The notes beneath the pieces are model-generated. The model had not been told where the DNA came from. It made no database searches and saw nothing but the letters and a program-made list of their open reading frames with translations. Positions 1 to 64,000 of a DNA stretch of 64,000 nucleotides are shown in pieces. The translations under genes and the position numbers were made by a program. Source of the stretch: Clostridium sp. 'deep sea' (lineage in GTDB: Bacteria > Bacillota > UBA994 > PWPR01); NCBI RefSeq assembly GCF_014931565.1, contig NZ_CP063353.1, forward strand, positions 496,001 to 560,000, read 5' to 3'. Positions within the stretch are counted from its first letter, which is position 1. The number at the start of each line of letters is the position of its first letter.

Positions 1-16
1 AGGTGGTTTAAAAATT

Positions 17-1795
17 ATGAGTGTAAGTAAGCTTATGAAAAGAACACATATGTGTGGAAATCTTAATGTCAATAATAGTGGTGAGATTGTAGTTTTAAAT
101 GGCTGGGTTCAAAAAAGAAGAAATTTAGGTGGACTTCTTTTTATAACATTAAGAGATAGAACGGGTATTGTTCAATTAAATGTAGACCCTAACCAATTAA
201 CTGATAAATCCAGTGAAGTAGATAGCATAAGATCTGAGTATGTTATTTCTGTTAAAGGTTTAGTTCAAAAAAGACCAGATGGACAAGTTAATGAACATAT
301 GAAGACTGGTGACATAGAAATTATTGTTAATGATTTGTCAGTACTTAATAATGCTGAAACACCCCCATTTTATATTAAAGATGATGTTAATGCAGAAGAG
401 AGTTTACGTTTAAAATACCGTTATTTGGATTTAAGAAGACCAGAGCTTCAAAAATCTCTCATGATGAGACATAAAATAGCCAAAAGTATTAGAGATTATT
501 TAGATAATAATCAGTTTATGGAGATTGAAACCCCTATTTTAACTAAATCAACACCAGAGGGTGCCAGAGATTATTTAGTACCGAGCAGAGTAAATAAAGG
601 AACATTCTATGCCTTACCCCAGTCACCACAGATATTCAAACAACTATTAATGGTTGGTGGTTATGATAGATATTTTCAAATTGCTCGTTGTTTTAGGGAT
701 GAGGACTTAAGAGCAGATAGACAGCCTGAATTTACTCAAGTTGATATAGAAATGTCTTTTGTAGATGAGCAAGATGTAAGAGCAATGGCAGAAGGAATGG
801 TGAAAAGGGTATTTAAAGATGTGCTAAACATAGACTTGCCAGAGCAATCATTTCCTATAATGAGTTATGAAACTGCTATGAATAAATATGGTAGCGACAA
901 ACCAGATACTCGCTTTGATTTAGAAATAACTGATATTGAATCAGTATTTAACAATAGTGAGTTCAAGGTGTTCTCAACCACTTTGAAAAACGGAGGAGTA
1001 ATTAAGAGCATTACTGTACCTCAAACCAAATTCAGTAGAAAACAATACGATAATTATACAAAATATGTAAAAAAATATGGTGCTATGGGTTTAATTTGGG
1101 TAGCATATAATGAGGATGGCATTAAGTCCTCTATTTCAAAGTTTTTAACAGATACAGAAATAGCAGACTTAGCAAAACAAGCCAATGCTAAAGTTGGAGA
1201 TATAGTATTTATTATTGCTGCAGATTATAATACCGTATCAAAATCATTAGGGGCATTGCGTTTAAAACTAGCTGAAGATTTAGAGCTAATTGATCAAGCA
1301 AAATGGGAGTTTTTGTGGGTAGTTGATTTTCCACTTTTTGAATACGATGACGAGGCTAAGCGTTATGTAGCATCGCATCATCCGTTTACTATGCCTAAAG
1401 ACGAAGATGTAGATTTGTTAGTTTCTTCACCCGGAGAAGCTAGAGCCAAAGCCTACGACATGGTGTTAAATGGTGTTGAAATTGGTGGAGGAAGCATTAG
1501 AATTTTTAATCAAGATGTGCAAAAGAAAATGTTCTCAGCATTAGGTTTTTCTGAGCAAGACGCTGAAGAAAAATTTGGCTTTTTTATTGAGGCTTTAAAA
1601 TATGGCACCCCACCACATGGTGGTATTGCTTTTGGATTAGATAGATTAGTAATGGAAATGTTACATCTTACTAATATTAGAGATGTAATTGCATTCCCAA
1701 AAACAACTAGTGCATCATCGTTAATGTCAGGTGCTCCAGGATTTGTGGATAGTAAACAGTTGGAAGAGCTGTATATAAAAAAATTAGAAAAGTAG
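17..1795 (+). CDS. aspS: Aspartyl-tRNA synthetase
   Basis: Charges tRNA-Asp with aspartate in the cytosol. The 592-residue product has the bacterial AspRS layout: an N-terminal OB-fold anticodon-binding domain (about 1-110, with GWVQKRRNLGGLLF), class II motif 1 near YRYLDLRRPE, motif 2 at FRDEDLRADRQPEF, an inserted GAD domain in the middle, and motif 3 at GGIAFGLDRLVMEM. Full length for the family. AGGTGG at the very start of the window lies 10 nt before the ATG and supports this start over the next in-frame ATG at 35. First gene of a closely packed + strand run; the operon start lies outside the window. Confidence 0.97.
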   Translation: MSVSKLMKRTHMCGNLNVNNSGEIVVLNGWVQKRRNLGGLLFITLRDRTGIVQLNVDPNQLTDKSSEVDSIRSEYVISVKGLVQKRPDGQVNEHMKTGDIEIIVNDLSVLNNAETPPFYIKDDVNAEESLRLKYRYLDLRRPELQKSLMMRHKIAKSIRDYLDNNQFMEIETPILTKSTPEGARDYLVPSRVNKGTFYALPQSPQIFKQLLMVGGYDRYFQIARCFRDEDLRADRQPEFTQVDIEMSFVDEQDVRAMAEGMVKRVFKDVLNIDLPEQSFPIMSYETAMNKYGSDKPDTRFDLEITDIESVFNNSEFKVFSTTLKNGGVIKSITVPQTKFSRKQYDNYTKYVKKYGAMGLIWVAYNEDGIKSSISKFLTDTEIADLAKQANAKVGDIVFIIAADYNTVSKSLGALRLKLAEDLELIDQAKWEFLWVVDFPLFEYDDEAKRYVASHHPFTMPKDEDVDLLVSSPGEARAKAYDMVLNGVEIGGGSIRIFNQDVQKKMFSALGFSEQDAEEKFGFFIEALKYGTPPHGGIAFGLDRLVMEMLHLTNIRDVIAFPKTTSASSLMSGAPGFVDSKQLEELYIKKLEK

Positions 1796-1804
1796 GATAA
1801 AAAA

Positions 1805-2239
1805 ATGCAACGACAAGGTTTAGTTACAGAGGTAAAAAATGATTTAGTTTCTGTACAACTGTTAAGGCATTCTGCTTGTAGTAACTGTGGTGGTTGTGCT
1901 ATAGGTAAAGCAGAGTCAAAAACTCAAATAGTTACTGCGTTAAATAAAGCAAATGCCAAAGAAGGTCAATATGTAGAGTTAGTAATGCCAAAAGGAACAA
2001 TAGCAAATGCTGCTTTAATTGCCTATGGTATACCCTTAGTAGCTTTGTTAACAGGGCTACTAATTGGTAGCGCGTTAGAGCTTACGCAGTTGCAGACCTT
2101 TGGAATAGGACTTATTGGTTTATTGGGAAGCTTTGCCTTTAATAGATTCTTTTTAGAGAGATTTAGAAAGAGCAAAAACAAGTATCAGGTCGTTGCTATT
2201 AGCATTGTAGATAAAGAAAACGTTGAGGGGGTTTTTTAA
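1805..2239 (+). CDS. RseC/MucC-family membrane protein (SoxR-reducing type)
   Basis: Small membrane protein of 144 residues in the RseC/MucC family, members of which are linked to reduction of SoxR-type iron-sulfur regulators and to Rnf complexes. The N-terminal domain carries a CSNCGGC cluster at about residues 25-31 that could bind a metal or FeS centre, and two hydrophobic segments (about 70-90 and 95-115) follow, then a basic tail. It starts 9 nt after aspS and its stop overlaps the next start by one base (TAATG), so translation is probably coupled. No rnf or soxR gene is nearby, so its partner here is unknown. Confidence 0.8.
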   Translation: MQRQGLVTEVKNDLVSVQLLRHSACSNCGGCAIGKAESKTQIVTALNKANAKEGQYVELVMPKGTIANAALIAYGIPLVALLTGLLIGSALELTQLQTFGIGLIGLLGSFAFNRFFLERFRKSKNKYQVVAISIVDKENVEGVF

Positions 2240-3279
2240 TGAGGAACTTTATTGATTTAAGAAGTGATACAGTAACAAAACCTACTGAAGAAATGCGATT
2301 GGCTATGTATAGAGCAGAGGTAGGTGATGATGTTTACCGTGATGACCCTACTGTAAACAGGCTGGAGGCTCTGGGAGCAGAGATGTTGAAAAAAGAAGCA
2401 GCATTATTTGTAACTAGTGGAACTCAAGGTAACTTGTTGGCGCTTTTAAGCCATTGCAATCGTAGTAATGAGGTTATTTTAGAAGCAAACTCTCATATTT
2501 ACTTGTTTGAGGTTGGTGGAATTGCTGGCTTAGCAGGACTTAATCCACGTTGTATTGAAGGTGTTAAGGGTTTTATTGACCCTCAAAAAATTGAAAAAAA
2601 TATAAGAACAGAGAATGTTCATTTTCCAGAGACAAAATTAATTTGTATTGAAAATACCCATAACCTAGCCGGTGGAACAGTAATAAGTTTAGAGCAACAG
2701 CTACAAGTAAAAAAAATAGCTGACAAACACAACTTAAAATTACACCTAGACGGTGCAAGAGCCTTTAATGGTGCAACATCTTTAAACTGTGATATAAGTG
2801 AGTTTGTAAAGCCATACGATAGTGTACAGCTTTGTTTATCTAAGGGTTTAGGAGCACCTATAGGCGGATTACTGCTTGGTTCAAAAGAGTTTATTGCTAA
2901 GGCTCGTCGTTATCGTAAAATGGTGGGTGGCGGTATGCGACAAGCGGGCATTGTAGCCGCAGCAGGCATATATGCCTTAGAGAATAATATAAACAGGCTT
3001 AAGCAAGACCATGATAATGCTTTATTACTCGCTAAAGAAGTGAGCGAAATAAAAGGATTAAATGTAAACTTATCTGATGTTCACTCAAATATAGTCTTTT
3101 GTGATGTTGATAAAAAACTAATTTTGGCGGCAACATTATGTCAAAAATTAAAAGACAAAGGTGTCTTGTTTAACGACATGGGCAATAACAAAATAAGATT
3201 AGTTACTCATTTAGATGTAACTGAACAAGACTGTGTAAAAGCAGCACACTTAATTAAACAGGTCATGAATGAGTTATAA
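2239..3279 (+). CDS. ltaE: Low-specificity L-threonine aldolase
   Basis: PLP enzyme that cleaves threonine or allo-threonine to glycine and acetaldehyde. The 346 residues show the beta-eliminating lyase fold: the N-terminal DLRSDTVTKPT, the VTSGTQGNLLAL region, HLDGARAFN (aspartate that contacts PLP) and the Schiff-base lysine in LCLSKGLGAPIGG near residue 200. Length is normal for the family. One-base TAATG overlaps on both sides couple it to the RseC-like gene and to rarA. Confidence 0.93.
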   Translation: MRNFIDLRSDTVTKPTEEMRLAMYRAEVGDDVYRDDPTVNRLEALGAEMLKKEAALFVTSGTQGNLLALLSHCNRSNEVILEANSHIYLFEVGGIAGLAGLNPRCIEGVKGFIDPQKIEKNIRTENVHFPETKLICIENTHNLAGGTVISLEQQLQVKKIADKHNLKLHLDGARAFNGATSLNCDISEFVKPYDSVQLCLSKGLGAPIGGLLLGSKEFIAKARRYRKMVGGGMRQAGIVAAAGIYALENNINRLKQDHDNALLLAKEVSEIKGLNVNLSDVHSNIVFCDVDKKLILAATLCQKLKDKGVLFNDMGNNKIRLVTHLDVTEQDCVKAAHLIKQVMNEL

Positions 3280-4619
3280 TGAATATATTTGATAGAAATA
3301 TAATTGAACAGTTAAAATCTAATGCACCTCTTGCCTCCAGAATGCGTCCTAAGTCTCTTAACGAGTTTGTAGGGCAGAATCATATAATTGGAGAAGGGTG
3401 TTTGCTTAATAGAGCCATTAAAGCAGATAGATTAACGTCCATGATATTTTATGGGCCACCTGGTACAGGTAAAACTACCTTAGCAAGAATTATTGCTAAC
3501 ACTACAGAGCGTAATTTTGAGCAGATTAATGCTGTTATGGATGGCGTTAAAGATATAAGAAGAATTATAGCTAATGCAAAAGAGCTTTTAGCTTTGTCTG
3601 CTAGAAGAACTATTTTATTTATAGATGAAATTCATCGCTTTAATAGATCCCAGCAGGATGCCTTATTACCTAGTGTTGAAAAGGGTATAATAACCCTAAT
3701 AGGTGCAACAACTGAGAACCCCTTTTTTGAGGTTAATGCCCCGCTATTATCTAGATCACGTATATTTAAATTAGAGACTCTATCAAATGAAGCTATATCT
3801 CAAATAATAACCAATGCTTTAACCGACAAAATTAATGGCTTAGGTAATTTAAAAATAAAAATTACTGAAGAGGCTTTTAATCATATTATTAGGGTTTGTA
3901 ATGGTGATGCTAGAACTGCCTTAAATGCAGTAGAATTAGCAGTATTAACAACACAAGAAGATGAACAAGGAGTTATAAACATCACTCTTGACATTGCTGT
4001 TGAATCTATTCAACAAAAAGCAATATATTATGATAAAAATCATGATGCCCACTATGATACAGTTTCTGCATTTATTAAATCTATGAGGGGTAGTGATCCT
4101 GATGCTGCCCTGTATTACTTAGCTCGCATGATAGAAGCTGGAGAAGACATTAGGTTTATAGCACGTAGAATAATAATTTGTGCTTCAGAGGATGTTGGCA
4201 ATGCCGACCCTATGGCATTAATAATAGCTAATAATGCTGCTCAAGCGTGCAATTTTGTTGGATTTCCAGAGGGTAGAATAATACTAGCTCAAGCTGTTAG
4301 TTATATTGCTTGTGCTCCAAAAAGCAACAGTAGTTACAAGGCCATAAAAGATGCCCAACAAGCTGTACGAGAAAAAGAGTTTAGTGGTATACCAAATAGT
4401 TTAAAGGATGCTAGCTATAAAAGTGCTGCCAAACTCGGTCATGGAAAGGGTTATATTTACCCTCATAACTATAAAGATAATTTTGTAGTTCAACAGTATT
4501 TACCTGACAGTGTTAAGAATGATAGATACTATTACCCAAGTTCAAATGGGCACGAAAGGAAAATGCTTGAGAGATTAATAAAGTTATGGACTCGTACTAA
4601 TCAGGGGGAGCAAAAATGA
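3279..4619 (+). CDS. rarA: Replication-associated recombination protein A (RarA/MgsA), AAA+ ATPase
   Basis: AAA+ ATPase of the clamp-loader clade that acts at stalled replication forks. The 446 residues start with the family signature PLASRMRPKSLNEFVGQ, then Walker A GPPGTGKTT (about residues 59-67), Walker B ILFIDEIHR (about 112-120), sensor 1 ATTENPFFEV and the C-terminal tetramerisation region (SMRGSDPDAALYYLARM, HGKGYIYPH). Full length. The last bases overlap the next gene as ATGA. Confidence 0.95.
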   Translation: MNIFDRNIIEQLKSNAPLASRMRPKSLNEFVGQNHIIGEGCLLNRAIKADRLTSMIFYGPPGTGKTTLARIIANTTERNFEQINAVMDGVKDIRRIIANAKELLALSARRTILFIDEIHRFNRSQQDALLPSVEKGIITLIGATTENPFFEVNAPLLSRSRIFKLETLSNEAISQIITNALTDKINGLGNLKIKITEEAFNHIIRVCNGDARTALNAVELAVLTTQEDEQGVINITLDIAVESIQQKAIYYDKNHDAHYDTVSAFIKSMRGSDPDAALYYLARMIEAGEDIRFIARRIIICASEDVGNADPMALIIANNAAQACNFVGFPEGRIILAQAVSYIACAPKSNSSYKAIKDAQQAVREKEFSGIPNSLKDASYKSAAKLGHGKGYIYPHNYKDNFVVQQYLPDSVKNDRYYYPSSNGHERKMLERLIKLWTRTNQGEQK

Positions 4620-5251
4620 TAAATACGTTTAAAACAATTAAAACTGAAGTCCACTTTAAAAATAAAGTGGGCTTATGCCGTTTTTATGGCAGTGCTTCAC
4701 CAGCAACAACGGTTGAAGAAGCAAACAAGTTTATTCAAAAAATAAGAGATTTATATCCCGATGCAACGCATCATGTTTGGGCTTATAAAATTGGAATTAA
4801 TGAAAATACTATACTTAGGTATAGTGATGATGGCGAACCTGCTAATTCATCTGGTCCCCCTGTATCTAAAGCAATCGAGGGTAATGATTTAACTAATATA
4901 GCTGTTGTTATTACTCGCTATTATGGTGGTGTTAATCAAGGAGTTGGTGGTTTAATACGAGCCTATGGAAGAACGGCTTCTAAAACTATTTCTGAAACAA
5001 AGATTATTGAAAATGAAGCTTTTCAAATAGTGGAGGTTAAGCCAGTAGAGTATAATCAGTTGGGTGATGTAATTCATCATGTTGAAAAATTAAAAGGCTC
5101 TATTAAAAATATTGTTTATGATGCCAATGTAAAAATTATAGCATTGTTAAAGCCCCAAGATATTGACAAGTTTAAAACGTTAATAAGAGACTTAACTAGA
5201 GGTGTAGCAGAAATTAGTTTAGGAGAATTTGTATGGCAAGAGATAAAATAG
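4616..5251 (+). CDS. YigZ/IMPACT-family protein (UPF0029)
   Basis: Conserved 211-residue cytosolic protein of the YigZ/YvyE family, related to eukaryotic IMPACT; biochemical role not settled. The signature block is clear: FYGSASPATTVEEA, HHVWAYKIG, YSDDGEPANSSGPPVSKAI and ITRYYGGVNQGVGGLIRAYG, followed by a C-terminal ferredoxin-like DUF1949-type domain. It overlaps rarA by 4 nt and mnmA by 19 nt, so the three are almost certainly one transcript. Confidence 0.9.
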   Translation: MINTFKTIKTEVHFKNKVGLCRFYGSASPATTVEEANKFIQKIRDLYPDATHHVWAYKIGINENTILRYSDDGEPANSSGPPVSKAIEGNDLTNIAVVITRYYGGVNQGVGGLIRAYGRTASKTISETKIIENEAFQIVEVKPVEYNQLGDVIHHVEKLKGSIKNIVYDANVKIIALLKPQDIDKFKTLIRDLTRGVAEISLGEFVWQEIK

Positions 5252-6285
5252 CTGTTGCAATGAGTGGTGGAGTAGATAGCTCAGTAGTAGCATATATGCT
5301 AAAAGAACAAGGTTATGATATTTGTGGAATAACAATGGTGATATCTAACTCTGCCAATAGTGAAAAAGAAAAAAAGACAGTAAAAGATGCCAAACTTGTG
5401 GCTAATTTTTTAGGCATAGAACACCATGTAATTAACTTACGCAAAGAATTTTATGAAACAGTTATTAAACAATTTTTAACTGAATACGAAAACGGAAGAA
5501 CACCTAATCCATGTGTAACCTGCAATAAATATATTAAATTTGGTGCTTTGTTAAATCATGCTAAAGTGTTAGGCTACAATAAAATAGCAACAGGACATTA
5601 TGTAATACAAAAATATAATAATGAAAGCAAACAACATGAAGTATATAGAGCAGATGATGAAAGTAAAGACCAAACTTATATGATGTATAACTTAAATCAG
5701 CAGATTTTACAGCACACCATGTTTCCTTTAGGGGATTATTCTAAAACTAAAGTAAGAGAACTGGCTTTTAACTGGAACTTACCAATTGCCAGTAAAGGTG
5801 AAAGTCAAGAAATATGTTTTATAGATGATAACGATTACAAAAAATACTGGCAAGAAAATACTAATAAAACAGGCATTGCTGGTGATTTATTAGATACAAA
5901 GGGTAACAAAATTGGTAGACATAATGGTATTCAAAATTATACTATAGGTCAACGCAAAGGTTTAGGAGTAGCATTAGGGCATCCTGCCTATGTAACGAAA
6001 ATTAACTCAAAAAACCATTCAGTTACCATTGGTAAAAATGAAAATTTATTTAAAACTAAGCTCTCTGTAAATAATGTTAACTGGTTAGCTGGTGAACACC
6101 CATTAAATAATGAAATTCTAGTAAAAATTCGCTACCGAAGTAAGCCAGAACCAGCTAAAATTATTAAATTTATTGCAAAAAAAGTAGTAATAGAATTTAA
6201 TGAACCCCAAAGAGCTATTACCCCTGGTCAGTCTGCCGTTTTTTATAGTGGTAAAAGATTAATAGGTGGCGGAGTGATTGAGTAA
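5233..6285 (+). CDS. mnmA: tRNA-specific 2-thiouridylase MnmA
   Basis: Installs the 2-thio group on U34 of tRNA-Lys, Glu and Gln. The 350 residues contain the PP-loop AMSGGVDSS (about 8-16), the catalytic Cys in NPCVTCN (about 95-101), the partner Cys in GESQEICFI (about 190-198), TIGQRKGLGVALG and a C-terminal beta-barrel. The two cysteines needed for persulfide chemistry are both present. No cysteine desulfurase is adjacent, so sulfur must come from elsewhere. The start lies inside the end of the YigZ-family gene (19 nt overlap); GGAGAATTTGT before the ATG supplies the ribosome binding site. Confidence 0.96.
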   Translation: MARDKIAVAMSGGVDSSVVAYMLKEQGYDICGITMVISNSANSEKEKKTVKDAKLVANFLGIEHHVINLRKEFYETVIKQFLTEYENGRTPNPCVTCNKYIKFGALLNHAKVLGYNKIATGHYVIQKYNNESKQHEVYRADDESKDQTYMMYNLNQQILQHTMFPLGDYSKTKVRELAFNWNLPIASKGESQEICFIDDNDYKKYWQENTNKTGIAGDLLDTKGNKIGRHNGIQNYTIGQRKGLGVALGHPAYVTKINSKNHSVTIGKNENLFKTKLSVNNVNWLAGEHPLNNEILVKIRYRSKPEPAKIIKFIAKKVVIEFNEPQRAITPGQSAVFYSGKRLIGGGVIE

Positions 6286-6380
6286 GGGTTGGGCTTGCCT
6301 ATGGCTTCGCGGGGTGGATATTTCACCTTGTGAAATATGGTGTGGGTAACCCTCTAGGGTTACGGTTTGGGCTAGCGCGG
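6286..6380. repeat. Array of variable short palindromes with GGTGTGG-type linkers (array 1)
   Basis: GC-richer than its surroundings. Perfect hairpins such as ATATTTCAC-ctt-GTGAAATAT (6318-6338) and GTAACCCT-ct-AGGGTTAC (6346-6363) are separated by near-identical 7-mers (GGTGTGG at 6339, GGTTTGG at 6364, and GGGTGG just before the first). The palindrome sequence varies while the linker is kept. The array follows mnmA directly and may end its transcript. Array 2 at 7351 uses the same linker. Confidence 0.65.
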
Positions 6381-6657
6381 AAGTAAATGACAATAGATTA
6401 TTGAGTAACCATAGGGATATAACATTATTTTATTAATGATATATTCCTTTTTATTTTATATAAAAATTGCATTTAATAAACTATAAAAATAGTAAAGCTG
6501 GTCATAACGAAATTGATTAAAATAAATAGTGAAGAATAAACATTCAATTATAAAATTGAAATTTAGCTGATTTTTACAAGTGTTACTAAAATATTATTAT
6601 TCTGAGTATTAAAGCAAAGGGGCACGGTTATACTATTCAAAAACGGAATGAAACAAA
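6381..6657. other. AT-rich intergenic stretch upstream of the PRC-barrel gene
   Basis: Remainder of a 372-base gap between mnmA and the PRC-barrel gene. It is AT-rich with no open frame of note and no RNA structure I recognise. It presumably holds the promoter of the next gene, but I cannot place it with confidence. Confidence 0.4.
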
Positions 6658-7176
6658 ATGAAGAGAATTAAAGATATTCTTAATTTGCCAGTTATTGCAT
6701 TAGATACTGGTCAAAAAATTGGTAGTGTTATAGATGTTATATATAGTGTGTCTCAGCGTAGATTAATAGGTTTGTTAATAGAAAAAGTTGCTTTAATAAA
6801 CTCCAAACTGGTTATTACGCCTGAAAACATTATTAATATTGGTAACGATACTGTAACTATTACCTCAAATAATGCCTTATATAAACCTAGCTCGATTCCT
6901 GATGTTTATCAAGCAATGGCAGAACAGGGATTTAATAATCAAAGATTAATCAGTAGGGCTGGTGATGAATTAGGTATAATAGATGATTTAGTTATTGATG
7001 AAAATAGTGGGATATTAGTAGCGTTAGATATTAGTGGTGGTATTATTTCTGATTTAATTTATGGTAGAAAACGAATAGAACTCCCAAACAGCTTCTCTCT
7101 AAGTAAATCTAATTGTATTTTACAAAAGGGAGTAAAAGATGAAAGCTTGCTTAACGACTTGTCCGATATGTGGTAG
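6658..7176 (+). CDS. PRC-barrel domain protein
   Basis: 172 residues with two PRC-barrel repeats: one beginning MKRIKDILNLPVIALDTGQKIGSVIDV and a second near LISRAGDELGIIDDLVIDENSGILVALDIS. PRC barrels occur in RimM, reaction-centre H subunits and YlmC/YmxH-type sporulation-associated proteins; the exact role here is unknown. The ribosome binding site is weak (GGAATG, 10 nt before the ATG). Its last 38 bases overlap the next small gene in another frame. Confidence 0.75.
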   Translation: MKRIKDILNLPVIALDTGQKIGSVIDVIYSVSQRRLIGLLIEKVALINSKLVITPENIINIGNDTVTITSNNALYKPSSIPDVYQAMAEQGFNNQRLISRAGDELGIIDDLVIDENSGILVALDISGGIISDLIYGRKRIELPNSFSLSKSNCILQKGVKDESLLNDLSDMW

Positions 7177-7351
7177 TAAAGCAGTTGGTAGAGTTGCCAA
7201 TAAACAGTTTTACTGTTCGGATTGTTTTAATGAAATTAATGTATCCAAAGAAGACTATCATGTATATGCAGTACTTGAAGATGGTACCTTAGAATTAAGA
7301 ACATTATCTGAGGCAAAGTATTTATTCCAAGTAGCAGTAACCAACTCATAG
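7139..7351 (+). CDS. Small zinc-ribbon protein, function unknown
   Basis: 70-residue product with two Cys pairs, CPICG near the N-terminus and YCSDCF about 18 residues later, a typical zinc-ribbon spacing, followed by an acidic tail. I do not recognise the family. It overlaps the end of the PRC-barrel gene by 38 nt, but AAAGGGAG sits at proper spacing before its ATG, which argues that it is real and translationally coupled. It could act in nucleic-acid or protein binding. Confidence 0.6.
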   Translation: MKACLTTCPICGSKAVGRVANKQFYCSDCFNEINVSKEDYHVYAVLEDGTLELRTLSEAKYLFQVAVTNS

Positions 7352-7487
7352 AAGGGGTCGCTAAGCGACCCCTTCGGTGTGGATTCGTGCAAAGGTATCT
7401 TATTATTACTTAAAATGTATTTGCACTCATGGTTTGGATGCTACACGTTGTGTAGCACGGTGTGGGTTCGCTTTGCTCACGGTGTGG
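7351..7487. repeat. Array of variable short palindromes with GGTGTGG-type linkers (array 2)
   Basis: Starts with an 11-bp perfect hairpin, GAAGGGGTCGC-taa-GCGACCCCTTC (7351-7375), then GGTGTGG (7376), a wider inverted repeat built on GTGCAAA/TTTGCAC, GGTTTGG (7431), ATGCTACAC-gtt-GTGTAGCAC (7438-7458), GGTGTGG (7459), a short GTTCGCTTTGCTCAC element and GGTGTGG (7481). The first hairpin lies at the stop codon of the zinc-ribbon gene and may act as a terminator. Same linker as array 1 at 6286, different palindromes. Confidence 0.7.
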
Positions 7488-7574
7488 ACTGTGTGGAATT
7501 TAAGTATGATTAAACTATTAACTTAGTTAAAACTGTTCCAGTAAAACTTGATAAAAATAGAATTGAGTAAAAAG

Positions 7575-8651
7575 ATGATTAAAATTTCTAGTCAAAAGTG
7601 GATATTAGCTATTCTTAGTTTTATTTTAGGGGTAGTGACTTTATTATGGTGGCATTATAATTCTCAAACGATAAATGGAGTTTTATATCCTTTATTGTTT
7701 AGTTTTATATGTGCTTATTTGCTGAACCAACCGGTAAAAAGACTTGAGCACAGAGTGGGTAATAGAAATAATGCTGTTATTATTGTTTTTTCTTTAACAA
7801 TTGTAACAATATTATTAGTATTATTTATTACTTTGCCTGTTCTAATTAATGACTTAACACGTATGGTTACCGGTTTGCCTCATCAAATGCAAGAATTTCA
7901 AGTTGCTATAGATAAAATAAATCAATTAGCATCGAAAATATCACCAGAGTACAGTAATTTATCGCATACAATTTTACAAAAGGCTACCGAATACTGGCAA
8001 ACACTAGTATGGGATATTTTTATTAAGCTTACTTCGGATTTTGAAAATCTTTTAAAAAAACTAACTATAATCATATATGTACCTATCCTTATCTTCTTTA
8101 TTTTAAAGGATTTTGAGAAACTCAAAAAAGCTATAAAAATAAATTTACCAAGAAGCAAAACAGCTAAAATTAGCTACTTAAAACGAAGACTCAACACTAT
8201 TTTTTTTGGTTGGATTAAAGGTCAAATAATAATATGTTCTATTATTGTAGTGTTAATTTATCTAGGACTGATATTTATTGGTTTAGAGCAAAAATTATTT
8301 TTAGCCTTATTTAGTGGTTTTACGAATTTAATACCTTACTTTGGTCCTATAATAGGACTACTACCAGCTGTAGCTACAGCATTTTCACAAGATTCAAGCA
8401 TGGTATTTAAAGTTATTTTATTGTATACTTTAACTCAGCAGATAGAGAGTAATATTATTTCTCCAAAAATATTTGGTGACCGAGTGGGTTTATCACCCGC
8501 TTGGATATTGATAGCGTTGATAGTTGGTGGCAAAGTAGGGGGTATTTTGGGCTTAATTTTAGCTGTGCCTTTAGCTGGAATCATTAAAGCAGTACTTGAA
8601 TATTTTGGGGGGAGAAAAATTAGATACATATCAGAGGAGGAATTACTATGA
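7575..8651 (+). CDS. AI-2E family transporter (PerM/YtvI-like)
   Basis: Multi-pass inner-membrane protein of the AI-2 exporter superfamily; members include autoinducer-2 exporters and Na+/H+ antiporters, so the substrate is open. About 358 residues with hydrophobic segments near the N-terminus, a long soluble helical loop (about residues 95-190) and the conserved late block FSGFTNLIPYFGPIIGLLPA followed by the final hydrophobic segments. The frame also opens at TTG 7548 and TTG 7563; none has a strong ribosome binding site, so I chose the ATG. Its stop overlaps the alaS start (ATGA). Confidence 0.85.
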   Translation: MIKISSQKWILAILSFILGVVTLLWWHYNSQTINGVLYPLLFSFICAYLLNQPVKRLEHRVGNRNNAVIIVFSLTIVTILLVLFITLPVLINDLTRMVTGLPHQMQEFQVAIDKINQLASKISPEYSNLSHTILQKATEYWQTLVWDIFIKLTSDFENLLKKLTIIIYVPILIFFILKDFEKLKKAIKINLPRSKTAKISYLKRRLNTIFFGWIKGQIIICSIIVVLIYLGLIFIGLEQKLFLALFSGFTNLIPYFGPIIGLLPAVATAFSQDSSMVFKVILLYTLTQQIESNIISPKIFGDRVGLSPAWILIALIVGGKVGGILGLILAVPLAGIIKAVLEYFGGRKIRYISEEELL

Positions 8652-11248
8652 AAACCGCTGAGTTAAGAAAAGCCTTTTTAGACTTTTTTAAGAGCAAAAA
8701 TCATTATATTTTGCCTTCACACTCATTAATCCCCAACAATGATAAAACATTATTATGGATTAACTGTGGTATGGCACCATTAAAAAAATACTATTCAAAG
8801 CAGGCTGTTCCACCATCACCTAGAATGGCAAATAGTCAAAAGTCTTTGAGAACAAATGATATAGATAACGTAGGAAAAACAGATAGACATCATACTATGT
8901 TTGAGATGTTAGGAAATTTCTCTATAGGTGATTATTTTAAAGATGAAGCTATTTCTTGGTCTTGGGAGTTTCTAACAGAGATTTTACACTTAGATGAAAG
9001 CAAATTGTACGTAACTATTAATCCTAAGGACGATGAGGCATTTAATATTTGGAATAAAAAAGTGGGATTGCCTAAAGAAAGAATATATCGTGATGAAGAA
9101 AATTTTTGGGAAATTGGTCCTGGACCCTGTGGCCCTAATTCAGAAATACATTATGATCGTGGTGAAAAATACGGATGCGGTTCAAAAAATTGTCAACCAG
9201 GTTGCGAATGTGATAGGTATCTAGAGATTTGGAATTTAGTATTTACTCAATATAACCGAGAACTTGATGGTAGCTTAACTGATTTACCATTCAAAAATAT
9301 TGATACAGGCATGAGCTTAGAGAGATTAGCTTCACTTGTTCAAGAAGCTGACTCTAATTATGAAATTGATATTTTTATGGATATTATCAAAAAAGTAGAA
9401 GAGATTTCTACCCAAAAATATAATGAAAACAACAAGGTAGCTATGCGTGTAATTGCTGATCATATCCGTACAGCAGTATTTGCAATTGCTGATGGTGCGC
9501 TTCCTTCTAATGAGGGTCGTGGTTATGTAATACGAAGAATTATTAGAAGGGCTATTCGTTATGGTAAAAACCTAAATATGACTAAGCCATTTTTACACCT
9601 TTTGGTAGGTACTGTTATTAATACCATGAAGGATCATTACGATTACTTGCCAGAAAAACAAGAGCTGGCTCAAAGAATAATATTAAGTGAAGAAGAGAGA
9701 TTTTTACGAACACTTGAAGACGGTGAAAAGCTAATTATCTCTATTATATCTCAACTAAAAACACAAAATAAAACTCAAATTAGTGGTGATAATGCCTTTA
9801 AACTTTATGATACTTATGGATTTCCATTAGAGCTTACTTCTGAAATTGCCCAAGAGAATAACTGTACTGTTGATACTCAAGGGTTTAGCAAAGCCATGAA
9901 AAAACAACAGGAGCGAGCTCGTAACGCTCGTAAAGGACAGGTTGGTAATGTAATTGCCGATAAGAAGTTCGAAGATGTAGCTGAAGGTGGAAGTTTTGTT
10001 GGTTACAATAAGCTTAGTGTAGAGACAGAGTTAGTAGCTTTTAGCCTAGTAGATAGCAAAAAAGCTAAGTATAATATAGAGTTTTTACTAAAAGACACTC
10101 CGTTTTATGCTGAATCTGGTGGTCAAAAGGCAGATAAAGGTGAAGTAATAGCAGATGACTTTACTATTAGTGTAGTTGATGTTAAAAAACTACCAGGTAA
10201 CAAAATTGTACATTATGGAGTTTATAGTGGTGGCGAAGTAACCGTTAATAGCATAGTTAAGGCTGTTTTAAATACAGAGTATAGGCAAGCAATTAAAGCC
10301 CATCATACCTGCACTCATTTATTGCATAGAGCCTTAAAGAATATTTTAGGTAGTCACGTTAATCAGGCTGGCTCTTTGGTATCAGCCGATAGACTACGTT
10401 TTGATTTTACGCATTTTGAGTCTGTAACCGATGAGCAAATTAAGGCTATTCAAGATGAAGTGAATCAAGAAATATTTAAGGGTAAGCCAGTTATCACCGA
10501 AGAAATGAGTTTAGAGAATGCTGTAAAGGACGGAGCTACTGCTTTATTTGGAGAAAAATATGGTGATAGTGTTAGAGTAGTTTCTATTGCAGATTACAGC
10601 AAAGAATTATGTGGTGGAACACACCTTAAGTCTACTGCTGAAGCAGGTACTTTTATTATTATTTCAGAGGGTAGTATAGGCTCTGGGATACGTAGAATTG
10701 AGGCAGTTGCTTCTAAGGCAGCCTATGAATATATTAGTGAAAGGCTACAAGCAGTTAATGAAACTACTTCGTTTTTAAAAGTAACCCCTAAAAACCTTTT
10801 AAATAAAATTGAAGAATTACAATCAGAAATAAGTAATCTTAATAAAAAAAATAATGACCTACAGCAAAAACTGTTTGCTTCCTCAACAGGCAATTTACTA
10901 AATGATAGTGTAGATATTAACGGTTTTACTGTTTTAACAAAACAAGTTGAAAATTTAGATATGAATGCCTTACGTCAACTGGGCGATTCATTAAAAGCAA
11001 AAGCACCAAATAGTGTATTGGTATTAGGTTCAAGCGTAGATAATAAAGTGTTTTTAACTGCAATGGTAGCTGAGCAACCAGTTAAGCAGGGCGTACATGC
11101 TGGTAAAATTATTAAAGAAATCGCTAAGATTTGTGGTGGCGGTGGTGGTGGAAAGCCCCAAATGGCTCAAGCCGGAGGTAAAAAACCTGAGGCCATACCA
11201 CAGGCTCTAAGTAAAGCCTTAGAATTAATAAAAGAACAACTTCAATAG
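8648..11248 (+). CDS. alaS: Alanyl-tRNA synthetase
   Basis: Charges tRNA-Ala and clears Ser/Gly mischarging. The 866 residues contain the class II catalytic core (KNHYILPSHSLIP, MFEMLGNFSIGDYF, NIDTGMSLERLAS), the editing domain with its zinc ligands HHTCTHLLH (about residue 553) and CGGTHLKSTAE (about 657), and a C-terminal DHHA1 domain ending in a Gly-rich KICGGGGGGKPQMAQAGG. All expected catalytic and editing residues are visible. AGGAGG at 8635 gives a strong ribosome binding site. No T-box leader can exist here because the preceding gene overlaps by 4 nt. Confidence 0.97.
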   Translation: MKTAELRKAFLDFFKSKNHYILPSHSLIPNNDKTLLWINCGMAPLKKYYSKQAVPPSPRMANSQKSLRTNDIDNVGKTDRHHTMFEMLGNFSIGDYFKDEAISWSWEFLTEILHLDESKLYVTINPKDDEAFNIWNKKVGLPKERIYRDEENFWEIGPGPCGPNSEIHYDRGEKYGCGSKNCQPGCECDRYLEIWNLVFTQYNRELDGSLTDLPFKNIDTGMSLERLASLVQEADSNYEIDIFMDIIKKVEEISTQKYNENNKVAMRVIADHIRTAVFAIADGALPSNEGRGYVIRRIIRRAIRYGKNLNMTKPFLHLLVGTVINTMKDHYDYLPEKQELAQRIILSEEERFLRTLEDGEKLIISIISQLKTQNKTQISGDNAFKLYDTYGFPLELTSEIAQENNCTVDTQGFSKAMKKQQERARNARKGQVGNVIADKKFEDVAEGGSFVGYNKLSVETELVAFSLVDSKKAKYNIEFLLKDTPFYAESGGQKADKGEVIADDFTISVVDVKKLPGNKIVHYGVYSGGEVTVNSIVKAVLNTEYRQAIKAHHTCTHLLHRALKNILGSHVNQAGSLVSADRLRFDFTHFESVTDEQIKAIQDEVNQEIFKGKPVITEEMSLENAVKDGATALFGEKYGDSVRVVSIADYSKELCGGTHLKSTAEAGTFIIISEGSIGSGIRRIEAVASKAAYEYISERLQAVNETTSFLKVTPKNLLNKIEELQSEISNLNKKNNDLQQKLFASSTGNLLNDSVDINGFTVLTKQVENLDMNALRQLGDSLKAKAPNSVLVLGSSVDNKVFLTAMVAEQPVKQGVHAGKIIKEIAKICGGGGGGKPQMAQAGGKKPEAIPQALSKALELIKEQLQ

Positions 11249-11416
11249 TAGTACAGTTAATTTAAAAGAAATGTAATAATTTTTAGGCAGGATAATAAGC
11301 AAAATAAATTGAATAAATAGATAAAGTTACATTTTATAAAACGATATTAATGAATAAGTTGTAAACTTATAGGTAATGACTTATTCAATTAAATCGTCAA
11401 AAAGAGGAGGTCTATT

Positions 11417-11683
11417 ATGAGTGATTTTGATAGTACCGTAAGATTTAAGTTTGATAACGATAAAAGTAAAAAAATTAATAATATGTTAGCAAAGGTTTAT
11501 GATTCACTAGACTATAAAGGTTACAATCCAGTTAGTCAAATTGTTGGCTATCTTTTATCTGGTGACCCAGCTTACATTACAAGTTATCAAGATGCTAGAA
11601 TCTCAATCACCAAGTATGAGAGAGATGAAATACTAGAGATATTACTAAACAGTTACTTAAAAAATAATGCCATAAAAAAATAA
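11417..11683 (+). CDS. IreB-family regulatory phosphoprotein (UPF0297/DUF965)
   Basis: 88-residue protein matching the IreB/YrzL family (DSTVRFKFD, YDSLDYKGYNPVSQIVGYLL, SGDPAYITSYQDAR, KYERDEILEIL). In Enterococcus the homologue is phosphorylated by the PASTA kinase IreK and tunes cephalosporin tolerance. Conserved placement ahead of ruvX and DUF1292 in Clostridia supports the call, though here an aldo/keto reductase gene intervenes. A strong AGAGGAGG precedes the ATG. The 168 bases upstream are AT-rich and probably hold its promoter. Confidence 0.92.
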   Translation: MSDFDSTVRFKFDNDKSKKINNMLAKVYDSLDYKGYNPVSQIVGYLLSGDPAYITSYQDARISITKYERDEILEILLNSYLKNNAIKK

Positions 11684-11685
11684 AA

Positions 11686-11716
11686 GGAAGGGGGTCGCTC
11701 TATGCGCCCCCCTTTG
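11686..11716 (+). terminator. Hairpin after ireB
   Basis: AAGGGGGTCGC (11688-11698) and GCGCCCCCCTT (11704-11714) form a GC-rich stem with a single mismatch and a 5-nt loop just after the ireB stop. The U-run is only three bases, so termination strength is uncertain. It could also be a solitary palindrome of the array type seen at 6286 and 7351. Confidence 0.55.
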
Positions 11717-11761
11717 GTTGACAGTAAAATAGTTTGATTTTGTTAACCTAAGGATATAATT

Positions 11762-12709
11762 ATGAAATACAATGAACTTGGTAAAACTGGAATAAAGGTT
11801 TCTCAGTTGTGTTTTGGTAGTTTAACACTAAGCCCATTACAGAAAAATCTAAGTCTAATAAAAAGCGAGCAGTTAATTAAACAGGCTTATGAAAAAGGCA
11901 TTAACTTTATTGACACTTCTGAATATTATAATAACTATGATAAAATAAAAGCTGGTATTAATGGAATTAGCAATGATATTGTTATTTGCTCTAAAACTTA
12001 TGCTTATGAAGCAAAGGCTGCTCGAGAAAGTGTTGAGAAAGCCTTAAGAGAGTTAAATAGAGACTATATTGATATTTATTGTTTACACGAGCAGGAATCG
12101 CATCTTACTTTAAAGGGGCATGCCGAAGCTTTAATTGAATTAACTAAATTAAAAGAGCAAGGCAAAATAAGAGCAATAGGCATATCTACTCATTATATTG
12201 CTGGAGTTTTAGCTGCATGTGAACATCCCATGATTGATATTGTGCAAACAATCACAAACTATCATGGATTAGGTATTGTTGATGGAACTATGCCTGAAAT
12301 GTTAAACGCCATAAAAAAATTAAAAGATATGAACAAGGCTGTATACGGAATGAAGCCACTGGGTGGAGGTAATTTACACCGTGATATAGTAAAAGCCTTT
12401 AACTATGTTAAAGAACTTAGTCTAGTTGACTCAATGGCAATAGGTTTGCAAAACAAACATGAATTAGACTTTGCTGTAGACTATTTATGCAATAATCAGT
12501 ATAATAAAGAGCTTTTAGCAGAGCTTACAAAACAACAGCGTAAATTACATATTGCCTCCTGGTGTACAGGGTGTGGTAATTGCATAAGAAGGTGTCAGCA
12601 ACAGGCTTTAACGTTAGTTGATAATAAAGCAGTAGTAGATACTACTAAATGTTACTTATGCGGTTATTGTTCGCAGGTATGCGAAGAGTTTTGTATTAAA
12701 ATTATCTAG
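11762..12709 (+). CDS. Aldo/keto reductase with C-terminal 2x[4Fe-4S] ferredoxin domain
   Basis: 315-residue oxidoreductase. Residues 1-250 form an aldo/keto reductase barrel (YNELGKTGIKVSQLCFGS, FIDTSEYYNNYD with the active-site Tyr, ICSKTY, IYCLHEQ). The C-terminus carries two ferredoxin-type Cys motifs, CTGCGNCIRRC and CYLCGYCSQVC, each able to hold a [4Fe-4S] cluster. This fused architecture is common in anaerobes and implies electron exchange with ferredoxin; the organic substrate is not known. It sits between ireB and ruvX with its own gaps. Confidence 0.88.
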   Translation: MKYNELGKTGIKVSQLCFGSLTLSPLQKNLSLIKSEQLIKQAYEKGINFIDTSEYYNNYDKIKAGINGISNDIVICSKTYAYEAKAARESVEKALRELNRDYIDIYCLHEQESHLTLKGHAEALIELTKLKEQGKIRAIGISTHYIAGVLAACEHPMIDIVQTITNYHGLGIVDGTMPEMLNAIKKLKDMNKAVYGMKPLGGGNLHRDIVKAFNYVKELSLVDSMAIGLQNKHELDFAVDYLCNNQYNKELLAELTKQQRKLHIASWCTGCGNCIRRCQQQALTLVDNKAVVDTTKCYLCGYCSQVCEEFCIKII

Positions 12710-12760
12710 AATCAAAGATAAAAGCTATTTAATTTATTTTGAGCATAAAGGATGAAGTTA

Positions 12761-13174
12761 ATGAGACATTTAGGAGTAGACGTTGGAGATAAACGAATAG
12801 GGGTTGCCCTTAGTGATCCAATGGGCATGGTAGCTACACCTCTTGAAGTGTATAATTGTGTAGGGGCTAAAAAAGATGTACAATACATTGCTGCCCTAGC
12901 AAACAAACACGAAGTTAGTAAAGTAATTGTAGGTTTACCAAAGAATATGAATGGCACAGAGGGTGAAAGGGCAAAACTTTGCCGAGAGTTTGCAGATAAG
13001 TTAGCTCGTAGAACAAAAGCCGAAATTATAATGCATGATGAGCGCCTAACAACAGTTGGTGCCGAAAATGTTTTAATAAGTGCCGATGTTAGTAGAAAAA
13101 AGCGAAAAAAAGTGATAGATAAATTAGCAGCACAGCTTATTTTGCAAAATTATTTAGATTTTAAAAACCGCTAA
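12761..13174 (+). CDS. ruvX: Putative Holliday junction resolvase / pre-16S rRNA nuclease YqgF
   Basis: 137-residue RNase H-fold nuclease that matures the 16S rRNA 5' end in several bacteria. Shows LGVDVGDKRIGVALSD at the N-terminus, IVGLPKNMNGTEGE in the middle and DERLTTVGAENVL, all family hallmarks. I start at ATG 12761 because AAAGG at 12747 is 9 nt before it and the product then begins MRHLGVDVG as in homologues; the upstream ATG at 12752 directly abuts that AAAGG. Part of the conserved ireB-ruvX-DUF1292 neighbourhood. Confidence 0.93.
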   Translation: MRHLGVDVGDKRIGVALSDPMGMVATPLEVYNCVGAKKDVQYIAALANKHEVSKVIVGLPKNMNGTEGERAKLCREFADKLARRTKAEIIMHDERLTTVGAENVLISADVSRKKRKKVIDKLAAQLILQNYLDFKNR

Positions 13175-13238
13175 AACTTGACGAGATTTAAGGAAGCAAT
13201 TAAAATAATATCAGTTTACTAAGGAGGTAAATTTACCT

Positions 13239-13538
13239 ATGTCTTTTCGTGAAGAAGAAATTGTAGTTTTAATAGATGAAGATGGCGCAGAAGTAGAGTT
13301 TGAAATCATTGAAATCTTTGAGTTAAAAGAGAACAAATACGCTTTTTTATTTCCAATAGCTGACGAAGATGATGAAGCAGTTATTATGAAAATTGTAAAA
13401 GAGAATGAAGAAGAAGTTCTTATGGATATAGAAGATGATGCAGAATGGAACTCTGTTGTAGAGGCTTGGGAAGATATCATTGATGAGCTTGAGTCCGAAG
13501 AAGAGAGTCTTGAGCTAGAGCAAGATAGCAATCAATAA
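13239..13538 (+). CDS. DUF1292 family protein (UPF0473, YrzB-like)
   Basis: 99-residue, strongly acidic small protein. The block EIVVLIDEDGAEVEFEIIEI followed by YAFLFPIADEDDEAVIMKI is diagnostic of DUF1292. Function unknown; consistently found next to ruvX and ireB in Firmicutes. A very strong AAGGAGGT lies 11 nt before the ATG. The C-terminal 30 residues are almost all Glu, Asp and Ser, which makes the opposite strand look like a Ser-rich frame. Confidence 0.92.
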   Translation: MSFREEEIVVLIDEDGAEVEFEIIEIFELKENKYAFLFPIADEDDEAVIMKIVKENEEEVLMDIEDDAEWNSVVEAWEDIIDELESEEESLELEQDSNQ

Positions 13539-13560
13539 AAGACTAATAGTTACTAAAAAA

Positions 13561-13596
13561 ATATGTGTCAAATAATTTGTTTGACACATATTTTTT
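13561..13596 (+). terminator. Intrinsic terminator after DUF1292 gene
   Basis: A 12-bp perfect stem, ATATGTGTCAAA (13561-13572) and TTTGACACATAT (13580-13591), is followed by a T-run and preceded by an A-run, so it may work in both directions. Confidence 0.85.
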
Positions 13597-13617
13597 AGAT
13601 AGATGTGGAGTGAGATA

Positions 13618-14658
13618 ATGAGTGTCAAAAAAAGTAAGTTAAGCATATTCAGAAAAAATAAATATATTTTAGTTCTAACAATTATTATCAGCTTATTGGT
13701 GTTATTTACCTCAGTTAGAAGTATTGCCTTGCTTATAAAACGGAGTATAAATGATGTTGTTTTAGTAGAAGTTACTCCAGGTAGTTCTCCAACACATATC
13801 GCTGAAATACTTAAAGATGAAGGTGTTATAGATTCGGTATTTTTCTTTAAGTTGCAAGTACGGCTTACGGGAAGTGCTCCAAAACTGAAAGCAGGCGTGT
13901 ATTCTTTTAAACCGGGAACTCCAATATGGAGAGCAATCAAGAAAATGGTTAACGGTGAGGTAGAGCAGTATGATGATATAAGAATCACTATTCCCGAGGG
14001 TTATAACATAAAACAAATGGGTGTTCTTTTTGAAGAAAAAGGACTTTTTAAGGCCGATGATTTTTATAAAAAAGCACAAGAAATTGAGTTATCCTATGAA
14101 TGGGCTAAACAAATTCCGGAAGGGCTGTTATGGAAGTATGAAGGATACCTCTTTCCAGACACCTATGATTTTAGAACTGTAACTACACCACAAGCTGTTA
14201 TAAATAAAATGGCAGCTAGGTTTGATTCATTGATAGCTACAAAATATGCTGATTCAGACCTAAAAGAATCATATACTCTTCATGAGTTGGTGTCTTTAGC
14301 AGCCGTAGTAGAAAAAGAAGCCGTTTTGGATGAAGAAAGAGCAACTATTGCTGGAGTATTCTATAATAGACTAAAAATAGGACAGGCATTACAGAGCTGT
14401 GCTACAGTTCAATACGTGTTACCAGTTCATAGAGAGGTCTTAACAACAGAAGATACAAAAACAGATTCAATATATAATACCTATATGCATCCAGGTTTAC
14501 CCCCAGGGCCAATTTCATCAGTAGGCATCGCCTCTTTTAAGGCTGTGCTTGAGCCAAAAGAATCTGGCTATTACTATTTTAATGCTATAGGCGGAGGAAA
14601 ACACTATTTTAGCAAAACCTTTGATGAACACTTAAAAGCTATAAAAAAATATAAGTAG
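13618..14658 (+). CDS. mltG: Endolytic murein transglycosylase MltG
   Basis: Membrane-anchored lytic transglycosylase that cuts nascent glycan strands. About 346 residues: a basic cytosolic tip, one transmembrane segment (about 14-34), a LysM-like region and the YceG catalytic domain with the catalytic Glu in VVEKEAVLDEERATIAGVFYNRL, then MHPGLPPGPISSVG and YYYFNAIGGGKHYFSKT. GGAG at 13607 is 7 nt before ATG 13618; the longer frame from ATG 13603 lacks a ribosome binding site. Followed after 2 bases by the U32 gene. Confidence 0.94.
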   Translation: MSVKKSKLSIFRKNKYILVLTIIISLLVLFTSVRSIALLIKRSINDVVLVEVTPGSSPTHIAEILKDEGVIDSVFFFKLQVRLTGSAPKLKAGVYSFKPGTPIWRAIKKMVNGEVEQYDDIRITIPEGYNIKQMGVLFEEKGLFKADDFYKKAQEIELSYEWAKQIPEGLLWKYEGYLFPDTYDFRTVTTPQAVINKMAARFDSLIATKYADSDLKESYTLHELVSLAAVVEKEAVLDEERATIAGVFYNRLKIGQALQSCATVQYVLPVHREVLTTEDTKTDSIYNTYMHPGLPPGPISSVGIASFKAVLEPKESGYYYFNAIGGGKHYFSKTFDEHLKAIKKYK

Positions 14659-14666
14659 GGATGAAA

Positions 14667-15899
14667 ATGAAAAAGGTTGAATTATTAGCACCTGCAGGTA
14701 ACCTCGAAAAGCTTAAAGCTGCTATCACATATGGGGCAGATGCAGTCTACATGGGCGGTACAAGTTTTGGCTTAAGAGCTTCTGCAGGTAACTTTACGCA
14801 AGAGGAAATGATAGAGGCTATAGCATTTGCCCATGAGAGAGCAGCTAAGGTTTATATTACTGTGAATATAATTGCTCATAATGAAGACTTAAACAGCTTA
14901 CCTGAGTATTTATTAAATCTGCAAAACCTTGGGGTAGATGCTTTGATTGTGGCTGACCCAGGTATCTTAAGAATCATTAAAGAAACAGTTCCCAATATGG
15001 AGATTCACCTCAGTACTCAAGCCAGTAACACAAACTGGAGCAGTGCAAAGTTTTGGGCATCTCAGGGCATAAACAGAATTATCTTAGCCCGTGAGTTAAC
15101 CCTTATTGAGGTGTCCGAAATGATTAAAAAAGTACCTGAAGCAGGCTTTGAGGTCTTTATTCATGGCGCAATGTGTATGTCTTATAGTGGCAGATGTTTG
15201 TTAAGTAATTACCTCACTGGCAGAGATGCAAACAGGGGAAAATGTGCCCAAGTATGTCGCTGGAAATTTAACTTAGTAGAAGAGAATAGGCCTAATCAAT
15301 ACTTTCCGGTAGTAGAAGATGAGCGTGGTACGTATATTTTTAACTCTAAAGATATGTGTGCAATAGACTTACTGCCTGAGTTAATTAATATAGGTGTGGA
15401 TTCCTTAAAAATAGAAGGCAGAATGAAAAGTATTCATTATGTAGCAACTATAACAAAGGCCTATAGACAGGCTATTGATAACTACTATAAAGATCCTAAT
15501 AACTTTGTGATAGATGAGCAAATTAGGTCAGAGTTAAATAAACCAAGTCATCGCCCCTATTTTACTGGTTATTACAATGAGGCACCTAATGCAGATTCTC
15601 AAAGCCAACACTATGAGTCGTCTGGCTATATCAGGAACTACGAATTTTTAGGCAAAGTATTAGGATATGATAAAGATAAAAAAATGGCCTTAATTGAACA
15701 AAGAAATTCTTTTGCTGTAGGGGATACCGCTGAGATAATGAACCCTAAAAGCAATAATGTAAATATATCAATAAACTCAATAATAGATGACGAAACTGGT
15801 GTTAGTTTAGAGCGAGCACCACATGCACGTCAAAAGGTTTGGATACCAATAGAGCAACCAGTTGAGAGTTGGGGCATTATGCGGAGGGAAATTAAATGA
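14667..15899 (+). CDS. Peptidase U32 family protein (TrhP/YrrN-O type)
   Basis: About 410 residues with the U32 signature EVFIHGAMCMSYSGRC followed by CLLSNYLTGRDANRGKCAQVC, whose cysteines may hold an FeS cluster, and SLKIEGRMKS. Related proteins are collagenase-like peptidases or, in the TrhP branch, catalyse tRNA U34 hydroxylation; the sequence alone does not decide. The ATG at 14667 has GGG 6 nt upstream and gives MKKVELLAPAGN as in homologues, better than ATG 14661. Coupled to udk by an ATGA overlap, as in many Firmicutes. Confidence 0.9.
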   Translation: MKKVELLAPAGNLEKLKAAITYGADAVYMGGTSFGLRASAGNFTQEEMIEAIAFAHERAAKVYITVNIIAHNEDLNSLPEYLLNLQNLGVDALIVADPGILRIIKETVPNMEIHLSTQASNTNWSSAKFWASQGINRIILARELTLIEVSEMIKKVPEAGFEVFIHGAMCMSYSGRCLLSNYLTGRDANRGKCAQVCRWKFNLVEENRPNQYFPVVEDERGTYIFNSKDMCAIDLLPELINIGVDSLKIEGRMKSIHYVATITKAYRQAIDNYYKDPNNFVIDEQIRSELNKPSHRPYFTGYYNEAPNADSQSQHYESSGYIRNYEFLGKVLGYDKDKKMALIEQRNSFAVGDTAEIMNPKSNNVNISINSIIDDETGVSLERAPHARQKVWIPIEQPVESWGIMRREIK

Positions 15900-16519
15900 A
15901 GCATTCAGTATTAATAGGCATTACTGGAGGCAGTGGCTCTGGAAAAACATCAATTTCAAAGGCTTTGCAAAATGTTCAGGGATCTAATTTGGTGATTATT
16001 GAACAGGACTCTTATTATAAAGATAGCAGTCATATGAGTTATGAGGAACGTTGTTTACTCAACTATGATCATCCCAAGGCATTCGATAACGATTTATTAT
16101 TTGAACAATTAACGGACTTGCTCAATGGTAAACCTATTGAGAAGCCCGTATATAATTTTAGTACTCATTTAAGAGAAACCTTTACTGAAACCATAGAACC
16201 ACATCCTATAGTGGTTCTAGAGGGTATTTTAGTGCTTGAGGACCCTAGAATAAGAGAGTTAATGGATATTAAAGTGTTTGTTGATACAGATGATGATGTT
16301 AGAGTATTGCGTAGATTAAAACGTGATATACGTGAAAGGGGACGCACTTTAGATTCCGTAATTATTCAATATTTGGGTTCTGTTAAACCAATGCACCATG
16401 CATTTACAGAGCCAACTAAGCGATATGCTGATATAATAATACCTGAAGGCGGAGAGAATCAGGTAGCTATTGATATCTTAAACAGTAAATTAGAGCTAAT
16501 ATGTCGTAATCATTTATAG
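15896..16519 (+). CDS. udk: Uridine kinase
   Basis: Phosphorylates uridine and cytidine in pyrimidine salvage. 207 residues with P-loop GITGGSGSGKTS (about 8-19), IIEQDSYYKD, NYDHPKAFD and RYADIIIPEGG. Full length for bacterial Udk. Starts inside the stop of the U32 gene (ATGA). Confidence 0.95.
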   Translation: MKHSVLIGITGGSGSGKTSISKALQNVQGSNLVIIEQDSYYKDSSHMSYEERCLLNYDHPKAFDNDLLFEQLTDLLNGKPIEKPVYNFSTHLRETFTETIEPHPIVVLEGILVLEDPRIRELMDIKVFVDTDDDVRVLRRLKRDIRERGRTLDSVIIQYLGSVKPMHHAFTEPTKRYADIIIPEGGENQVAIDILNSKLELICRNHL

Positions 16520-16555
16520 TATTTTAGGTATGTATATATAAACTATAAGCTACAT

Positions 16556-16572
16556 TTATTCTAAGAGAATAA
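16556..16572. terminator. Short inverted repeat between udk and sigK
   Basis: TTATTCT-aag-AGAATAA lies between the convergent udk and sigK genes. The stem is short and AT-only apart from one pair, so this is a weak candidate bidirectional terminator. Confidence 0.35.
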
Positions 16573-16577
16573 CCATT

Positions 16578-17300
16578 TTATGTTTGAAGATCTTCTATAT
16601 TTTCAAAAGGAATTTGCATTATTGTTCGTAGTCTTTGAATAGCTTTTTTTTCTATTCGTGAAACATATGATCGACTAATATTCATATGTTTAGCAATTTC
16701 TTTTTGAGTATATTTTCGGTTATTAAACAAGCCGTATCTTAAAATTAAAACACTTTGCTCTCGTTTAGATAGTTGAGGTAAGAGTTTAACTAAACGATTT
16801 GACTCAATGTTTATAGTAACAGTATCACTTATGTCACGTTGTTCATTATCGGGTAAGATGTCCATTAAGGTTATCTCATTGCCTTCTTTGTCTATGCCAA
16901 TAGGTTCACGCAAATAAATATCGCGTCTATTGTGGCGAGTAGATCGTAAGTGCATTAAGATTTCATTCTCTATACATCTTGCTGCATAGGTTGCGAGTCT
17001 GGTGCCTTTACCGAACTTAAAAGTTTCTACCGCTTTAATTAAACCGATAGTACCCAAAGATATTAAGTCATCAGTATCATCATGTTTGTTTTCATATTTC
17101 TTCACAACATGAGCTACTAACCTAAGATTGTGAGTAATTAATACCGACCTAGCTTCAAGGTCACCTTCAGCAAATTTCTGTAAGTAGTGTTTTTCTTCTT
17201 CAGAGGATAAAGGTTGGGGGAATGATGCGCTAGAAACGTAGGATACTAATAATAAAGGATTACCAATAGACTCTAAAAGTAGAAGAAGCCAATGTATCAT
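16578..17300 (-). CDS. sigK: RNA polymerase sporulation sigma factor SigK (pro-sigma-K)
   Basis: Late mother-cell sigma factor. The 240 residues begin with a hydrophobic pro-sequence (MIHWLLLLLES, then LLLVSYVSSASFPQPLS) like B. subtilis pro-sigma-K, so it likely needs membrane-linked cleavage. Region 2 is visible as ITHNLRLVAHVVKKYEN, DLISLGTIGLIKAVETF and ATYAARCIENEILMHLR, and region 4 as TQKEIAKHMNISRSYVSRIEKKA. The gene is continuous, so no skin-type element interrupts it here. AAAGGGGG on the minus strand sits 8 nt before the ATG at 17300; the longer TTG frame is not needed. Confidence 0.95.
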   Translation of the reverse strand: MIHWLLLLLESIGNPLLLVSYVSSASFPQPLSSEEEKHYLQKFAEGDLEARSVLITHNLRLVAHVVKKYENKHDDTDDLISLGTIGLIKAVETFKFGKGTRLATYAARCIENEILMHLRSTRHNRRDIYLREPIGIDKEGNEITLMDILPDNEQRDISDTVTINIESNRLVKLLPQLSKREQSVLILRYGLFNNRKYTQKEIAKHMNISRSYVSRIEKKAIQRLRTIMQIPFENIEDLQT

Positions 17301-17395
17301 AGAGGTGCCCCCTTTCAATATGTATTATCCTTATGTAAAAGGGGCTTGCCACGTGCCTGTACAGTATCAAAATAACTTAAATTGGAGGATAAAAA

Positions 17396-17899
17396 ATGAA
17401 ATTATTAAGACCAACTATTTATATAGACACTGTTTTTAATTTCGACCTACAAGAACTCTATGACCAAGGTTATAGAGCTATTATGGCTGACCTTGATAAT
17501 ACCTTAGCTCCATGGGACTGTGATATTGTACCTGAAAAGTTAAAGGAATGGGTTGCAGAGGTTAAAAAACACAACCTAAAACTAATTATATTATCTAATG
17601 CTAAACAAGAACGTGTTAGCAGTTTTTGCAAAGAATTAGATATTGAGGGATTTGGTTTAGCTAAAAAACCGTTAAGCAAGGGTTATAAAAATGGAATAAA
17701 AACTTTAGGGCTAAAAAAGAGTGAGGTATTAATGGTTGGAGACCAAATATTCACAGATGTTTTGGGTGCAAACCTGCAAAAAATTAGTGTGGCATTAGTA
17801 ACTCCATTAAGTCAAAAGGAATTATTTATAACTAAGTTTATGCGATTAATTGAAAAACCACTACGAAGTGAACAGAATACTCCTAATATTCCTCAATAA
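17396..17899 (+). CDS. YqeG family HAD IIIA-type phosphatase
   Basis: 167-residue HAD-superfamily protein. The nucleophile block ADLDNTLAPWD (about 31-41), motif II in LIILSNAK and the acidic motif LMVGDQIFTDVLGAN are all present. YqeG homologues are conserved in Firmicutes, usually upstream of the ribosome-assembly GTPase gene yqeH, which is not here. Substrate unknown. TTGGAGG gives the ribosome binding site; it is divergent from sigK across about 95 bases that should hold both promoters. Confidence 0.88.
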   Translation: MKLLRPTIYIDTVFNFDLQELYDQGYRAIMADLDNTLAPWDCDIVPEKLKEWVAEVKKHNLKLIILSNAKQERVSSFCKELDIEGFGLAKKPLSKGYKNGIKTLGLKKSEVLMVGDQIFTDVLGANLQKISVALVTPLSQKELFITKFMRLIEKPLRSEQNTPNIPQ

Positions 17900-17955
17900 A
17901 CTATACATGTATATTTTGGTAATTGTTTGTTAATAATATTATTGGGTGATGTAAA

Positions 17956-18174
17956 TTGTCAATTATTTGTGTAAGAAAACAATGCTGTTGGGAGCATAAA
18001 TTTAATGAAAAACCAAAAGATTTCTTACGCCTAATCAGAAGCCTAGTCAGTAAAGTTAAAGCTGATCAAAAACTACAATCGTATCAGCTATACGACATTA
18101 ACATAAAGAGAGAAGGCAGTAAGTTAAATTTAGTTTTTTATTTTATGCTCAATAACCAAAAGCAAACTGCTTAA
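17956..18174 (+). CDS. Hypothetical small protein
   Basis: 72-residue frame starting at TTG with GGTGA 7 nt upstream. It has a CC pair near the N-terminus and a lysine-rich helical middle (DFLRLIRSLVSKVKADQ). I do not recognise a family. Its position between yqeG and ruvC and plausible codon use make it a likely gene, but the non-ATG start leaves doubt. Confidence 0.45.
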   Translation: MSIICVRKQCCWEHKFNEKPKDFLRLIRSLVSKVKADQKLQSYQLYDINIKREGSKLNLVFYFMLNNQKQTA

Positions 18175-18281
18175 AATTAGCTATACTAAATACGCACCTA
18201 TGCATTATAATAGTATTATCTATTATAATGTTTGTATTTATAAGGTAAACAATAGCTATAAATATTGCATTTATAATTATA

Positions 18282-18325
18282 AAAAGTGTTATAATAGACT
18301 TCTGTTATAACACTTTTATTTTTTA
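18282..18325 (+). terminator. Intrinsic terminator upstream of ruvC
   Basis: A 13-bp perfect stem, AAAAGTGTTATAA (18282-18294) and TTATAACACTTTT (18305-18317), followed by a T-rich tail. Ends the yqeG-side transcript just before the ruvC ribosome binding site. Confidence 0.8.
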
Positions 18326-18352
18326 AATCTAGAAGCAGTGGGGGCTAACTCA

Positions 18353-18847
18353 GTGAAAATACTAGGACTCGATCCGGGAATAGCAATAACAGGATTTGCT
18401 GTTATTGAGGAGACAATAAACGGAGTAGTGCCAATTATATATGGATGTATTAGAACAAAGAGTACCACTATACATTCAAAAAGATTAAAAATAATATACG
18501 AAGATATCAATACTATTATTGATAAATATAAACCAGATGTAGCTGCTATAGAAAAACTTTTTTTTAATAGAAATGTCACAAATGCTTTAAAGGTTGGGGA
18601 GTCAAGAGGTGTAGTATCACTAGCATTAGCGAATAATGCCATAGAAATTTTTGAGTATACACCCTTACAAGTAAAACAGTCTTTAGTTGGTTATGGTAGA
18701 GCAGATAAAAAACAGATTCAGTATATGGTAAAATCAGAATTTAAACTGCCAGAAGCTCCTAAGCCTGATGATGTGGCAGATGCCTGTGCTATTGCCCTAA
18801 CACATATAAGATCAAGAAGACTCAATGCACTTATGAAAGGAAAATAA
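18353..18847 (+). CDS. ruvC: Crossover junction endodeoxyribonuclease RuvC
   Basis: Resolves Holliday junctions. 164 residues with the catalytic acids in ILGLDPGIAITGFAVIE (Asp7), AIEKLFFNRN (Glu) and KPDDVADACAIAL (two Asp). The GTG at 18353 has GGGGG 8 nt upstream and yields MKILGLDPG as in homologues; the upstream GTG at 18338 overlaps that same G-run. First gene of a compact ruvCAB-queH-queA-tgt run. Confidence 0.95.
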   Translation: MKILGLDPGIAITGFAVIEETINGVVPIIYGCIRTKSTTIHSKRLKIIYEDINTIIDKYKPDVAAIEKLFFNRNVTNALKVGESRGVVSLALANNAIEIFEYTPLQVKQSLVGYGRADKKQIQYMVKSEFKLPEAPKPDDVADACAIALTHIRSRRLNALMKGK

Positions 18848-18849
18848 CA

Positions 18850-19455
18850 ATGTATGCGTATTTAAAAGGCAAATTAGCTTATAAAACACCTGATTATGCT
18901 GTGGTAGATGTAAATGGTGTTGGTTATAAAGTATTTACAACCAATGTGTCGGGCTTTAATAAAAATGAAAATATTCAACTTTTTACATATCTGAATGTAA
19001 GAGAGACAGAAATGACCCTTTATGGCTTTGTTAATCAGGAGGATTTAAGGCTCTTTGAACAGCTAATTACAGTAAATGGAATTGGTCCTAAAGTAGCTTT
19101 AAACATTCTTAATCATATAAGTGCCAAGGATTTTTATGTAGCAGTTATGTATGACGATGAAAAGGCTTTAACTAAATTGCCTGGTATAGGTAAAAAAACA
19201 GCCAAAAGAATTATTTTAGATCTTAAAGAAAAACTAAGTAAAATGGATATAACAACAGAAATGGAGGCTGTTTCACTAAATGAAGTAACAAGCAAGCCGA
19301 ATAGTGCTTTGGGTGAAGTGATTGAGGCACTTATTGCTTTAGGTTATGATGCCTCAGTAGCCAATAGGGTTGCTAAAACGCAATCTAAAGCCAAGCCAGA
19401 TTATACAGTTGAACAGCTATTAAAGCTGTGTTTACGTAGCTTAGCGACAATGTAA
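18850..19455 (+). CDS. ruvA: Holliday junction branch migration protein RuvA
   Basis: Junction-binding tetramer that loads RuvB. 201 residues: OB-fold domain I ([21 protein letters not shown]), helix-hairpin-helix domain II ([15 protein letters not shown] and [19 protein letters not shown]) and a C-terminal RuvB-contact domain ([16 protein letters not shown]). Two bases separate it from ruvC. Confidence 0.96.
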
Positions 19456-19466
19456 GGGGTGTAAAA

Positions 19467-20510
19467 ATGATAGAAGCAGAAGGCAGAATAATTTCGTCAG
19501 AGCCAAAAGTTGAGGACAAGCAGTTTGAAACAAACCTACGTCCTCGACATTTTCATGAATATATAGGACAAAAAAAAGTAAAAGAAAATCTTAAAATATT
19601 TATATCTGCTGCTAAAGCCCGTAGTGAATCGCTTGATCACGTTTTATTATATGGGCCCCCGGGGTTAGGTAAAACTACCTTAGCTCATATCATTGCTAAT
19701 GAGCTAGGTGCCAATCTACGCTCTACATCGGGTCCTGCCATCGAAAGGCCCGGAGATTTGGCTGCTATTTTAACCAATTTAGATGAGAGAGATGTATTGT
19801 TTATTGATGAGGTGCATAGATTAAATCGCTCGGTTGAGGAAATACTATATTCAGCAATGGAGGATTATGCCCTAGATATCGTTGTAGGTAAAGGACCAAG
19901 TGCCAGGTCTATTAGGCTAGACTTACCTACCTTTACGCTCATAGGAGCAACAACACGAGCAGGAAAACTTTCTTCGCCTTTACGAGATAGATTTGGAGTA
20001 ATAAGCAGACTTCAGTATTATGAAATGCCAGATTTACAGACCATAATTGTGCGGTCAGCACAAATCCTTGATATAGAGATCGATCACGAAGGGGCTGCAG
20101 AAATAGCCAAACGCTCTCGGGGAACTCCTCGGATAGCAAATAGGCTTTTAAAAAGAGTTAGAGATTATGCCCAAGTAATTGGAGATGGAGTTATTACCTA
20201 TAAAATAGCCTTAGATGGTTTGAATATGTTAGATGTTGATCAATATGGCTTAGACGCTGTTGATAGAAAACTATTGCTAATGATAATAGATAAATTTGGG
20301 GGAGGGCCCGTTGGTTTAGACACCATGGCCGCCTCAATAAGTGAAGCCCCAGAAACTATCGGAGATGTTTATGAGCCCTATTTAATGCAACAGGGGTTTT
20401 TAAAACGAACTCCAAGGGGTAGAATGGTTACCCATTTTGCTTATAAGTATTTTGGTTTAGAGCATATTACTGAAGATAAAAAAATTCAACAATCATTATG
20501 GGAGAAATAA
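19467..20510 (+). CDS. ruvB: Holliday junction branch migration helicase RuvB
   Basis: AAA+ motor of the RuvAB complex. 347 residues with [18 protein letters not shown], Walker [10 protein letters not shown] (about 65-73), Walker [13 protein letters not shown] (about 111-122), [21 protein letters not shown] and a winged-helix C-terminus ([20 protein letters not shown]). Full length. Confidence 0.97.
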
Positions 20511-20511
20511 A

Positions 20512-21051
20512 ATGAAAACTCTATTGCATATGTGCTGTGGACCTTGTGCCACCTATTGTTATAAAACATTAAAAGAAGAGGGGCATAATGTTTACGGTTA
20601 TTTTTATAACCCTAATATCCACCCTTTAGTTGAGTATAGAAAAAGGAAAGAAAGTGCCTATGATTTTGCCGAAAAAGTAGGATTACAGCTGATAGGTAAT
20701 AGCAATTATGGTTTAACTGAGTTTGTGCGAAATGTGGCTTTTAGGGAGGCTAATCGTTGTTTTATATGTTATAATATGCGTCTGTTGCAGACTGCAAAGC
20801 TAGCAAAAAAAGGTGGCTTTGAAGCATTTACGACAACCCTATTGATCAGCCCATTTCAAAATCATGAGAGCATTATTGAGGTTGGTAAAGCTATTCAAGC
20901 ACAGATCGGTATTGAGTTTATGTATAGAGATTTTAGAAAAGGGTTTAAACAAAGCGTAGAGCTCTCAAAAGAGCTTAACCTCTATAGACAGCAATACTGT
21001 GGATGCATTTACAGCGAAGAAGAAAGATATAAAAACCAAAAGAAGGTATAA
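20512..21051 (+). CDS. queH: Epoxyqueuosine reductase QueH
   Basis: Last step of queuosine synthesis: reduces epoxyqueuosine in tRNA. The 179 residues belong to the DUF208/QueH family, the non-orthologous replacement of QueG, with FeS-ligand and redox cysteines in HMCCGPCATYC near the N-terminus, RCFICYNMRL in the middle and QQYCGCIYSEEER at the end. It stands immediately before queA and tgt, which fits the pathway. Confidence 0.92.
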   Translation: MKTLLHMCCGPCATYCYKTLKEEGHNVYGYFYNPNIHPLVEYRKRKESAYDFAEKVGLQLIGNSNYGLTEFVRNVAFREANRCFICYNMRLLQTAKLAKKGGFEAFTTTLLISPFQNHESIIEVGKAIQAQIGIEFMYRDFRKGFKQSVELSKELNLYRQQYCGCIYSEEERYKNQKKV

Positions 21052-21068
21052 TTAAAGGATGAGAAAAT

Positions 21069-23236
<2,168 letters not shown>

Positions 23237-23356
23237 ATAGCATGTATACATTATAGTTTATCATAATTTGCTAATAGCAGTACTATTGTCCCATTATAGT
23301 GTCAATAACATATAATAATAAGAAAGATTGCGATTGAGCAACCCTGTAATCGGATT

Positions 23357-23391
23357 AACGGCGTACAAATACTAGGTACTGCCGTTTTTTT
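23357..23391 (+). terminator. Intrinsic terminator downstream of tgt
   Basis: AACGGCGTAC pairs with GTACTGCCGTT (one bulged base) and is followed by seven T. A smaller stem, CGATT/AATCG, lies just upstream, so the unit could be the end of a short RNA or leader rather than only the tgt terminator. Confidence 0.75.
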
Positions 23392-23460
23392 ATTTAATAT
23401 AATTTTATTAGGTAACGATTTGCTTTAGCAGATTTTAATTAGTAAAATATGGAGGCTATT

Positions 23461-23841
23461 ATGAAGAAAAGAGCAAGGGCAGGAACAAACAGTAAAAATA
23501 GTAGAGCTAGAACTAAAAGAGGTAGAACCAATAGCTATAAATCCTACAACCCAAAGTATACAACAGAATACGATGTTTTTGATGAAAACAAAACGCAAGA
23601 ATTTTATAATAAAAAGCATATAGCGAATAAAACAAAGTCTTATAGAAATTATAATGGTTATAATCAAGATTATAACGATTTTGCCCATGATAATAATAGA
23701 AATAGGGGTAGAAATAATAAAAATGGATTTTACAATCTTAAAAGAACTGGCATATTTAACCTGGCAATGAGAGGCTTTAGACAAGTAGCAAAAGAAGGGA
23801 TTTTTACCTTAAAGGATATTTTGTTAGGCAAGATAAAGTAG
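23461..23841 (+). CDS. Hypothetical basic Asn/Tyr/Arg-rich protein
   Basis: 126 residues of low complexity: an Arg/Lys-rich N-terminus (MKKRARAGTNSK, RTKRGRTNSYKSYN), an Asn/Tyr-rich middle and a more ordered C-terminal 35 residues (TGIFNLAMRGFRQVAKEGIF). No family recognised. The composition resembles spore coat or nucleic-acid-binding proteins, and the neighbours (an Arg-rich protein with a sigma-K-like promoter and a glycan cluster) fit that, but this is inference. GGAGG sits 5 nt before ATG 23461; the earlier ATG at 23449 precedes that ribosome binding site. Confidence 0.65.
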   Translation: MKKRARAGTNSKNSRARTKRGRTNSYKSYNPKYTTEYDVFDENKTQEFYNKKHIANKTKSYRNYNGYNQDYNDFAHDNNRNRGRNNKNGFYNLKRTGIFNLAMRGFRQVAKEGIFTLKDILLGKIK

Positions 23842-23927
23842 AAGGGTAATATAAGCAGTTTTCGATAGTACTTATAACAGATTTAACACTAAAAAAATTA
23901 TTTATAAATCATCACTAGTTTATTGGG

Positions 23928-23953
23928 ACAAATACTGTGCTTGTACATATAAT
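23928..23953 (+). promoter_or_regulatory. Sigma-K-like promoter upstream of the Arg-rich protein
   Basis: AC (23928-23929), a 16-bp spacer and CATATAAT (23946-23953) match the sigma-K consensus of AC, 16-17 bp, CATANNNTA except for the last base. The -10 also sits in a small palindrome, TGTACATATAATGTACA. Confidence 0.4.
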
Positions 23954-23982
23954 GTACAGAAAGAAAATATAGGAGGATGAAA

Positions 23983-24228
23983 ATGAGTCGTTACTGCTAT
24001 TTTTTACCTCGTAGAAGGCGTAAAAGACGTAGAAGACGTCGTTATGCTTATTGCGTTTCTAAAGGCAGAGTTTATAAACATATAGGCAAATATTATTTTA
24101 CAATGTATAGTAAGTGTTATCGTAAAACAGTCCAAAAAACGAGACCATATTACCTAGGAGATCCAGAAGCACCTATAACAGACCCTCTTATAATAGATGA
24201 CAGCCAAATCCCCATAACAACTGAGTAA
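23983..24228 (+). CDS. Hypothetical Arg-rich small protein, possible spore coat component
   Basis: 81 residues. Residues about 9-21 are nearly all Arg/Lys (RRRRKRRRRRRY), followed by a Tyr/Lys-rich part with two cysteines and an acidic C-terminal tail. No family recognised. Such protamine-like runs occur in spore coat and DNA-binding proteins; a sigma-K-like promoter upstream supports a late-sporulation role. AGGAGG is 6 nt before ATG 23983; the ATG at 23977 abuts it and is unlikely. Confidence 0.65.
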   Translation: MSRYCYFLPRRRRKRRRRRRYAYCVSKGRVYKHIGKYYFTMYSKCYRKTVQKTRPYYLGDPEAPITDPLIIDDSQIPITTE

Positions 24229-24246
24229 TTTATGATATATAATTAT

Positions 24247-24276
24247 GAGCTATCCACTAATATTAGTTGATAGCTC
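24247..24276. terminator. Bidirectional hairpin between convergent genes
   Basis: GAGCTATCCACTAAT and ATTAGTTGATAGCTC form a 15-bp stem with one mismatch between the Arg-rich protein gene (+) and the GT-D gene (-). Confidence 0.6.
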
Positions 24277-24307
24277 TGTTTGTAATTCATAATATTAAAA
24301 TAACTAG

Positions 24308-25162
24308 TTACATGGCATCTATATTAGCTATTAGCTCATCACTCATATGTCCAAAATCTAGTGCAACTTTATCTAAAGATGTAGCTATTTTTACGCATAT
24401 TGGAATAGCCGCAACACCAGCTGCTACAAGAGCAATATCAAAATCATAGTCTGCGACTATCGAAAAAATTCTATCTAAATCGTATAGTTTTTTTACTGGA
24501 GATATACCCGCAATACAATTATAGCCTTTACTGTTTAAAATAGCTTTTAACTCAAGAGCAGTGTTACCAATTGTAATTATTTTTTTATCAATTAGTAAAT
24601 CTTTTAAATAGTTTTGTTTAGCTAATCTGTAGTTTATAACAGAGTGAGTTAATTTTGCTTTTAAAGGGGGTTTATTCAGCATTATTTGACCTAAAATAAA
24701 ATCACAATCAGGAAAACCCCTGCCAAAAGGCATGCCAACCCAGTCTGCCTTATACATGGCATCTAACACTAAGTCTTTGGCACTGTAATCAGGAATTTTA
24801 TTTAAGTGTTTCCATAACATGTGGCCACGTAGCTTAACTAGTTTGGTTGGAATTGTTTGTTGGGCCATAACCATTAGTTCACCATCACCAACACGTATTA
24901 TTGATAAACCAGTCTTATTTTTAAGAGCTTCACCAATATCTTTAGCAACGGCACTATCTGGTTGAATTTGTTCTTTCAATTTTGCTAAATAGTTAGCAAT
25001 ATTTTTCTTTTGTTTGTCATTGAAGGACCAAGCATAACTAAAGCCTTGACCAAAGCTTTCGGGAATAATGCTTCTTTTTCCCCAAACAAAACCTTCGTCA
25101 AAGCCATTCTTATATCCTATATCATGACCTTTATCATATCCTTTATCATACTTAGTTTTCAT
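24308..25162 (-). CDS. GT-D fold glycosyltransferase with N-terminal Gly-repeat
   Basis: 284 residues. The C-terminal two thirds match GT-D fold (DUF1792-like) glycosyltransferases: LSIIRVGDGELMVMAQ, MPFGRGFPDCDF, ITIGNTALELKAIL and DIALVAAGVAAIPICVKIA. The N-terminus is a run of four-residue [YF]xxG repeats (YDKGYDKGHDIGYKNGFDEG) ending GKRSIIPES. The adjacent gene product begins with the same kind of repeat, so it may be a shared docking or coat-targeting element. AAGAAGG lies 7 nt before the ATG at 25162. Likely builds an envelope or spore-surface glycan; sugar specificity unknown. Confidence 0.75.
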   Translation of the reverse strand: MKTKYDKGYDKGHDIGYKNGFDEGFVWGKRSIIPESFGQGFSYAWSFNDKQKKNIANYLAKLKEQIQPDSAVAKDIGEALKNKTGLSIIRVGDGELMVMAQQTIPTKLVKLRGHMLWKHLNKIPDYSAKDLVLDAMYKADWVGMPFGRGFPDCDFILGQIMLNKPPLKAKLTHSVINYRLAKQNYLKDLLIDKKIITIGNTALELKAILNSKGYNCIAGISPVKKLYDLDRIFSIVADYDFDIALVAAGVAAIPICVKIATSLDKVALDFGHMSDELIANIDAM

Positions 25163-25180
25163 AATCATACCTTCTTATAA

Positions 25181-25954
25181 TTAGTTAAGGCCAATAGGCA
25201 ATATCTTATTAACAAGCTGGGTTCTTATTTCTTGTATATCTATAACTATATTATTGCTTTGCTGTAAAGTCTCAAGCGTACTCCATTTATGAGGTATTAT
25301 ACCTAATAAACAAATTTTATTTTGGCAATCATGATTTTTAGCATTCCTGCATATTACTCTATTTTCAGTAAAATAGCTAATAATATGACTGGCATTTTCA
25401 TCATAGATATAAAACTCACTTAAATCATTTAACCTCCAAATAAACTTAGAATTAATAAGATTTTTAGGTACTGTTTGCAAACCAATATCTGTAAAAATGT
25501 TATTATTATAAAGAAAACTATTTAAACTAAACATTAAATCCGATTGTATTAAACTTGGCATTAGTATAACATCTGTTTTTCGTAAGGTGCTTATCATTCC
25601 TTTATAGTCATTGTTACGATTTATATCACTAAAAAAATCATTAGTAGACAATATACTAAAGGTTTTTTTGGCATTAAATGACTCAACGATTCTATTAAAA
25701 ATAGCTTTGTAATTCAGTGGAATTATAGATATATCTTTCGTAAATTTGTTAAATAGCTCTATAAAGTGTTGTTTATTGATTGTTAATATTAAATTAGAAA
25801 AAAGCTCTTTAGATAACTGAGAATTGAAGAGTAGAGTACTTAAATTATCTTTTTGTAATTTTTCACACTCAAAAAGCCCTCTTTCGTAACCTAAATCATA
25901 ACCAACATTAAAACCCCGATCAAAGCCATTATCAAAATCTGAGTTTTTACTCAT
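25181..25954 (-). CDS. Hypothetical protein with N-terminal Gly-repeat, possible diverged GT-D protein
   Basis: 257 residues. It opens with DFDNGFDRGFNVGYDLGYERG, the same four-residue repeat as the downstream GT-D protein. The rest lacks the VGDGE motif and I cannot assign a fold with confidence; its place and length suggest a diverged glycosyltransferase or partner. Its start overlaps the end of the GT2 gene by 8 nt, so it belongs to the same operon. Confidence 0.55.
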   Translation of the reverse strand: MSKNSDFDNGFDRGFNVGYDLGYERGLFECEKLQKDNLSTLLFNSQLSKELFSNLILTINKQHFIELFNKFTKDISIIPLNYKAIFNRIVESFNAKKTFSILSTNDFFSDINRNNDYKGMISTLRKTDVILMPSLIQSDLMFSLNSFLYNNNIFTDIGLQTVPKNLINSKFIWRLNDLSEFYIYDENASHIISYFTENRVICRNAKNHDCQNKICLLGIIPHKWSTLETLQQSNNIVIDIQEIRTQLVNKILPIGLN

Positions 25955-26900
25955 TAACTAGCTCCCTTTTTCTGCCTAAATCTGTTCTACCACCTCGCCA
26001 ATTAGTTTTAAAAAGGTAGTAGTTAATTGCCTCTAAGTGGTCACCAATTATTAGCTCTTCAGCTAAGTCAATCCCATTATTTTGGTGAATTTGTGGTCTT
26101 ATAATATTGGGTTTAAATACATCTACAGTAGAAATAGCTTGAATATTTAAGTCATTTAATGCTGCTTTAACTAATGCTTTAGGTGGTATAGCAAATGACT
26201 TTGCTGTTAGTATATTAACCGCTTTACGACTAAGAGCATGGGGTACAGCAGTTAACGAATTTATGCCTAAATAGCTTCTATCTATAATTAAGTTTAGCGT
26301 ATACTTTAAGATACTAATTTTATCAAGCTTCGCATATTTTGAGTACAGTGGGTTTAAATCATTTAAGGCAATATCAACACCATTTGCAACAGCATAAATA
26401 AAAGGCTTTAAATCCTCTGGCTGTAATACAAAATCAGCATCTAGTACAATATTAATATCACCAGGGGCATGTTTAAGACCAATAGAACGACCAACATCAT
26501 AACCAAGGGCATATTTAAATTCAATGACCTCAGCCCCACAGTTTAAAGCTAAAAGTGCGGTATTATCTGTACAGCCATTGGCAACAACAATAACCTTGTG
26601 AACACCAGCTTTAAAGGCATTTTCAATTACATTTACAATCGTAGCCTCTTCATTTTTAGCTGCAATAAAGGCATGAATAGTAGTGTCAACCTGTACAGTA
26701 GGAGGGTACTGATTTTTTTTGGCATAATAGGTTAAATCGCTCGGTAAAATACTTCTCATTCCTGCAATTTTTCCTTTTTGATACACAGACTTTATAAACT
26801 CAGAGTCTTTATTTTTACTTAATATAGGAAAATTATCTGATACCTCTAAATTGTTTTTTTGTCTTTGTTTGGATCTTCTTGAAAAGCCACGTTTCCTCAT
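25947..26900 (-). CDS. Family 2 glycosyltransferase
   Basis: 317 residues. A basic N-terminus (MRKRGFSRRSKQRQKNN) precedes a GT-A fold: FIAAKNEEATIVNVIENAF, VIVVANGCTDNTA, LGYDVGRSIGLKHAPGD and the metal-binding VLDADFV. The segment GKIAGMRSILPSD echoes GKRSIIPES of the GT-D protein in the same operon. Product is probably a sugar added to an envelope or spore glycan. Overlaps the dehydrogenase gene by 4 nt. Confidence 0.8.
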   Translation of the reverse strand: MRKRGFSRRSKQRQKNNLEVSDNFPILSKNKDSEFIKSVYQKGKIAGMRSILPSDLTYYAKKNQYPPTVQVDTTIHAFIAAKNEEATIVNVIENAFKAGVHKVIVVANGCTDNTALLALNCGAEVIEFKYALGYDVGRSIGLKHAPGDINIVLDADFVLQPEDLKPFIYAVANGVDIALNDLNPLYSKYAKLDKISILKYTLNLIIDRSYLGINSLTAVPHALSRKAVNILTAKSFAIPPKALVKAALNDLNIQAISTVDVFKPNIIRPQIHQNNGIDLAEELIIGDHLEAINYYLFKTNWRGGRTDLGRKRELVNE

Positions 26901-28189
26901 TTTAACTCTCCTTTCCCTAAAGTAGAAATAAAATGATTATTATAACTCTCTAGCACCCCTCTTGCATCAATTATAGCTTTTTCACTTTTAAGCAGATAAC
27001 TATAATTAAAGTTGTCGTGGTTAGTTAAGATAATTATTATATTTGACCAATCAATCCAGTTTTTCAAATCGCTTTGATAAACCTGCATTTGTTTATTGTT
27101 TATATTTACCTCCCTAATATAAGGATCAAATAACTTAAACTCAATATTTTGTTTATGCAATGAACTGGCGATATCTAAACTTGGAGATAGCCTGCTATCA
27201 GCTACATTTTTTTTATAAGAAACACCAAGTATTAGAACCCTTAACTCATCTCTACTAATTAGCTTATTGTTTATTACCAAATTTACGATATGTTTTGGCA
27301 TGTTTTCATTAACAGATTTTGAAACATTTATAAGGCTACTCTCTTGGTTAATTTTACGTAGAGTATGCTGCATATACCAAGGATTAACTGGTATGCATGA
27401 GCCTCCTACTCCAGGACCAGGATAAAAAGCTAAATAACCAAAGGGTTTGGTAGCGGCAGCGTTAATAATCTCCCAAATATTGAGTCCTAATTTCTCGGCT
27501 GCTAATGCCATTTCATTAACATAAGCAATATTTATATATCTAAAAGTGTTTTCAAAAAGCTTCGTAAATTCAGCTGTTTCTAAAGAGCTTACAGGATGAA
27601 TATTATCAAATATATTTATATATAGTTCAGAAATACTTATAACACAGTTTGTTGTTAAACCACTGACTACCTTTGGAATGTTTTTGAGAAAATACTTTTT
27701 ATTACTAGGGTCAATTCGTTCTGGTGAAAACCCTACAAAAAAATCTATACCTGCACTTAGCCCAGATTGTTCTAAAAGACTAACTAAGTCTCTGGTACAT
27801 CCAGGATAGGTACTGCTTTCATAGATAATAGTTGTATTTTTTGTTAGTTTATTTCTAATAGCTGTTGTAGCACTTAGTAAATGTGTAGTGACAGGATTTT
27901 TATTATCATCAATCATTGTTGGTACACACACAATAATCACATCAGAAATAGCCAAACACTCACTAGAGTCTGTGAGCCTTAAGCTACCCTGCTCAATATA
28001 TTTCTCTAAGGATTTTTTATCATAGTCAAAAGAAAAAGAGTTTCTATTATGAATATCTTCTATTCTTTTTTTACTAATATCATAACCAATAACATTAAAT
28101 CCTTTGCTTGCAATAAGAACAAGTAAAGGAAGTCCAACATATCCTAAACCAACAACAGTTATAACTTTATTATTATTTTTAGTTTTCAT
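26897..28189 (-). CDS. Nucleotide sugar dehydrogenase (UDP-Glc/GDP-Man DH family)
   Basis: Oxidises a UDP- or GDP-sugar to the uronic acid with NAD. 430 residues: Rossmann motif VVGLGYVGLPLLVLIASKG, VCVPTMIDDNKNP, EFTKLFENTFRYINIAYVNE, the active-site Cys in GPGVGGSCIPVNPWYM and a C-terminal UDPG-binding domain (ILGVSYKKNVADSRLSPS). Closest in outline to WbpA/WecC-type enzymes. AGGTG is 7 nt before the ATG at 28189. It heads the minus-strand glycan operon and probably supplies a uronic acid donor to the transferases. Confidence 0.88.
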   Translation of the reverse strand: MKTKNNNKVITVVGLGYVGLPLLVLIASKGFNVIGYDISKKRIEDIHNRNSFSFDYDKKSLEKYIEQGSLRLTDSSECLAISDVIIVCVPTMIDDNKNPVTTHLLSATTAIRNKLTKNTTIIYESSTYPGCTRDLVSLLEQSGLSAGIDFFVGFSPERIDPSNKKYFLKNIPKVVSGLTTNCVISISELYINIFDNIHPVSSLETAEFTKLFENTFRYINIAYVNEMALAAEKLGLNIWEIINAAATKPFGYLAFYPGPGVGGSCIPVNPWYMQHTLRKINQESSLINVSKSVNENMPKHIVNLVINNKLISRDELRVLILGVSYKKNVADSRLSPSLDIASSLHKQNIEFKLFDPYIREVNINNKQMQVYQSDLKNWIDWSNIIIILTNHDNFNYSYLLKSEKAIIDARGVLESYNNHFISTLGKGELK

Positions 28190-28264
28190 TAGTAACACCT
28201 ACAATACAACTTATGCAACTTGTACAATATATGTCTCAATAAATTAATGAATTAGGGGAGAAAA

Positions 28265-29035
28265 ATGAGTATAACTTGTAGTATATTAATGTCAGCCTAT
28301 AACTCAGAAAAATATATTGCCATTGCGACTACAAGTGTTTTAAATCAAACTGAAAAAAACTGGGAGTTAATAATACTAGATGATGGTAGTACTGATTTCA
28401 CACCAGAGATAGCCTCAAGTTTTAAAGATAAAAGAATAATAGTTTACCGCAAATTACTAAACGAAGGCAAAGCAAAGGCTATGGATTTTGGTTTAAAGCA
28501 GTGTAAAGGGAGATATGTTTTGGAGTTAGACGCAGATGATTGGCTTGAGCCAAATTGTTTAAACACCTTAATAAATGTAATGAATAACCAGCCAGCTGAT
28601 GTAGGAATGATCTATGGACACAGAAATGTATACAAAGACACAAACGATACAGCTATTTATAAAAGAGTCTTAAAAGGACCTGAGATAAAAGATAAATATC
28701 ACTTTCTAAGCAAAATGATTGCCCTTGGACCACGGTTTTATAAAGCATCAGTATTAAGAGAATGTGGTGGGTGGCAGATAGAGCCTTGGGGAGATGGTCG
28801 ATTATATGAGGATGTAGATGTGATACTGCGTATTATGGAAAAATACAAAGTTGTAAATATAGGTTATACAGGATACAATATACGTAGACATCATAATAAC
28901 ATTACTAAAATAAATAGAAAAAACTGGTTTGGTACCATGAAAAAACTGGTAGAATATTACATTTCAAGATGGGGAGATGAAGTTACAGTAACCTTTGATG
29001 ATAGACATAATAAAGTATATTTTATAAATCAATAA
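28265..29035 (+). CDS. Family 2 glycosyltransferase
   Basis: 256 residues with a canonical GT2 domain: SILMSAYNSEKYIAIATTSV, ELIILDDGSTDFTPEI, NEGKAKAMDFGL and the metal-binding LELDADDWLEPN. A late WGDGRLYEDVDVILRIMEKY segment is the likely acceptor-side acidic motif. Strong AGGGGAG ribosome binding site. Divergent from the dehydrogenase operon across 75 bases, so the two likely share control. Confidence 0.85.
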   Translation: MSITCSILMSAYNSEKYIAIATTSVLNQTEKNWELIILDDGSTDFTPEIASSFKDKRIIVYRKLLNEGKAKAMDFGLKQCKGRYVLELDADDWLEPNCLNTLINVMNNQPADVGMIYGHRNVYKDTNDTAIYKRVLKGPEIKDKYHFLSKMIALGPRFYKASVLRECGGWQIEPWGDGRLYEDVDVILRIMEKYKVVNIGYTGYNIRRHHNNITKINRKNWFGTMKKLVEYYISRWGDEVTVTFDDRHNKVYFINQ

Positions 29036-29045
29036 ACATTGAATA

Positions 29046-29078
29046 AAGAATCACTATTATGGTGGTTCTTTTTTTTTA
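29046..29078 (+). terminator. Intrinsic terminator after GT2 gene
   Basis: AAGAATCAC and GTGGTTCTT form a 9-bp stem (one G-U) with a short loop, followed by a run of T. Confidence 0.75.
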
Positions 29079-29217
29079 AAGATATCTTTAAAATTTTGCT
29101 GTCTAGATTAAGCTTGATAAGTCTAAACTTGTTTTAAGGCCATATTTTTGATATCATCAAGGAGTAAAAATATATTTTAAAATTGCTATATTAATTTTAA
29201 TAAAACGGAGGCACATA

Positions 29218-30234
29218 ATGGAAAAGCAGAAAGCTTTAGATATGGCTTTACGCCAAATTGAAAAACAATTTGGCAAAGGTAGTATAATGAAGTTAGGCGA
29301 TAATACAAAATTGCTTAATATAAACGTTATTCCTACTGGCTGTATAGATATTGATGTTGCTTTGGGTGTTGGAGGAGTTCCACGTGGACGAATTATAGAG
29401 CTGTATGGACCAGAGTCATCAGGAAAAACTACCGTTGCCTTACATATGTTAGCTAGTGCGCAACAAAATGGTGGAATGGTAGCGTTTATTGATGCAGAAC
29501 ATGCTCTAGATCCTGTTTATGCCCAGAGACTTGGAGTGGATGTAGATAATTTATTAGTATCTCAACCTGATTCTGGAGAGCAAGCTCTTGAAATTACCGA
29601 GACTTTAGTTAGAAGTAATGCTATTGATATGATTGTTATTGACTCAGTAGCTGCACTTGTACCAAGAGCTGAATTAGAAGGAGATATGGGAGATTCTCAT
29701 GTTGGTTTACACGCTAGATTAATGTCTCAAGCAATGAGAAAATTAACTGGTGTTATTAATAAATCTAAAACAGTAGTAATCTTTATTAACCAAATTCGTG
29801 AAAAAGTTGGCGTAATGTTTGGTAATCCAGAAACAACTACTGGCGGAAGAGCCTTAAAATTCTATTCTTCAGTGCGTTTAGAAGTTAGAAGGTCTAGTCA
29901 AATAAAAAATGGTACAGATGTTATTGGAAATAGAACCAGAATAAAAATAGTTAAAAATAAAGTTGCTCCACCATTTAGATTGGCTGAATTTGACATTATG
30001 TATGGTGAAGGAATTTCGCTTAATGGAAGTATTTTAGACAAAGCTGTAGAGATAGGTTTGGTTAACAAAGCGGGTTCATGGTATTCGTATGAAAGTGAGC
30101 GATTAGGGCAAGGACGCGAAAACACTAAGAATTACCTAAAAGAGAACCCGGAATTTGCAGCTATGTTAGAAAAGAAAGTAAGGGTGCATTTTGGCTTAGA
30201 AAAAGAGGACAGTGAAGTTACGGATTCTAAGTAA
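29218..30234 (+). CDS. recA: Recombinase RecA
   Basis: DNA strand-exchange protein and SOS co-protease. 338 residues with [16 protein letters not shown], Walker [10 protein letters not shown] (about 65-73), [10 protein letters not shown], Walker [35 protein letters not shown] and [17 protein letters not shown]. Slightly short acidic C-tail. I see no clear LexA-type GAACN4GTTC box in the 182 bases upstream. The stop overlaps the recX start (TAATG). Confidence 0.98.
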
Positions 30235-30682
30235 TGTGCAGTTCTAATCAGGAATATTCAAAAGCATTGAAGTATTGCTTGAACATACTGAGTAAGCGTG
30301 ACTACTCAAGAAGGCGGATATTTGAGAAGCTACAAAAAAGAGGATATTCAAAAAAACAATAAATCAAATTATTGATTATTTAGCTGAAATGAAATATTTA
30401 GATGAGGCTAGGGCTGTCGAAAATTTAATTTATTTTAAATTAGAGCATAAACATTGGGGCCCATATAAGATTAAAAATAGTCTTTATACAAAAGGGTATG
30501 AACTAGAAATAATTAATATAGCTCTAAATAGTATTGAAAATGAACAATTATTACATTGTTGCAAGAGTGCAATCAAGGATTACGGAAAACATAATTTGAA
30601 TATGAAACCCGATAAGTTATATAGATTTTTATTTAATAGAGGATTTTCTGATTCTATCATAAAGCAATGTTTACCGGATTGA
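30234..30682 (+). pseudogene. recX: recX, split by a -1 frameshift at an A7 tract
   Basis: RecX dampens RecA filaments. The reading frame from ATG 30234 gives EYSKALKYCLNILSKRDYS and FEKLQKRGYSKKQ, then stops at TAA 30360. The rest of RecX continues in the -1 frame (INQIIDYLAEMKYLDEARAV through LYRFLFNRGFSDSIIKQ) to TGA 30682. The switch point is seven A at 30350-30356, phased as A-AAA-AAA in the first frame, which is a slippery heptamer. Options are a true null mutation, a sequencing error in a homopolymer, or expression by ribosomal or transcriptional slippage. The C-terminal part alone (from ATG 30389, 97 residues) keeps the later helical repeats. Confidence 0.8.
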
Positions 30683-30720
30683 TCTTGCAATGATGATTAA
30701 ATATTGAAAGGGTATAAGAA

Positions 30721-32262
30721 ATGCAAGAATATATGATATATATATACATTGCCGGTAGTCTTTTTGGCGGTTTGATTATAGGTTTTTTAGTAAGAAAATA
30801 TATTGCTGAAGCAAGAATATCAACAGCTGAAAATGCTGCTAACCGAATTATTGAGGAAGCTAACAGAGAAGCTGAAGCTAGACTCCGTGAAGCAATGGTA
30901 ATGTCTAAAGAAGAGATACATGCATTAAGGACAGAGTTTGATCGTGAAACAAAGAGTCGTAAGTCAGAGCTTTTTAAGTTAGAGCAAAGACTAATTCTAA
31001 AAGATGAAGTACAAGAAAAAAAAGCACAGTCATTAGAGAAAAAAGAAGAGCAAATAGCTCGTAAAAATGACAAACTAAAAAATCAACTAGAAGAAGCTGA
31101 AGTTATGCGTGAAAAACAGCTTCATGAGTTGGAGCGTATTGCCCGCATGTCTACTGACGAAGCCAGAAATATTTTGTTAGATAAAATAAAAGCCGAAGTT
31201 AGATATGAGGCTGCTCATTTTATTAGAGATTCGGAGTCTAAAGCAAAACTAGAGGCGGAAAAACGTGCTCGTGAAATTATTACAACAGCTATACAAAGAT
31301 GTGCTGCTGACCATGTTACTGAAACCACCGTATCTGTAGTAGAGCTTCCTAATGATGAAATGAAGGGCAGAATTATAGGTAGAGAAGGCCGTAATATTAG
31401 AACCTTTGAGACTCTAACTGGTGTTGATTTAATTATAGATGATACTCCAGAGGCTGTAGTATTATCTGCTTTTGATCCAGTTAGAAGAGAAATTGCCCGT
31501 TTAGCTTTAGAACGATTAGTTTCCGATGGTAGAATCCATCCAGCAAGAATTGAAGAGATGGTTACCAGAGCTAAAAAGGATGTTGCCTCTTTAATAAGAG
31601 AAGAGGGAGAAAAAGCAATTTTTGATGCTGGTATTCATAGTATGCATCCAGAGTTAGTGAGATTATTAGGTAGGCTTAAGTTTAGAACAAGTTATGGTCA
31701 AAATGTGTTAAATCACTCATTAGAGGTAGCTCATTTATGTGGATTAATGGCTGCTGAACTTAATTTAGATGTTAGATTAGCTAAAAGAGCAGGTTTATTG
31801 CATGATATAGGTAAAGCCCTTGATCATGAAATAGAGGGGCCACATGCGTCTATTGGTGCTGATGTTCTTAAAAAATATGGTGAGCATAAAAAGGTTATTC
31901 ATGCCGCTGCATCACATCACGGTGATATAGAGCTTACTAATATCGAAGACGTGTTAGTACAGGCTGCAGACGCAATTTCAGCCGCCAGACCAGGTGCTAG
32001 AAGAGAATCTCTAGAGAATTATATTAAGAGATTACAAGGATTAGAAGATATAGCAACATCAATTGATGGAGTAGATAAGAGTTTTGCTATACAGGCTGGT
32101 CGTGAGATTAGAATTATGGTTAAGCCCAATGTAATTGGTGATAACGAATCAATAATTGTAGCTAGAGAAGTAGCCAAAAAGATTGAAGAAGGACTAGAAT
32201 ATCCTGGTCAAATAAAGGTAACCGTAATAAGAGAAACACGGGCAGTAGAGTACGCTAAATAA
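30721..32262 (+). CDS. rny: Ribonuclease Y
   Basis: Membrane-tethered endoribonuclease that starts mRNA decay. 513 residues: one N-terminal transmembrane segment (about 4-24), a long coiled coil (about 30-200), a KH domain ([19 protein letters not shown]) and an HD domain ([29 protein letters not shown]). Full length, with GAAAGGG as ribosome binding site. Placement after recA-recX is common in Firmicutes. Confidence 0.96.
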
Positions 32263-32314
32263 AACAAACTATTAAGTTTAAAACAGCAATTAAGCAGTTT
32301 ATTTAATAAAACAT

Positions 32315-32341
32315 GCCACCTTTTTAGGGGTGGCTTTTTTA
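32315..32341 (+). terminator. Intrinsic terminator after rny
   Basis: GCCACC (32315-32320) and GGTGGC (32329-32334) form a stem followed by a run of T. Confidence 0.8.
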
Positions 32342-32359
32342 TTATGTAATATTTAAACT

Positions 32360-33808
32360 TTAATAGTTGGTTATTTTTACTTCGGGATATAAAGTTGACG
32401 GATAATCAAGTAATGGTGATGTTTTATTCTTTAAATTCTTATTAAAAAAATTAACAATATAATCATTCATTATCTCTACTTGCTGCTTACAATTTATGCT
32501 TCCTAAAAATCCTGTTAATTTACCTAAAACAGGCAGAAGAGAATTTACATCACAAAAATTCATATGTTCTGTATTTTTAATTTGCACAAATAAATAATTA
32601 TTTTCTTTTTCTGAATATCCATAACGAATATATTCTCCATACTTTTCGGTGGTTAAAATCATAAATGGTTGCAGTATATCATTATTTAGAGCATCTCCAA
32701 AAGGCGAGCCATCCATATTAATAAAGGTTTTTACTCTTTTATCATCTAAACAAAGCTGTCCTACAGCAGCACCACCAAAGGAGTGCCCAAAAGCTCCTAT
32801 GTTCGACATATCTAGTTTTCCAAAAAAAATACTATCTGTTATACCACTATTCATATCGTTTATCTTGTTAATAATAAACTGCATATCTTTGCTCCATATT
32901 TTAACACTTTTATTATTTACCTCAGCGTTTCTAATAAGTGTTTTTACATATTCAGGACTTTCTTTGTTTGTAACTGTATCTTTGGCTATATTTATCGCAT
33001 TTTTATAATCAGAGCTTAATTCTGCAGCCTGTTTCTGACTATATGGAATTATTTTTCCGTTAGGATATAGGCATGCAAAATCCTCATAAGGGTGACTTAC
33101 TGCAAACACGATATATCCTTCACTTGCTAGCTCCTGCATTTGAATAGTATTTTGCCCATTAAACATTGCCCCTCCACAAGAAAAAAGTATAACTGGATAG
33201 CTTTTTGCTTTATTGGAAATACCTGCGTTAAGATAACTATGGGTTTTAACTAATGAAAAATGATTAAAAATATTTGGCAAACCTCTATATTTAGAGAAAA
33301 AGTTCATAGCCTCACTGCTAATCCAGTTAACACGTTTTTTGTTTTTAGTATCTTCTGTAGGATACCAAACTTGAACAGGTATAGTTCGATTTTCATCTAA
33401 AGATGAAAATTGCTCTTGACGTGAGCAATCAGTAAAAGACAGATACTTAGTACCTACATAGTAAGCTCCCTTTGGTTTTGGAAGGTTAACAACAGGAAAC
33501 AAAAAAGGTAAAGCAACAGAGAATATAGTTATAGGCAATAATAGTATCAGTGTAACAAGCTTTATAGTTCTATGAGACTTAAGGTTTGGTAAAAATAATT
33601 TAACTATTTTGCATGCTAAAATGAGCACTGTCAGCATTATAGCTGGAACAATGTGTACACGATACCCTTCAAACATAATGCTAAGTATAGCTACCATAGT
33701 TGTAACTAAAAGAAATATAATATTCTTTTTTTTATTACTTTTATATATAAACAGTTTTAAATACGACACAAGAACTAAGGCAACAAAAATGATTTCTAAT
33801 ACTCTCAT
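32360..33808 (-). CDS. Membrane-anchored alpha/beta hydrolase, PAF-acetylhydrolase-like
   Basis: 482 residues. The first about 110 residues hold four hydrophobic segments; the rest is an extracytoplasmic-type alpha/beta hydrolase resembling plasma PAF acetylhydrolase (isoform II) and related lipases. Seen are RTIPVQVWYPTED, YPVILFSCGGAMFNG (oxyanion area), VFAVSHPYEDFA and the nucleophile elbow GAFGHSFGGAAVG, with a late His in KNTEHMNFCD. Substrate unknown; a lipid or ester is likely. It is divergent from a two-component system across about 150 bases, which might regulate it. Confidence 0.75.
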   Translation of the reverse strand: MRVLEIIFVALVLVSYLKLFIYKSNKKKNIIFLLVTTMVAILSIMFEGYRVHIVPAIMLTVLILACKIVKLFLPNLKSHRTIKLVTLILLLPITIFSVALPFLFPVVNLPKPKGAYYVGTKYLSFTDCSRQEQFSSLDENRTIPVQVWYPTEDTKNKKRVNWISSEAMNFFSKYRGLPNIFNHFSLVKTHSYLNAGISNKAKSYPVILFSCGGAMFNGQNTIQMQELASEGYIVFAVSHPYEDFACLYPNGKIIPYSQKQAAELSSDYKNAINIAKDTVTNKESPEYVKTLIRNAEVNNKSVKIWSKDMQFIINKINDMNSGITDSIFFGKLDMSNIGAFGHSFGGAAVGQLCLDDKRVKTFINMDGSPFGDALNNDILQPFMILTTEKYGEYIRYGYSEKENNYLFVQIKNTEHMNFCDVNSLLPVLGKLTGFLGSINCKQQVEIMNDYIVNFFNKNLKNKTSPLLDYPSTLYPEVKITNY

Positions 33809-33957
33809 AAAATCTTCCTTTCAGAACAATATAATATATTTTATTTACAATATATTAGCAAAACATTCTTGTGACTGCCTGTATTCTACCTTAAGAGAGC
33901 CTTAAGTATTAGGAGAGATAAATATGATATAATCGGAAAAGAAGAGGGGGAAGTAAA

Positions 33958-34656
33958 GTGAGTCATTTAAATAAAAGCATTCTTTTAATAGATGATGAGC
34001 CACAAATAATTAAGTTACTTGAAACAATTCTAAGAAAAGATGGCTTTAATCAGATATTTTCTGCTTTAACTGTTGCAGAAGCAAGGTCTATTATAACAAA
34101 TAAAAACCCTGATATTGTTGTACTTGATATAATGCTTCCAGATGGTGATGGTTTTTCATTTATAAATGAAATAAAAAGATTTCGAGATATACCGGTACTG
34201 TTTCTTACAGCAAGGGGTGAAGCAGATGATCGGGTTTTAGGACTAGGTCTTGGAGCCGATGACTACATTGTTAAACCGTTTATGCCTCGTGAGCTTGCTT
34301 TAAGAATTAAAGCTATTTTGAAACGAACCTATTCACATGGTATAGAAAAAAAACAAGCAATAATAAATCTGCCAGCCTGCATTATTAATTTGAATAAAGC
34401 TGAAGTAATAAAGGGCAATGAAACAATTCAACTTACTGCCAAAGAGCATGCAATATTATCTATGTTGTATGAAAATTTAAATAGCATTATTACCTTAGAT
34501 AGCTTATGTCAAGCTGCATGGGATGATAACTCTTATGGCTATGAAAACACACTAATGGTACATATTCGTCATATACGTGAAAAAATTGAAGAAATTCCAT
34601 CTAAGCCTGTTTCTCTAGTTACTGTAAGGGGGCTTGGCTATAAGTTAGTGGTGTAG
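33958..34656 (+). CDS. OmpR/PhoB-family response regulator
   Basis: 232 residues. Receiver domain with the acidic pair in LLIDDEPQIIKLL, phospho-acceptor Asp in DIVVLDIMLPDGDG (about residue 54), the switch Thr in VLFLTARGEADDR and Lys in YIVKPFMPREL; winged-helix DNA-binding domain from about 130 (LTAKEHAILSMLYENL, VTVRGLGYKLVV). Starts at GTG with GAGGGGG upstream. Pairs with the histidine kinase 15 nt downstream. Confidence 0.92.
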   Translation: MSHLNKSILLIDDEPQIIKLLETILRKDGFNQIFSALTVAEARSIITNKNPDIVVLDIMLPDGDGFSFINEIKRFRDIPVLFLTARGEADDRVLGLGLGADDYIVKPFMPRELALRIKAILKRTYSHGIEKKQAIINLPACIINLNKAEVIKGNETIQLTAKEHAILSMLYENLNSIITLDSLCQAAWDDNSYGYENTLMVHIRHIREKIEEIPSKPVSLVTVRGLGYKLVV

Positions 34657-34671
34657 AATAGGAAAAATTAT

Positions 34672-36051
34672 ATGGATAATAAATCACTTAAGATTATAAT
34701 AAAACATCTTATAAGCATTGTTATTATTGTATTTATTATGCTTATATTGAATTATGGATTCTTTATATGTGTTGTGAGATATAGTCCTATAGCAAAGGTA
34801 CCTAAAAATACTGTAAAAATAATTGCAGAAGAGTTTAAACAACATAAACAATTAACAGCTAAAACAAAAAAAATGATTTTCAATAACAATCTTTGGGTTC
34901 AGTTGATTGATTCTAAAGGACATGTGATTGACTATTATAATCAGCCTAACGATATATACAATTTTTATTCTCTACTTGATATTGCAAAGCTATCTAAAAG
35001 CTATTTAAATGATTATCCAGTGTATGTTTGGAAAAGTGATAATAATATTGTATTACTAGGTTACCCTAAAAATTCAATAACAAAATATAATTGGTTTTTT
35101 CCAACTAATACCATAAATAATTTACCGGTTACTTTGGTAGTTCTGATGTTTATTAACTTAATTATCACCATAGTATTGTCAATTCTTTTGAGTAGAAAGC
35201 TAACAAAGCCTTTAAGCGATATTATACAGGGTATTTCTGCTTTAACTACAGAACAGCAAGTTCATTTAGAGGAAAAAGGAATTTTTACAGACCTAGCCCA
35301 AAATATAAACCATACTTCCGAAATGATACGTGACAAGAATAATAAAATTAGGCTTCGTAATACCGCTGTTTCAAACTGGTTAACAGGAATCTCACATGAT
35401 TTAAGAACACCATTGTCGATGATTTTAGGGTACTCAGCGTTAATAGAAGAAGACGCTGATTCAACGCAAGAAATGCAGTCACAGGCCAGGATTATTAAAG
35501 AAAATGCTGTACGTATACGTAACTTGATTACAGGTTTAAACCTAGCTAGCTCTTTACAATATGAGATAATGCCATTAAAACTGTCACAGGTAAAGCTAAG
35601 TAGTATTATCAGAAAAGCTGTTGCAGATTGTATAAATAGTGGTGTTCTAAAAAAAAGTAACATAACCTTAGTTATTGAAGATGAGTATCTAACAGCTTTA
35701 ATAGATGAATCCCTATTGTTAAGGGCATTAGTTAACTTAATAACAAATAGTGTGAAACACAATAAAGAGGACTGCAAAATTACAGTAACAATCATAGCTA
35801 CAAGTATTGAAGGGGCATTATATGCTTCCATAATAGTTTCAGATACCGGAACAGGTATGTCACAAGATAAAATTGATAGGATTCATAGCTATGATTATTT
35901 TAATGCTTGGGTGAGCCAAACAAATGGTCTAGGACTTGTGATTGTAAAAAGCATTATTGAGACATTTAAAGGTAACTTAACCATTGAAGCTGAAGAAGGA
36001 AAAGGTACAAAAATTACAATGAGAATACCAGTTGATGAAAACAATAATTAA
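34672..36051 (+). CDS. Sensor histidine kinase
   Basis: 459 residues. Two transmembrane segments (about 12-34 and 150-172) flank an extracytoplasmic sensor of about 115 residues. HAMP-like linker (LLSRKLTKPLSDIIQGI), dimerisation helix with the phospho-His in LTGISHDLRTPLSMILGYSA, N box LITNSVKHNKED, G1 IVSDTGTGMSQDKI and G2 NGLGLVIVKSI. All kinase motifs are intact. Signal unknown; the partner regulator is immediately upstream. Confidence 0.9.
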   Translation: MDNKSLKIIIKHLISIVIIVFIMLILNYGFFICVVRYSPIAKVPKNTVKIIAEEFKQHKQLTAKTKKMIFNNNLWVQLIDSKGHVIDYYNQPNDIYNFYSLLDIAKLSKSYLNDYPVYVWKSDNNIVLLGYPKNSITKYNWFFPTNTINNLPVTLVVLMFINLIITIVLSILLSRKLTKPLSDIIQGISALTTEQQVHLEEKGIFTDLAQNINHTSEMIRDKNNKIRLRNTAVSNWLTGISHDLRTPLSMILGYSALIEEDADSTQEMQSQARIIKENAVRIRNLITGLNLASSLQYEIMPLKLSQVKLSSIIRKAVADCINSGVLKKSNITLVIEDEYLTALIDESLLLRALVNLITNSVKHNKEDCKITVTIIATSIEGALYASIIVSDTGTGMSQDKIDRIHSYDYFNAWVSQTNGLGLVIVKSIIETFKGNLTIEAEEGKGTKITMRIPVDENNN

Positions 36052-36089
36052 TAAACAAAGTAATGCTAGGTTTTATTTACTCTGTTTAT
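36051..36089 (+). terminator. Hairpin after histidine kinase gene
   Basis: ATAAACAAAGTAA and TTACTCTGTTTAT pair with a single mismatch just past the stop codon; the T-run is short. Confidence 0.4.
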
Positions 36090-36237
36090 AAAAACAAAGA
36101 CCAAAACTGCATTTTAACACGCTAAAATATATTTCACGAGCAATTAATAGTTCAAGCTGACAAAATGGCTTATAAAGGCATTTGTGAGCTTTGTAGCTAA
36201 TGTTAATACCAAATTTTAAGTTAATAATTGAGGTTTA

Positions 36238-36336
36238 CATTCGTAGGGGCTGTATGCTACGAAGTCGTTACGCTAATGAAGAGTGCTTTGCACATGAAGT
36301 TTGCCTGTTGGCAAATGAAGTACGCTATCGCGTATT
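36238..36336. repeat. Array of variable short palindromes with ATGAAG linkers (array 3)
   Basis: Successive small hairpins CGTAG/CTACG (36242-36261), AGTGC-tt-TGCAC-like (36282-36293), TTTGCC-tgtt-GGCAAA (36300-36315) and TACGC-tatc-GCGTA (36321-36334) are joined by ATGAAG (at 36276, 36294 and 36315) or close variants. It lies in the 350-base gap between the kinase gene and the tRNA cluster. Same design as arrays 1 and 2 but with a different linker. Confidence 0.65.
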
Positions 36337-36368
36337 AAGAACAGGGGAGAGGGGTAATGTATAATAAT

Positions 36369-36400
36369 AAAAAAACAACCGTAATTTACGGTTGTTTTTT
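36369..36400 (-). terminator. Terminator of the tRNA operon
   Basis: AAACAACCGTAA and TTACGGTTGTTT form a 12-bp stem with A-run and T-run on both sides; read on the minus strand it ends the seven-tRNA transcript. Confidence 0.85.
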
Positions 36401-36405
36401 ATGTA

Positions 36406-36490
36406 TGGTGCGAGTGAAGGGACTCGAACCCCCACGCCTTGCGGCACTAGATCCTAAGTCTAGCGCGTCTGCCAATTTCGCCACACTCGC
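36406..36490 (-). tRNA. tRNA-Leu (anticodon TAG)
   Basis: 85 nt, class II with a long variable arm. Acceptor GCGAGTG pairs with CACTCGC, discriminator A, CCA encoded. Anticodon loop CTTAGGA gives TAG. Last gene of the minus-strand tRNA operon. Confidence 0.95.
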
Positions 36491-36498
36491 ATATTGTA

Positions 36499-36574
36499 TG
36501 GCTGGGGCTATAGGATTTGAACCTATGAATGCCGGAGTCAAAGTCCGGTGCCTTAACCACTTGGCCAAGCCCCA
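36499..36574 (-). tRNA. tRNA-Gln (anticodon TTG)
   Basis: 76 nt. Acceptor TGGGGCT pairs with AGCCCCA, discriminator G, CCA encoded. Anticodon loop CTTTGAC gives TTG. A target of MnmA, whose gene is at 5233. Confidence 0.95.
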
Positions 36575-36583
36575 AAGTTAATA

Positions 36584-36668
36584 TGGTGGAGAGAACTGGA
36601 TTCGAACCAGTGTAAGCTTCGCTAACGGATTTACAGTCCGCCCCCTTTAGCCACTCGGGCATCTCTCC
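36584..36668 (-). tRNA. tRNA-Tyr (anticodon GTA)
   Basis: 85 nt with a long variable arm. Acceptor GGAGAGA pairs with TCTCTCC, CCA encoded. Anticodon loop CTGTAAA gives GTA, a queuosine substrate for the tgt product encoded in this window. Confidence 0.95.
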
Positions 36669-36671
36669 TTA

Positions 36672-36747
36672 TGGAGCCAATGATGGGACTCGAACCCGCA
36701 ACCTGCCGATTACAAGTCGGCTGCTCTTCCAATTGAGCTACATTGGC
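36672..36747 (-). tRNA. tRNA-Thr (anticodon TGT)
   Basis: 76 nt. Acceptor GCCAATG pairs with CATTGGC, discriminator T, CCA encoded. Anticodon loop CTTGTAA gives TGT. Confidence 0.95.
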
Positions 36748-36762
36748 ATATATTAACTTTTA

Positions 36763-36837
36763 TGGTGGGCCCACATGGATTCGAACCAGGAACCGTTCGG
36801 TTATGAGCCGAATGCTCTACCCTTGAGCTATGGGCCC
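36763..36837 (-). tRNA. tRNA with anticodon CAT (elongator Met or Ile2)
   Basis: 75 nt. Acceptor GGGCCCA pairs with TGGGCCC, CCA encoded, anticodon loop CTCATAA. It lacks the initiator-type unpaired first base. The CGGCTCATAACCG stem-loop resembles the lysidine-modified Ile2 tRNA of Bacillus as much as elongator Met, so the amino acid is not certain from sequence alone. Confidence 0.85.
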
Positions 36838-36840
36838 TTG

Positions 36841-36915
36841 TGGTGACCCCAACGGGATTCGAACCCGTGTCTACAGCGTGAAAGGCTGTTGTGTTAACCG
36901 CTTCACTATGGGGCC
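36841..36915 (-). tRNA. tRNA-Glu (anticodon TTC)
   Basis: 75 nt. Acceptor GGCCCCA pairs with TGGGGTC, discriminator A, CCA encoded. Anticodon loop CTTTCAC gives TTC. Confidence 0.95.
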
Positions 36916-36926
36916 ATATAAGGTAC

Positions 36927-37002
36927 TGGTCGGGGCACCAGGATTTGAACCTGGGGCCTCCTGCTCCCAAGGCAGGCGCGCTACCAAGCTGCGCTATACC
37001 CC
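36927..37002 (-). tRNA. tRNA-Pro (anticodon TGG)
   Basis: 76 nt. Acceptor begins GGGGTAT and its partner strand ends GTGCCCCG before the encoded CCA. Anticodon loop CTTGGGA gives TGG. First gene of the minus-strand tRNA operon. Confidence 0.93.
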
Positions 37003-37018
37003 GTTGCCAGCGAGAGTA

Positions 37019-37048
37019 ATTATACAACAGGATTTTGAAGTATGTCAA
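37019..37048 (-). promoter_or_regulatory. Sigma-A promoter of the tRNA operon
   Basis: On the minus strand, TTGACA (37048-37043), an 18-bp spacer and TATAAT (37024-37019), about 15 bases before tRNA-Pro. Both hexamers match the consensus exactly. Confidence 0.85.
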
Positions 37049-37191
37049 CTATTTTTACAAAAATATTTTTTTCGACCTAAAAAAACACGAAATACGCTAA
37101 TTTGTCGAAATGTAACGATAGTTATAAATTGCTGTTATATCTTATTAATAGTAATATAAATTTATAAGAAAGATTTAGCGGGGGTATTAAA

Positions 37192-37863
37192 TTGGCAGTT
37201 AGTATAAAAAAATATTCTAGTATTGATAATAATTTAGAAGACAATGAATTAATATTAAAAGCACAAAATGGCTGTGAAGAGTCAAACGAATTTTTGCTGA
37301 AGAAGTACAAGTCATTAGTTAAATTAAAAGCTCAACCCTATTTTATTATGGGAGGAGATTATGAAGACCTTGTTCAAGAGGGATTAATTGGTTTATATAA
37401 AGCCATTAGAGATTATTTACCAAAAAAGCAAATTCCTTTTCGAGCATTTGCAGAGATTTGTATAACACGCCAAATAATAACAGCTATAAAAACTGCTAAC
37501 AGGCAAAAACACTTACCTCTAAACTATTATATTTCTTTACATAAACCCGTTTATAGTGTAGATGATACCGACCGTACTTGGATAGATGTTATTGAAAGTA
37601 ACAATAAATATAACCCAGAGGTACTGGTGGCCAACAAAGATGAGCTTGATGGTATTATGCAAACAATGAATAGAATACTAAGCGACTTTGAGTTTAATAG
37701 TGTTTGATTTATACTAAGCGACTTTGAGTTTAAAGTGTTTGATTTATATATTAATAAATCATCTTATAGAGAAATCGCTAATATCTTAAAAACCTCTACT
37801 AAAGCTGTAGACAATGCTTTATGCAGAATAAAAAGAAAAATTAACTTGTATTTAACTGCCTAA
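37192..37863 (+). pseudogene. sigH: RNA polymerase sigma-H factor (Spo0H), interrupted by an in-frame TGA
   Basis: Early-sporulation sigma factor. Residues 1-160 are a clear SigH: LKAQPYFIMGGDYEDLVQEG, LIGLYKAIRDY, FRAFAEICITRQIITAIKTA and RQKHLPLNYYISL. At 37675 the sequence is duplicated (36 then 35 bases); the first copy has one extra T and so meets TGA at 37705. After the second copy the same frame continues normally, FEFKVFDLYINKSSYREI and STKAVDNALCRIKRKINLYL, to TAA 37863. The truncated product (171 residues) would lack region 4.2, which reads -35 elements. TGA is a normal stop elsewhere in this window. Starts at TTG after GCGGGGG. Confidence 0.85.
37675..37745. repeat. 36/35-bp tandem duplication inside sigH
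   Basis: Copy 1 (37675-37710) and copy 2 (37711-37745) both begin ATACTAAGCGACTTTGAG. They differ only by one T inserted in copy 1 (TTTAATAGTG against TTTAAAGTG). Removal of copy 1 restores an uninterrupted sigH frame. Confidence 0.92.
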
Positions 37864-37878
37864 ATTAATATTATAAAC

Positions 37879-37930
37879 AAAAGGGCTAGCCTATAGATTT
37901 AAACCTATAGGGCTAGCCCTTTTAATATAT
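37879..37930 (+). terminator. Intrinsic terminator after sigH
   Basis: AAAAGGGCTAGCCTATAG pairs with CTATAGGGCTAGCCCTTTT (one bulged base), a stem of about 18 bp followed by a T/A-rich tail. Confidence 0.8.
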
Positions 37931-38023
37931 ACTAAGAATCTTTAAGTAAAACATGGTTTACTTTAACATAAAAATGTATAATAGAAGTTGTTAATATATA
38001 AAGAATGTTAAGGAGAGATGTTA

Positions 38024-38641
38024 ATGTTAAGACTACTTTTAATTCGTCATGGTGAATCTGTTGCAGATATAGAGAAAAGACATGAAGGTAGAGCAGATTT
38101 TTCATTAACAGAAAGAGGAGAACAACAGGTAGGAAAATTAGCTGAATATTTAAGTAAACACTATAATATAACTGAAATCTATTGTAGTCCTTTAAAAAGA
38201 GCCTATAGCACAGCTTTAGCTATCGCTACAAAATGTGATTTGCAGTTAATTAAAGAAAATGCCCTTATGGAAATAAACAACGGACACCTTGCTGGTTTAA
38301 AATACGAAGATGCTGAGAGGCTTTATCCCTTACCTAAAGATGGTTTAGAAATATATAAAAACTTACCAGGAGGAGAGTCTTCTTTAGATTTTAAATGCAG
38401 GATTGAGAAATTTTGGCATGAGTTTTTTGAAAAAAATAATGGGGAAAATAAAACAGTTTGTTTGGTTGCTCATGGAGGTACTGTAGCAAACTTAAATAGA
38501 GCTATTTTACATCTTCCAAACGATACTGATATAAAAATTATTACTGGAGATACTGGTTTTCATGAGTGGTTGTTTACAGATAAACATAGAAAATTGCTTA
38601 AAGCAAACTGCCAACAACATTTAACCCAAGAGTTATTATAA
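38024..38641 (+). CDS. Histidine phosphatase family protein (phosphoglycerate mutase-like)
   Basis: 205 residues with the catalytic LLLIRHGES at the N-terminus, EIYCSPLKRAYSTA, a Glu in MEINNGHLAG and the second His in CLVAHGGTVANLN. Members include CobC-type alpha-ribazole phosphatases and broad phosphatases; no cobalamin genes are nearby, so the substrate is open. AGGAG at 38011 lies 8 nt before ATG 38024; ATG 38018 is too close. Confidence 0.87.
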   Translation: MLRLLLIRHGESVADIEKRHEGRADFSLTERGEQQVGKLAEYLSKHYNITEIYCSPLKRAYSTALAIATKCDLQLIKENALMEINNGHLAGLKYEDAERLYPLPKDGLEIYKNLPGGESSLDFKCRIEKFWHEFFEKNNGENKTVCLVAHGGTVANLNRAILHLPNDTDIKIITGDTGFHEWLFTDKHRKLLKANCQQHLTQELL

Positions 38642-38651
38642 AGGATTAAAA

Positions 38652-39461
38652 ATGAAGACTTTTACTTTTACCTTAACAGTTCCTGAAAGTAAGCGACTAA
38701 TAGCTAAAGGATTGCATGAATATGGCTTAATAAAAAAGGCACTTAAAGATCACTGCATAATAGTTGCTGGTGGGACTACAAATGCCTATGTTTATGAAGA
38801 GTTAACTGGTGTAAATATTATGGATAAAAGTCAAAATACAGCTGGAATTACCACTCAAGGTGTTATATGTGTAACCAGTAGTGCAACAAGAAGGCCCTCA
38901 GCTGTAATTAAAAATGGAAAAGTTCAAGATATTACATATACCGATGCATTAGAATACTTTACCAGTAATGATGTATTAATAAAAGGTGCCAATTGTTTTG
39001 ATAATGACGGAAATGTAGGGATATTAATTGCAGGAGATAAATCAGGAACAATAGGTAAAGCCTACGGAACTATTGTAGCAGAGGGGGCTAAACTTATTAT
39101 TGCTACTGGGCACGAAAAACTTATTCCTTCAGTTAAAGAGGCTGCAAAATACATGGGCAAAAATGCAGTAGACTATAGTTTAGGTATGAAATGTGGTCTA
39201 TTTGTTATAAGTGATGCTATAATTTTTACAGAGATTTCAGCCTTAAAAACTCTTTTTGATATTGATATCATAGTAATATCCTCTGGTGGTGTAAATGATT
39301 GCAGAGGTTCAGTTACTTTTTTAGCTAGAGGTAAAGAGAAAGAGATAAAAAAATGTTTTATGCTCATTAAACAGATAAAGGGAGAGCCAAACATACATGG
39401 AAGCAAAAGAAGCTGTGGAGAGTGTGGTAACAAGTGCGAAAAGATTAAAGCAATTAAATAA
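38652..39461 (+). CDS. Conserved hypothetical protein with C-terminal Cys motif
   Basis: 269 residues, no family recognised. Features: an HCIIVAGGTTNAYVYEEL segment near residue 35-52, a Gly-rich middle (LIAGDKSGTIGKAYGTI), VISSGGVNDCRGSV, and a C-terminal SCGECGNKCEK that could bind a metal or FeS cluster. The last 65 bases overlap the NhaC gene in another frame. Sits 10 nt after the histidine phosphatase gene and is probably co-transcribed with it. Confidence 0.65.
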   Translation: MKTFTFTLTVPESKRLIAKGLHEYGLIKKALKDHCIIVAGGTTNAYVYEELTGVNIMDKSQNTAGITTQGVICVTSSATRRPSAVIKNGKVQDITYTDALEYFTSNDVLIKGANCFDNDGNVGILIAGDKSGTIGKAYGTIVAEGAKLIIATGHEKLIPSVKEAAKYMGKNAVDYSLGMKCGLFVISDAIIFTEISALKTLFDIDIIVISSGGVNDCRGSVTFLARGKEKEIKKCFMLIKQIKGEPNIHGSKRSCGECGNKCEKIKAIK

Positions 39462-40824
39462 AAAAATCACTAAATTAGGAGCTATTGTATTAATCTTGTT
39501 AGTTTTAGCTTGCATTGTATCCTGTGTTATTTATGATATACCAATGCATTCAGCTATATTTATGGCATTAGTAATTACCTGTGTTTTTGGTTTGGTATAT
39601 AAATATTCTTGGCTGGAACTTCAGGAAATGATGTTCAGCGGCATTAGAGATTCTTTATTTTTATTATTGTTAATGCCTTTAATAGGAGTTGTTATTGGAC
39701 AGTTTATAATTGGTGGTATTGTGCCAAGTATGATTTACTATGGAGTAAAGTTTTTAAGTCCTAAAACCTTTTTTATTTTTGCCCCTATTTTTACAGCACT
39801 AGTTGCGATGTCTATAGGTACCTCTTGGGGTACTGCTAGTACAATAGGTTTGGCTATGATGAGTATTGGTACGGCAATGGGTGTTAACAAAGAGGTCTTG
39901 GCAGCAACAATAGTGGGTGCACTGTTTTGTGGTGAAATTTTGTCACCCCTAGCTGGCAGTACAAATTTAACAGCGTCTCTAATGAATGTTAGCTACTCAA
40001 AGTATATAAGTAAAATTAGGGTGCCTGTTTTGATAGCATTTATATTAAGTATTATATACAACATATGGTATAACAGTGGTAGTAATATTATGGCAACAAG
40101 TGGCTCAATTTCACAGGTATTAATTGCCATTAAAAGTCAATATTTTGTTAGCATCGCTCTCTTACTAATTCCACTGGTAGTAATTTTTTTATCATGGAGA
40201 GGAATGAAGATTATTCCGGTATTAGCTATTGGAGCAGGGCTAAGTATGTTATCTGCTTTGTTTTTACAGTCTGTGCCCTTAAAAACTATTTTAACAACAA
40301 TCTATAGTGGACCACCTGTAGTTGATTCACATACTATTATAAATGCTTTAGTGCAAAATGGTGGCATTATAAAAATGATGTCTATTAGTACTTTATTGTT
40401 AATGTCTTTAGGTCTCGCTGGTTTATTAGAGAAACTAGGTGTATTAGAAACTGTTATGTCTTCTGCTATGCCATATTTAGTTAATAATCCAGTAACTTTA
40501 TTATTATTTACTTTATTTGCGGGATTTTTTTTATCACTAATCGCTGGTAGTCAAACACTTGCAATGATGCTGTTGATTAAGCTTGTATATAACAGTTATG
40601 ACAAAAGTAAAGTAGATAAATCCTGGGGAAGTGTTATGGTTATGGCAAGTGCTGGAGTTATACCTCCACTTATACCTTGGAATATTAATGGCTTGTTTTT
40701 AACTAGTGTTTTAGGTGTAAGTACTGTTAGCTATTTTAAACACAGTATTTTTAGTTTGACATTACCAATTGTAGTTGTTTTATATTTTTTAGCATTACAG
40801 TTAAAAAAAAGAAAGGTGATTTAG
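39397..40824 (+). CDS. NhaC-family Na+/H+ antiporter
   Basis: 475-residue membrane protein with about eleven hydrophobic segments. Family features include MPLIGVVIGQFIIGGIVPSM, APIFTALVAMSIGTSWGTAS, GALFCGEILSPLAGSTNLTA and GFFLSLIAGSQTLAMMLLI. NhaC members exchange Na+ for H+ or, in some Bacilli, malate and lactate couples. AAAGGGAG lies 12 nt before the ATG. The start is within the upstream gene (65-nt overlap), a long but credible coupling since no later start leaves the first membrane segment intact. Confidence 0.87.
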   Translation: MEAKEAVESVVTSAKRLKQLNKKITKLGAIVLILLVLACIVSCVIYDIPMHSAIFMALVITCVFGLVYKYSWLELQEMMFSGIRDSLFLLLLMPLIGVVIGQFIIGGIVPSMIYYGVKFLSPKTFFIFAPIFTALVAMSIGTSWGTASTIGLAMMSIGTAMGVNKEVLAATIVGALFCGEILSPLAGSTNLTASLMNVSYSKYISKIRVPVLIAFILSIIYNIWYNSGSNIMATSGSISQVLIAIKSQYFVSIALLLIPLVVIFLSWRGMKIIPVLAIGAGLSMLSALFLQSVPLKTILTTIYSGPPVVDSHTIINALVQNGGIIKMMSISTLLLMSLGLAGLLEKLGVLETVMSSAMPYLVNNPVTLLLFTLFAGFFLSLIAGSQTLAMMLLIKLVYNSYDKSKVDKSWGSVMVMASAGVIPPLIPWNINGLFLTSVLGVSTVSYFKHSIFSLTLPIVVVLYFLALQLKKRKVI

Positions 40825-40827
40825 CAA

Positions 40828-42936
40828 GTGAAAAACACTAAACTAAATGGACTATGGAAAGCTTGGCCATCCAAGCAGGGTCCTTTGCCTCGCGATTTTT
40901 ATAATAAACCAAATATAGCAAATGATTGGTTCGATATAAAGGTCCCTGGAACCTGGCAAACACAAAACAATTTTAGTGATGATGAAAATATTGTTTATTA
41001 TTTTAAAAAATTCACTACCCCTACATACACCGAAGAACAGCATGTGTTATTAGAACTAAATAGGGTTTTTAATGATGCTGAAATTTGGATTAACGGAAAG
41101 TATGTAACAGCTTTTAGTGATTACTTTGTTAAGTTTCATACAACAATATCAAAATATTTAAATGATCAGGATAATTTTGTTTTTATAAAGGTCTCTTGGC
41201 CAGCTAAATCCAGCCTTAATAAGTACGAAATGTTAGGTGTTTATAGTGAGTGGGAGTTCAACAATGATTCGGTGTCGCCAGGAGGTATTGGCGGTGATAT
41301 TAATCTTAAAATTATTGATGATATTCATATAAATGATATGAGTATCTCTTATGAGTTTAAGGAGTTAAATAGAGTTGAGGTTACCCTAAGGGTTAATATG
41401 TACAGCAGGTCTGAATGTGATGTTAATTTTGACTGGAATATGATACCTTTAAATTTTGATGGTAAAGATATAAAGGGTAGTATAAAAAAATCCCTAAAAA
41501 AAGGGAGTGGTTACTTAAAGCTGAGCTTTAGTATTCATAATCCAGAACTTTGGTATCCTTGGGAGCAAGGTGAACCTAATTTATATAAGCTATATATTCA
41601 AGTTATACATGAAGAAAATGTTAAAGACCGTAATAATATGGTAATTGGTTTTCGGGATATTTATGAAAAGAATGGCAGTATTTTTATCAATCAAAAAAGA
41701 CAATTTTTAAGAGGGATAGTTTATATGCCAACAAGTTACCATAGTGAAAATATTACACGAGAGAGTCTTGAGAATGATATTCAGCTAATTTTAGACGCTG
41801 GCATTAATACAATTAGGCTTTTTCAGCACGTACCAACACAAGAGCTTTATGATATATGTAATGAGAATGGCTTAATGCTTTGGCAGGATATACCATATAA
41901 TTATTGTAATAACGCTAAAACTCAAAACTACTTATTAAGAAGGACTGTCTATATTCATAATACATTACATCATAATCCTTCTTTAATTATTTGGGGAAAA
42001 CCTTCAAAATCCGATACTAGATATTTACTTAGCAATTCACGCAAACTTTTAGGATTAAGTAAAGTTAAGAAAATAGGTAAAACTCTTAAAAAGCTAGATC
42101 AAAATCGAGTAGTAGTTGAGAATACTAGGTTTTTTAGTTTTAGTAAAATGCTATATTCTAAAATTACCAAAACAGCCAAGCTTGAAAAATACCATTTAGC
42201 TAAAGAAAGAATGTCAATGACTAAGGGTAAACTTAAACTAATATCTAATTATGGTTTTCCAGCTTTTCCGGAAATAGCTACCATGATTGATTTAGTAAAT
42301 GATATCAATAGTGTAAAAAAAATTAGCTGGATTACTTATCAAAACAACAATCAAATATATGAAAATAGAATTGAGTCTAATCTGCCACTTGAGGGTTTTG
42401 ATACTGCACCTACATTTTATATGGCGACACAAAATTTTCAGGCAAACTTACTAAGATATTATCATGAACTATGTAGGAGATATAAGTATAGACCCTATGG
42501 TGGTTGTTTTATGTATTTTTTTGCAGACAATAGTTTAACTGTTTCTGATAGTATAGTAGATGTTTACCGTAGGACTAAACAAGGCTATACTTCTACCAAA
42601 ACTGCCTTGCAACCAATCTGTGTGCTGATGGACTGGCCTGATGATTTTTATACAGATGGCGACATAATTAAGCTTAATGTGTATGTTGTAAATGATACCC
42701 ATAACAGATTTCCTTCAACTATTTTAAGATGGAAAATTGTTAGTAGTGAAAGTGAAACTATAGCTGAGAACAGAAAGATTGTAGATATGTTAGGAGACGA
42801 TAGTTTAACTGCCACTACAATTCAAAAAGAAGTTACAGCAGCCCTAACCGAAGGAACATATCAGGTATATTTAGAGTTAGAGCTTCAAACACAAGAGATA
42901 TTAACAAATAGATATCAGTTAAAAATAAAACAGTAG
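40828..42936 (+). CDS. Glycoside hydrolase family 2-like protein without catalytic glutamates
   Basis: 702 residues in GH2 order: sugar-binding jelly roll (about 1-170, with DIKVPGTWQTQNNF and WINGKYVTAFSDYF), immunoglobulin-like domain (about 175-275), TIM barrel (about 280-580, FLRGIVYMPTSYH, DAGINTIRLFQHVPTQELYD, GLMLWQDIP) and a C-terminal beta domain. In active GH2 enzymes the acid/base is in a W-x-x-x-N-E motif and the nucleophile in S-E-[FY]-G. Here the first site reads IIWGKPSKSD (about 387-396) and the second LISNYGFPAFPE with Asn474, so both Glu are missing. Probably a non-catalytic carbohydrate binder or scaffold. GTG start after AAAGGTG; 3 nt after nhaC. Confidence 0.75.
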   Translation: MKNTKLNGLWKAWPSKQGPLPRDFYNKPNIANDWFDIKVPGTWQTQNNFSDDENIVYYFKKFTTPTYTEEQHVLLELNRVFNDAEIWINGKYVTAFSDYFVKFHTTISKYLNDQDNFVFIKVSWPAKSSLNKYEMLGVYSEWEFNNDSVSPGGIGGDINLKIIDDIHINDMSISYEFKELNRVEVTLRVNMYSRSECDVNFDWNMIPLNFDGKDIKGSIKKSLKKGSGYLKLSFSIHNPELWYPWEQGEPNLYKLYIQVIHEENVKDRNNMVIGFRDIYEKNGSIFINQKRQFLRGIVYMPTSYHSENITRESLENDIQLILDAGINTIRLFQHVPTQELYDICNENGLMLWQDIPYNYCNNAKTQNYLLRRTVYIHNTLHHNPSLIIWGKPSKSDTRYLLSNSRKLLGLSKVKKIGKTLKKLDQNRVVVENTRFFSFSKMLYSKITKTAKLEKYHLAKERMSMTKGKLKLISNYGFPAFPEIATMIDLVNDINSVKKISWITYQNNNQIYENRIESNLPLEGFDTAPTFYMATQNFQANLLRYYHELCRRYKYRPYGGCFMYFFADNSLTVSDSIVDVYRRTKQGYTSTKTALQPICVLMDWPDDFYTDGDIIKLNVYVVNDTHNRFPSTILRWKIVSSESETIAENRKIVDMLGDDSLTATTIQKEVTAALTEGTYQVYLELELQTQEILTNRYQLKIKQ

Positions 42937-42999
42937 GTGCAGGATTTAATAGCCAAGTGACGAACTTGTAATTGATAAAAATATTATGGGGGAAATTAA

Positions 43000-43869
43000 A
43001 TGAAAATTAATCGTGATAAACTTGTAATGGTTAGTGTCCAAGGTGAGATTTCACATCCTGGTAAAGGTAGAAATCCCTATCGTATAAACACAAGAAATGG
43101 CAAAACTATGGTTTTACCAGGCACAGGTGGTATAACATATAATAAAAAAATAGGTGATATCTGTACTGGATTTATGGCAGATCATGTAGAACCTGGTGTT
43201 TCAATGAAATTAAAAGATGAAAATGCTAATGGTGGGTTAAATGTTTTATCTTGCGTAGGTAATGTTGCCAAGGTTGTTTCTGGAGATGCCAAAGGTGATT
43301 TAGGTTATGTTACAGGTAAACATGGTGGTATAGAGCATGTTTTAGTTTATTTTCCAGAAGAAACACTAGAGAAGTTGACAATTGGTGACAAAATACTTGT
43401 GAAAAGCTTTGGTACTGGTTTAGAGATTGAAGGTTTTGAAGACATTCACGTCATGAATCTTGATCCAGATTTATTTGATAAAATGGGTGTTAAAGTGGCT
43501 GAGGATGGAGTTTTAGAGGTGCCTGTTGCAACTGAGGTTCCAGCCTATTTAATGGGTTCTGGTATTGGTTCATCTAATGCATATCGTGGAGACTATGATA
43601 TAATGACTGCAGATCCAGAGACATACGTTAGTTGTGGCTTAAATAAACTACGTTTTGGTGACATAGTATTATTAAGAGACTGTGATACAACTCATGGACG
43701 TGGTTATTTAAACGGAGCAGTAACAATTGGGGTAGTTGTACATAGTGATTGTGTGTTAGCTGGCCATGGACCAGGCGTTACAACTCTTATGACTAGTAAA
43801 ACTACTCGCATTAGAGGTGTTAAGTGTGAAAATGCCAATATTGCTAACTATTTAGGCGTAACTAAATAA
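43000..43869 (+). CDS. DUF4438 family protein
   Basis: 289 residues matching DUF4438, a family with solved Thermotoga structures but no assigned activity. Recognisable are MVSVQGEISHPGKGRNPYRI, GTGGITYNKKIGD, GYVTGKHGGIEHVLV, PAYLMGSGIGSSNAYRGDYD and VVHSDCVLAGHGPGVTTLM, with conserved His and Asp that could bind a metal. GGGGGAAA precedes the ATG. Neighbours are the GH2-like gene and iadA. Confidence 0.88.
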   Translation: MKINRDKLVMVSVQGEISHPGKGRNPYRINTRNGKTMVLPGTGGITYNKKIGDICTGFMADHVEPGVSMKLKDENANGGLNVLSCVGNVAKVVSGDAKGDLGYVTGKHGGIEHVLVYFPEETLEKLTIGDKILVKSFGTGLEIEGFEDIHVMNLDPDLFDKMGVKVAEDGVLEVPVATEVPAYLMGSGIGSSNAYRGDYDIMTADPETYVSCGLNKLRFGDIVLLRDCDTTHGRGYLNGAVTIGVVVHSDCVLAGHGPGVTTLMTSKTTRIRGVKCENANIANYLGVTK

Positions 43870-43927
43870 TAAACAACAGCTTTTGTTGTTTATATTAAAG
43901 TCTGCACATAAATAGCTGTAATCCTAA

Positions 43928-43960
43928 AATAAGACTGTGTTAATTTCACAGTCTTATTAT
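43928..43960 (+). terminator. Hairpin between DUF4438 gene and iadA
   Basis: AATAAGACTGTG and CACAGTCTTATT form a perfect 12-bp stem with a 7-nt loop. A smaller AACAA/TTGTT hairpin lies just upstream at 43871. Confidence 0.6.
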
Positions 43961-44042
43961 GCAATATTAAGTAGATTAGCAGTTAAAAAGTATAGAAAAA
44001 TGCAAATATAATTTATAGGTGAAAGATGAAGGAGTTATTAAA

Positions 44043-45182
44043 TTGATAAAACTAATAAAAAAAGTAAAAGTGTATTCTCCTGAGTATTTGGGTGTAAAAG
44101 ATATCTTAGTATGTGATAAAAGAATTGCTCAAATTAGTGATGAAATTAATATCGATTGTTTTGAGAATAAACAAATAATTGATGGTAGTGGATTAATAGC
44201 TGTACCAGGTTTTATGGATGGACATGTGCATATGATTGGTGGCGGCGGTGAGGGCGGACCTAAAACCCGTACCCCAGAATTAATGCTAAGCAAAATTACT
44301 ACAGCTGGTGTAACTACCGTAGTTGGATGTTTAGGCACAGATGGCATAACAAGACATATGAGTTCGTTATTAGCCAAAGCACAAGCTTTAGAGGAAGAGG
44401 GAATAACTACATTTATTTATACTGGATCTTATGAGGTACCTACTACTACCATCACAAATAGTGTGAAAGAAGATTTAATTCTAATTAAAAAAGTAATTGG
44501 TGTTGGTGAAATAGCTATATCCGATCATCGCTCATCACAACCTAGTTATCATGAAATTAAAAAATTAGCAGCAGAAACTAGAGTTGGTGGCATGTTAGGA
44601 GGAAAGCCTGGTATTGTTCACTTTCATGTTGGTAGTGAAAAAGCAGGAATTGATTATATATTTAAAATGTTAGAGGAAACCGATATACCTGTTACTCAGT
44701 TTTTACCAACCCATATGGGTAGAACACAGCATTTAGTTGAACAGGGATTAGAGCTAATTAAGTTAGGTGGAAAAATAGATATAACAGCTGGTGCAAAGGC
44801 TGCCCAACATGTAAACTACTTGCTTGAAAATGGTGCAAATATTAAAGGCATAACATTAAGCTCAGATGGCAATGGAAGTTTACCAAAATTCGATGACAAA
44901 GGTAACTTAATTGGGCTGAAAGCAGCAGATATGAAAACTGTTCATACTGTTTGGAAAACATTAATTACTGAATATAATGTTGATATAACAGATGCTTTAC
45001 ACTTTGTAAGTACTAATGTTGCCAATAATTTAAATTTAAATGACAAAAAAGGTGTTTTAAAGGTTGGTAGTGATGCAGATATTTTATTAATGAACGATAA
45101 GTTTGATATAATAAAAGTATTCGCCCGTGGAACCCAAATGGTTGAAAACGGCAAGCCAATTAAATTTGGTACTTTTGAATAA
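44043..45182 (+). CDS. iadA: Isoaspartyl dipeptidase (beta-aspartyl peptidase)
   Basis: Zinc amidohydrolase that cleaves iso-Asp dipeptides from damaged proteins. 379 residues: the HxH metal site in FMDGHVHMIGGGGEGG, TTVVGCLGTDG, EIAISDHRSSQPS, IVHFHVGSEKAG, FLPTHMGRTQHL and the late Asp in LSSDGNGSLP. GGAG at 44030 lies 9 nt before TTG 44043, giving an N-terminus like other IadA proteins; the frame also opens at GTG 44019 without a ribosome binding site. Confidence 0.92.
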   Translation: MIKLIKKVKVYSPEYLGVKDILVCDKRIAQISDEINIDCFENKQIIDGSGLIAVPGFMDGHVHMIGGGGEGGPKTRTPELMLSKITTAGVTTVVGCLGTDGITRHMSSLLAKAQALEEEGITTFIYTGSYEVPTTTITNSVKEDLILIKKVIGVGEIAISDHRSSQPSYHEIKKLAAETRVGGMLGGKPGIVHFHVGSEKAGIDYIFKMLEETDIPVTQFLPTHMGRTQHLVEQGLELIKLGGKIDITAGAKAAQHVNYLLENGANIKGITLSSDGNGSLPKFDDKGNLIGLKAADMKTVHTVWKTLITEYNVDITDALHFVSTNVANNLNLNDKKGVLKVGSDADILLMNDKFDIIKVFARGTQMVENGKPIKFGTFE

Positions 45183-45196
45183 AGGTTGAAGATAGA

Positions 45197-46402
45197 ATGT
45201 ATTCTAAAAGAAATACGCTAATAGTTGTTTTACTTATTGCTTTAGTTTTTGTAGGGGGTTTCTTTACCGGCTACCAGTATAATAAAAGAGCATATATTGG
45301 TGGTATTAATGAAGATATTGTTAATAAAACAAGCCTCGATGTACGAAAACTAGCCTATATCTATGAGTATGTATTAGCTACACATGTAAGAGATGATGTT
45401 AGCAAAGAAGACATGAATGTAAATGCTATAAAAGGTATGTTAAGTGGAATAGATAATGGCTTAACTAGATACCAAACAGCTGAAGAGTATGAGGCAAGCA
45501 GTAGAACTCAAGGAAGAGGAGACTATGCTGGTATAGGTTTAGTAGTAAATGCCGAAAACGGAGTATATTCTGTTGTTGCTCCTTATAAAGGAACACCCGC
45601 CGATAAAGCGGGTTTAAAAACTGGAGACATAATCGCAAAAGTAAATGGTCAGTCTGTAGATGGGTGGAGTTTAGATAAAATTGGCAATGAAGTTAGAGGT
45701 CCTATTGGTGAGGATGTAACCTTAACCATAATTCCAGCAGACAAAAGTGCTCCATATGATGTAACTATAACAAGAGCCAAAATTGAGCCTCCTGTTGTAG
45801 CTTATGAATTAGTTGGTGAAAACAAAGATATAGCCCATGTGAATCTATATATCTTTAATAGCCACTCTGTAGAGCAGTTGGAAAACGCTATAGATAAAAT
45901 GATTGCTAAAGGTGCCAAGTCTTTAATTTTAGACTTAAGAGGTAATCCTGGTGGAGACAAAGATGCCTGTATAGGGGTCGCTGACCTATTTTTAAATAAA
46001 AACAAGGTTGTTTTCGAAACAATTGACCGCGAAGGTGTTAAAGAAACTAATCTTACCCAAGCAAAAGCAAAGTATGATATGCCTGTTTATGTTTTAATTA
46101 ACAAAGGATCAGCTTCAGCTTCTGAAGTTATAACAGGTACTATAATGGATAATAATCGTGGAATATCCATTGGTAAAAATAGTTATGGAAAAGCCTCTGT
46201 TCAAACAGGTTATCCACTAAATGGAGCTGTTTTATGGGTTACTACTCATACCTATTTAACTCCAAATGGTACTTATATAGATAAAATTGGTATTAAACCA
46301 AATGTTGAAATTCCAGAAGATGTTTATAAAAAAGCAGCTTTAGATACAGAAAAAGATTTAATCTTAGAGTATGCAGTTAACTGGATAGAAGACAATGAGT
46401 AG
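45197..46402 (+). CDS. Carboxyl-terminal processing protease (S41)
   Basis: 401 residues: one N-terminal membrane segment (about 7-25), an acidic linker, a PDZ domain (about 95-185, GIGLVVNAENGVYSVVAP, KAGLKTGDIIAKVNGQSVDG) and the S41 domain with SLILDLRGNPGGD, the catalytic Ser in NKGSASASEVITG and Lys in SYGKASVQTGYPL. The enzyme acts outside the membrane on C-termini of substrates; family includes CtpA, CtpB and SpoIVB-pathway proteases. The last 8 bases overlap the glycerate kinase gene. Confidence 0.92.
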   Translation: MYSKRNTLIVVLLIALVFVGGFFTGYQYNKRAYIGGINEDIVNKTSLDVRKLAYIYEYVLATHVRDDVSKEDMNVNAIKGMLSGIDNGLTRYQTAEEYEASSRTQGRGDYAGIGLVVNAENGVYSVVAPYKGTPADKAGLKTGDIIAKVNGQSVDGWSLDKIGNEVRGPIGEDVTLTIIPADKSAPYDVTITRAKIEPPVVAYELVGENKDIAHVNLYIFNSHSVEQLENAIDKMIAKGAKSLILDLRGNPGGDKDACIGVADLFLNKNKVVFETIDREGVKETNLTQAKAKYDMPVYVLINKGSASASEVITGTIMDNNRGISIGKNSYGKASVQTGYPLNGAVLWVTTHTYLTPNGTYIDKIGIKPNVEIPEDVYKKAALDTEKDLILEYAVNWIEDNE

Positions 46403-47543
46403 TTCTGGAGAAAAATTAAATATTCTAATTTCGATGAACAGCTTTAAGGGCTGTTTATCGGCTTTAGAGGGCAATAATATTGTAAAAAACACCTTAAAAG
46501 ATTATAACTTTAATATCCACCAAGTTCCATTGGTTGATGGAGGAACCGGTAGCCTTGAAGCATGGTCATATATCTTAAAAAAACAAGTTCAGTATGTAAA
46601 TACTCAAAACCCAATTAATAAAACAATCAAGGCACCTATTATTATAGATAATAACAAAGCTTATATTGAAATGGCACAGGCATCTGGTATTCATTTAACT
46701 AATAAAAAGATTGATATATTAAAAAAAACAACTTACGGTACTGGGTTATTAATAAAATATGCCTTACAAAAAGGTTGTACAGATATTTACCTTGGTTTGG
46801 GTGGTAGTGCAACCCATGATCTTGGGACAGGCATTATGAGAGCATTAGGAGTGAAGTTTTATAACAGTAATTCTCAAGAATTACATACTGCAAGAGACAT
46901 GTTGCATTTACACCATATTAATACTAGTGAACTAAGTATTAATGCTCAGAGGGCAAATTTTACCTTATTATGTGATGTTAATAATAAGCTTTGTGGTGAG
47001 TATGGTGCGGCAAAAGTATTTGCACCACAAAAAGGGGCCTACAGTGAGCAATTAGTAAATGAATGCGAACTGTTAAGTACAGTATTTGTTAATTACTATA
47101 AAAAACAAGGTATAGAGTTTGGAAAAAATAGTGGTGATGGGGCAGCTGGTGGTATACCAGCATTATTAAGCACTTTACTCAATGTAAAAATTAAGTCTGG
47201 TGCTGATTATGTTTTAGAGTTATGTAAAGTACCGCAAAAGATAGCTAATTTTGATTTGGTTATTACAGGAGAAGGCAGATTTGATGAGCAATCTTTTTAT
47301 GGGAAAGGGCCTGGGGCTATCGTAGAGCTGGCTTCTAAACACATGATACCAACTATAGTCTTAGCAGGTGGGTACAGAAATATAAAATCAAGCTATAAAA
47401 ATGTAAGTTTATTCTCCATTGTACCTTATCCATGCAAATTACAAAGCTCATTTAATAATGCCGCTAATTGGCTTCAAGATAGTGCCTTAAATGCAGTTAA
47501 ATTATTTATAAATGGTTATACTTTAGGGGTAAGGGCTAAGTAA
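46395..47543 (+). CDS. Glycerate kinase (GK-II/GlxK family)
   Basis: Phosphorylates D-glycerate. 382 residues with MNSFKGCLSALEGNNIV, VPLVDGGTGSLEAW, EMAQASGIHLT, GLGGSATHDLGTGIMRALG, GDGAAGGIPALLSTLL and ITGEGRFDEQSFYGKGP. Full length. It overlaps the protease gene by 8 nt and is followed by the minus-strand tRNA-Trp gene. Confidence 0.92.
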   Translation: MSSSGEKLNILISMNSFKGCLSALEGNNIVKNTLKDYNFNIHQVPLVDGGTGSLEAWSYILKKQVQYVNTQNPINKTIKAPIIIDNNKAYIEMAQASGIHLTNKKIDILKKTTYGTGLLIKYALQKGCTDIYLGLGGSATHDLGTGIMRALGVKFYNSNSQELHTARDMLHLHHINTSELSINAQRANFTLLCDVNNKLCGEYGAAKVFAPQKGAYSEQLVNECELLSTVFVNYYKKQGIEFGKNSGDGAAGGIPALLSTLLNVKIKSGADYVLELCKVPQKIANFDLVITGEGRFDEQSFYGKGPGAIVELASKHMIPTIVLAGGYRNIKSSYKNVSLFSIVPYPCKLQSSFNNAANWLQDSALNAVKLFINGYTLGVRAK

Positions 47544-47557
47544 AATAACCTATAAAA

Positions 47558-47585
47558 TAAAAAAAACCTCGGTTGTAAACCAAGA
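47558..47585 (-). terminator. Terminator of tRNA-Trp
   Basis: On the minus strand CTTGGTT-tac-AACCGAG is followed by a long T-run. It could also serve the glycerate kinase gene from the other side. Confidence 0.8.
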
Positions 47586-47596
47586 TTTAATCGCTT

Positions 47597-47672
47597 TGGC
47601 AGGGGCGGCAGGACTCGAACCCGCAACCAATGGTTTTGGAGACCACTACTCTACCAATTGAGCCACACCCCT
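47597..47672 (-). tRNA. tRNA-Trp (anticodon CCA)
   Basis: 76 nt. Acceptor AGGGGTG pairs with CGCCCCT, discriminator G, CCA encoded. Anticodon loop CTCCAAA gives CCA. Stands alone between glycerate kinase and pfkA. Confidence 0.95.
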
Positions 47673-47687
47673 TCGAACGACTTATAT

Positions 47688-47717
47688 ATAATAGCAGATT
47701 TTCTTTAATTCTGTCAA
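47688..47717 (-). promoter_or_regulatory. Sigma-A promoter of tRNA-Trp
   Basis: On the minus strand TTGACA (47717-47712), 18-bp spacer, TATTAT (47693-47688), 16 bases before the tRNA. Confidence 0.75.
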
Positions 47718-47744
47718 GATAAAGTTTGAGGAGTTGATAAGTTT

Positions 47745-48713
47745 ATGAAGCACATTAAAAAGATTGCAGTATTAACAAGTGGAGGAGATGCTCCAGGTAT
47801 GAATGCCGCAATAAGAGCAGTAGTAAGAACTGCAGCCTTTTATAATATAGAGGTTATTGGCATTAAACGAGGTTATAAAGGTGCAATAGAAAAAGACTTT
47901 GTTGGCTTAAAGCCTAGGGACGTTGGTAACATAATTCAACGAGGTGGAACAGTATTATTTACAGCTCGGAGCCAAGAGTTTAAGACCCCACAGGGTCAGG
48001 AAATAGCAGCTAAAAACCTTAAAGATGAAGGCATTGATGCTTTGGTAGTTATAGGTGGAGATGGCTCTATGCATGGCGCGGCTGCTTTAGAGCGCCACAA
48101 TATAAAAGCTGTAGGCATACCTGCAACAATAGATAACGATATTTGGGGAACAGAAATTAGTTTGGGTGTAGATACTTGTTTAAACACCATTATTAGTGCT
48201 GTTGATAAGCTGAGAGACACAGCCTTAAGTCATGAGCGAATTTTTGTTATAGAAGTAATGGGTAATAGCTCTGGTTATCTAGCTATAGAAGCCGCTATTT
48301 CTGCAGGTGCTGAATCGGTAATTATACCAGAAGTCGAGTGTAGCTTTACAGAGATAAGTGATAGAATAAAACGTGGCTATAATAAAGGTAAAAAAAGCCA
48401 TATAATTATTGTGTCCGAAGGTGCTGCCAAAGCAAATAATGTTGCTGAAAACATTATTAAAGAAACAGGCATGGAGGTAAGAATAACAGTGCTAGGTCAT
48501 GTACAAAGAGGTGGCTCACCTACAGTGAGTGATAGAAATCTTGGTACACGGTTGGGCTATGAAGCTGTAAATGCCTTAGTTAAGGGTAACAATGGTGTTA
48601 TGGTTGGGGTAGACAAGAGCGAAATAAAGTATACAGCTTTACAGGAAGTAAAAACTTATACTCAAGTTGACATGAAAATGTATAAGGCAATTCAGAATAT
48701 TTTATCTAAGTAA
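47745..48713 (+). CDS. pfkA: 6-phosphofructokinase
   Basis: Makes fructose 1,6-bisphosphate in glycolysis. 322 residues with LTSGGDAPGMNAAIRAVVR, the nucleotide site VVIGGDGSMHGA (GGDGS points to ATP use rather than PPi), the catalytic Asp in PATIDNDIWGTE, VIEVMGNSSGYLA and LGHVQRGGSPTVSDR. The usual PGTIDND is PATIDND here, at the residue (Gly in ATP enzymes, Lys in PPi enzymes) linked to phosphoryl donor choice. No pyruvate kinase gene follows. Confidence 0.95.
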   Translation: MKHIKKIAVLTSGGDAPGMNAAIRAVVRTAAFYNIEVIGIKRGYKGAIEKDFVGLKPRDVGNIIQRGGTVLFTARSQEFKTPQGQEIAAKNLKDEGIDALVVIGGDGSMHGAAALERHNIKAVGIPATIDNDIWGTEISLGVDTCLNTIISAVDKLRDTALSHERIFVIEVMGNSSGYLAIEAAISAGAESVIIPEVECSFTEISDRIKRGYNKGKKSHIIIVSEGAAKANNVAENIIKETGMEVRITVLGHVQRGGSPTVSDRNLGTRLGYEAVNALVKGNNGVMVGVDKSEIKYTALQEVKTYTQVDMKMYKAIQNILSK

Positions 48714-48736
48714 AGATTCAAGAATGAATTATAAAC

Positions 48737-48784
48737 AATATCAAGATAAAGGGTAAGGATATTTTTACCCTTTATCTTGATATT
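48737..48784 (+). terminator. Long perfect hairpin after pfkA
   Basis: A 20-bp perfect stem, 48737-48756 with 48765-48784, with an 8-nt loop. The stem is unusually long; no strong T-run follows, so it may also protect the mRNA 3' end. Confidence 0.7.
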
Positions 48785-48820
48785 ATGTAAAACATAATAT
48801 CTCCATAGAACTATATTATA

Positions 48821-48895
48821 TGAAAATACTTATTACAATAGATATAGGCAGAACTACAACAACAACACTATTAATACCAGTAAAGAATAAATAGT
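48821..48895 (+). pseudogene. Possible remnant of a MutL/GlmL-type ASKHA protein
   Basis: A 24-codon frame reads MKILITIDIGRTTTTTLLIP before a stop. The pattern of a beta strand, D-x-G and a Thr run resembles the phosphate-1 loop at the N-terminus of GlmL/MutL-like ASKHA ATPases. Homologues of the next gene often lie beside such a protein. No ribosome binding site is seen. This may be chance. Confidence 0.25.
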
Positions 48896-48955
48896 AGTTA
48901 GTAGCTAGAGCTGAGTTGTCTACAAGGGTAGAAGCACGTTATACGGAGGTAGTCA

Positions 48956-50038
48956 ATGAGTTTTAATTATATTGAGCGAAAACGGAAGCTTCCTTATATG
49001 GGGACACTTTTTGTTAGTAAAGGTCAAAAGGTTAATTGTACTGATATAATTGGTGAAATGAACTACTATCCTGGTATGGTTAAAAAAATTAATATATCAA
49101 AACAACTAGCAATAAAACCAGAAAAAATAAATAGCGTTTTGACTGTAAAAAAAGGAGACCTAGTTAAGTTAGGAGAAATTTTAGCATTTAATACTCAATG
49201 GTTTAAAGATCAAATTGTTGTGAGTTCAGACAATGGTATTATAGGTATGGTATCAAAATATTTAGGAATATTATATTTAAGAAAATTAACTAAATTTAAT
49301 TCAGATAAGTATGAAGTACATAATGTTGAGCAAATTTTAGGGGTATCGCCTAAAATCGCAGAGAAATCTATCTCAATAAAAGTAGGTCAGGCTGTTTCCC
49401 CAGGACAAATAATAGCTAGTATTATACATAAAAATAATAATATGTGTTTGAACAGTATAACAACTAATATGTTTGGAACTGTAACAGACATAAATGATAA
49501 TATAATTAAAATTAAAAATACACAAATAAGCAAATATTTAAAATCTTATTTATCAGGAGAAGTTATATGTATTGATGAAAATTATTCAGTAACAATAAGG
49601 TCTAAGGTAATTAGAATTACTGGTAATTATGGTATTGGGGGAGAAAAGTGTGGTGTTCTAAAAGTCACTAATAAAAAAATATTAACATCAGACGATATTT
49701 TACCATCAGATAATGGAAAAATAATATTAACTAGAGGCTATATAAGTAAATCGGCTATCTTAAAAGCAGCCGAAACTAATGTTACTGCTATAATAGGGTC
49801 TAGCAGTGATTTATCAATAATAAGAAATTATGTGGGTAGTAATTTTATACCTAGCATAACAGGCGCAGAAGATGTAGCAACAGGATTAATTTTGATTAAT
49901 GGCTTTGGTCATAGTTTAATAAAGAGAACAATATTTGACTTATTAAGCAAGTTTGAAGGTAACAATATTGCACTTAATGGTACTACTCACATAAGAGCAG
50001 GAGCTATACGACCAGAAGTTCTTATCTTTAAAGATTAG
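48956..50038 (+). CDS. Conserved hypothetical protein with barrel-sandwich/KOW-like repeats
   Basis: 360 residues. Several short beta repeats with V-K-x-G-x-x-V-x-x-G spacing (VKKGDLVKLGEILAFN, IKVGQAVSPGQIIASI) look like biotinyl-lipoyl or barrel-sandwich modules. The C-terminal half, IGGEKCGVLKV, SITGAEDVATGLILINGFG and LNGTTHIRAGAIRPEVLI, is a conserved block I associate with uncharacterised proteins encoded next to GlmL-like genes. No catalytic motif recognised. Followed 18 nt later by another unknown gene, so the two likely act together. Cytosolic. Confidence 0.6.
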   Translation: MSFNYIERKRKLPYMGTLFVSKGQKVNCTDIIGEMNYYPGMVKKINISKQLAIKPEKINSVLTVKKGDLVKLGEILAFNTQWFKDQIVVSSDNGIIGMVSKYLGILYLRKLTKFNSDKYEVHNVEQILGVSPKIAEKSISIKVGQAVSPGQIIASIIHKNNNMCLNSITTNMFGTVTDINDNIIKIKNTQISKYLKSYLSGEVICIDENYSVTIRSKVIRITGNYGIGGEKCGVLKVTNKKILTSDDILPSDNGKIILTRGYISKSAILKAAETNVTAIIGSSSDLSIIRNYVGSNFIPSITGAEDVATGLILINGFGHSLIKRTIFDLLSKFEGNNIALNGTTHIRAGAIRPEVLIFKD

Positions 50039-50056
50039 GTTAGGAGTTAAATAATT

Positions 50057-51025
50057 ATGACCAATAGTGTAATAACTTATATAGAAAATAAAAAAGAATT
50101 TTATGATAAGTACAAAAATATATTACCTATTAAAAATAGAAAAAGCATCATAAATAAAATCATAAATGTCAATAAATTAAATAACATTGATGTTATGGAG
50201 TTAAATATAACTAAGTGGATAAAGAATGTTAATGACAAATTTTACTCAACTATACCTATTTTAAATCCCGAAAATACTTCAAATTTAAATAATTTATTTA
50301 AAGATATAGCTACGACCGTTTCAAAAGAATCAAAATATATTATTAATGAATTAGCAAGCAATACTGATGTTTCTATTCATGGAATTTTATGCCACATAGT
50401 ATTACTTAACTTGTGGCAAAGAATATATGCATTAAATAATAAAAATGAATCTGGTGGTAGTTTAATTATTATAAATAATCCAGATAATTGCAATATATTA
50501 ACTAACGATGTAATAAGTATAAATCATAATAAACTATTATTATATTGGAATAATAATCTGCAGCAAAATAGTAATGTTATCTCTAAATTATTTACAAACA
50601 AGTATACTATAAAAATGATACGTACGTTAGATAATAAAGGGTTTATTATACCTAATGGAGGAATGGAAGAACCGTTTATAGAGTTAAGACTAGCTAAACC
50701 TATTCGCTTAAATGGTAGTTTAGTACCATCAATTAAAATAACTATTCAAGATATAAATTATAGAGAGATTAAATCCATTAAGAAAGAGCTACAATGCCTT
50801 ACTCGTATCGGTAATAAGTACCTACCTGATATTAAGAAAATCATTTTAGATAATAAGAGTGATATATTTTACAATGCTAAGTATTTGAGTAACTGCGATA
50901 TAATCCAAGCTGGATACTATGTATGGTGTTATTCTATTTTTCAGCAATGGACTAAGACTAAAGTTATAAGTAATTTAAAACCTGTAATTAATATATTTAG
51001 TGAAAATTATAAGAGTATTTTTTAA
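50057..51025 (+). CDS. Hypothetical protein, Asn/Ile/Lys-rich
   Basis: 322 residues, no family recognised. Very rich in Asn, Ile and Lys, matching the lower GC of this stretch. No signal peptide or membrane segment. The middle holds IIINNPDNCNILTNDVISIN and a Gly-containing turn FIIPNGGMEEPFIELRLAKP. It follows the barrel-sandwich gene by 18 nt and is probably its operon partner. Confidence 0.55.
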   Translation: MTNSVITYIENKKEFYDKYKNILPIKNRKSIINKIINVNKLNNIDVMELNITKWIKNVNDKFYSTIPILNPENTSNLNNLFKDIATTVSKESKYIINELASNTDVSIHGILCHIVLLNLWQRIYALNNKNESGGSLIIINNPDNCNILTNDVISINHNKLLLYWNNNLQQNSNVISKLFTNKYTIKMIRTLDNKGFIIPNGGMEEPFIELRLAKPIRLNGSLVPSIKITIQDINYREIKSIKKELQCLTRIGNKYLPDIKKIILDNKSDIFYNAKYLSNCDIIQAGYYVWCYSIFQQWTKTKVISNLKPVINIFSENYKSIF

Positions 51026-51095
51026 TATATCAACTTAAAATCAGTGGTTTATTCATTTATAACTTTATAACCTTCATATAATGTAAGTAACTCTA

Positions 51096-51156
51096 AAAAT
51101 AATCCCATTACTTTTTTCTAAGAATTAGAAACAGTATGTTTGGGATTATTTTTTTT
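51096..51156 (+). terminator. Intrinsic terminator upstream of the RiPP locus
   Basis: AAAATAATCCCA (51096-51107) and TGGGATTATTTT (51141-51152) pair across a 33-nt loop and are followed by a T-run. This separates the preceding hypothetical genes from the peptide cluster. The rest of the 311-base gap is AT-rich and holds the promoter listed next. Confidence 0.7.
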
Positions 51157-51286
51157 AACTTGTTAACAGCATAGATGTTTAAAAAAATGATTTTAAGGCT
51201 CTTTTATTGATCATTAAATAAACATATTGTTATACAAAATAAATGATAATAATTTAATTAAAATACTAAAAAAATAAGTAAATTAA

Positions 51287-51316
51287 TTTACAATTTATAG
51301 CATATAGAGTTATAAT
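51287..51316 (+). promoter_or_regulatory. Promoter of precursor peptide 1
   Basis: TTTACA (51287-51292), 18-bp spacer, TATAAT (51311-51316), then the AAAGGAGGTG ribosome binding site 21 bases before the ATG is reached. Confidence 0.65.
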
Positions 51317-51336
51317 ATAGTAAAGGAGGTGTAAAC

Positions 51337-51432
51337 ATGAAATTTATTGTTAAGCCTAAACCAGTTAACAAAGATTATGAGCCTTGGTGCCCAACATTTT
51401 GTCCATGTCGTTGGCCTAACAGAATGGTTTAA
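51337..51432 (+). CDS. Putative RiPP precursor peptide 1 (3 Cys)
   Basis: 31 residues. It opens MKFIVKPKPVNKDYEP and ends in a Cys/Trp/Pro-rich core, WCPTFCPCRWPNRMV, with Cys18, Cys22 and Cys24. A near-perfect ribosome binding site (AAAGGAGGTG) precedes the ATG. A terminator-like hairpin and then a radical SAM/SPASM gene follow, the arrangement of a peptide substrate and its maturase. The start resembles the two other small peptides in this locus. In outline it recalls clostridial Clo7bot or CLI_3235-type Cys-rich peptides, which I cannot confirm. Likely modification: Cys-based crosslinks such as thioethers. Confidence 0.7.
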   Translation: MKFIVKPKPVNKDYEPWCPTFCPCRWPNRMV

Positions 51433-51478
51433 TTAATTAGTAGTGTAAATAAAAATACATTTACTTAATATAAGTACT

Positions 51479-51512
51479 ATAACTCGTTAAAAATAGGACG
51501 AGTTATTTTTTC
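51479..51512 (+). terminator. Terminator/attenuator between peptide 1 and its radical SAM gene
   Basis: ATAACTCGT (51479-51487) and ACGAGTTAT (51498-51506) with a T-run. Partial read-through would give much more peptide mRNA than enzyme mRNA. Confidence 0.8.
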
Positions 51513-51561
51513 TAAATATAAGTAAACTCATAAATTGAATAGAATTAATATGGGGGTTAAA

Positions 51562-52851
51562 ATGAAAGTTTCGAAGTTTAATTTTTATTATCCATTGCCC
51601 AATCAAGATATTTTAATTTATAATACTGCTACTAACTCACTGGCCGTAATTGAAGAAGAAAATTTTACTTATATAAAAGATAAAGCAAATAAAAATGTAA
51701 TAATAGAGGATCAAGAACTACTTAATAATTTATTATTAGGTGGCTTTGTAGTTGAAAATAGTGTAAACGAACTCGATTTACTAAAGTTAAAGCTATTAGA
51801 ATCTCGTTTTGATAAAAGAGGTTTTAGCTTAACTATAGCACCTACATTAGACTGTGACTTCGAATGTATTTACTGCTATGAAAAAAATAATCAAATCAAC
51901 ACTTATATGTCTTTAAAAACCCAAAATCAATTAATGAATTTTATACAGAATAGATTAAGAGGTTTAGAGAAATTTAAAATATCCTGGTATGGAGGAGAGC
52001 CTTTACTAGCAATGGATATTATTGAAAATCTTAGTAATAAAATAATTAAAATTTGTAGAGAGCGACATATAGAGTATTCAGCTAGTATAGTTACCAATGG
52101 CTATAGTTTAACAGCAGAAATTGCCCAAAAACTAAAAAATTTTGCTATTAATAAGGTTCAAATAACAATTGATGGTCCTAAAGATACCCATAATCTTCGT
52201 CGGCCACTTAAAAATGGAGGACCAACCTTTGAGAAAATACTAGAAAATATTAAGAATGTATGTGACATACTTACAGTCGCCATTAGAATAAATGTAGATA
52301 AAAAGAACATTGAGCAATTTGATGAGGTATTAGATATATTAGTTAAAAACAAATTACAGAGTAAAATACAAGTTTACTTAGGTTTTGTTGACGATGCTAA
52401 TAACTGTTATTCACCAGCTAAATGTCTTTCTTCAAATAAATTTTTTAAACTTAACTATGAAACAAACAAGAAAATTAGAGCCAAAAACTTTATGAATACT
52501 AAAAAAGTTTACCCTGAGCTAGTAAATAATTATTGTGGAGCTGACCATATTGCTCATTATGTAGTTGGACCAACAGGTCTTTTATATAAGTGTGTAAATG
52601 ATATTGGAATCCGTAATAAAGCTGTTGATAGTGTTTTTTATAATTCAAGTAATAAATATAATATTTCTTTATACAATGCCTACATGTTAAATATGCCTAC
52701 TGAAGACCCTGTGTGCAGTAAATGTAATCTACTTCCCATATGTATGGGCGGGTGTCCACACACTAAAATTAATAGTAAAAAAAGTAGCTGCTCAGAATAT
52801 AAGTATAACCTTGAGAACTACTTAAAGCAGTACGCACAAGACTTTATCTAA
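51562..52851 (+). CDS. Radical SAM/SPASM peptide maturase 1
   Basis: 429 residues. An N-terminal recognition-like region (about 1-85, MKVSKFNFYYPLPNQDILIYN) leads to the radical SAM core with CDFECIYC (Cys98, 102, 105 binding the SAM [4Fe-4S]), SWYGGEPLLA and VTNGYSL. The C-terminal SPASM domain has CGADHIAHYVVGPTGLLYKC, CSKCNLLPICMGGCPH and a final CSEYKYNLE, enough Cys for two auxiliary clusters. Closely related to maturases 2 and 3 downstream. Probably modifies peptide 1. The start is ATG 51562, which aligns with the MKLSKYNF start of its paralogues; the longest frame runs from TTG 51535. Confidence 0.88.
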   Translation: MKVSKFNFYYPLPNQDILIYNTATNSLAVIEEENFTYIKDKANKNVIIEDQELLNNLLLGGFVVENSVNELDLLKLKLLESRFDKRGFSLTIAPTLDCDFECIYCYEKNNQINTYMSLKTQNQLMNFIQNRLRGLEKFKISWYGGEPLLAMDIIENLSNKIIKICRERHIEYSASIVTNGYSLTAEIAQKLKNFAINKVQITIDGPKDTHNLRRPLKNGGPTFEKILENIKNVCDILTVAIRINVDKKNIEQFDEVLDILVKNKLQSKIQVYLGFVDDANNCYSPAKCLSSNKFFKLNYETNKKIRAKNFMNTKKVYPELVNNYCGADHIAHYVVGPTGLLYKCVNDIGIRNKAVDSVFYNSSNKYNISLYNAYMLNMPTEDPVCSKCNLLPICMGGCPHTKINSKKSSCSEYKYNLENYLKQYAQDFI

Positions 52852-52891
52852 GTAGACAAAAAGAACAACAAGCATGTTAAATATACATATA

Positions 52892-52924
52892 TCGACAATA
52901 GTAGAGTCCAGTAAATGGTATAAT
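52892..52924 (+). promoter_or_regulatory. TCGACA element and extended -10 upstream of the ABC transporter gene
   Basis: ATATATCGACA (TCGACA at 52892-52897), 21-bp spacer, TGGTATAAT (TATAAT at 52919-52924). The same TCGACA-21-TATAAT layout precedes peptide 2. The spacer is too long for an ordinary -35, so TCGACA may be an activator site helped by the extended -10. Confidence 0.45.
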
Positions 52925-53005
52925 GGATTATAATATCTCTGCTTAGGAAGCATATATTAATTTATATTTATTTTTAACTAGCCTAAAGATTAAATTACAG
53001 AGAAG

Positions 53006-54673
53006 GTGTTTAATATAGAAATTATAAAGTATATTTATCCGTATATTAAAAAGCATAAATGGAAATTTGCATTTTTAGTATCACTTAATGTTTTTAGCTT
53101 TTTTGTAGCTATGCTAATACCCACGTTAGGTGGTAAATACATAGACTTGCTAAATAAATTAACCTCAGTTAATACTATAATAAGGTTTTCTGTATATATG
53201 TGTTTATTATTATTTTTTGATATTGTTTTAAACTTTATAAAAAGGATAACTTTAATTAAGCTAGGTGCTAATATTTCATTTGATATTAACTATGACGTTA
53301 TTGATCATATTAAAAAGTTGCCTTTAAAAGAATTAAATGGTTATGATTCAGTATATTTAAACCAGAGAATAAATTCTGATGCTAATATTTTAGCCTCATT
53401 TGCATTAGAAAAATGTGTAAATACAGTTTTTCAAGTATTCTATTTTATAGGGTCAGTTATTATTCTTTTTAGGGTAAGCCTACAAATAACCTTTGTTTTA
53501 TTAGCAGTAATACCGTTTTTTATCGTTAATTATATTTACTTTAGAAAAAAGCTATATAGCACCAATAAACTTATGAAAGAATCTGGTAATAAGTTTTTTT
53601 CAGACATGAATGAGCAGTTGTTTAATATTAAACTGATTAAAACAAATTCATGGTTTAGTATACTGGGAAATAAATTAAAAAGAAGCTATCATTTATTCTA
53701 TGAAAATTTAATAAGACACCATAAATTAACGTATGCTTTTTCAGGATTAGGATCAATTGGTAGCAATACAGGTAAGGTAATAGTGTTCTTAATAGGTGGT
53801 ATCCAGGTTATAAATAGTAAAATAACCATAGGTGACTTTACTATGATTAATAGCTATTTTGTTAAGATATTAGGGGCGGTACAGACATTTTTAGGATTTG
53901 GTGTTAGTTATCAAGATACCTTGGTGTCTTATAATCGTTTATTAGAGCTTCTTAATAAGCAAAAAGAGCATAATGGAGTTGAGTCTTTAGAACATATAGA
54001 TACTATAGAAATTAAAAATGCGAGCTTTAATTATGATAATGAAAGTGAAATAATAAGTAATTTTAATTATACTTTTGAAAAGGGTAAAGTGTACACTATA
54101 CTTGGTGATAATGGAACAGGAAAAAGTACTTTATTTAGTTTAATTCTAGGTCTTTATATCGATGACTATAAAGGAAATATTACTTATAACAATAAGAATA
54201 TTAAAGATCTTGACTTATACGAAATTAGAAAAAACTTCTTTGGAGTAACTGAGCAAGAGCCAATGTTATTTAAGGGCAGTATATTAAGCAATATTACCTT
54301 TGGTTTGGATAATGTTGATAGCGAATTTATCACTAAAATATGTTCTATACTAAGTATAGATAGTTTTATAAACAAACATGGACAAGGTTTAGATTTAGAA
54401 TTAGAAGAACGCTCAAAAAATATTTCAGGTGGAGAAAAACAAAAGTTATCATTAATAAGAACATTCATAAAAGAAGCTAGTGTATTATTGTTAGATGAAC
54501 CTATATCAGCTTTAGATAGCACTAGCATATTACTATTAAAGAACTATCTTCAAGAAATAAAGCATAATAAAATTATTATTATCATCACTCATAATTTAGA
54601 GATAATTGATATTTCTGATGAAATTATAGATTTAAACAAGCTTAAAGAAAAAAGACTATCATTAGCCCAATGA
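53006..54673 (+). CDS. ABC exporter (fused membrane and ATPase domains)
   Basis: 555 residues: a six-helix exporter membrane domain (about 15-300) followed by an ATPase with Walker A LGDNGTGKST (about 369-378), signature NISGGEKQKLSLIR and Walker B ASVLLLDEPISALDS. There is no N-terminal C39 peptidase domain, so it would export already cut peptides or leave cutting to another enzyme. Its position between the first and second peptide/radical SAM pairs makes it the likely exporter of the modified peptides. GTG start with a weak ribosome binding site, so the exact start is uncertain. Confidence 0.85.
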   Translation: MFNIEIIKYIYPYIKKHKWKFAFLVSLNVFSFFVAMLIPTLGGKYIDLLNKLTSVNTIIRFSVYMCLLLFFDIVLNFIKRITLIKLGANISFDINYDVIDHIKKLPLKELNGYDSVYLNQRINSDANILASFALEKCVNTVFQVFYFIGSVIILFRVSLQITFVLLAVIPFFIVNYIYFRKKLYSTNKLMKESGNKFFSDMNEQLFNIKLIKTNSWFSILGNKLKRSYHLFYENLIRHHKLTYAFSGLGSIGSNTGKVIVFLIGGIQVINSKITIGDFTMINSYFVKILGAVQTFLGFGVSYQDTLVSYNRLLELLNKQKEHNGVESLEHIDTIEIKNASFNYDNESEIISNFNYTFEKGKVYTILGDNGTGKSTLFSLILGLYIDDYKGNITYNNKNIKDLDLYEIRKNFFGVTEQEPMLFKGSILSNITFGLDNVDSEFITKICSILSIDSFINKHGQGLDLELEERSKNISGGEKQKLSLIRTFIKEASVLLLDEPISALDSTSILLLKNYLQEIKHNKIIIIITHNLEIIDISDEIIDLNKLKEKRLSLAQ

Positions 54674-54700
54674 TTTCTTTAATGATTATTATTAAATAAT

Positions 54701-54728
54701 AGGTCACGTAAGCTAGCTTAAGTGACCT
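54701..54728. terminator. Bidirectional terminator-like hairpin
   Basis: AGGTCAC-g-TAAGC-ta-GCTTA-a-GTGACCT forms a nearly continuous stem between the convergent ABC transporter and TtcA-type genes. Confidence 0.65.
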
Positions 54729-54753
54729 TGATAATAACAATACCAATAATTTA

Positions 54754-55482
54754 TTAGTATCTCTTATTCCAAAAAGACTTTAAAGCAGCAAAAATTCTTA
54801 AAGGAATATGTGAATCATATTCAGCTTGTTGTAATAAAAGATTTTTAATATACTGACGTTTTGTAAAACCGTCAGCAGGGCAAAATTTTTGGCTTGTTAC
54901 TGGTAAATTCAAGTTCTTAGATAATGTTAAAGTTACATTTTCTCTTATATACACAAGTGGTCGAACCATTGTAATTTTCTGTCTATCTAAATAAGCAGAT
55001 GGGTAAAAACAATCAATTTTGCCGGAAAAAAACATGCTCATCAAAAGAGTTTCAACTGCATCATCAAGGTGATGACCAAGTGCCATAACATTAAAACCTT
55101 CTCTACTAGCAACATTCATTAAAGCACCATTTCTCATACGTGAACATAAAGAGCAAGGATTACTTTCTTGACGATGATCAAAAACAATTTTTGCAATATC
55201 TGTTTTTTCAATGTGTAACACAATATTATTAGTTTTGCAAAACTCTATAATATTGCTCCAATCTGCCTGTTTAGTAGACCAACCTAAATCGATAATAATT
55301 GCATGTAAATTATACTTAATTGGCAAAATAGCTTGTAACTCTTTTAGAGCATACAAACAGGTAAGGCTATCTTTTCCTCCCGACACTGCTACAGCTAGTT
55401 TATCACCATCTTTTATCATATTGAAGTCACCAATGGCTCTTTTTACTTTAATCAATAAATCTTTGCTTAGTTTTTTACTCAT
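54754..55482 (-). CDS. TtcA-family tRNA 2-thiocytidine synthetase-like protein
   Basis: 242 residues of the PP-loop ATPase family: AVSGGKDSLTCLYALKEL (ATP pyrophosphatase loop), Cys pair in PCSLCSRMRNGAL, MALGHHLDDAVETLLM and a C-terminal FCPADG. TtcA-type enzymes thiolate C32 of tRNA with an FeS cluster. Shorter than E. coli TtcA (about 311) but typical for Clostridia. AAGGA lies 7 nt before the ATG. It is the only minus-strand gene within the RiPP locus; a sulfur role in peptide modification is conceivable but unsupported. Confidence 0.82.
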   Translation of the reverse strand: MSKKLSKDLLIKVKRAIGDFNMIKDGDKLAVAVSGGKDSLTCLYALKELQAILPIKYNLHAIIIDLGWSTKQADWSNIIEFCKTNNIVLHIEKTDIAKIVFDHRQESNPCSLCSRMRNGALMNVASREGFNVMALGHHLDDAVETLLMSMFFSGKIDCFYPSAYLDRQKITMVRPLVYIRENVTLTLSKNLNLPVTSQKFCPADGFTKRQYIKNLLLQQAEYDSHIPLRIFAALKSFWNKRY

Positions 55483-55578
55483 AGTTCGTCCTTAAAACTT
55501 TTTTATCATTATAACACTAAATCGAGGTTATCTATAAAAAAAATCCAGACCATATAAATCATAAGTATTATACAAAAA

Positions 55579-55611
55579 TCGACACAGTTGTATACCATAA
55601 ATTGGTATAAT
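55579..55611 (+). promoter_or_regulatory. TCGACA element and extended -10 upstream of peptide 2
   Basis: TCGACA (55579-55584), 21-bp spacer, TGGTATAAT (TATAAT 55606-55611). The spacer includes a 7-bp inverted repeat, TATACCA-taaat-TGGTATA, that overlaps the -10 and could be an operator. Confidence 0.45.
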
Positions 55612-55647
55612 AAAAATAGACAAAATGGTGATTAGGAGGTGTATTTT

Positions 55648-55734
55648 ATGTTATTTTTAGTAAACACAAAAAAAGCAAAAGAGAGACAATACTGTTGCGA
55701 TCCATATGCAAGATTTTGTGAATTTGTTAACTAG
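55648..55734 (+). CDS. Putative RiPP precursor peptide 2 (3 Cys)
   Basis: 28 residues. It opens MLFLVNTKKAKERQ and ends YCCDPYARFCEFVN, with Cys16, Cys17 and Cys24. A strong TTAGGAGGTG ribosome binding site precedes the ATG. As with peptide 1, a terminator and then a radical SAM/SPASM gene follow. The N-terminal M-x-F-[I/L]-V motif is shared with peptide 1, while the Cys spacing is different (adjacent pair plus one). Confidence 0.65.
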   Translation: MLFLVNTKKAKERQYCCDPYARFCEFVN

Positions 55735-55780
55735 AGTTACCTAATACTCAGTAAAATAGTTACAGACAATATTTAAACCG

Positions 55781-55811
55781 ACCTTGTTTAAGTAAACAAG
55801 GTTTTTTTTTT
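55781..55811 (+). terminator. Terminator/attenuator between peptide 2 and its radical SAM gene
   Basis: ACCTTGTTT-aagt-AAACAAGGT with a run of nine or more T. The remaining part of this 315-base gap (to 56049) is AT-rich and holds the TCGACA element at 55932. Confidence 0.85.
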
Positions 55812-55931
55812 GCAACTAAAAACTTATAAGTAAAGTATAAATGCTTTTTTTTTTTATTTATAGAGAACTTCATTTAACAAATTATTAAAGAAATATGAAT
55901 ATTACTAAATATTGATAAATAACCACATATA

Positions 55932-55960
55932 TCGACATAATTTTGATCATAGTGTATGAT
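55932..55960 (+). promoter_or_regulatory. TCGACA element upstream of radical SAM gene 2
   Basis: CATATATCGACA (TCGACA 55932-55937) followed after 17 bp by TATGAT (55955-55960) or after 21 bp by ATATAT. With the 17-bp reading it would be a near-normal sigma-A promoter; the upstream ATATATCGACA matches that of the ABC gene. Confidence 0.4.
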
Positions 55961-56049
55961 ATATTTATACTAATAATAGTAATAATAACCATTTTACTAT
56001 TATTAAATAAATATGTTAAACAACACTATTAAATTAAGTGGAGGTAAAA

Positions 56050-57387
56050 ATGAAACTATCTAAATACAATTTTCATTATAAATTAAATGAAAATACTGAA
56101 GAAACTCTTATTTATAACTCTAGAACTAACGCCTTGGCACTTATTGAGAATGATAATTTTAAGTATTTAAGTGGTGAATCAGATAATATTGTTGTAGAAG
56201 ACAAAGAATTAAGAAAAAATCTGTTACATGGTGGATTTCTACTTGATTCAAATGTAAATGAGCTTGATTTAATTAAAATTAAAATGTTAAAAGCAAGATT
56301 CAATAATGATAGTTTAGGTTTAACTATAGCACCTACTTTGGCATGTAATTTTAAATGTATCTATTGTTATGAAAAAGAGAATTTAAATAGCTCTTACATG
56401 ACAGAAGAAGTTATTCAAGCTATGTTAGAGTTTATTAAAAAGCGTATAGAAATAATATCTAATTTAGGTATCACTTGGTATGGAGGAGAGCCGTTACTTG
56501 CATTAGATACTATAGAATACTTAAGTAAAGAAATCATTAAAATGTGTGAAGAAAATAATGTTCATTATAATGCCGGTATTATAACAAATGGCTATAGTTT
56601 TACTAAAGAAGTAGCTCAAAAATTAAAAGACCTTAAAGTTGAACACGCACAAATTACGCTAGATGGCACAGAAGAAATACATAATAAAAGAAGACCTTTG
56701 GTTAATGGAAGAGAAACATTTGATACAATTATTCAAAATATTAATGATACTGCTGATATTATGAAGATATCTGTACGTGTTAATACAGATAAGTCTAATA
56801 TTGATAAATTAGACGCATTACTAGATACCTTAATTAGCTATAATCTACATAAGAGAGTTCATGTATATTTAGGTTTTGTAGATAGCATTAATGAGTGTTA
56901 TGCAGACGATAAATGTTTATCTCGTGAGGGATTTTCTAAGTTAAACTATAGTGCTGAGAAAAAATTAGTTGAAAAAGGATTTGTTCAGAGTTCTGAATAT
57001 AAATACCCACGTTTATATGCTAATTATTGTGGAGCTGATAATGATGGGGCCTTTGTAGTGGGTCCCAAAGGATATATTTATAAGTGTTATAACGAAATAG
57101 GAGATAGAGATGCTGTTGTAGATAGTATTTTAGACACTGATGAAGAATTTAACTTAGCTTTATATAACAAATATATGTTACATATGCCTGTTGATGACGA
57201 AGTCTGTTCTGAGTGTAAGTTACTGCCTATTTGTATGGGAGGTTGCCCTTACCATAAAATAAGCAAAAATGACAAAAAATGTAGTGAATATAAGTATAGT
57301 CTCGAAGAATATTTAAAAGATACTGCCAAATATATTATTAAAAAAAGAGAATCCGAAATTAATGAAGCAGCAGCCACCAAGTCATAA
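56050..57387 (+). CDS. Radical SAM/SPASM peptide maturase 2
   Basis: 445 residues, paralogue of maturases 1 and 3. N-terminal recognition-like region (MKLSKYNFHYKLNENTEETL), radical SAM Cys motif CNFKCIYC (Cys99, 103, 106), TWYGGEPLLALD, ITNGYSF, then SPASM with YCGADNDGAFVVGPKGYIYK, CSECKLLPICMGGCPY and CSEYKYSLEEY. Ends with a charged tail of about 20 residues absent from maturase 1. Likely acts on peptide 2. GGAGG at 56040 favours ATG 56050. Confidence 0.88.
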   Translation: MKLSKYNFHYKLNENTEETLIYNSRTNALALIENDNFKYLSGESDNIVVEDKELRKNLLHGGFLLDSNVNELDLIKIKMLKARFNNDSLGLTIAPTLACNFKCIYCYEKENLNSSYMTEEVIQAMLEFIKKRIEIISNLGITWYGGEPLLALDTIEYLSKEIIKMCEENNVHYNAGIITNGYSFTKEVAQKLKDLKVEHAQITLDGTEEIHNKRRPLVNGRETFDTIIQNINDTADIMKISVRVNTDKSNIDKLDALLDTLISYNLHKRVHVYLGFVDSINECYADDKCLSREGFSKLNYSAEKKLVEKGFVQSSEYKYPRLYANYCGADNDGAFVVGPKGYIYKCYNEIGDRDAVVDSILDTDEEFNLALYNKYMLHMPVDDEVCSECKLLPICMGGCPYHKISKNDKKCSEYKYSLEEYLKDTAKYIIKKRESEINEAAATKS

Positions 57388-57412
57388 GTTACATTATTAA
57401 GTTTTACTATAT

Positions 57413-57447
57413 AAAAACAACTACACTTGGCTCTGTAGTTGTTTTTT
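57413..57447 (+). terminator. Intrinsic terminator after radical SAM gene 2
   Basis: AAAAACAACTACA and TGTAGTTGTTTTT form a 13-bp stem with an 8-nt loop and T-run. Confidence 0.85.
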
Positions 57448-57581
57448 AATATTAAATATTATATAACCAAAAAAAATATTTATAAAGAATGATATTGGAA
57501 ATAGCATTTTTGAGTCACTAAAAAAGTGATTCAAGTCTTAAAATTAATTTTAAGAGAAACAAACTCAAAGGGGGTGTTAAA

Positions 57582-57713
57582 ATGAGATTTATCTTTAATG
57601 CAAGTGAAAACGCTGATACAGAGTGTACAAGGTATTGTGAGTATTTATACTGTGATGACAAAGCCTTTTTGTGTGTTCCTAAAGTATGTAGACCTTTACT
57701 AAAGGCTATGTAA
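57582..57713 (+). CDS. Putative RiPP precursor peptide 3 (5 Cys)
   Basis: 43 residues. It opens MRFIFNASENADTE and continues with five Cys at 15, 19, 24, 31 and 36 (CTRYCEYLYC, then FLCVPKVC), ending RPLLKAM. AAAGGGGGTG precedes the ATG. A hairpin and radical SAM/SPASM gene 3 follow. It shares the M-x-F-I start with the other two peptides but is longer and has more Cys, so the modified product should differ. Confidence 0.65.
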   Translation: MRFIFNASENADTECTRYCEYLYCDDKAFLCVPKVCRPLLKAM

Positions 57714-57736
57714 GTGAAACTAGTTAATCTCACACT

Positions 57737-57766
57737 AAAGGGTCCATTTTTGTAATGGACCCTTTA
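57737..57766 (+). terminator. Hairpin between peptide 3 and its radical SAM gene
   Basis: AAAGGGTCCATT (57737-57748) pairs with AATGGACCCTTT (57754-57765). There is no long T-run, so it may be an attenuator or an mRNA-stabilising hairpin rather than a full terminator. Confidence 0.65.
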
Positions 57767-57799
57767 ACAGTTAAGTAGAATTAGTTAAAGGAGGATATT

Positions 57800-59107
57800 A
57801 TGAAGTTATCTAAGTATAATTTTTTTTACACTCTATCTGAAAACAGTAGTGAAACCCTTATATATAATTCGAGAACTAATGCATTAGCATTTATAGAAAA
57901 TGATAATTTACAATTCCTTAAAGATAATAGTAACTTAGCAAATATAACAGATTTAGAACTACAAGAAAACTTAAAAAAAGGCGGTTTTGTAATAGCTAAA
58001 GATATAGATGAACTTGATTTAATAAAGTTAAAGCTTTTATCTGCCAGATTTAACACAAATGGTTTGGGATTAACTATAGCTCCTACTTTAGATTGTAACT
58101 TTAGGTGTATATACTGTTATGAAAAAAATAGCTTACACAATACTTTTATGACTAAAGAAACGCAAGATCAAGTCTATAACTTTATTAAGAATCAAGCAAA
58201 TAGTTTAAACTACTTATCTGTAACATGGTACGGGGGAGAGCCGTTATTAGCATTAGATGTTATAGAGACATTAAGTACTAAAATTAAAAGCCTATGTAAG
58301 GATAATAATGTACGCTATTCGTCAGTTATTATAACAAATGGATATAATCTCACCAAAACAACAGCCATTAAGCTTAAAGAGCTTAATGTTAGCTCTGCCC
58401 AGGTTACGCTAGATGGAACTGAAGACATTCATAATTCTCGTAGACCACTTGCTGATGGATCAGAAACCTTTAACACTATCATTAATAATGTTAAAGATTG
58501 TGCTGATATATTAGCTATAACTATTAGAATTAATACAGATAAAGAGAATGCCCATAAAACAGATGAACTATTAGATATTTTAGAGCAACATAATCTTAAA
58601 GGAAGAGTAGGGGTTTACTTAGGATTTGTAGATACCATAAATGACTGTTACGAACATAGTAAGTGTTTTACTAGAAAAGGATCTTCAAAGCTCAATTTTG
58701 TTAATGAAATGAAACTAATAAAACGAGGGTTTAATGAAAATATTACTCACAGATATCCAAGGCTTTATGCTAACTCCTGTGGAGCAGATTGCATTAGTTC
58801 TTTTGTGATAGCACCGGATGGTTTGTTATATAAATGTTGGAATGATATAGGCATTAAGGAATATGCTGTAGGACATATTAATGGTAAAAAAACGACAGAA
58901 AAATATAATAAAGTATTATTTAACAAATACTTAACTTATATAGCACCAGACGACCCAACTTGTAGTAAGTGCAAGCTCTTGCCAATATGTATGGGAGGCT
59001 GTCCTAATATACGTATTAAAAACAACAAACATTCTTGTTCAGAGTATATGTATAATTTAGAGCAGTATCTTGTTGAATGTGCCAGATCAGCCGAAGCTAA
59101 AAATTAA
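57800..59107 (+). CDS. Radical SAM/SPASM peptide maturase 3
   Basis: 435 residues, paralogue of the two upstream maturases. N-terminal MKLSKYNFFYTLSENSSETL, radical SAM motif CNFRCIYC (Cys99, 103, 106), TWYGGEPLLALD, ITNGYNL, SPASM with SCGADCISSFVIAPDGLLYK, CSKCKLLPICMGGCPN and CSEYMYNLEQY. It has an extra Cys just after CGAD. Likely acts on peptide 3. AAAGGAGGA gives a strong ribosome binding site and a clear ATG start. Confidence 0.88.
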   Translation: MKLSKYNFFYTLSENSSETLIYNSRTNALAFIENDNLQFLKDNSNLANITDLELQENLKKGGFVIAKDIDELDLIKLKLLSARFNTNGLGLTIAPTLDCNFRCIYCYEKNSLHNTFMTKETQDQVYNFIKNQANSLNYLSVTWYGGEPLLALDVIETLSTKIKSLCKDNNVRYSSVIITNGYNLTKTTAIKLKELNVSSAQVTLDGTEDIHNSRRPLADGSETFNTIINNVKDCADILAITIRINTDKENAHKTDELLDILEQHNLKGRVGVYLGFVDTINDCYEHSKCFTRKGSSKLNFVNEMKLIKRGFNENITHRYPRLYANSCGADCISSFVIAPDGLLYKCWNDIGIKEYAVGHINGKKTTEKYNKVLFNKYLTYIAPDDPTCSKCKLLPICMGGCPNIRIKNNKHSCSEYMYNLEQYLVECARSAEAKN

Positions 59108-59164
59108 CTTCTATCTTTTTTAAATAGGAAATATTTATTATAGCCATAAATATAGTAAATATAG

Positions 59165-59203
59165 AAATAATCACTTATAAAAACTTATAAGTGATTATTT
59201 ATT
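59165..59203 (+). terminator. Intrinsic terminator closing the RiPP locus
   Basis: A 16-bp perfect stem, AAATAATCACTTATAA (59165-59180) and TTATAAGTGATTATTT (59185-59200), with a 4-nt loop. Symmetric A and T flanks mean it may also serve the convergent recombinase gene. Confidence 0.8.
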
Positions 59204-59395
59204 AATATAAATTGATATTGCTGCTTTATAACATATAATTACAGCAATATTTTGGCAATCATGCTATATGTTATTTACTTAATTACCATGTATATAACAA
59301 GTTGTATTTCCTTATATTACTATTTTATAAATATTTAACGGACACAAATCAAATATAGGTTGTTTATTTGATATGATATAAAGAGTATTCAATAC

Positions 59396-60283
59396 TTATT
59401 TTCTCAATTTATCAATAAGAGGATTACTGGCTGCTAGTTTTTTAATTTGATCTGCATTAGTATGAGCATATATCTGTGTAGTGACAACAGAATTATGTCC
59501 TAAAAACTCTTTAAGCTCTAGTAAAGAACCTTCATTATATAATAAAGTAGCACAGGTATGTCTTAACTTATGAGGCGATATTTTTTTTGACACACCACTT
59601 AATTCGGCATATTTTTTTATAATTAATTGAATCGCCCTTACGGAGATTCGAGTTTTTCTTACTGATAGAAATAGGGCAGTAGTTGATACTGCTGGTCGTA
59701 CTGTAAGGTACTGCTTAATAGCAGCTATTACTAACTCATTTATAGGAACTAAACGCTCTTTATTACCTTTACCTATAACGTTTATAAAGCCATCATGAAG
59801 ATTTATATTCTCCAAATTAATATTTGCAAGCTCACTAACACGTAAACCACAAAAAATAAAAATCATAGTCATGGCATAGTCTCGTTCTTTAAATTTACCA
59901 CCAATAACCCTTAACAATATTTGAGACTCTTCGAGAGTTAAATAGATAGGCAAACGCTTTTCGATTTTTGGTTCTCTTATGCGCTCAGCTGGTGATTTAT
60001 CCAAATAATGTCTCTCTAGTGCATACCTAAAATATGCCTTTAAACACCTTAATTTTCTAGCAGTTGCATATGGAGAATTATTTAGTATTTTTTTAGTAAA
60101 TCCAACAAATTTAATAATATGTATATCCGTTATGTCTTTAATGGAATTTACATTTAGCTCATCGTGCATATAATCATTAAAGATACTTAAATCCGAGATG
60201 TAGTTTTTAATTGTTAGTGGTGAATAATTAAGTACTGACTCCAGGTAGGCTATATATTCATCGCTTAAGTCACTTATTTTCAC
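59396..60283 (-). CDS. Xer-type tyrosine recombinase
   Basis: 295 residues, the length of XerC/XerD. N-terminal SAM-like domain (YIAYLESVLNYSPLTIKNYI) and a catalytic domain with Arg in FCGLRVSELANI, Lys in GKGNKERLVP, HKLRHTCATLLYNEG (His, Arg), LGHNSVVTTQIYAHT (His and the nucleophile Tyr). All catalytic residues are present. Starts at GTG with GGGGG upstream. A 28-bp dif-like palindrome lies 14 bp before the start codon. It could be the chromosome-dimer recombinase or belong to an integrated element. Confidence 0.88.
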   Translation of the reverse strand: MKISDLSDEYIAYLESVLNYSPLTIKNYISDLSIFNDYMHDELNVNSIKDITDIHIIKFVGFTKKILNNSPYATARKLRCLKAYFRYALERHYLDKSPAERIREPKIEKRLPIYLTLEESQILLRVIGGKFKERDYAMTMIFIFCGLRVSELANINLENINLHDGFINVIGKGNKERLVPINELVIAAIKQYLTVRPAVSTTALFLSVRKTRISVRAIQLIIKKYAELSGVSKKISPHKLRHTCATLLYNEGSLLELKEFLGHNSVVTTQIYAHTNADQIKKLAASNPLIDKLRK

Positions 60284-60297
60284 AGTAAAACCCCCTT

Positions 60298-60325
60298 ACT
60301 TCGTAAAATAAATATTTTACGAAGT
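60298..60325. other. dif-like 28-bp palindromic site
   Basis: Reads as 11-6-11: ACTTCGTAAAA, TAAATA, TTTTACGAAGT. The arms are exact inverted repeats and the symmetry extends two bases further out (60296-60327). The left arm and centre resemble the B. subtilis dif site (ACTTCCTAGAA, TATATA), while the right arm is closer to a mirror of the left. Position next to a xer gene is like the site beside xerS in streptococci. Confidence 0.6.
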
Positions 60326-60855
60326 AAATTATACCTCAAAACAGCCTAAAAAGCAATAAAATCAGTGAATTTATAATCATTTAGAGATTAATATTGGTAA
60401 TGATAATATAATATAGCAATTAAAGCACTATAAATTACATAATTAATATTATATTAGTACAAATAGTTTATATCTGATTATATAACTTAAATAAACTTAG
60501 CATTTGTATTATGTCAATATTGAAGTAAATAACAATATCTATCTGTATATATCTTATTGTTAGATAATTACCTTATATAATAGATATGACTAATTATCAG
60601 CTTTTCATTTAAAAAAATGCATTTAAAATTACACTCAAAAATCATTTAATATTAAAACGACTGTAATTATATTATTAATAGGCTTAAACAGCTATAAACG
60701 CTAAATTTGAAGCTCGTACACCTGATTTAATGATTTTATGTAATTTACTCGCCAGTAAATGAGTTTCATTGCTCAAGATTAAAACAAGTAAAAGAGAAAA
60801 TGAATTTACTTCGTAAAATGATAAAAAAGGAAAGAGAAAGATTATATTGATTTTA
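60326..60855. other. Gene-free AT-rich region upstream of the recombinase
   Basis: About 530 bases with no credible gene. It contains a second half-site, AATTTACTTCGTAAAAT at 60803-60819, which matches one arm of the dif-like palindrome (17 bp exact, inverted) but has no matching second arm. Otherwise nothing recognisable. Confidence 0.5.
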
Positions 60856-61578
60856 TTACTTATCAATAACATATCTAAAAACACTATTGAGGTAATCACC
60901 AAAATCGTAGTCGTTAATTTTTTTAATAAGTGAGTTTTTAAGAAGGGTTTCATTCTTAAGTCCGTAATGACGTTTGCTTATATAATTGTTAATGTCTTTT
61001 ACTATGTTACTAATCTTTGAAAGATCTGCATATTTAATAGAGTCTCTACTCTCTGGTAGATTTGTTAAGTCTTTATATTCTAGTTTATGTAATTTTGCAC
61101 TTTTAAACATGTTAATTATTCTGCTATGAAAATTAGCTATAGTTCTTGAGTCTACTTTATTGTGCAGTTTTTTGTATTCGTTATAAACTCTGTTGGAATG
61201 CGAAAAACCAATTGTTTTTAGGTGATTAGCTAAAGCCGTGGCCTTATTTGAGATTGAGTTATCATAAGCCTTTTCTAGGGCTGATAATTGAGTATCTTTG
61301 TTTGAGCTAGTACTGTTTAAGAGTCTATCTTTAATTAAAAAATATCTTTCTGTAAAATTTGCTATACTTAGACTTGCATCATTAAAAAATGCTTCATTAA
61401 GTTCATAACCATAATTACTATAATAAGTGTAAAAACTGTTTTTATTATGGCTATCAAAACTTTTTATATTGTTATCATAATCCATTTGTTGAAGTGGTTT
61501 ATTTACTACACTGGTTTTATGAGAATTAGCTTGTTTAAACTCTAATATTATATTGGGGTTATTGCTATCAATTCTCAT
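60856..61578 (-). CDS. Hypothetical protein
   Basis: 240 residues, no family recognised. Helical and Asn/Ser/Lys-rich, no membrane segment or Cys cluster; ENAF-like adhesion motifs are absent. GGGGAGATACA precedes the ATG. It starts 18 nt after the ATPase gene on the same strand and is probably co-transcribed with it. Confidence 0.6.
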   Translation of the reverse strand: MRIDSNNPNIILEFKQANSHKTSVVNKPLQQMDYDNNIKSFDSHNKNSFYTYYSNYGYELNEAFFNDASLSIANFTERYFLIKDRLLNSTSSNKDTQLSALEKAYDNSISNKATALANHLKTIGFSHSNRVYNEYKKLHNKVDSRTIANFHSRIINMFKSAKLHKLEYKDLTNLPESRDSIKYADLSKISNIVKDINNYISKRHYGLKNETLLKNSLIKKINDYDFGDYLNSVFRYVIDK

Positions 61579-61596
61579 TGTATCTCCCCTATCTTA

Positions 61597-62328
61597 TTAA
61601 TTAGTGATTTCTAACTCTTTAAGCATTCTTTTTGGGTTATTTAAAAAATACCTAGTTATATTATAGTGTTCGGTATCCTGGTAGCTTTTTTCATAAATTC
61701 CTTCTTCGTCAATTTCATATAAGGTTGCATTGGGGTAAGCCATAATAATTGGTGAATGAGTTGCTATAATGAGTTGGGAGTTCTTTTTAACTAACTTGTG
61801 AATAATACGCAGTAAAGCCATTTGGCCTGTTGGAGATAAGGCAGATTCCGGCTCATCAAATATATATATACCATTACCGAATAATCTATTATGCATTAAT
61901 GCCAAGAAACTCTCTCCATGAGACTGTGAGTGTAATGATTTACCTCCATATGCAGCTAATAAATCAGTATCTACTCGCTCTATTTCTGTAGCCAAATTGT
62001 AAAAGCTCTCCGCTCTAAAAAAATACCCATCCTTAGCAAAATTGGTACTCTTTACTAAGCGCAAATATTTATGTAGATTCGAATGACTACTAAAGGTAGA
62101 AAATCTAAAATTTTTAGATCCTCCTTCAGCATTAAAACCACACACTATAGCAATAGCCTCTAATAAAGTAGACTTTCCTGATCCATTATCGCCTATAATA
62201 AATGTCACTGAATTATTAGTATTTAAATAATTTAAATTCTTAACTGCAGATAAGCTAAATGGATATGTACTATAATCACGTATTATTTCTTTCTTTAGTT
62301 CTATGCCTTTTAAAAATATGTTATCCAT
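61597..62328 (-). CDS. Small AAA/ABC-type ATPase (COG3910-like)
   Basis: 243 residues. Walker A in FIIGDNGSGKSTLLEAIAI (about 41-59), a signature-like SHGESFLALMHNRL and Walker B in GIYIFDEPESALSPTGQMAL, then IIATHSPIIMAYP. It has no coiled coil and no membrane or nuclease domain, which fits the small soluble predicted ATPases of COG3910 rather than SMC or RecF. Substrate unknown. Pairs with the hypothetical gene downstream; a phage-defence or toxin role cannot be judged. Confidence 0.78.
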   Translation of the reverse strand: MDNIFLKGIELKKEIIRDYSTYPFSLSAVKNLNYLNTNNSVTFIIGDNGSGKSTLLEAIAIVCGFNAEGGSKNFRFSTFSSHSNLHKYLRLVKSTNFAKDGYFFRAESFYNLATEIERVDTDLLAAYGGKSLHSQSHGESFLALMHNRLFGNGIYIFDEPESALSPTGQMALLRIIHKLVKKNSQLIIATHSPIIMAYPNATLYEIDEEGIYEKSYQDTEHYNITRYFLNNPKRMLKELEITN

Positions 62329-62381
62329 AAAATCACCGAGTAATTACCTTCCTTTTTAATTTTAAGTCAAAAAGAGAAAAT

Positions 62382-62447
62382 AAACAATAATATAACACAT
62401 ATTCTTTTTTGTTTTATTTAGGAGTATGTGTTATATTATTGTTTTTA
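62382..62447. terminator. Long perfect inverted repeat between the ATPase and SPFH genes
   Basis: A 20-bp perfect stem, 62382-62401 with 62425-62444, around a 23-nt T-rich loop. It lies upstream of the ATPase gene and downstream of the SPFH gene terminator, so it may isolate the two transcripts. Confidence 0.55.
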
Positions 62448-62458
62448 GTAATGTTTAT

Positions 62459-62492
62459 TAAAAAAGAGGAACCAAATTTTTGGCTCCTCTTT
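62459..62492 (-). terminator. Terminator of the SPFH gene
   Basis: On the minus strand AAAGAGGAGCCA and TGGTTCCTCTTT form a 12-bp stem (one G-U) followed by a T-run, 11 bases after the stop codon. Confidence 0.85.
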
Positions 62493-62502
62493 ATAGATTT
62501 GT

Positions 62503-63507
62503 TTATTTCTCTTCTAAATTTTCAACTAACTGTTCAACTACGCTTGCCTTTGAGTTATCTTTTTTTAAGACTTCACCCAACCCAGCTACATAGCTGTAAA
62601 CACTTGCTAGTTCACTAGGCATAAATATTTTTGTTGCTTTACCTTCACCTAATGCAACCATAGACTTAAATGATTCTAAAGCTAGGTACTCTTTGCTAGG
62701 ATTAGCTTCATTAATTAATTTAATAGCTTTTGCTTGCGCTTCTTTAACCTTTATAATAGCTTCAGCTTGACCAGATGCCTCAAGAATACGCTTTTCTCTT
62801 TCGGCTTGAGCATGTAATATTTGTTGCTCTCTTTGACCTTCTGCTTTTAAGATAGCAGCTCGTTTTTGACCTTCAGCTCTTTGAATAGAAGACTCGCGTT
62901 CACCTTCAGCACGTAAAATAGTTTCACGACGTTCACGTTCAGCACGCATCTGTTTTTCCATAGCTTCTTGAATATCACGAGGAGGCATAATGTTTTTAAG
63001 TTCAACTCTATTAACTTTAATACCCCATTTATCGGTAGCTTCATCTAAGATTGCACGTAACTTTGTATTAACAATGTCACGAGATGTTAGTGTTTCATCT
63101 AAGTCAAGTTCACCAATAATATTACGTAATGTTGTAGCAGTTAAATTCTCAATAGCAGAAATTGGGTTAGAAATTTCATAAATATACTTTACTGAATCTG
63201 TAATTTGAAAATATACAACTGTATCAATTTGCATTGTTACATTATCTTTGGTAATTACAGGCTGGGGTGGAAAGTCAATAACCTTCTCACGCATATCTAA
63301 CCTAGCTCTCATTCTATCAATAAATGGAACTAAAAAGTTAAGTCCACTACCCATATTTTTATGAAACTTACCAAGTCTTTCAACTATGCCTTCTTCTGAT
63401 TGGCGAACTATTTTAATACTTCCGCCTAAAATACTTAAAATCACTAAAACAAAAATCACACCAACAATTGAACCTATAAGACCATTTGCAGCTATAAAAC
63501 CTAACAC
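62503..63507 (-). CDS. SPFH/band-7 domain protein (QmcA/stomatin-like)
   Basis: 334 residues. One N-terminal membrane segment (about 5-27), then the SPFH domain (IVRQSEEGIVERLGKFHKNM, VYFQITDSVKYIYEI, TLRNIIGELDLDETLTSRD) and a long charged coiled coil rich in Ala/Glu/Arg (about 185-265). Likely a membrane scaffold. GTG start with GGGGAG 6 nt upstream. It follows an NfeD-like gene by 89 bases, the classic stomatin/NfeD pairing. Confidence 0.92.
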   Translation of the reverse strand: MLGFIAANGLIGSIVGVIFVLVILSILGGSIKIVRQSEEGIVERLGKFHKNMGSGLNFLVPFIDRMRARLDMREKVIDFPPQPVITKDNVTMQIDTVVYFQITDSVKYIYEISNPISAIENLTATTLRNIIGELDLDETLTSRDIVNTKLRAILDEATDKWGIKVNRVELKNIMPPRDIQEAMEKQMRAERERRETILRAEGERESSIQRAEGQKRAAILKAEGQREQQILHAQAEREKRILEASGQAEAIIKVKEAQAKAIKLINEANPSKEYLALESFKSMVALGEGKATKIFMPSELASVYSYVAGLGEVLKKDNSKASVVEQLVENLEEK

Positions 63508-63596
63508 GTATAACTCCCCTTTTGATTAATTATATGTTATTCAACGTTTACCATGTTTATATAAAAGTAGACGCTAAAATTACACTACACATTAAG

Positions 63597-64000
63597 TTAT
63601 TGTAAAAGCTCTACAATAACCTTTACTCCTTCAACTCTTCTAATAACAACAATAGCATTTTTATTAATAACTTCGCCATTTAAGCTACGAGCACTCCAAA
63701 TATCTCCGTCTACTTTAACTTGACCCTTGCTATGCATGTTATCAATATCAATAATTACTAAGGCATTTTTGCCAATTACTCGATTTACGGCTGTATGGGC
63801 CTCTGTTTGAACAGGAAATAACCCTTGCATAAATGGTTTTAGTGTAAAGAAAAATAACACTGAAGATAATAAGAAAGCCGCTACTTGAATCCAAATAATT
63901 GGAGTTACTAGCGCTACTAACATTGCTAAAATAGAGCCAGCTGCTATAGTTATTAAAAAGAATCCAACGGTTATAAATTCACCCACAAGCATTACAATTG
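63597..64000 (-). CDS. NfeD-like protein (partial, runs off the window)
   Basis: At least 131 residues: two or three hydrophobic segments (VGEFITVGFFLITIAAGSIL, IIWIQVAAFLLSSVLFFF) and a C-terminal OB-fold (VNRVIGKNALVIIDIDNM, GQVKVDGDIWSARS). The frame stays open to the window edge and the first membrane segment looks cut, so the true start is probably outside; ATG 63992 is inside it. Partner of the SPFH protein in membrane organisation. Confidence 0.85.
   Translation of the reverse strand, partial: IVMLVGEFITVGFFLITIAAGSILAMLVALVTPIIWIQVAAFLLSSVLFFFTLKPFMQGLFPVQTEAHTAVNRVIGKNALVIIDIDNMHSKGQVKVDGDIWSARSLNGEVINKNAIVVIRRVEGVKVIVELLQ

Follow-up and report, generated by a model that had tools for sequence, protein, structure and literature searches.

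Three short open reading frames, each followed by a gene for a radical SAM/SPASM maturase, lie together with one ABC exporter gene on the + strand at 51287-59107 of the window (the whole 64,000-nucleotide stretch of DNA that was analysed). The first frame, P1 (51337..51432, 31 aa, 3 Cys), encodes MKFIVKPKPVNKDYEPWCPTFCPCRWPNRMV behind the SD AAAGGAGGTG, and its leader, MKFIVKP, is common to relatives. It is preceded by a promoter-like site (51287..51316, TTTACA-18-TATAAT, 11/12), which is a consensus match only, of a kind overall not enriched versus shuffles, and is followed by E1 (51562..52851, 429 aa). The exporter (53006..54673, start codon uncertain) has a membrane domain (PF00664) and an ATPase domain (PF00005), with no peptidase domain seen, and stands between the first peptide/enzyme pair and the second. 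On the opposite strand, a gene for a PP-loop ATPase (54754-55482) splits the first pair and the exporter from P2 (55648..55734, 28 aa, 3 Cys, leader MLFLVNT; MLFLVNTKKAKERQYCCDPYARFCEFVN, SD TAGGAGGTG) with E2 (56050..57387, 445 aa) and P3 (57582..57713, 43 aa, 5 Cys, leader MRFIFNA; MRFIFNASENADTECTRYCEYLYCDDKAFLCVPKVCRPLLKAM, SD AAAGGGGGTG) with E3 (57800..59107, 435 aa). Between 46 and 62 kb of the window, P1-P3 are the sole frames with two or more Cys that have both an SD and a leader-type start.

The peptide frames, the enzymes, and the exporter were named in a preliminary description of the locus, and frames with strong ribosome binding sites, enzymes, and exporter were found in the places it gave. 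It put the frames directly upstream of the enzymes, and each frame does precede its enzyme, but across gaps of 129, 315, and 86 bases that each contain a stem-loop. Those in the P1/E1 gap (51479..51506, + strand, -11.0 kcal/mol, z -3.4) and the P2/E2 gap (55780..55803, + strand, -10.7 kcal/mol, z -4.2) are terminator-like, while the one in the P3/E3 gap (57736..57766, + strand, -19.5 kcal/mol, z -5.5) is strong and shows little of a T tail. An Rfam scan returned one tRNA and otherwise chance matches, and nothing in these analyses pointed to a viral or mobile origin.

E1-E3 are clearly paralogous, with pairwise identities of 50-56%, and all carry CX3CX2C, WYGGEPLLA, CMGGCP, and the complete 7-Cys SPASM pattern, with PF04055 over its cut-off. 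No further homologous maturase was found in the 3.83-Mb chromosome. The preliminary description cited the SPASM enzymes for SCIFF and subtilosin as known examples and called for a search of precursor and radical SAM family models, Clo7bot included. The best-scoring described family is the Clo7bot maturase (TIGR04334), matched over the full length at 335 bits by E1, 372 bits by E2, and 354 bits by E3 against a cut-off of 600, which none of them reached. Next come TIGR04463 (268-293 bits, cut-off 525) and CefB (NF038107; 215-245 bits, cut-off 600), both near full-length matches far below their cut-offs. The PapB model (NF047865) gave 119-125 bits versus a cut-off of 340 and the SCIFF maturase model (TIGR03974) just 57-83 bits versus 425, these two representing two characterised ranthipeptide types rather than the entire class. 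SCIFF/subtilosin was therefore rejected as the nearest kind, with Clo7bot nearer. A literature search for OhkG/geopeptide returned only unrelated ophthalmology.

On the peptide side, the scan covered P1-P3 and ten remote peptides (all those described below but D2 and O1), and none of them passed the cut-off of any curated peptide family. Against the Clo7bot peptide model TIGR04333 (cut-off 31), P1 scored 9.0 bits and D1 12.7 bits, aligned from residue 1, and no other scanned peptide matched. Since enzymes and peptides both score well below the Clo7bot cut-offs, we regard them, by sequence, as a sister group of Clo7bot and not as members. As in Clo7bot, a short Cys peptide adjoins a SPASM enzyme; unlike Clo7bot, the precursors here are scattered and the maturases are 3 paralogues.

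An AF2 model of E2 is of moderate confidence (pLDDT 71, with the SPASM part below 50) and contains an N-terminal beta3-alpha3 domain of three strands and three helices at residues 7-84 (pLDDT about 62-79). Its nearest solved fold is CteB (5why), a match made over the full length, and CteB is also the best match by sequence among solved folds. CteB makes the Cys-to-Thr link of a ranthipeptide (PMC11002830), and PapB is a promiscuous enzyme (PMC9413430). E1-E3 resemble these ranthipeptide enzymes, CteB (thermocellin) and PapB (freyrasin), in overall fold and in a Cys-rich substrate, and may also have an N-terminal RRE-like domain as they do. They differ in that sequence similarity is low and the peptides have neither the CX3D repeat nor the six-Cys SCIFF core.

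Eight other loci with a relative of the enzyme, from several lineages and including a same-genus genome, have Cys-rich frames of the same leader type. The preliminary description expected such small frames beside homologous enzymes in relatives and made their absence its test; because these eight loci carry them, that test did not refute it, and the reading of the frames as RiPP precursors with paralogous SPASM maturases gains support. The leader pattern in relatives is M-x-[FWYM]-[ILV]-[VIL]-x-[PG], which the starts of P1-P3 nearly fit. No such precursor frame was seen near the enzyme in five more relatives, and a same-family genome had no enzyme and no such frame among its leader-pattern matches. 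In the same-genus genome, one enzyme and one precursor were found, adjoining each other, with the P3-like peptide (L104:2459-2572, similar to P3 in its core) downstream of the enzyme. The closest homologues of the exporter in the genomes searched adjoin the maturases of G065 (40%) and G069 (39%), so that this exporter family is kept beside a maturase in two distant relatives; family-wide searches around these two gave nothing further. A search of the same-genus genome gave no counterpart of the exporter (best 26%), though the contig there ends beside the locus.

The three pairs had been proposed to arise by gene-pair duplication. In the enzyme tree, E3 groups with the same-genus enzyme (92/81), but the grouping of the enzymes is not robust (76/83), and a grouping of E2 with the G001 enzyme is not rejected (p 0.10). 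As the tree does not fix the order in which E1, E2, E3, and the G001 enzyme branch, it does not demonstrate a duplication of pairs in this lineage.

Elsewhere on the 3.83-Mb chromosome, five loci among unrelated genes hold at least 12 additional short Cys frames that begin with this leader: A1-A3 at 410 kb, O1 at 603 kb, B1-B2 at 779-780 kb, C1-C2 at 3183 kb, and D1-D4 at 3676 kb. Together with P1-P3, that makes 15 or more precursors, spread over 6 loci, versus 3 enzymes, a count that is a lower bound because the list derives from leader-pattern searches. No homologous maturase was found near the 12 remote precursors. "Three products from one locus", as first proposed, is thus too small, and the proposal of an own enzyme for each peptide holds for the adjoining position of P1-P3 but not for most remote precursors, nor for the arrangement in the same-genus genome. 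The leader is a conserved stretch of about seven residues, mostly M-x-F/Y-I/L-V-x-P, while the cores, already described as barely alike for P1-P3, are almost wholly different across all precursors; mean DNA identity is 67% in the leader and 28-34% in the core. Because the remote frames were retrieved by way of the leader motif, some of the resemblance between leaders reflects ascertainment; Cys content played no part in the search. Without an SD or Cys requirement, the leader pattern had 51 matches in the genome, of which 11 open a frame shorter than 45 aa that contains three or more Cys. An SD is present in 11 of these 11 short Cys frames and in 0 of the other matches examined. Terminator-like hairpins follow several remote frames, e.g., A1, A3, B1, B2, and C2.

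Chance open frames would fit the absence of any curated family match over its cut-off, but we find this reading hardly credible: a third-order Markov null predicts 0.29 such frames with three or more Cys per whole genome, both strands counted, versus at least 15 observed, the leader type recurs beside homologous enzymes in other lineages, and stem-loops are present. A more restrictive reading is that only the three adjacent pairs function, as dedicated pairs with three products, the remote frames being silent relics or serving another use. Each enzyme does have an adjoining precursor, the level of identity among the enzymes leaves room for separate specificities, and E3 with the same-genus enzyme, and P3 with the same-genus peptide, give the impression of a pair that has stayed together. 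The weak enzyme grouping speaks against this reading. Conceivably the remote frames are copies in decay, but they are intact, with an SD and mostly with terminators, and they do not have the pattern of decay because variation falls in the core and the leader is conserved; A1 and A3 differ by 4 synonymous and 6 changing codons of 18, too short a comparison to decide. We consider the restriction to three pairs improbable.

Doubt also attaches to the chemistry, since the SPASM fold is common to enzymes of many chemistries. Another radical SAM product (an aromatic cyclophane, epimerisation, or a sactionine), with the Cys in disulfides or metal binding, would accommodate the variable Cys spacing; there is no common rule for Cys spacing or candidate acceptor residues over the 15 cores. 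P1 moreover ends in WPN, a W-x-N triad that we take to resemble those of three-residue cyclophane formers. Yet Cys is the sole feature common to the 15 cores and the cores of relatives, the nearest models (Clo7bot, TIGR04463, CefB, PapB) are all Cys-peptide maturases, and the fold is closest to CteB, so that such other chemistry appears fairly unlikely.

Our preferred interpretation, which we hold to be probable, is that the locus supplies the enzymes, as a hub, for a dispersed RiPP system in which E1-E3 would modify at least 15 precursors, the remote ones in trans. The peptides would be translated, and putative RRE-like domains of E1-E3 would bind the short N-terminal leader. The enzymes would then form thioether cross-links in the Cys-bearing cores, the likeliest type being the non-alpha-carbon one (ranthipeptide). 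Stem-loops behind P1-P3 would allow more peptide message than enzyme message, the twelve precursors at the five other loci would be modified in trans, and the ABC exporter would secrete the products, which might act in antagonism or signalling. Which enzyme handles which peptide, and with which cross-link, are matters of inference.

Combinatorial RiPP biosynthesis with chromosome-spread substrates is already documented by the prochlorosins and synechococsins, in which a few enzymes (ProcM, SyncM; for the prochlorosins a single lanthipeptide synthetase) serve many chromosome-scattered precursors with a conserved leader and a poorly conserved, Cys-bearing core (PMC10783134). Here too, many precursors lie far from few enzymes, with leader conserved and core variable; unlike those LanM lanthipeptides with Nif11-type leaders, the enzymes are radical SAM/SPASM proteins and the leader stretch has about seven residues. 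We see even chances that the system is a radical-SAM counterpart of the prochlorosins, in which three maturases with overlapping, leader-driven specificity turn at least 15 hypervariable Cys peptides, encoded across the chromosome, into a range of thioether macrocycles, the set size varying from 15 to 1 between two same-genus genomes. Cluster-centred mining misses most substrates here, as 12 of 15 precursors are near no homologous maturase and no scanned remote precursor attains the cut-off of any curated model. If the interpretation is true, three related enzymes and at least 15 natural substrates could be used to measure the effects of leader and core on specificity, and the very short leader could become a tag for peptide cyclisation. 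With at least 12 further peptide genes dispersed over the chromosome that begin alike and end differently, a few enzymes may turn a whole peptide library into different cross-linked products; the same strategy of a fixed short leader, a free core, and few enzymes would then have arisen with unrelated chemistry.

The preliminary description placed its genes correctly: the three short cysteine-containing frames, the radical SAM/SPASM gene that follows each of them, and the single ABC exporter gene. The precursor frames P1 (51337-51432; 31 aa, 3 Cys), P2 (55648-55734; 28 aa, 3 Cys), and P3 (57582-57713; 43 aa, 5 Cys) are on the forward strand, each with a strong Shine-Dalgarno sequence, and are separated by 129, 315, and 86 bases from the paralogous maturase genes E1 (51562-52851), E2 (56050-57387), and E3 (57800-59107). 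Every gap contains a stem-loop (-11.0, -10.7, and -19.5 kcal/mol, respectively) whose stability was equalled in 0 of 200 shuffles, and those behind P1 and P2 carry a T tail and were picked up as terminator-like by a consensus scan. This order of peptide, stem-loop, and enzyme, found three times, fits a surplus of precursor over enzyme message, which the stem-loop behind each peptide frame would produce.

E1-E3 share 50-56% pairwise identity, and all have CX3CX2C and the complete SPASM cysteine pattern. Their best NCBIfam model is the Clo7bot peptide maturase TIGR04334, with 335-372 bits well under the cut-off of 600, so that by sequence the system is a sister of Clo7bot and not a member; TIGR04463 and CefB follow. 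The best solved match of E2, by fold and by sequence, is CteB, whose product has a Cys-to-Thr S-Cgamma link (PMC11002830). In an AF2 model of moderate confidence, the E2 N-terminus forms three strands and three helices, the predicted arrangement being that of a RiPP recognition element. The exporter (53006-54673, between pairs 1 and 2) has its nearest relatives among the genomes searched in exporters adjoining maturases of G065 (40%) and G069 (39%), and from this sequence relationship it looks like part of the RiPP system.

Upstream of P1 are two adjacent genes without assigned function (48956-51025; 360 and 322 aa), the first product showing weak biotin-lipoyl/RnfC barrel-sandwich similarity and the second no convincing match. 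The phosphofructokinase gene is followed by a near-perfect inverted repeat (48715-48800), which an Rfam microRNA model matched by chance on both strands and which is probably a terminator. On the minus strand (60859-62328), an AAA/SMC-type ATPase adjoins a 240-aa protein without a Pfam match.

Small frames beside homologous enzymes were sought in related genomes, and cysteine-rich frames adjoin a relative of the enzyme at eight other loci (L104, L105, L106, L107, L108, L110, L115, and L010), starting with M-x-[FWYM]-[ILV]-[VIL]-x-[PG] or nearly so. Relatives' loci usually have 1-4 precursors per enzyme, mostly with 4-10 Cys. In genome G242 (L111) the maturase gene (4967-8149) is apparently split by an inserted transposase-like gene pair, and a leader-type Cys frame persists at 4750-4896. 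For five related maturases (L109, L112, L113, L114, and L009), the surrounding 3-4 kb contain no Cys frame of the leader type, and their precursors may also be remote.

A search of the organism's own genome that required a Shine-Dalgarno sequence and the leader start, and did not require cysteine, returned P1-P3 plus further frames, which proved to be short Cys peptides. At least twelve remote candidate precursor frames lie elsewhere on the 3.83-Mb chromosome: A1 (MKFLLEPNSRGTYYFIDHSKICGVHTDKCPYWQTAC), A2 (MTYLVDPSKKNADINYDTKVKLSDICIVFDRVCKVVAC), and A3 (MVFLMDPGKATGRNTLDTDLSKVCGVHTNRCPYYITLC) near 410 kb; O1 (MKYLINSSKKVCGFWDCGDLLPPKFLGVCDIRCWVFFPGND) at 603 kb; B1 (MIFLVNPNSIVTMSCNIYDPPCTQLCTNLGGGCPRRGSEEHPQ) and B2 (MKFLVLPNNVVTPCCEGYTPCYALSGGGGDGDPLYPY) near 780 kb; C1 (MKFLVNPKDSILALGCRNYLNCTSYGGCRSYHCYNFSY) and C2 (MIFLVNPCKLQVEEPVYPCSKYFHCSNVWGCVDFTCISYL) near 3183 kb; and D1 (MNYIIEPQNNKATLGCDTLYCTNKESCNIVCTGYNNMNLRP), D2 (MLFLVKAQIYDDVKDCVRCTGVNHCYDRCFTK), D3 (MTFLVSPLNKQPIDLPDCDPWTCPKFCLVCPRNS), and D4 (MHFFIKPNSKSIDDDISHCNKFSCVQVCSAFLQDIRLY) near 3676 kb. 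With neither Shine-Dalgarno nor cysteine required, the leader pattern matched 51 times, the number also obtained for the reversed control. Eleven of these 51 matches open frames that are shorter than 45 aa and contain three or more cysteines, all 11 with a Shine-Dalgarno sequence, and none of the other matches examined in this genome is such a frame; 0.29 frames of this description are expected per genome under a third-order Markov null. One match qualifies in the same-genus genome G001, the peptide already known there, and none in a same-family genome without the maturase.

Behind several of the remote frames lies a terminator-like hairpin. The genes next to the remote frames are unrelated (D-glutamate cyclase, an ArsR-type regulator, an acetyltransferase, an IS200-type transposase, and others) and include no homologous maturase; genome-wide, no further close homologue of E1-E3 was found, other radical SAM proteins matching at 23-30% over parts. 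The surroundings of D1 and D2 and the stretch between them (L154, 6790-9190) hold an IS200/REP-type transposase and GGGGACTGTCCC repeats, which offer a possible dispersal route. At L223 (8149-8856), the cores of A1 and A3 are nearly alike (SKICGVHTDKCPYWQTAC and SKVCGVHTNRCPYYITLC), and A2, between them, has an unlike core.

The G001 locus (L104) has one enzyme and one peptide, MRFLVEPMTGFLFNTSRHTDCDARCTYLYCYKPRFIP, which sits downstream of the enzyme and whose HTDCDARCTYLYC resembles DTECTRYCEYLYC of P3. Its neighbours are those around pairs 2 and 3, a PP-loop ATPase (here TtcA-like, 54754-55482) on one side and a tyrosine recombinase (here XerC-like, 59396-60283) on the other. The G001 enzyme groups with E1-E3 in a single clade (support 98/96 in one tree and 96/94 in another), within which E2 with G001, E2 with E3, and an E1-E3 clade are all not rejected. 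The enzymes may have been duplicated in the present species or, equally, lost from that of G001. In searches of these two genomes, 15 precursors were found here versus 1 in G001.

Among the 15 precursors, mean identity is 67% over the first 21 bases and 28-34% in the stretches after; the leader value is partly due to selection by the search pattern, but the motif was set by P1-P3 and Cys content was not a search criterion. The earlier proposal of three products from one locus holds in its RiPP reading, which is well supported, and was too small in scope, given remote precursors chromosome-wide. PapB, whose chemistry may be related to that of E1-E3, is known to tolerate highly dissimilar core sequences downstream of its leader (PMC9413430). 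Prochlorosins have the same design, with scattered precursor genes, a conserved leader, and a free core (PMC10783134). By this analogy the system would work in a prochlorosin-like manner with radical SAM enzymes, and the locus is probably its enzyme hub, serving precursors spread over the whole chromosome.
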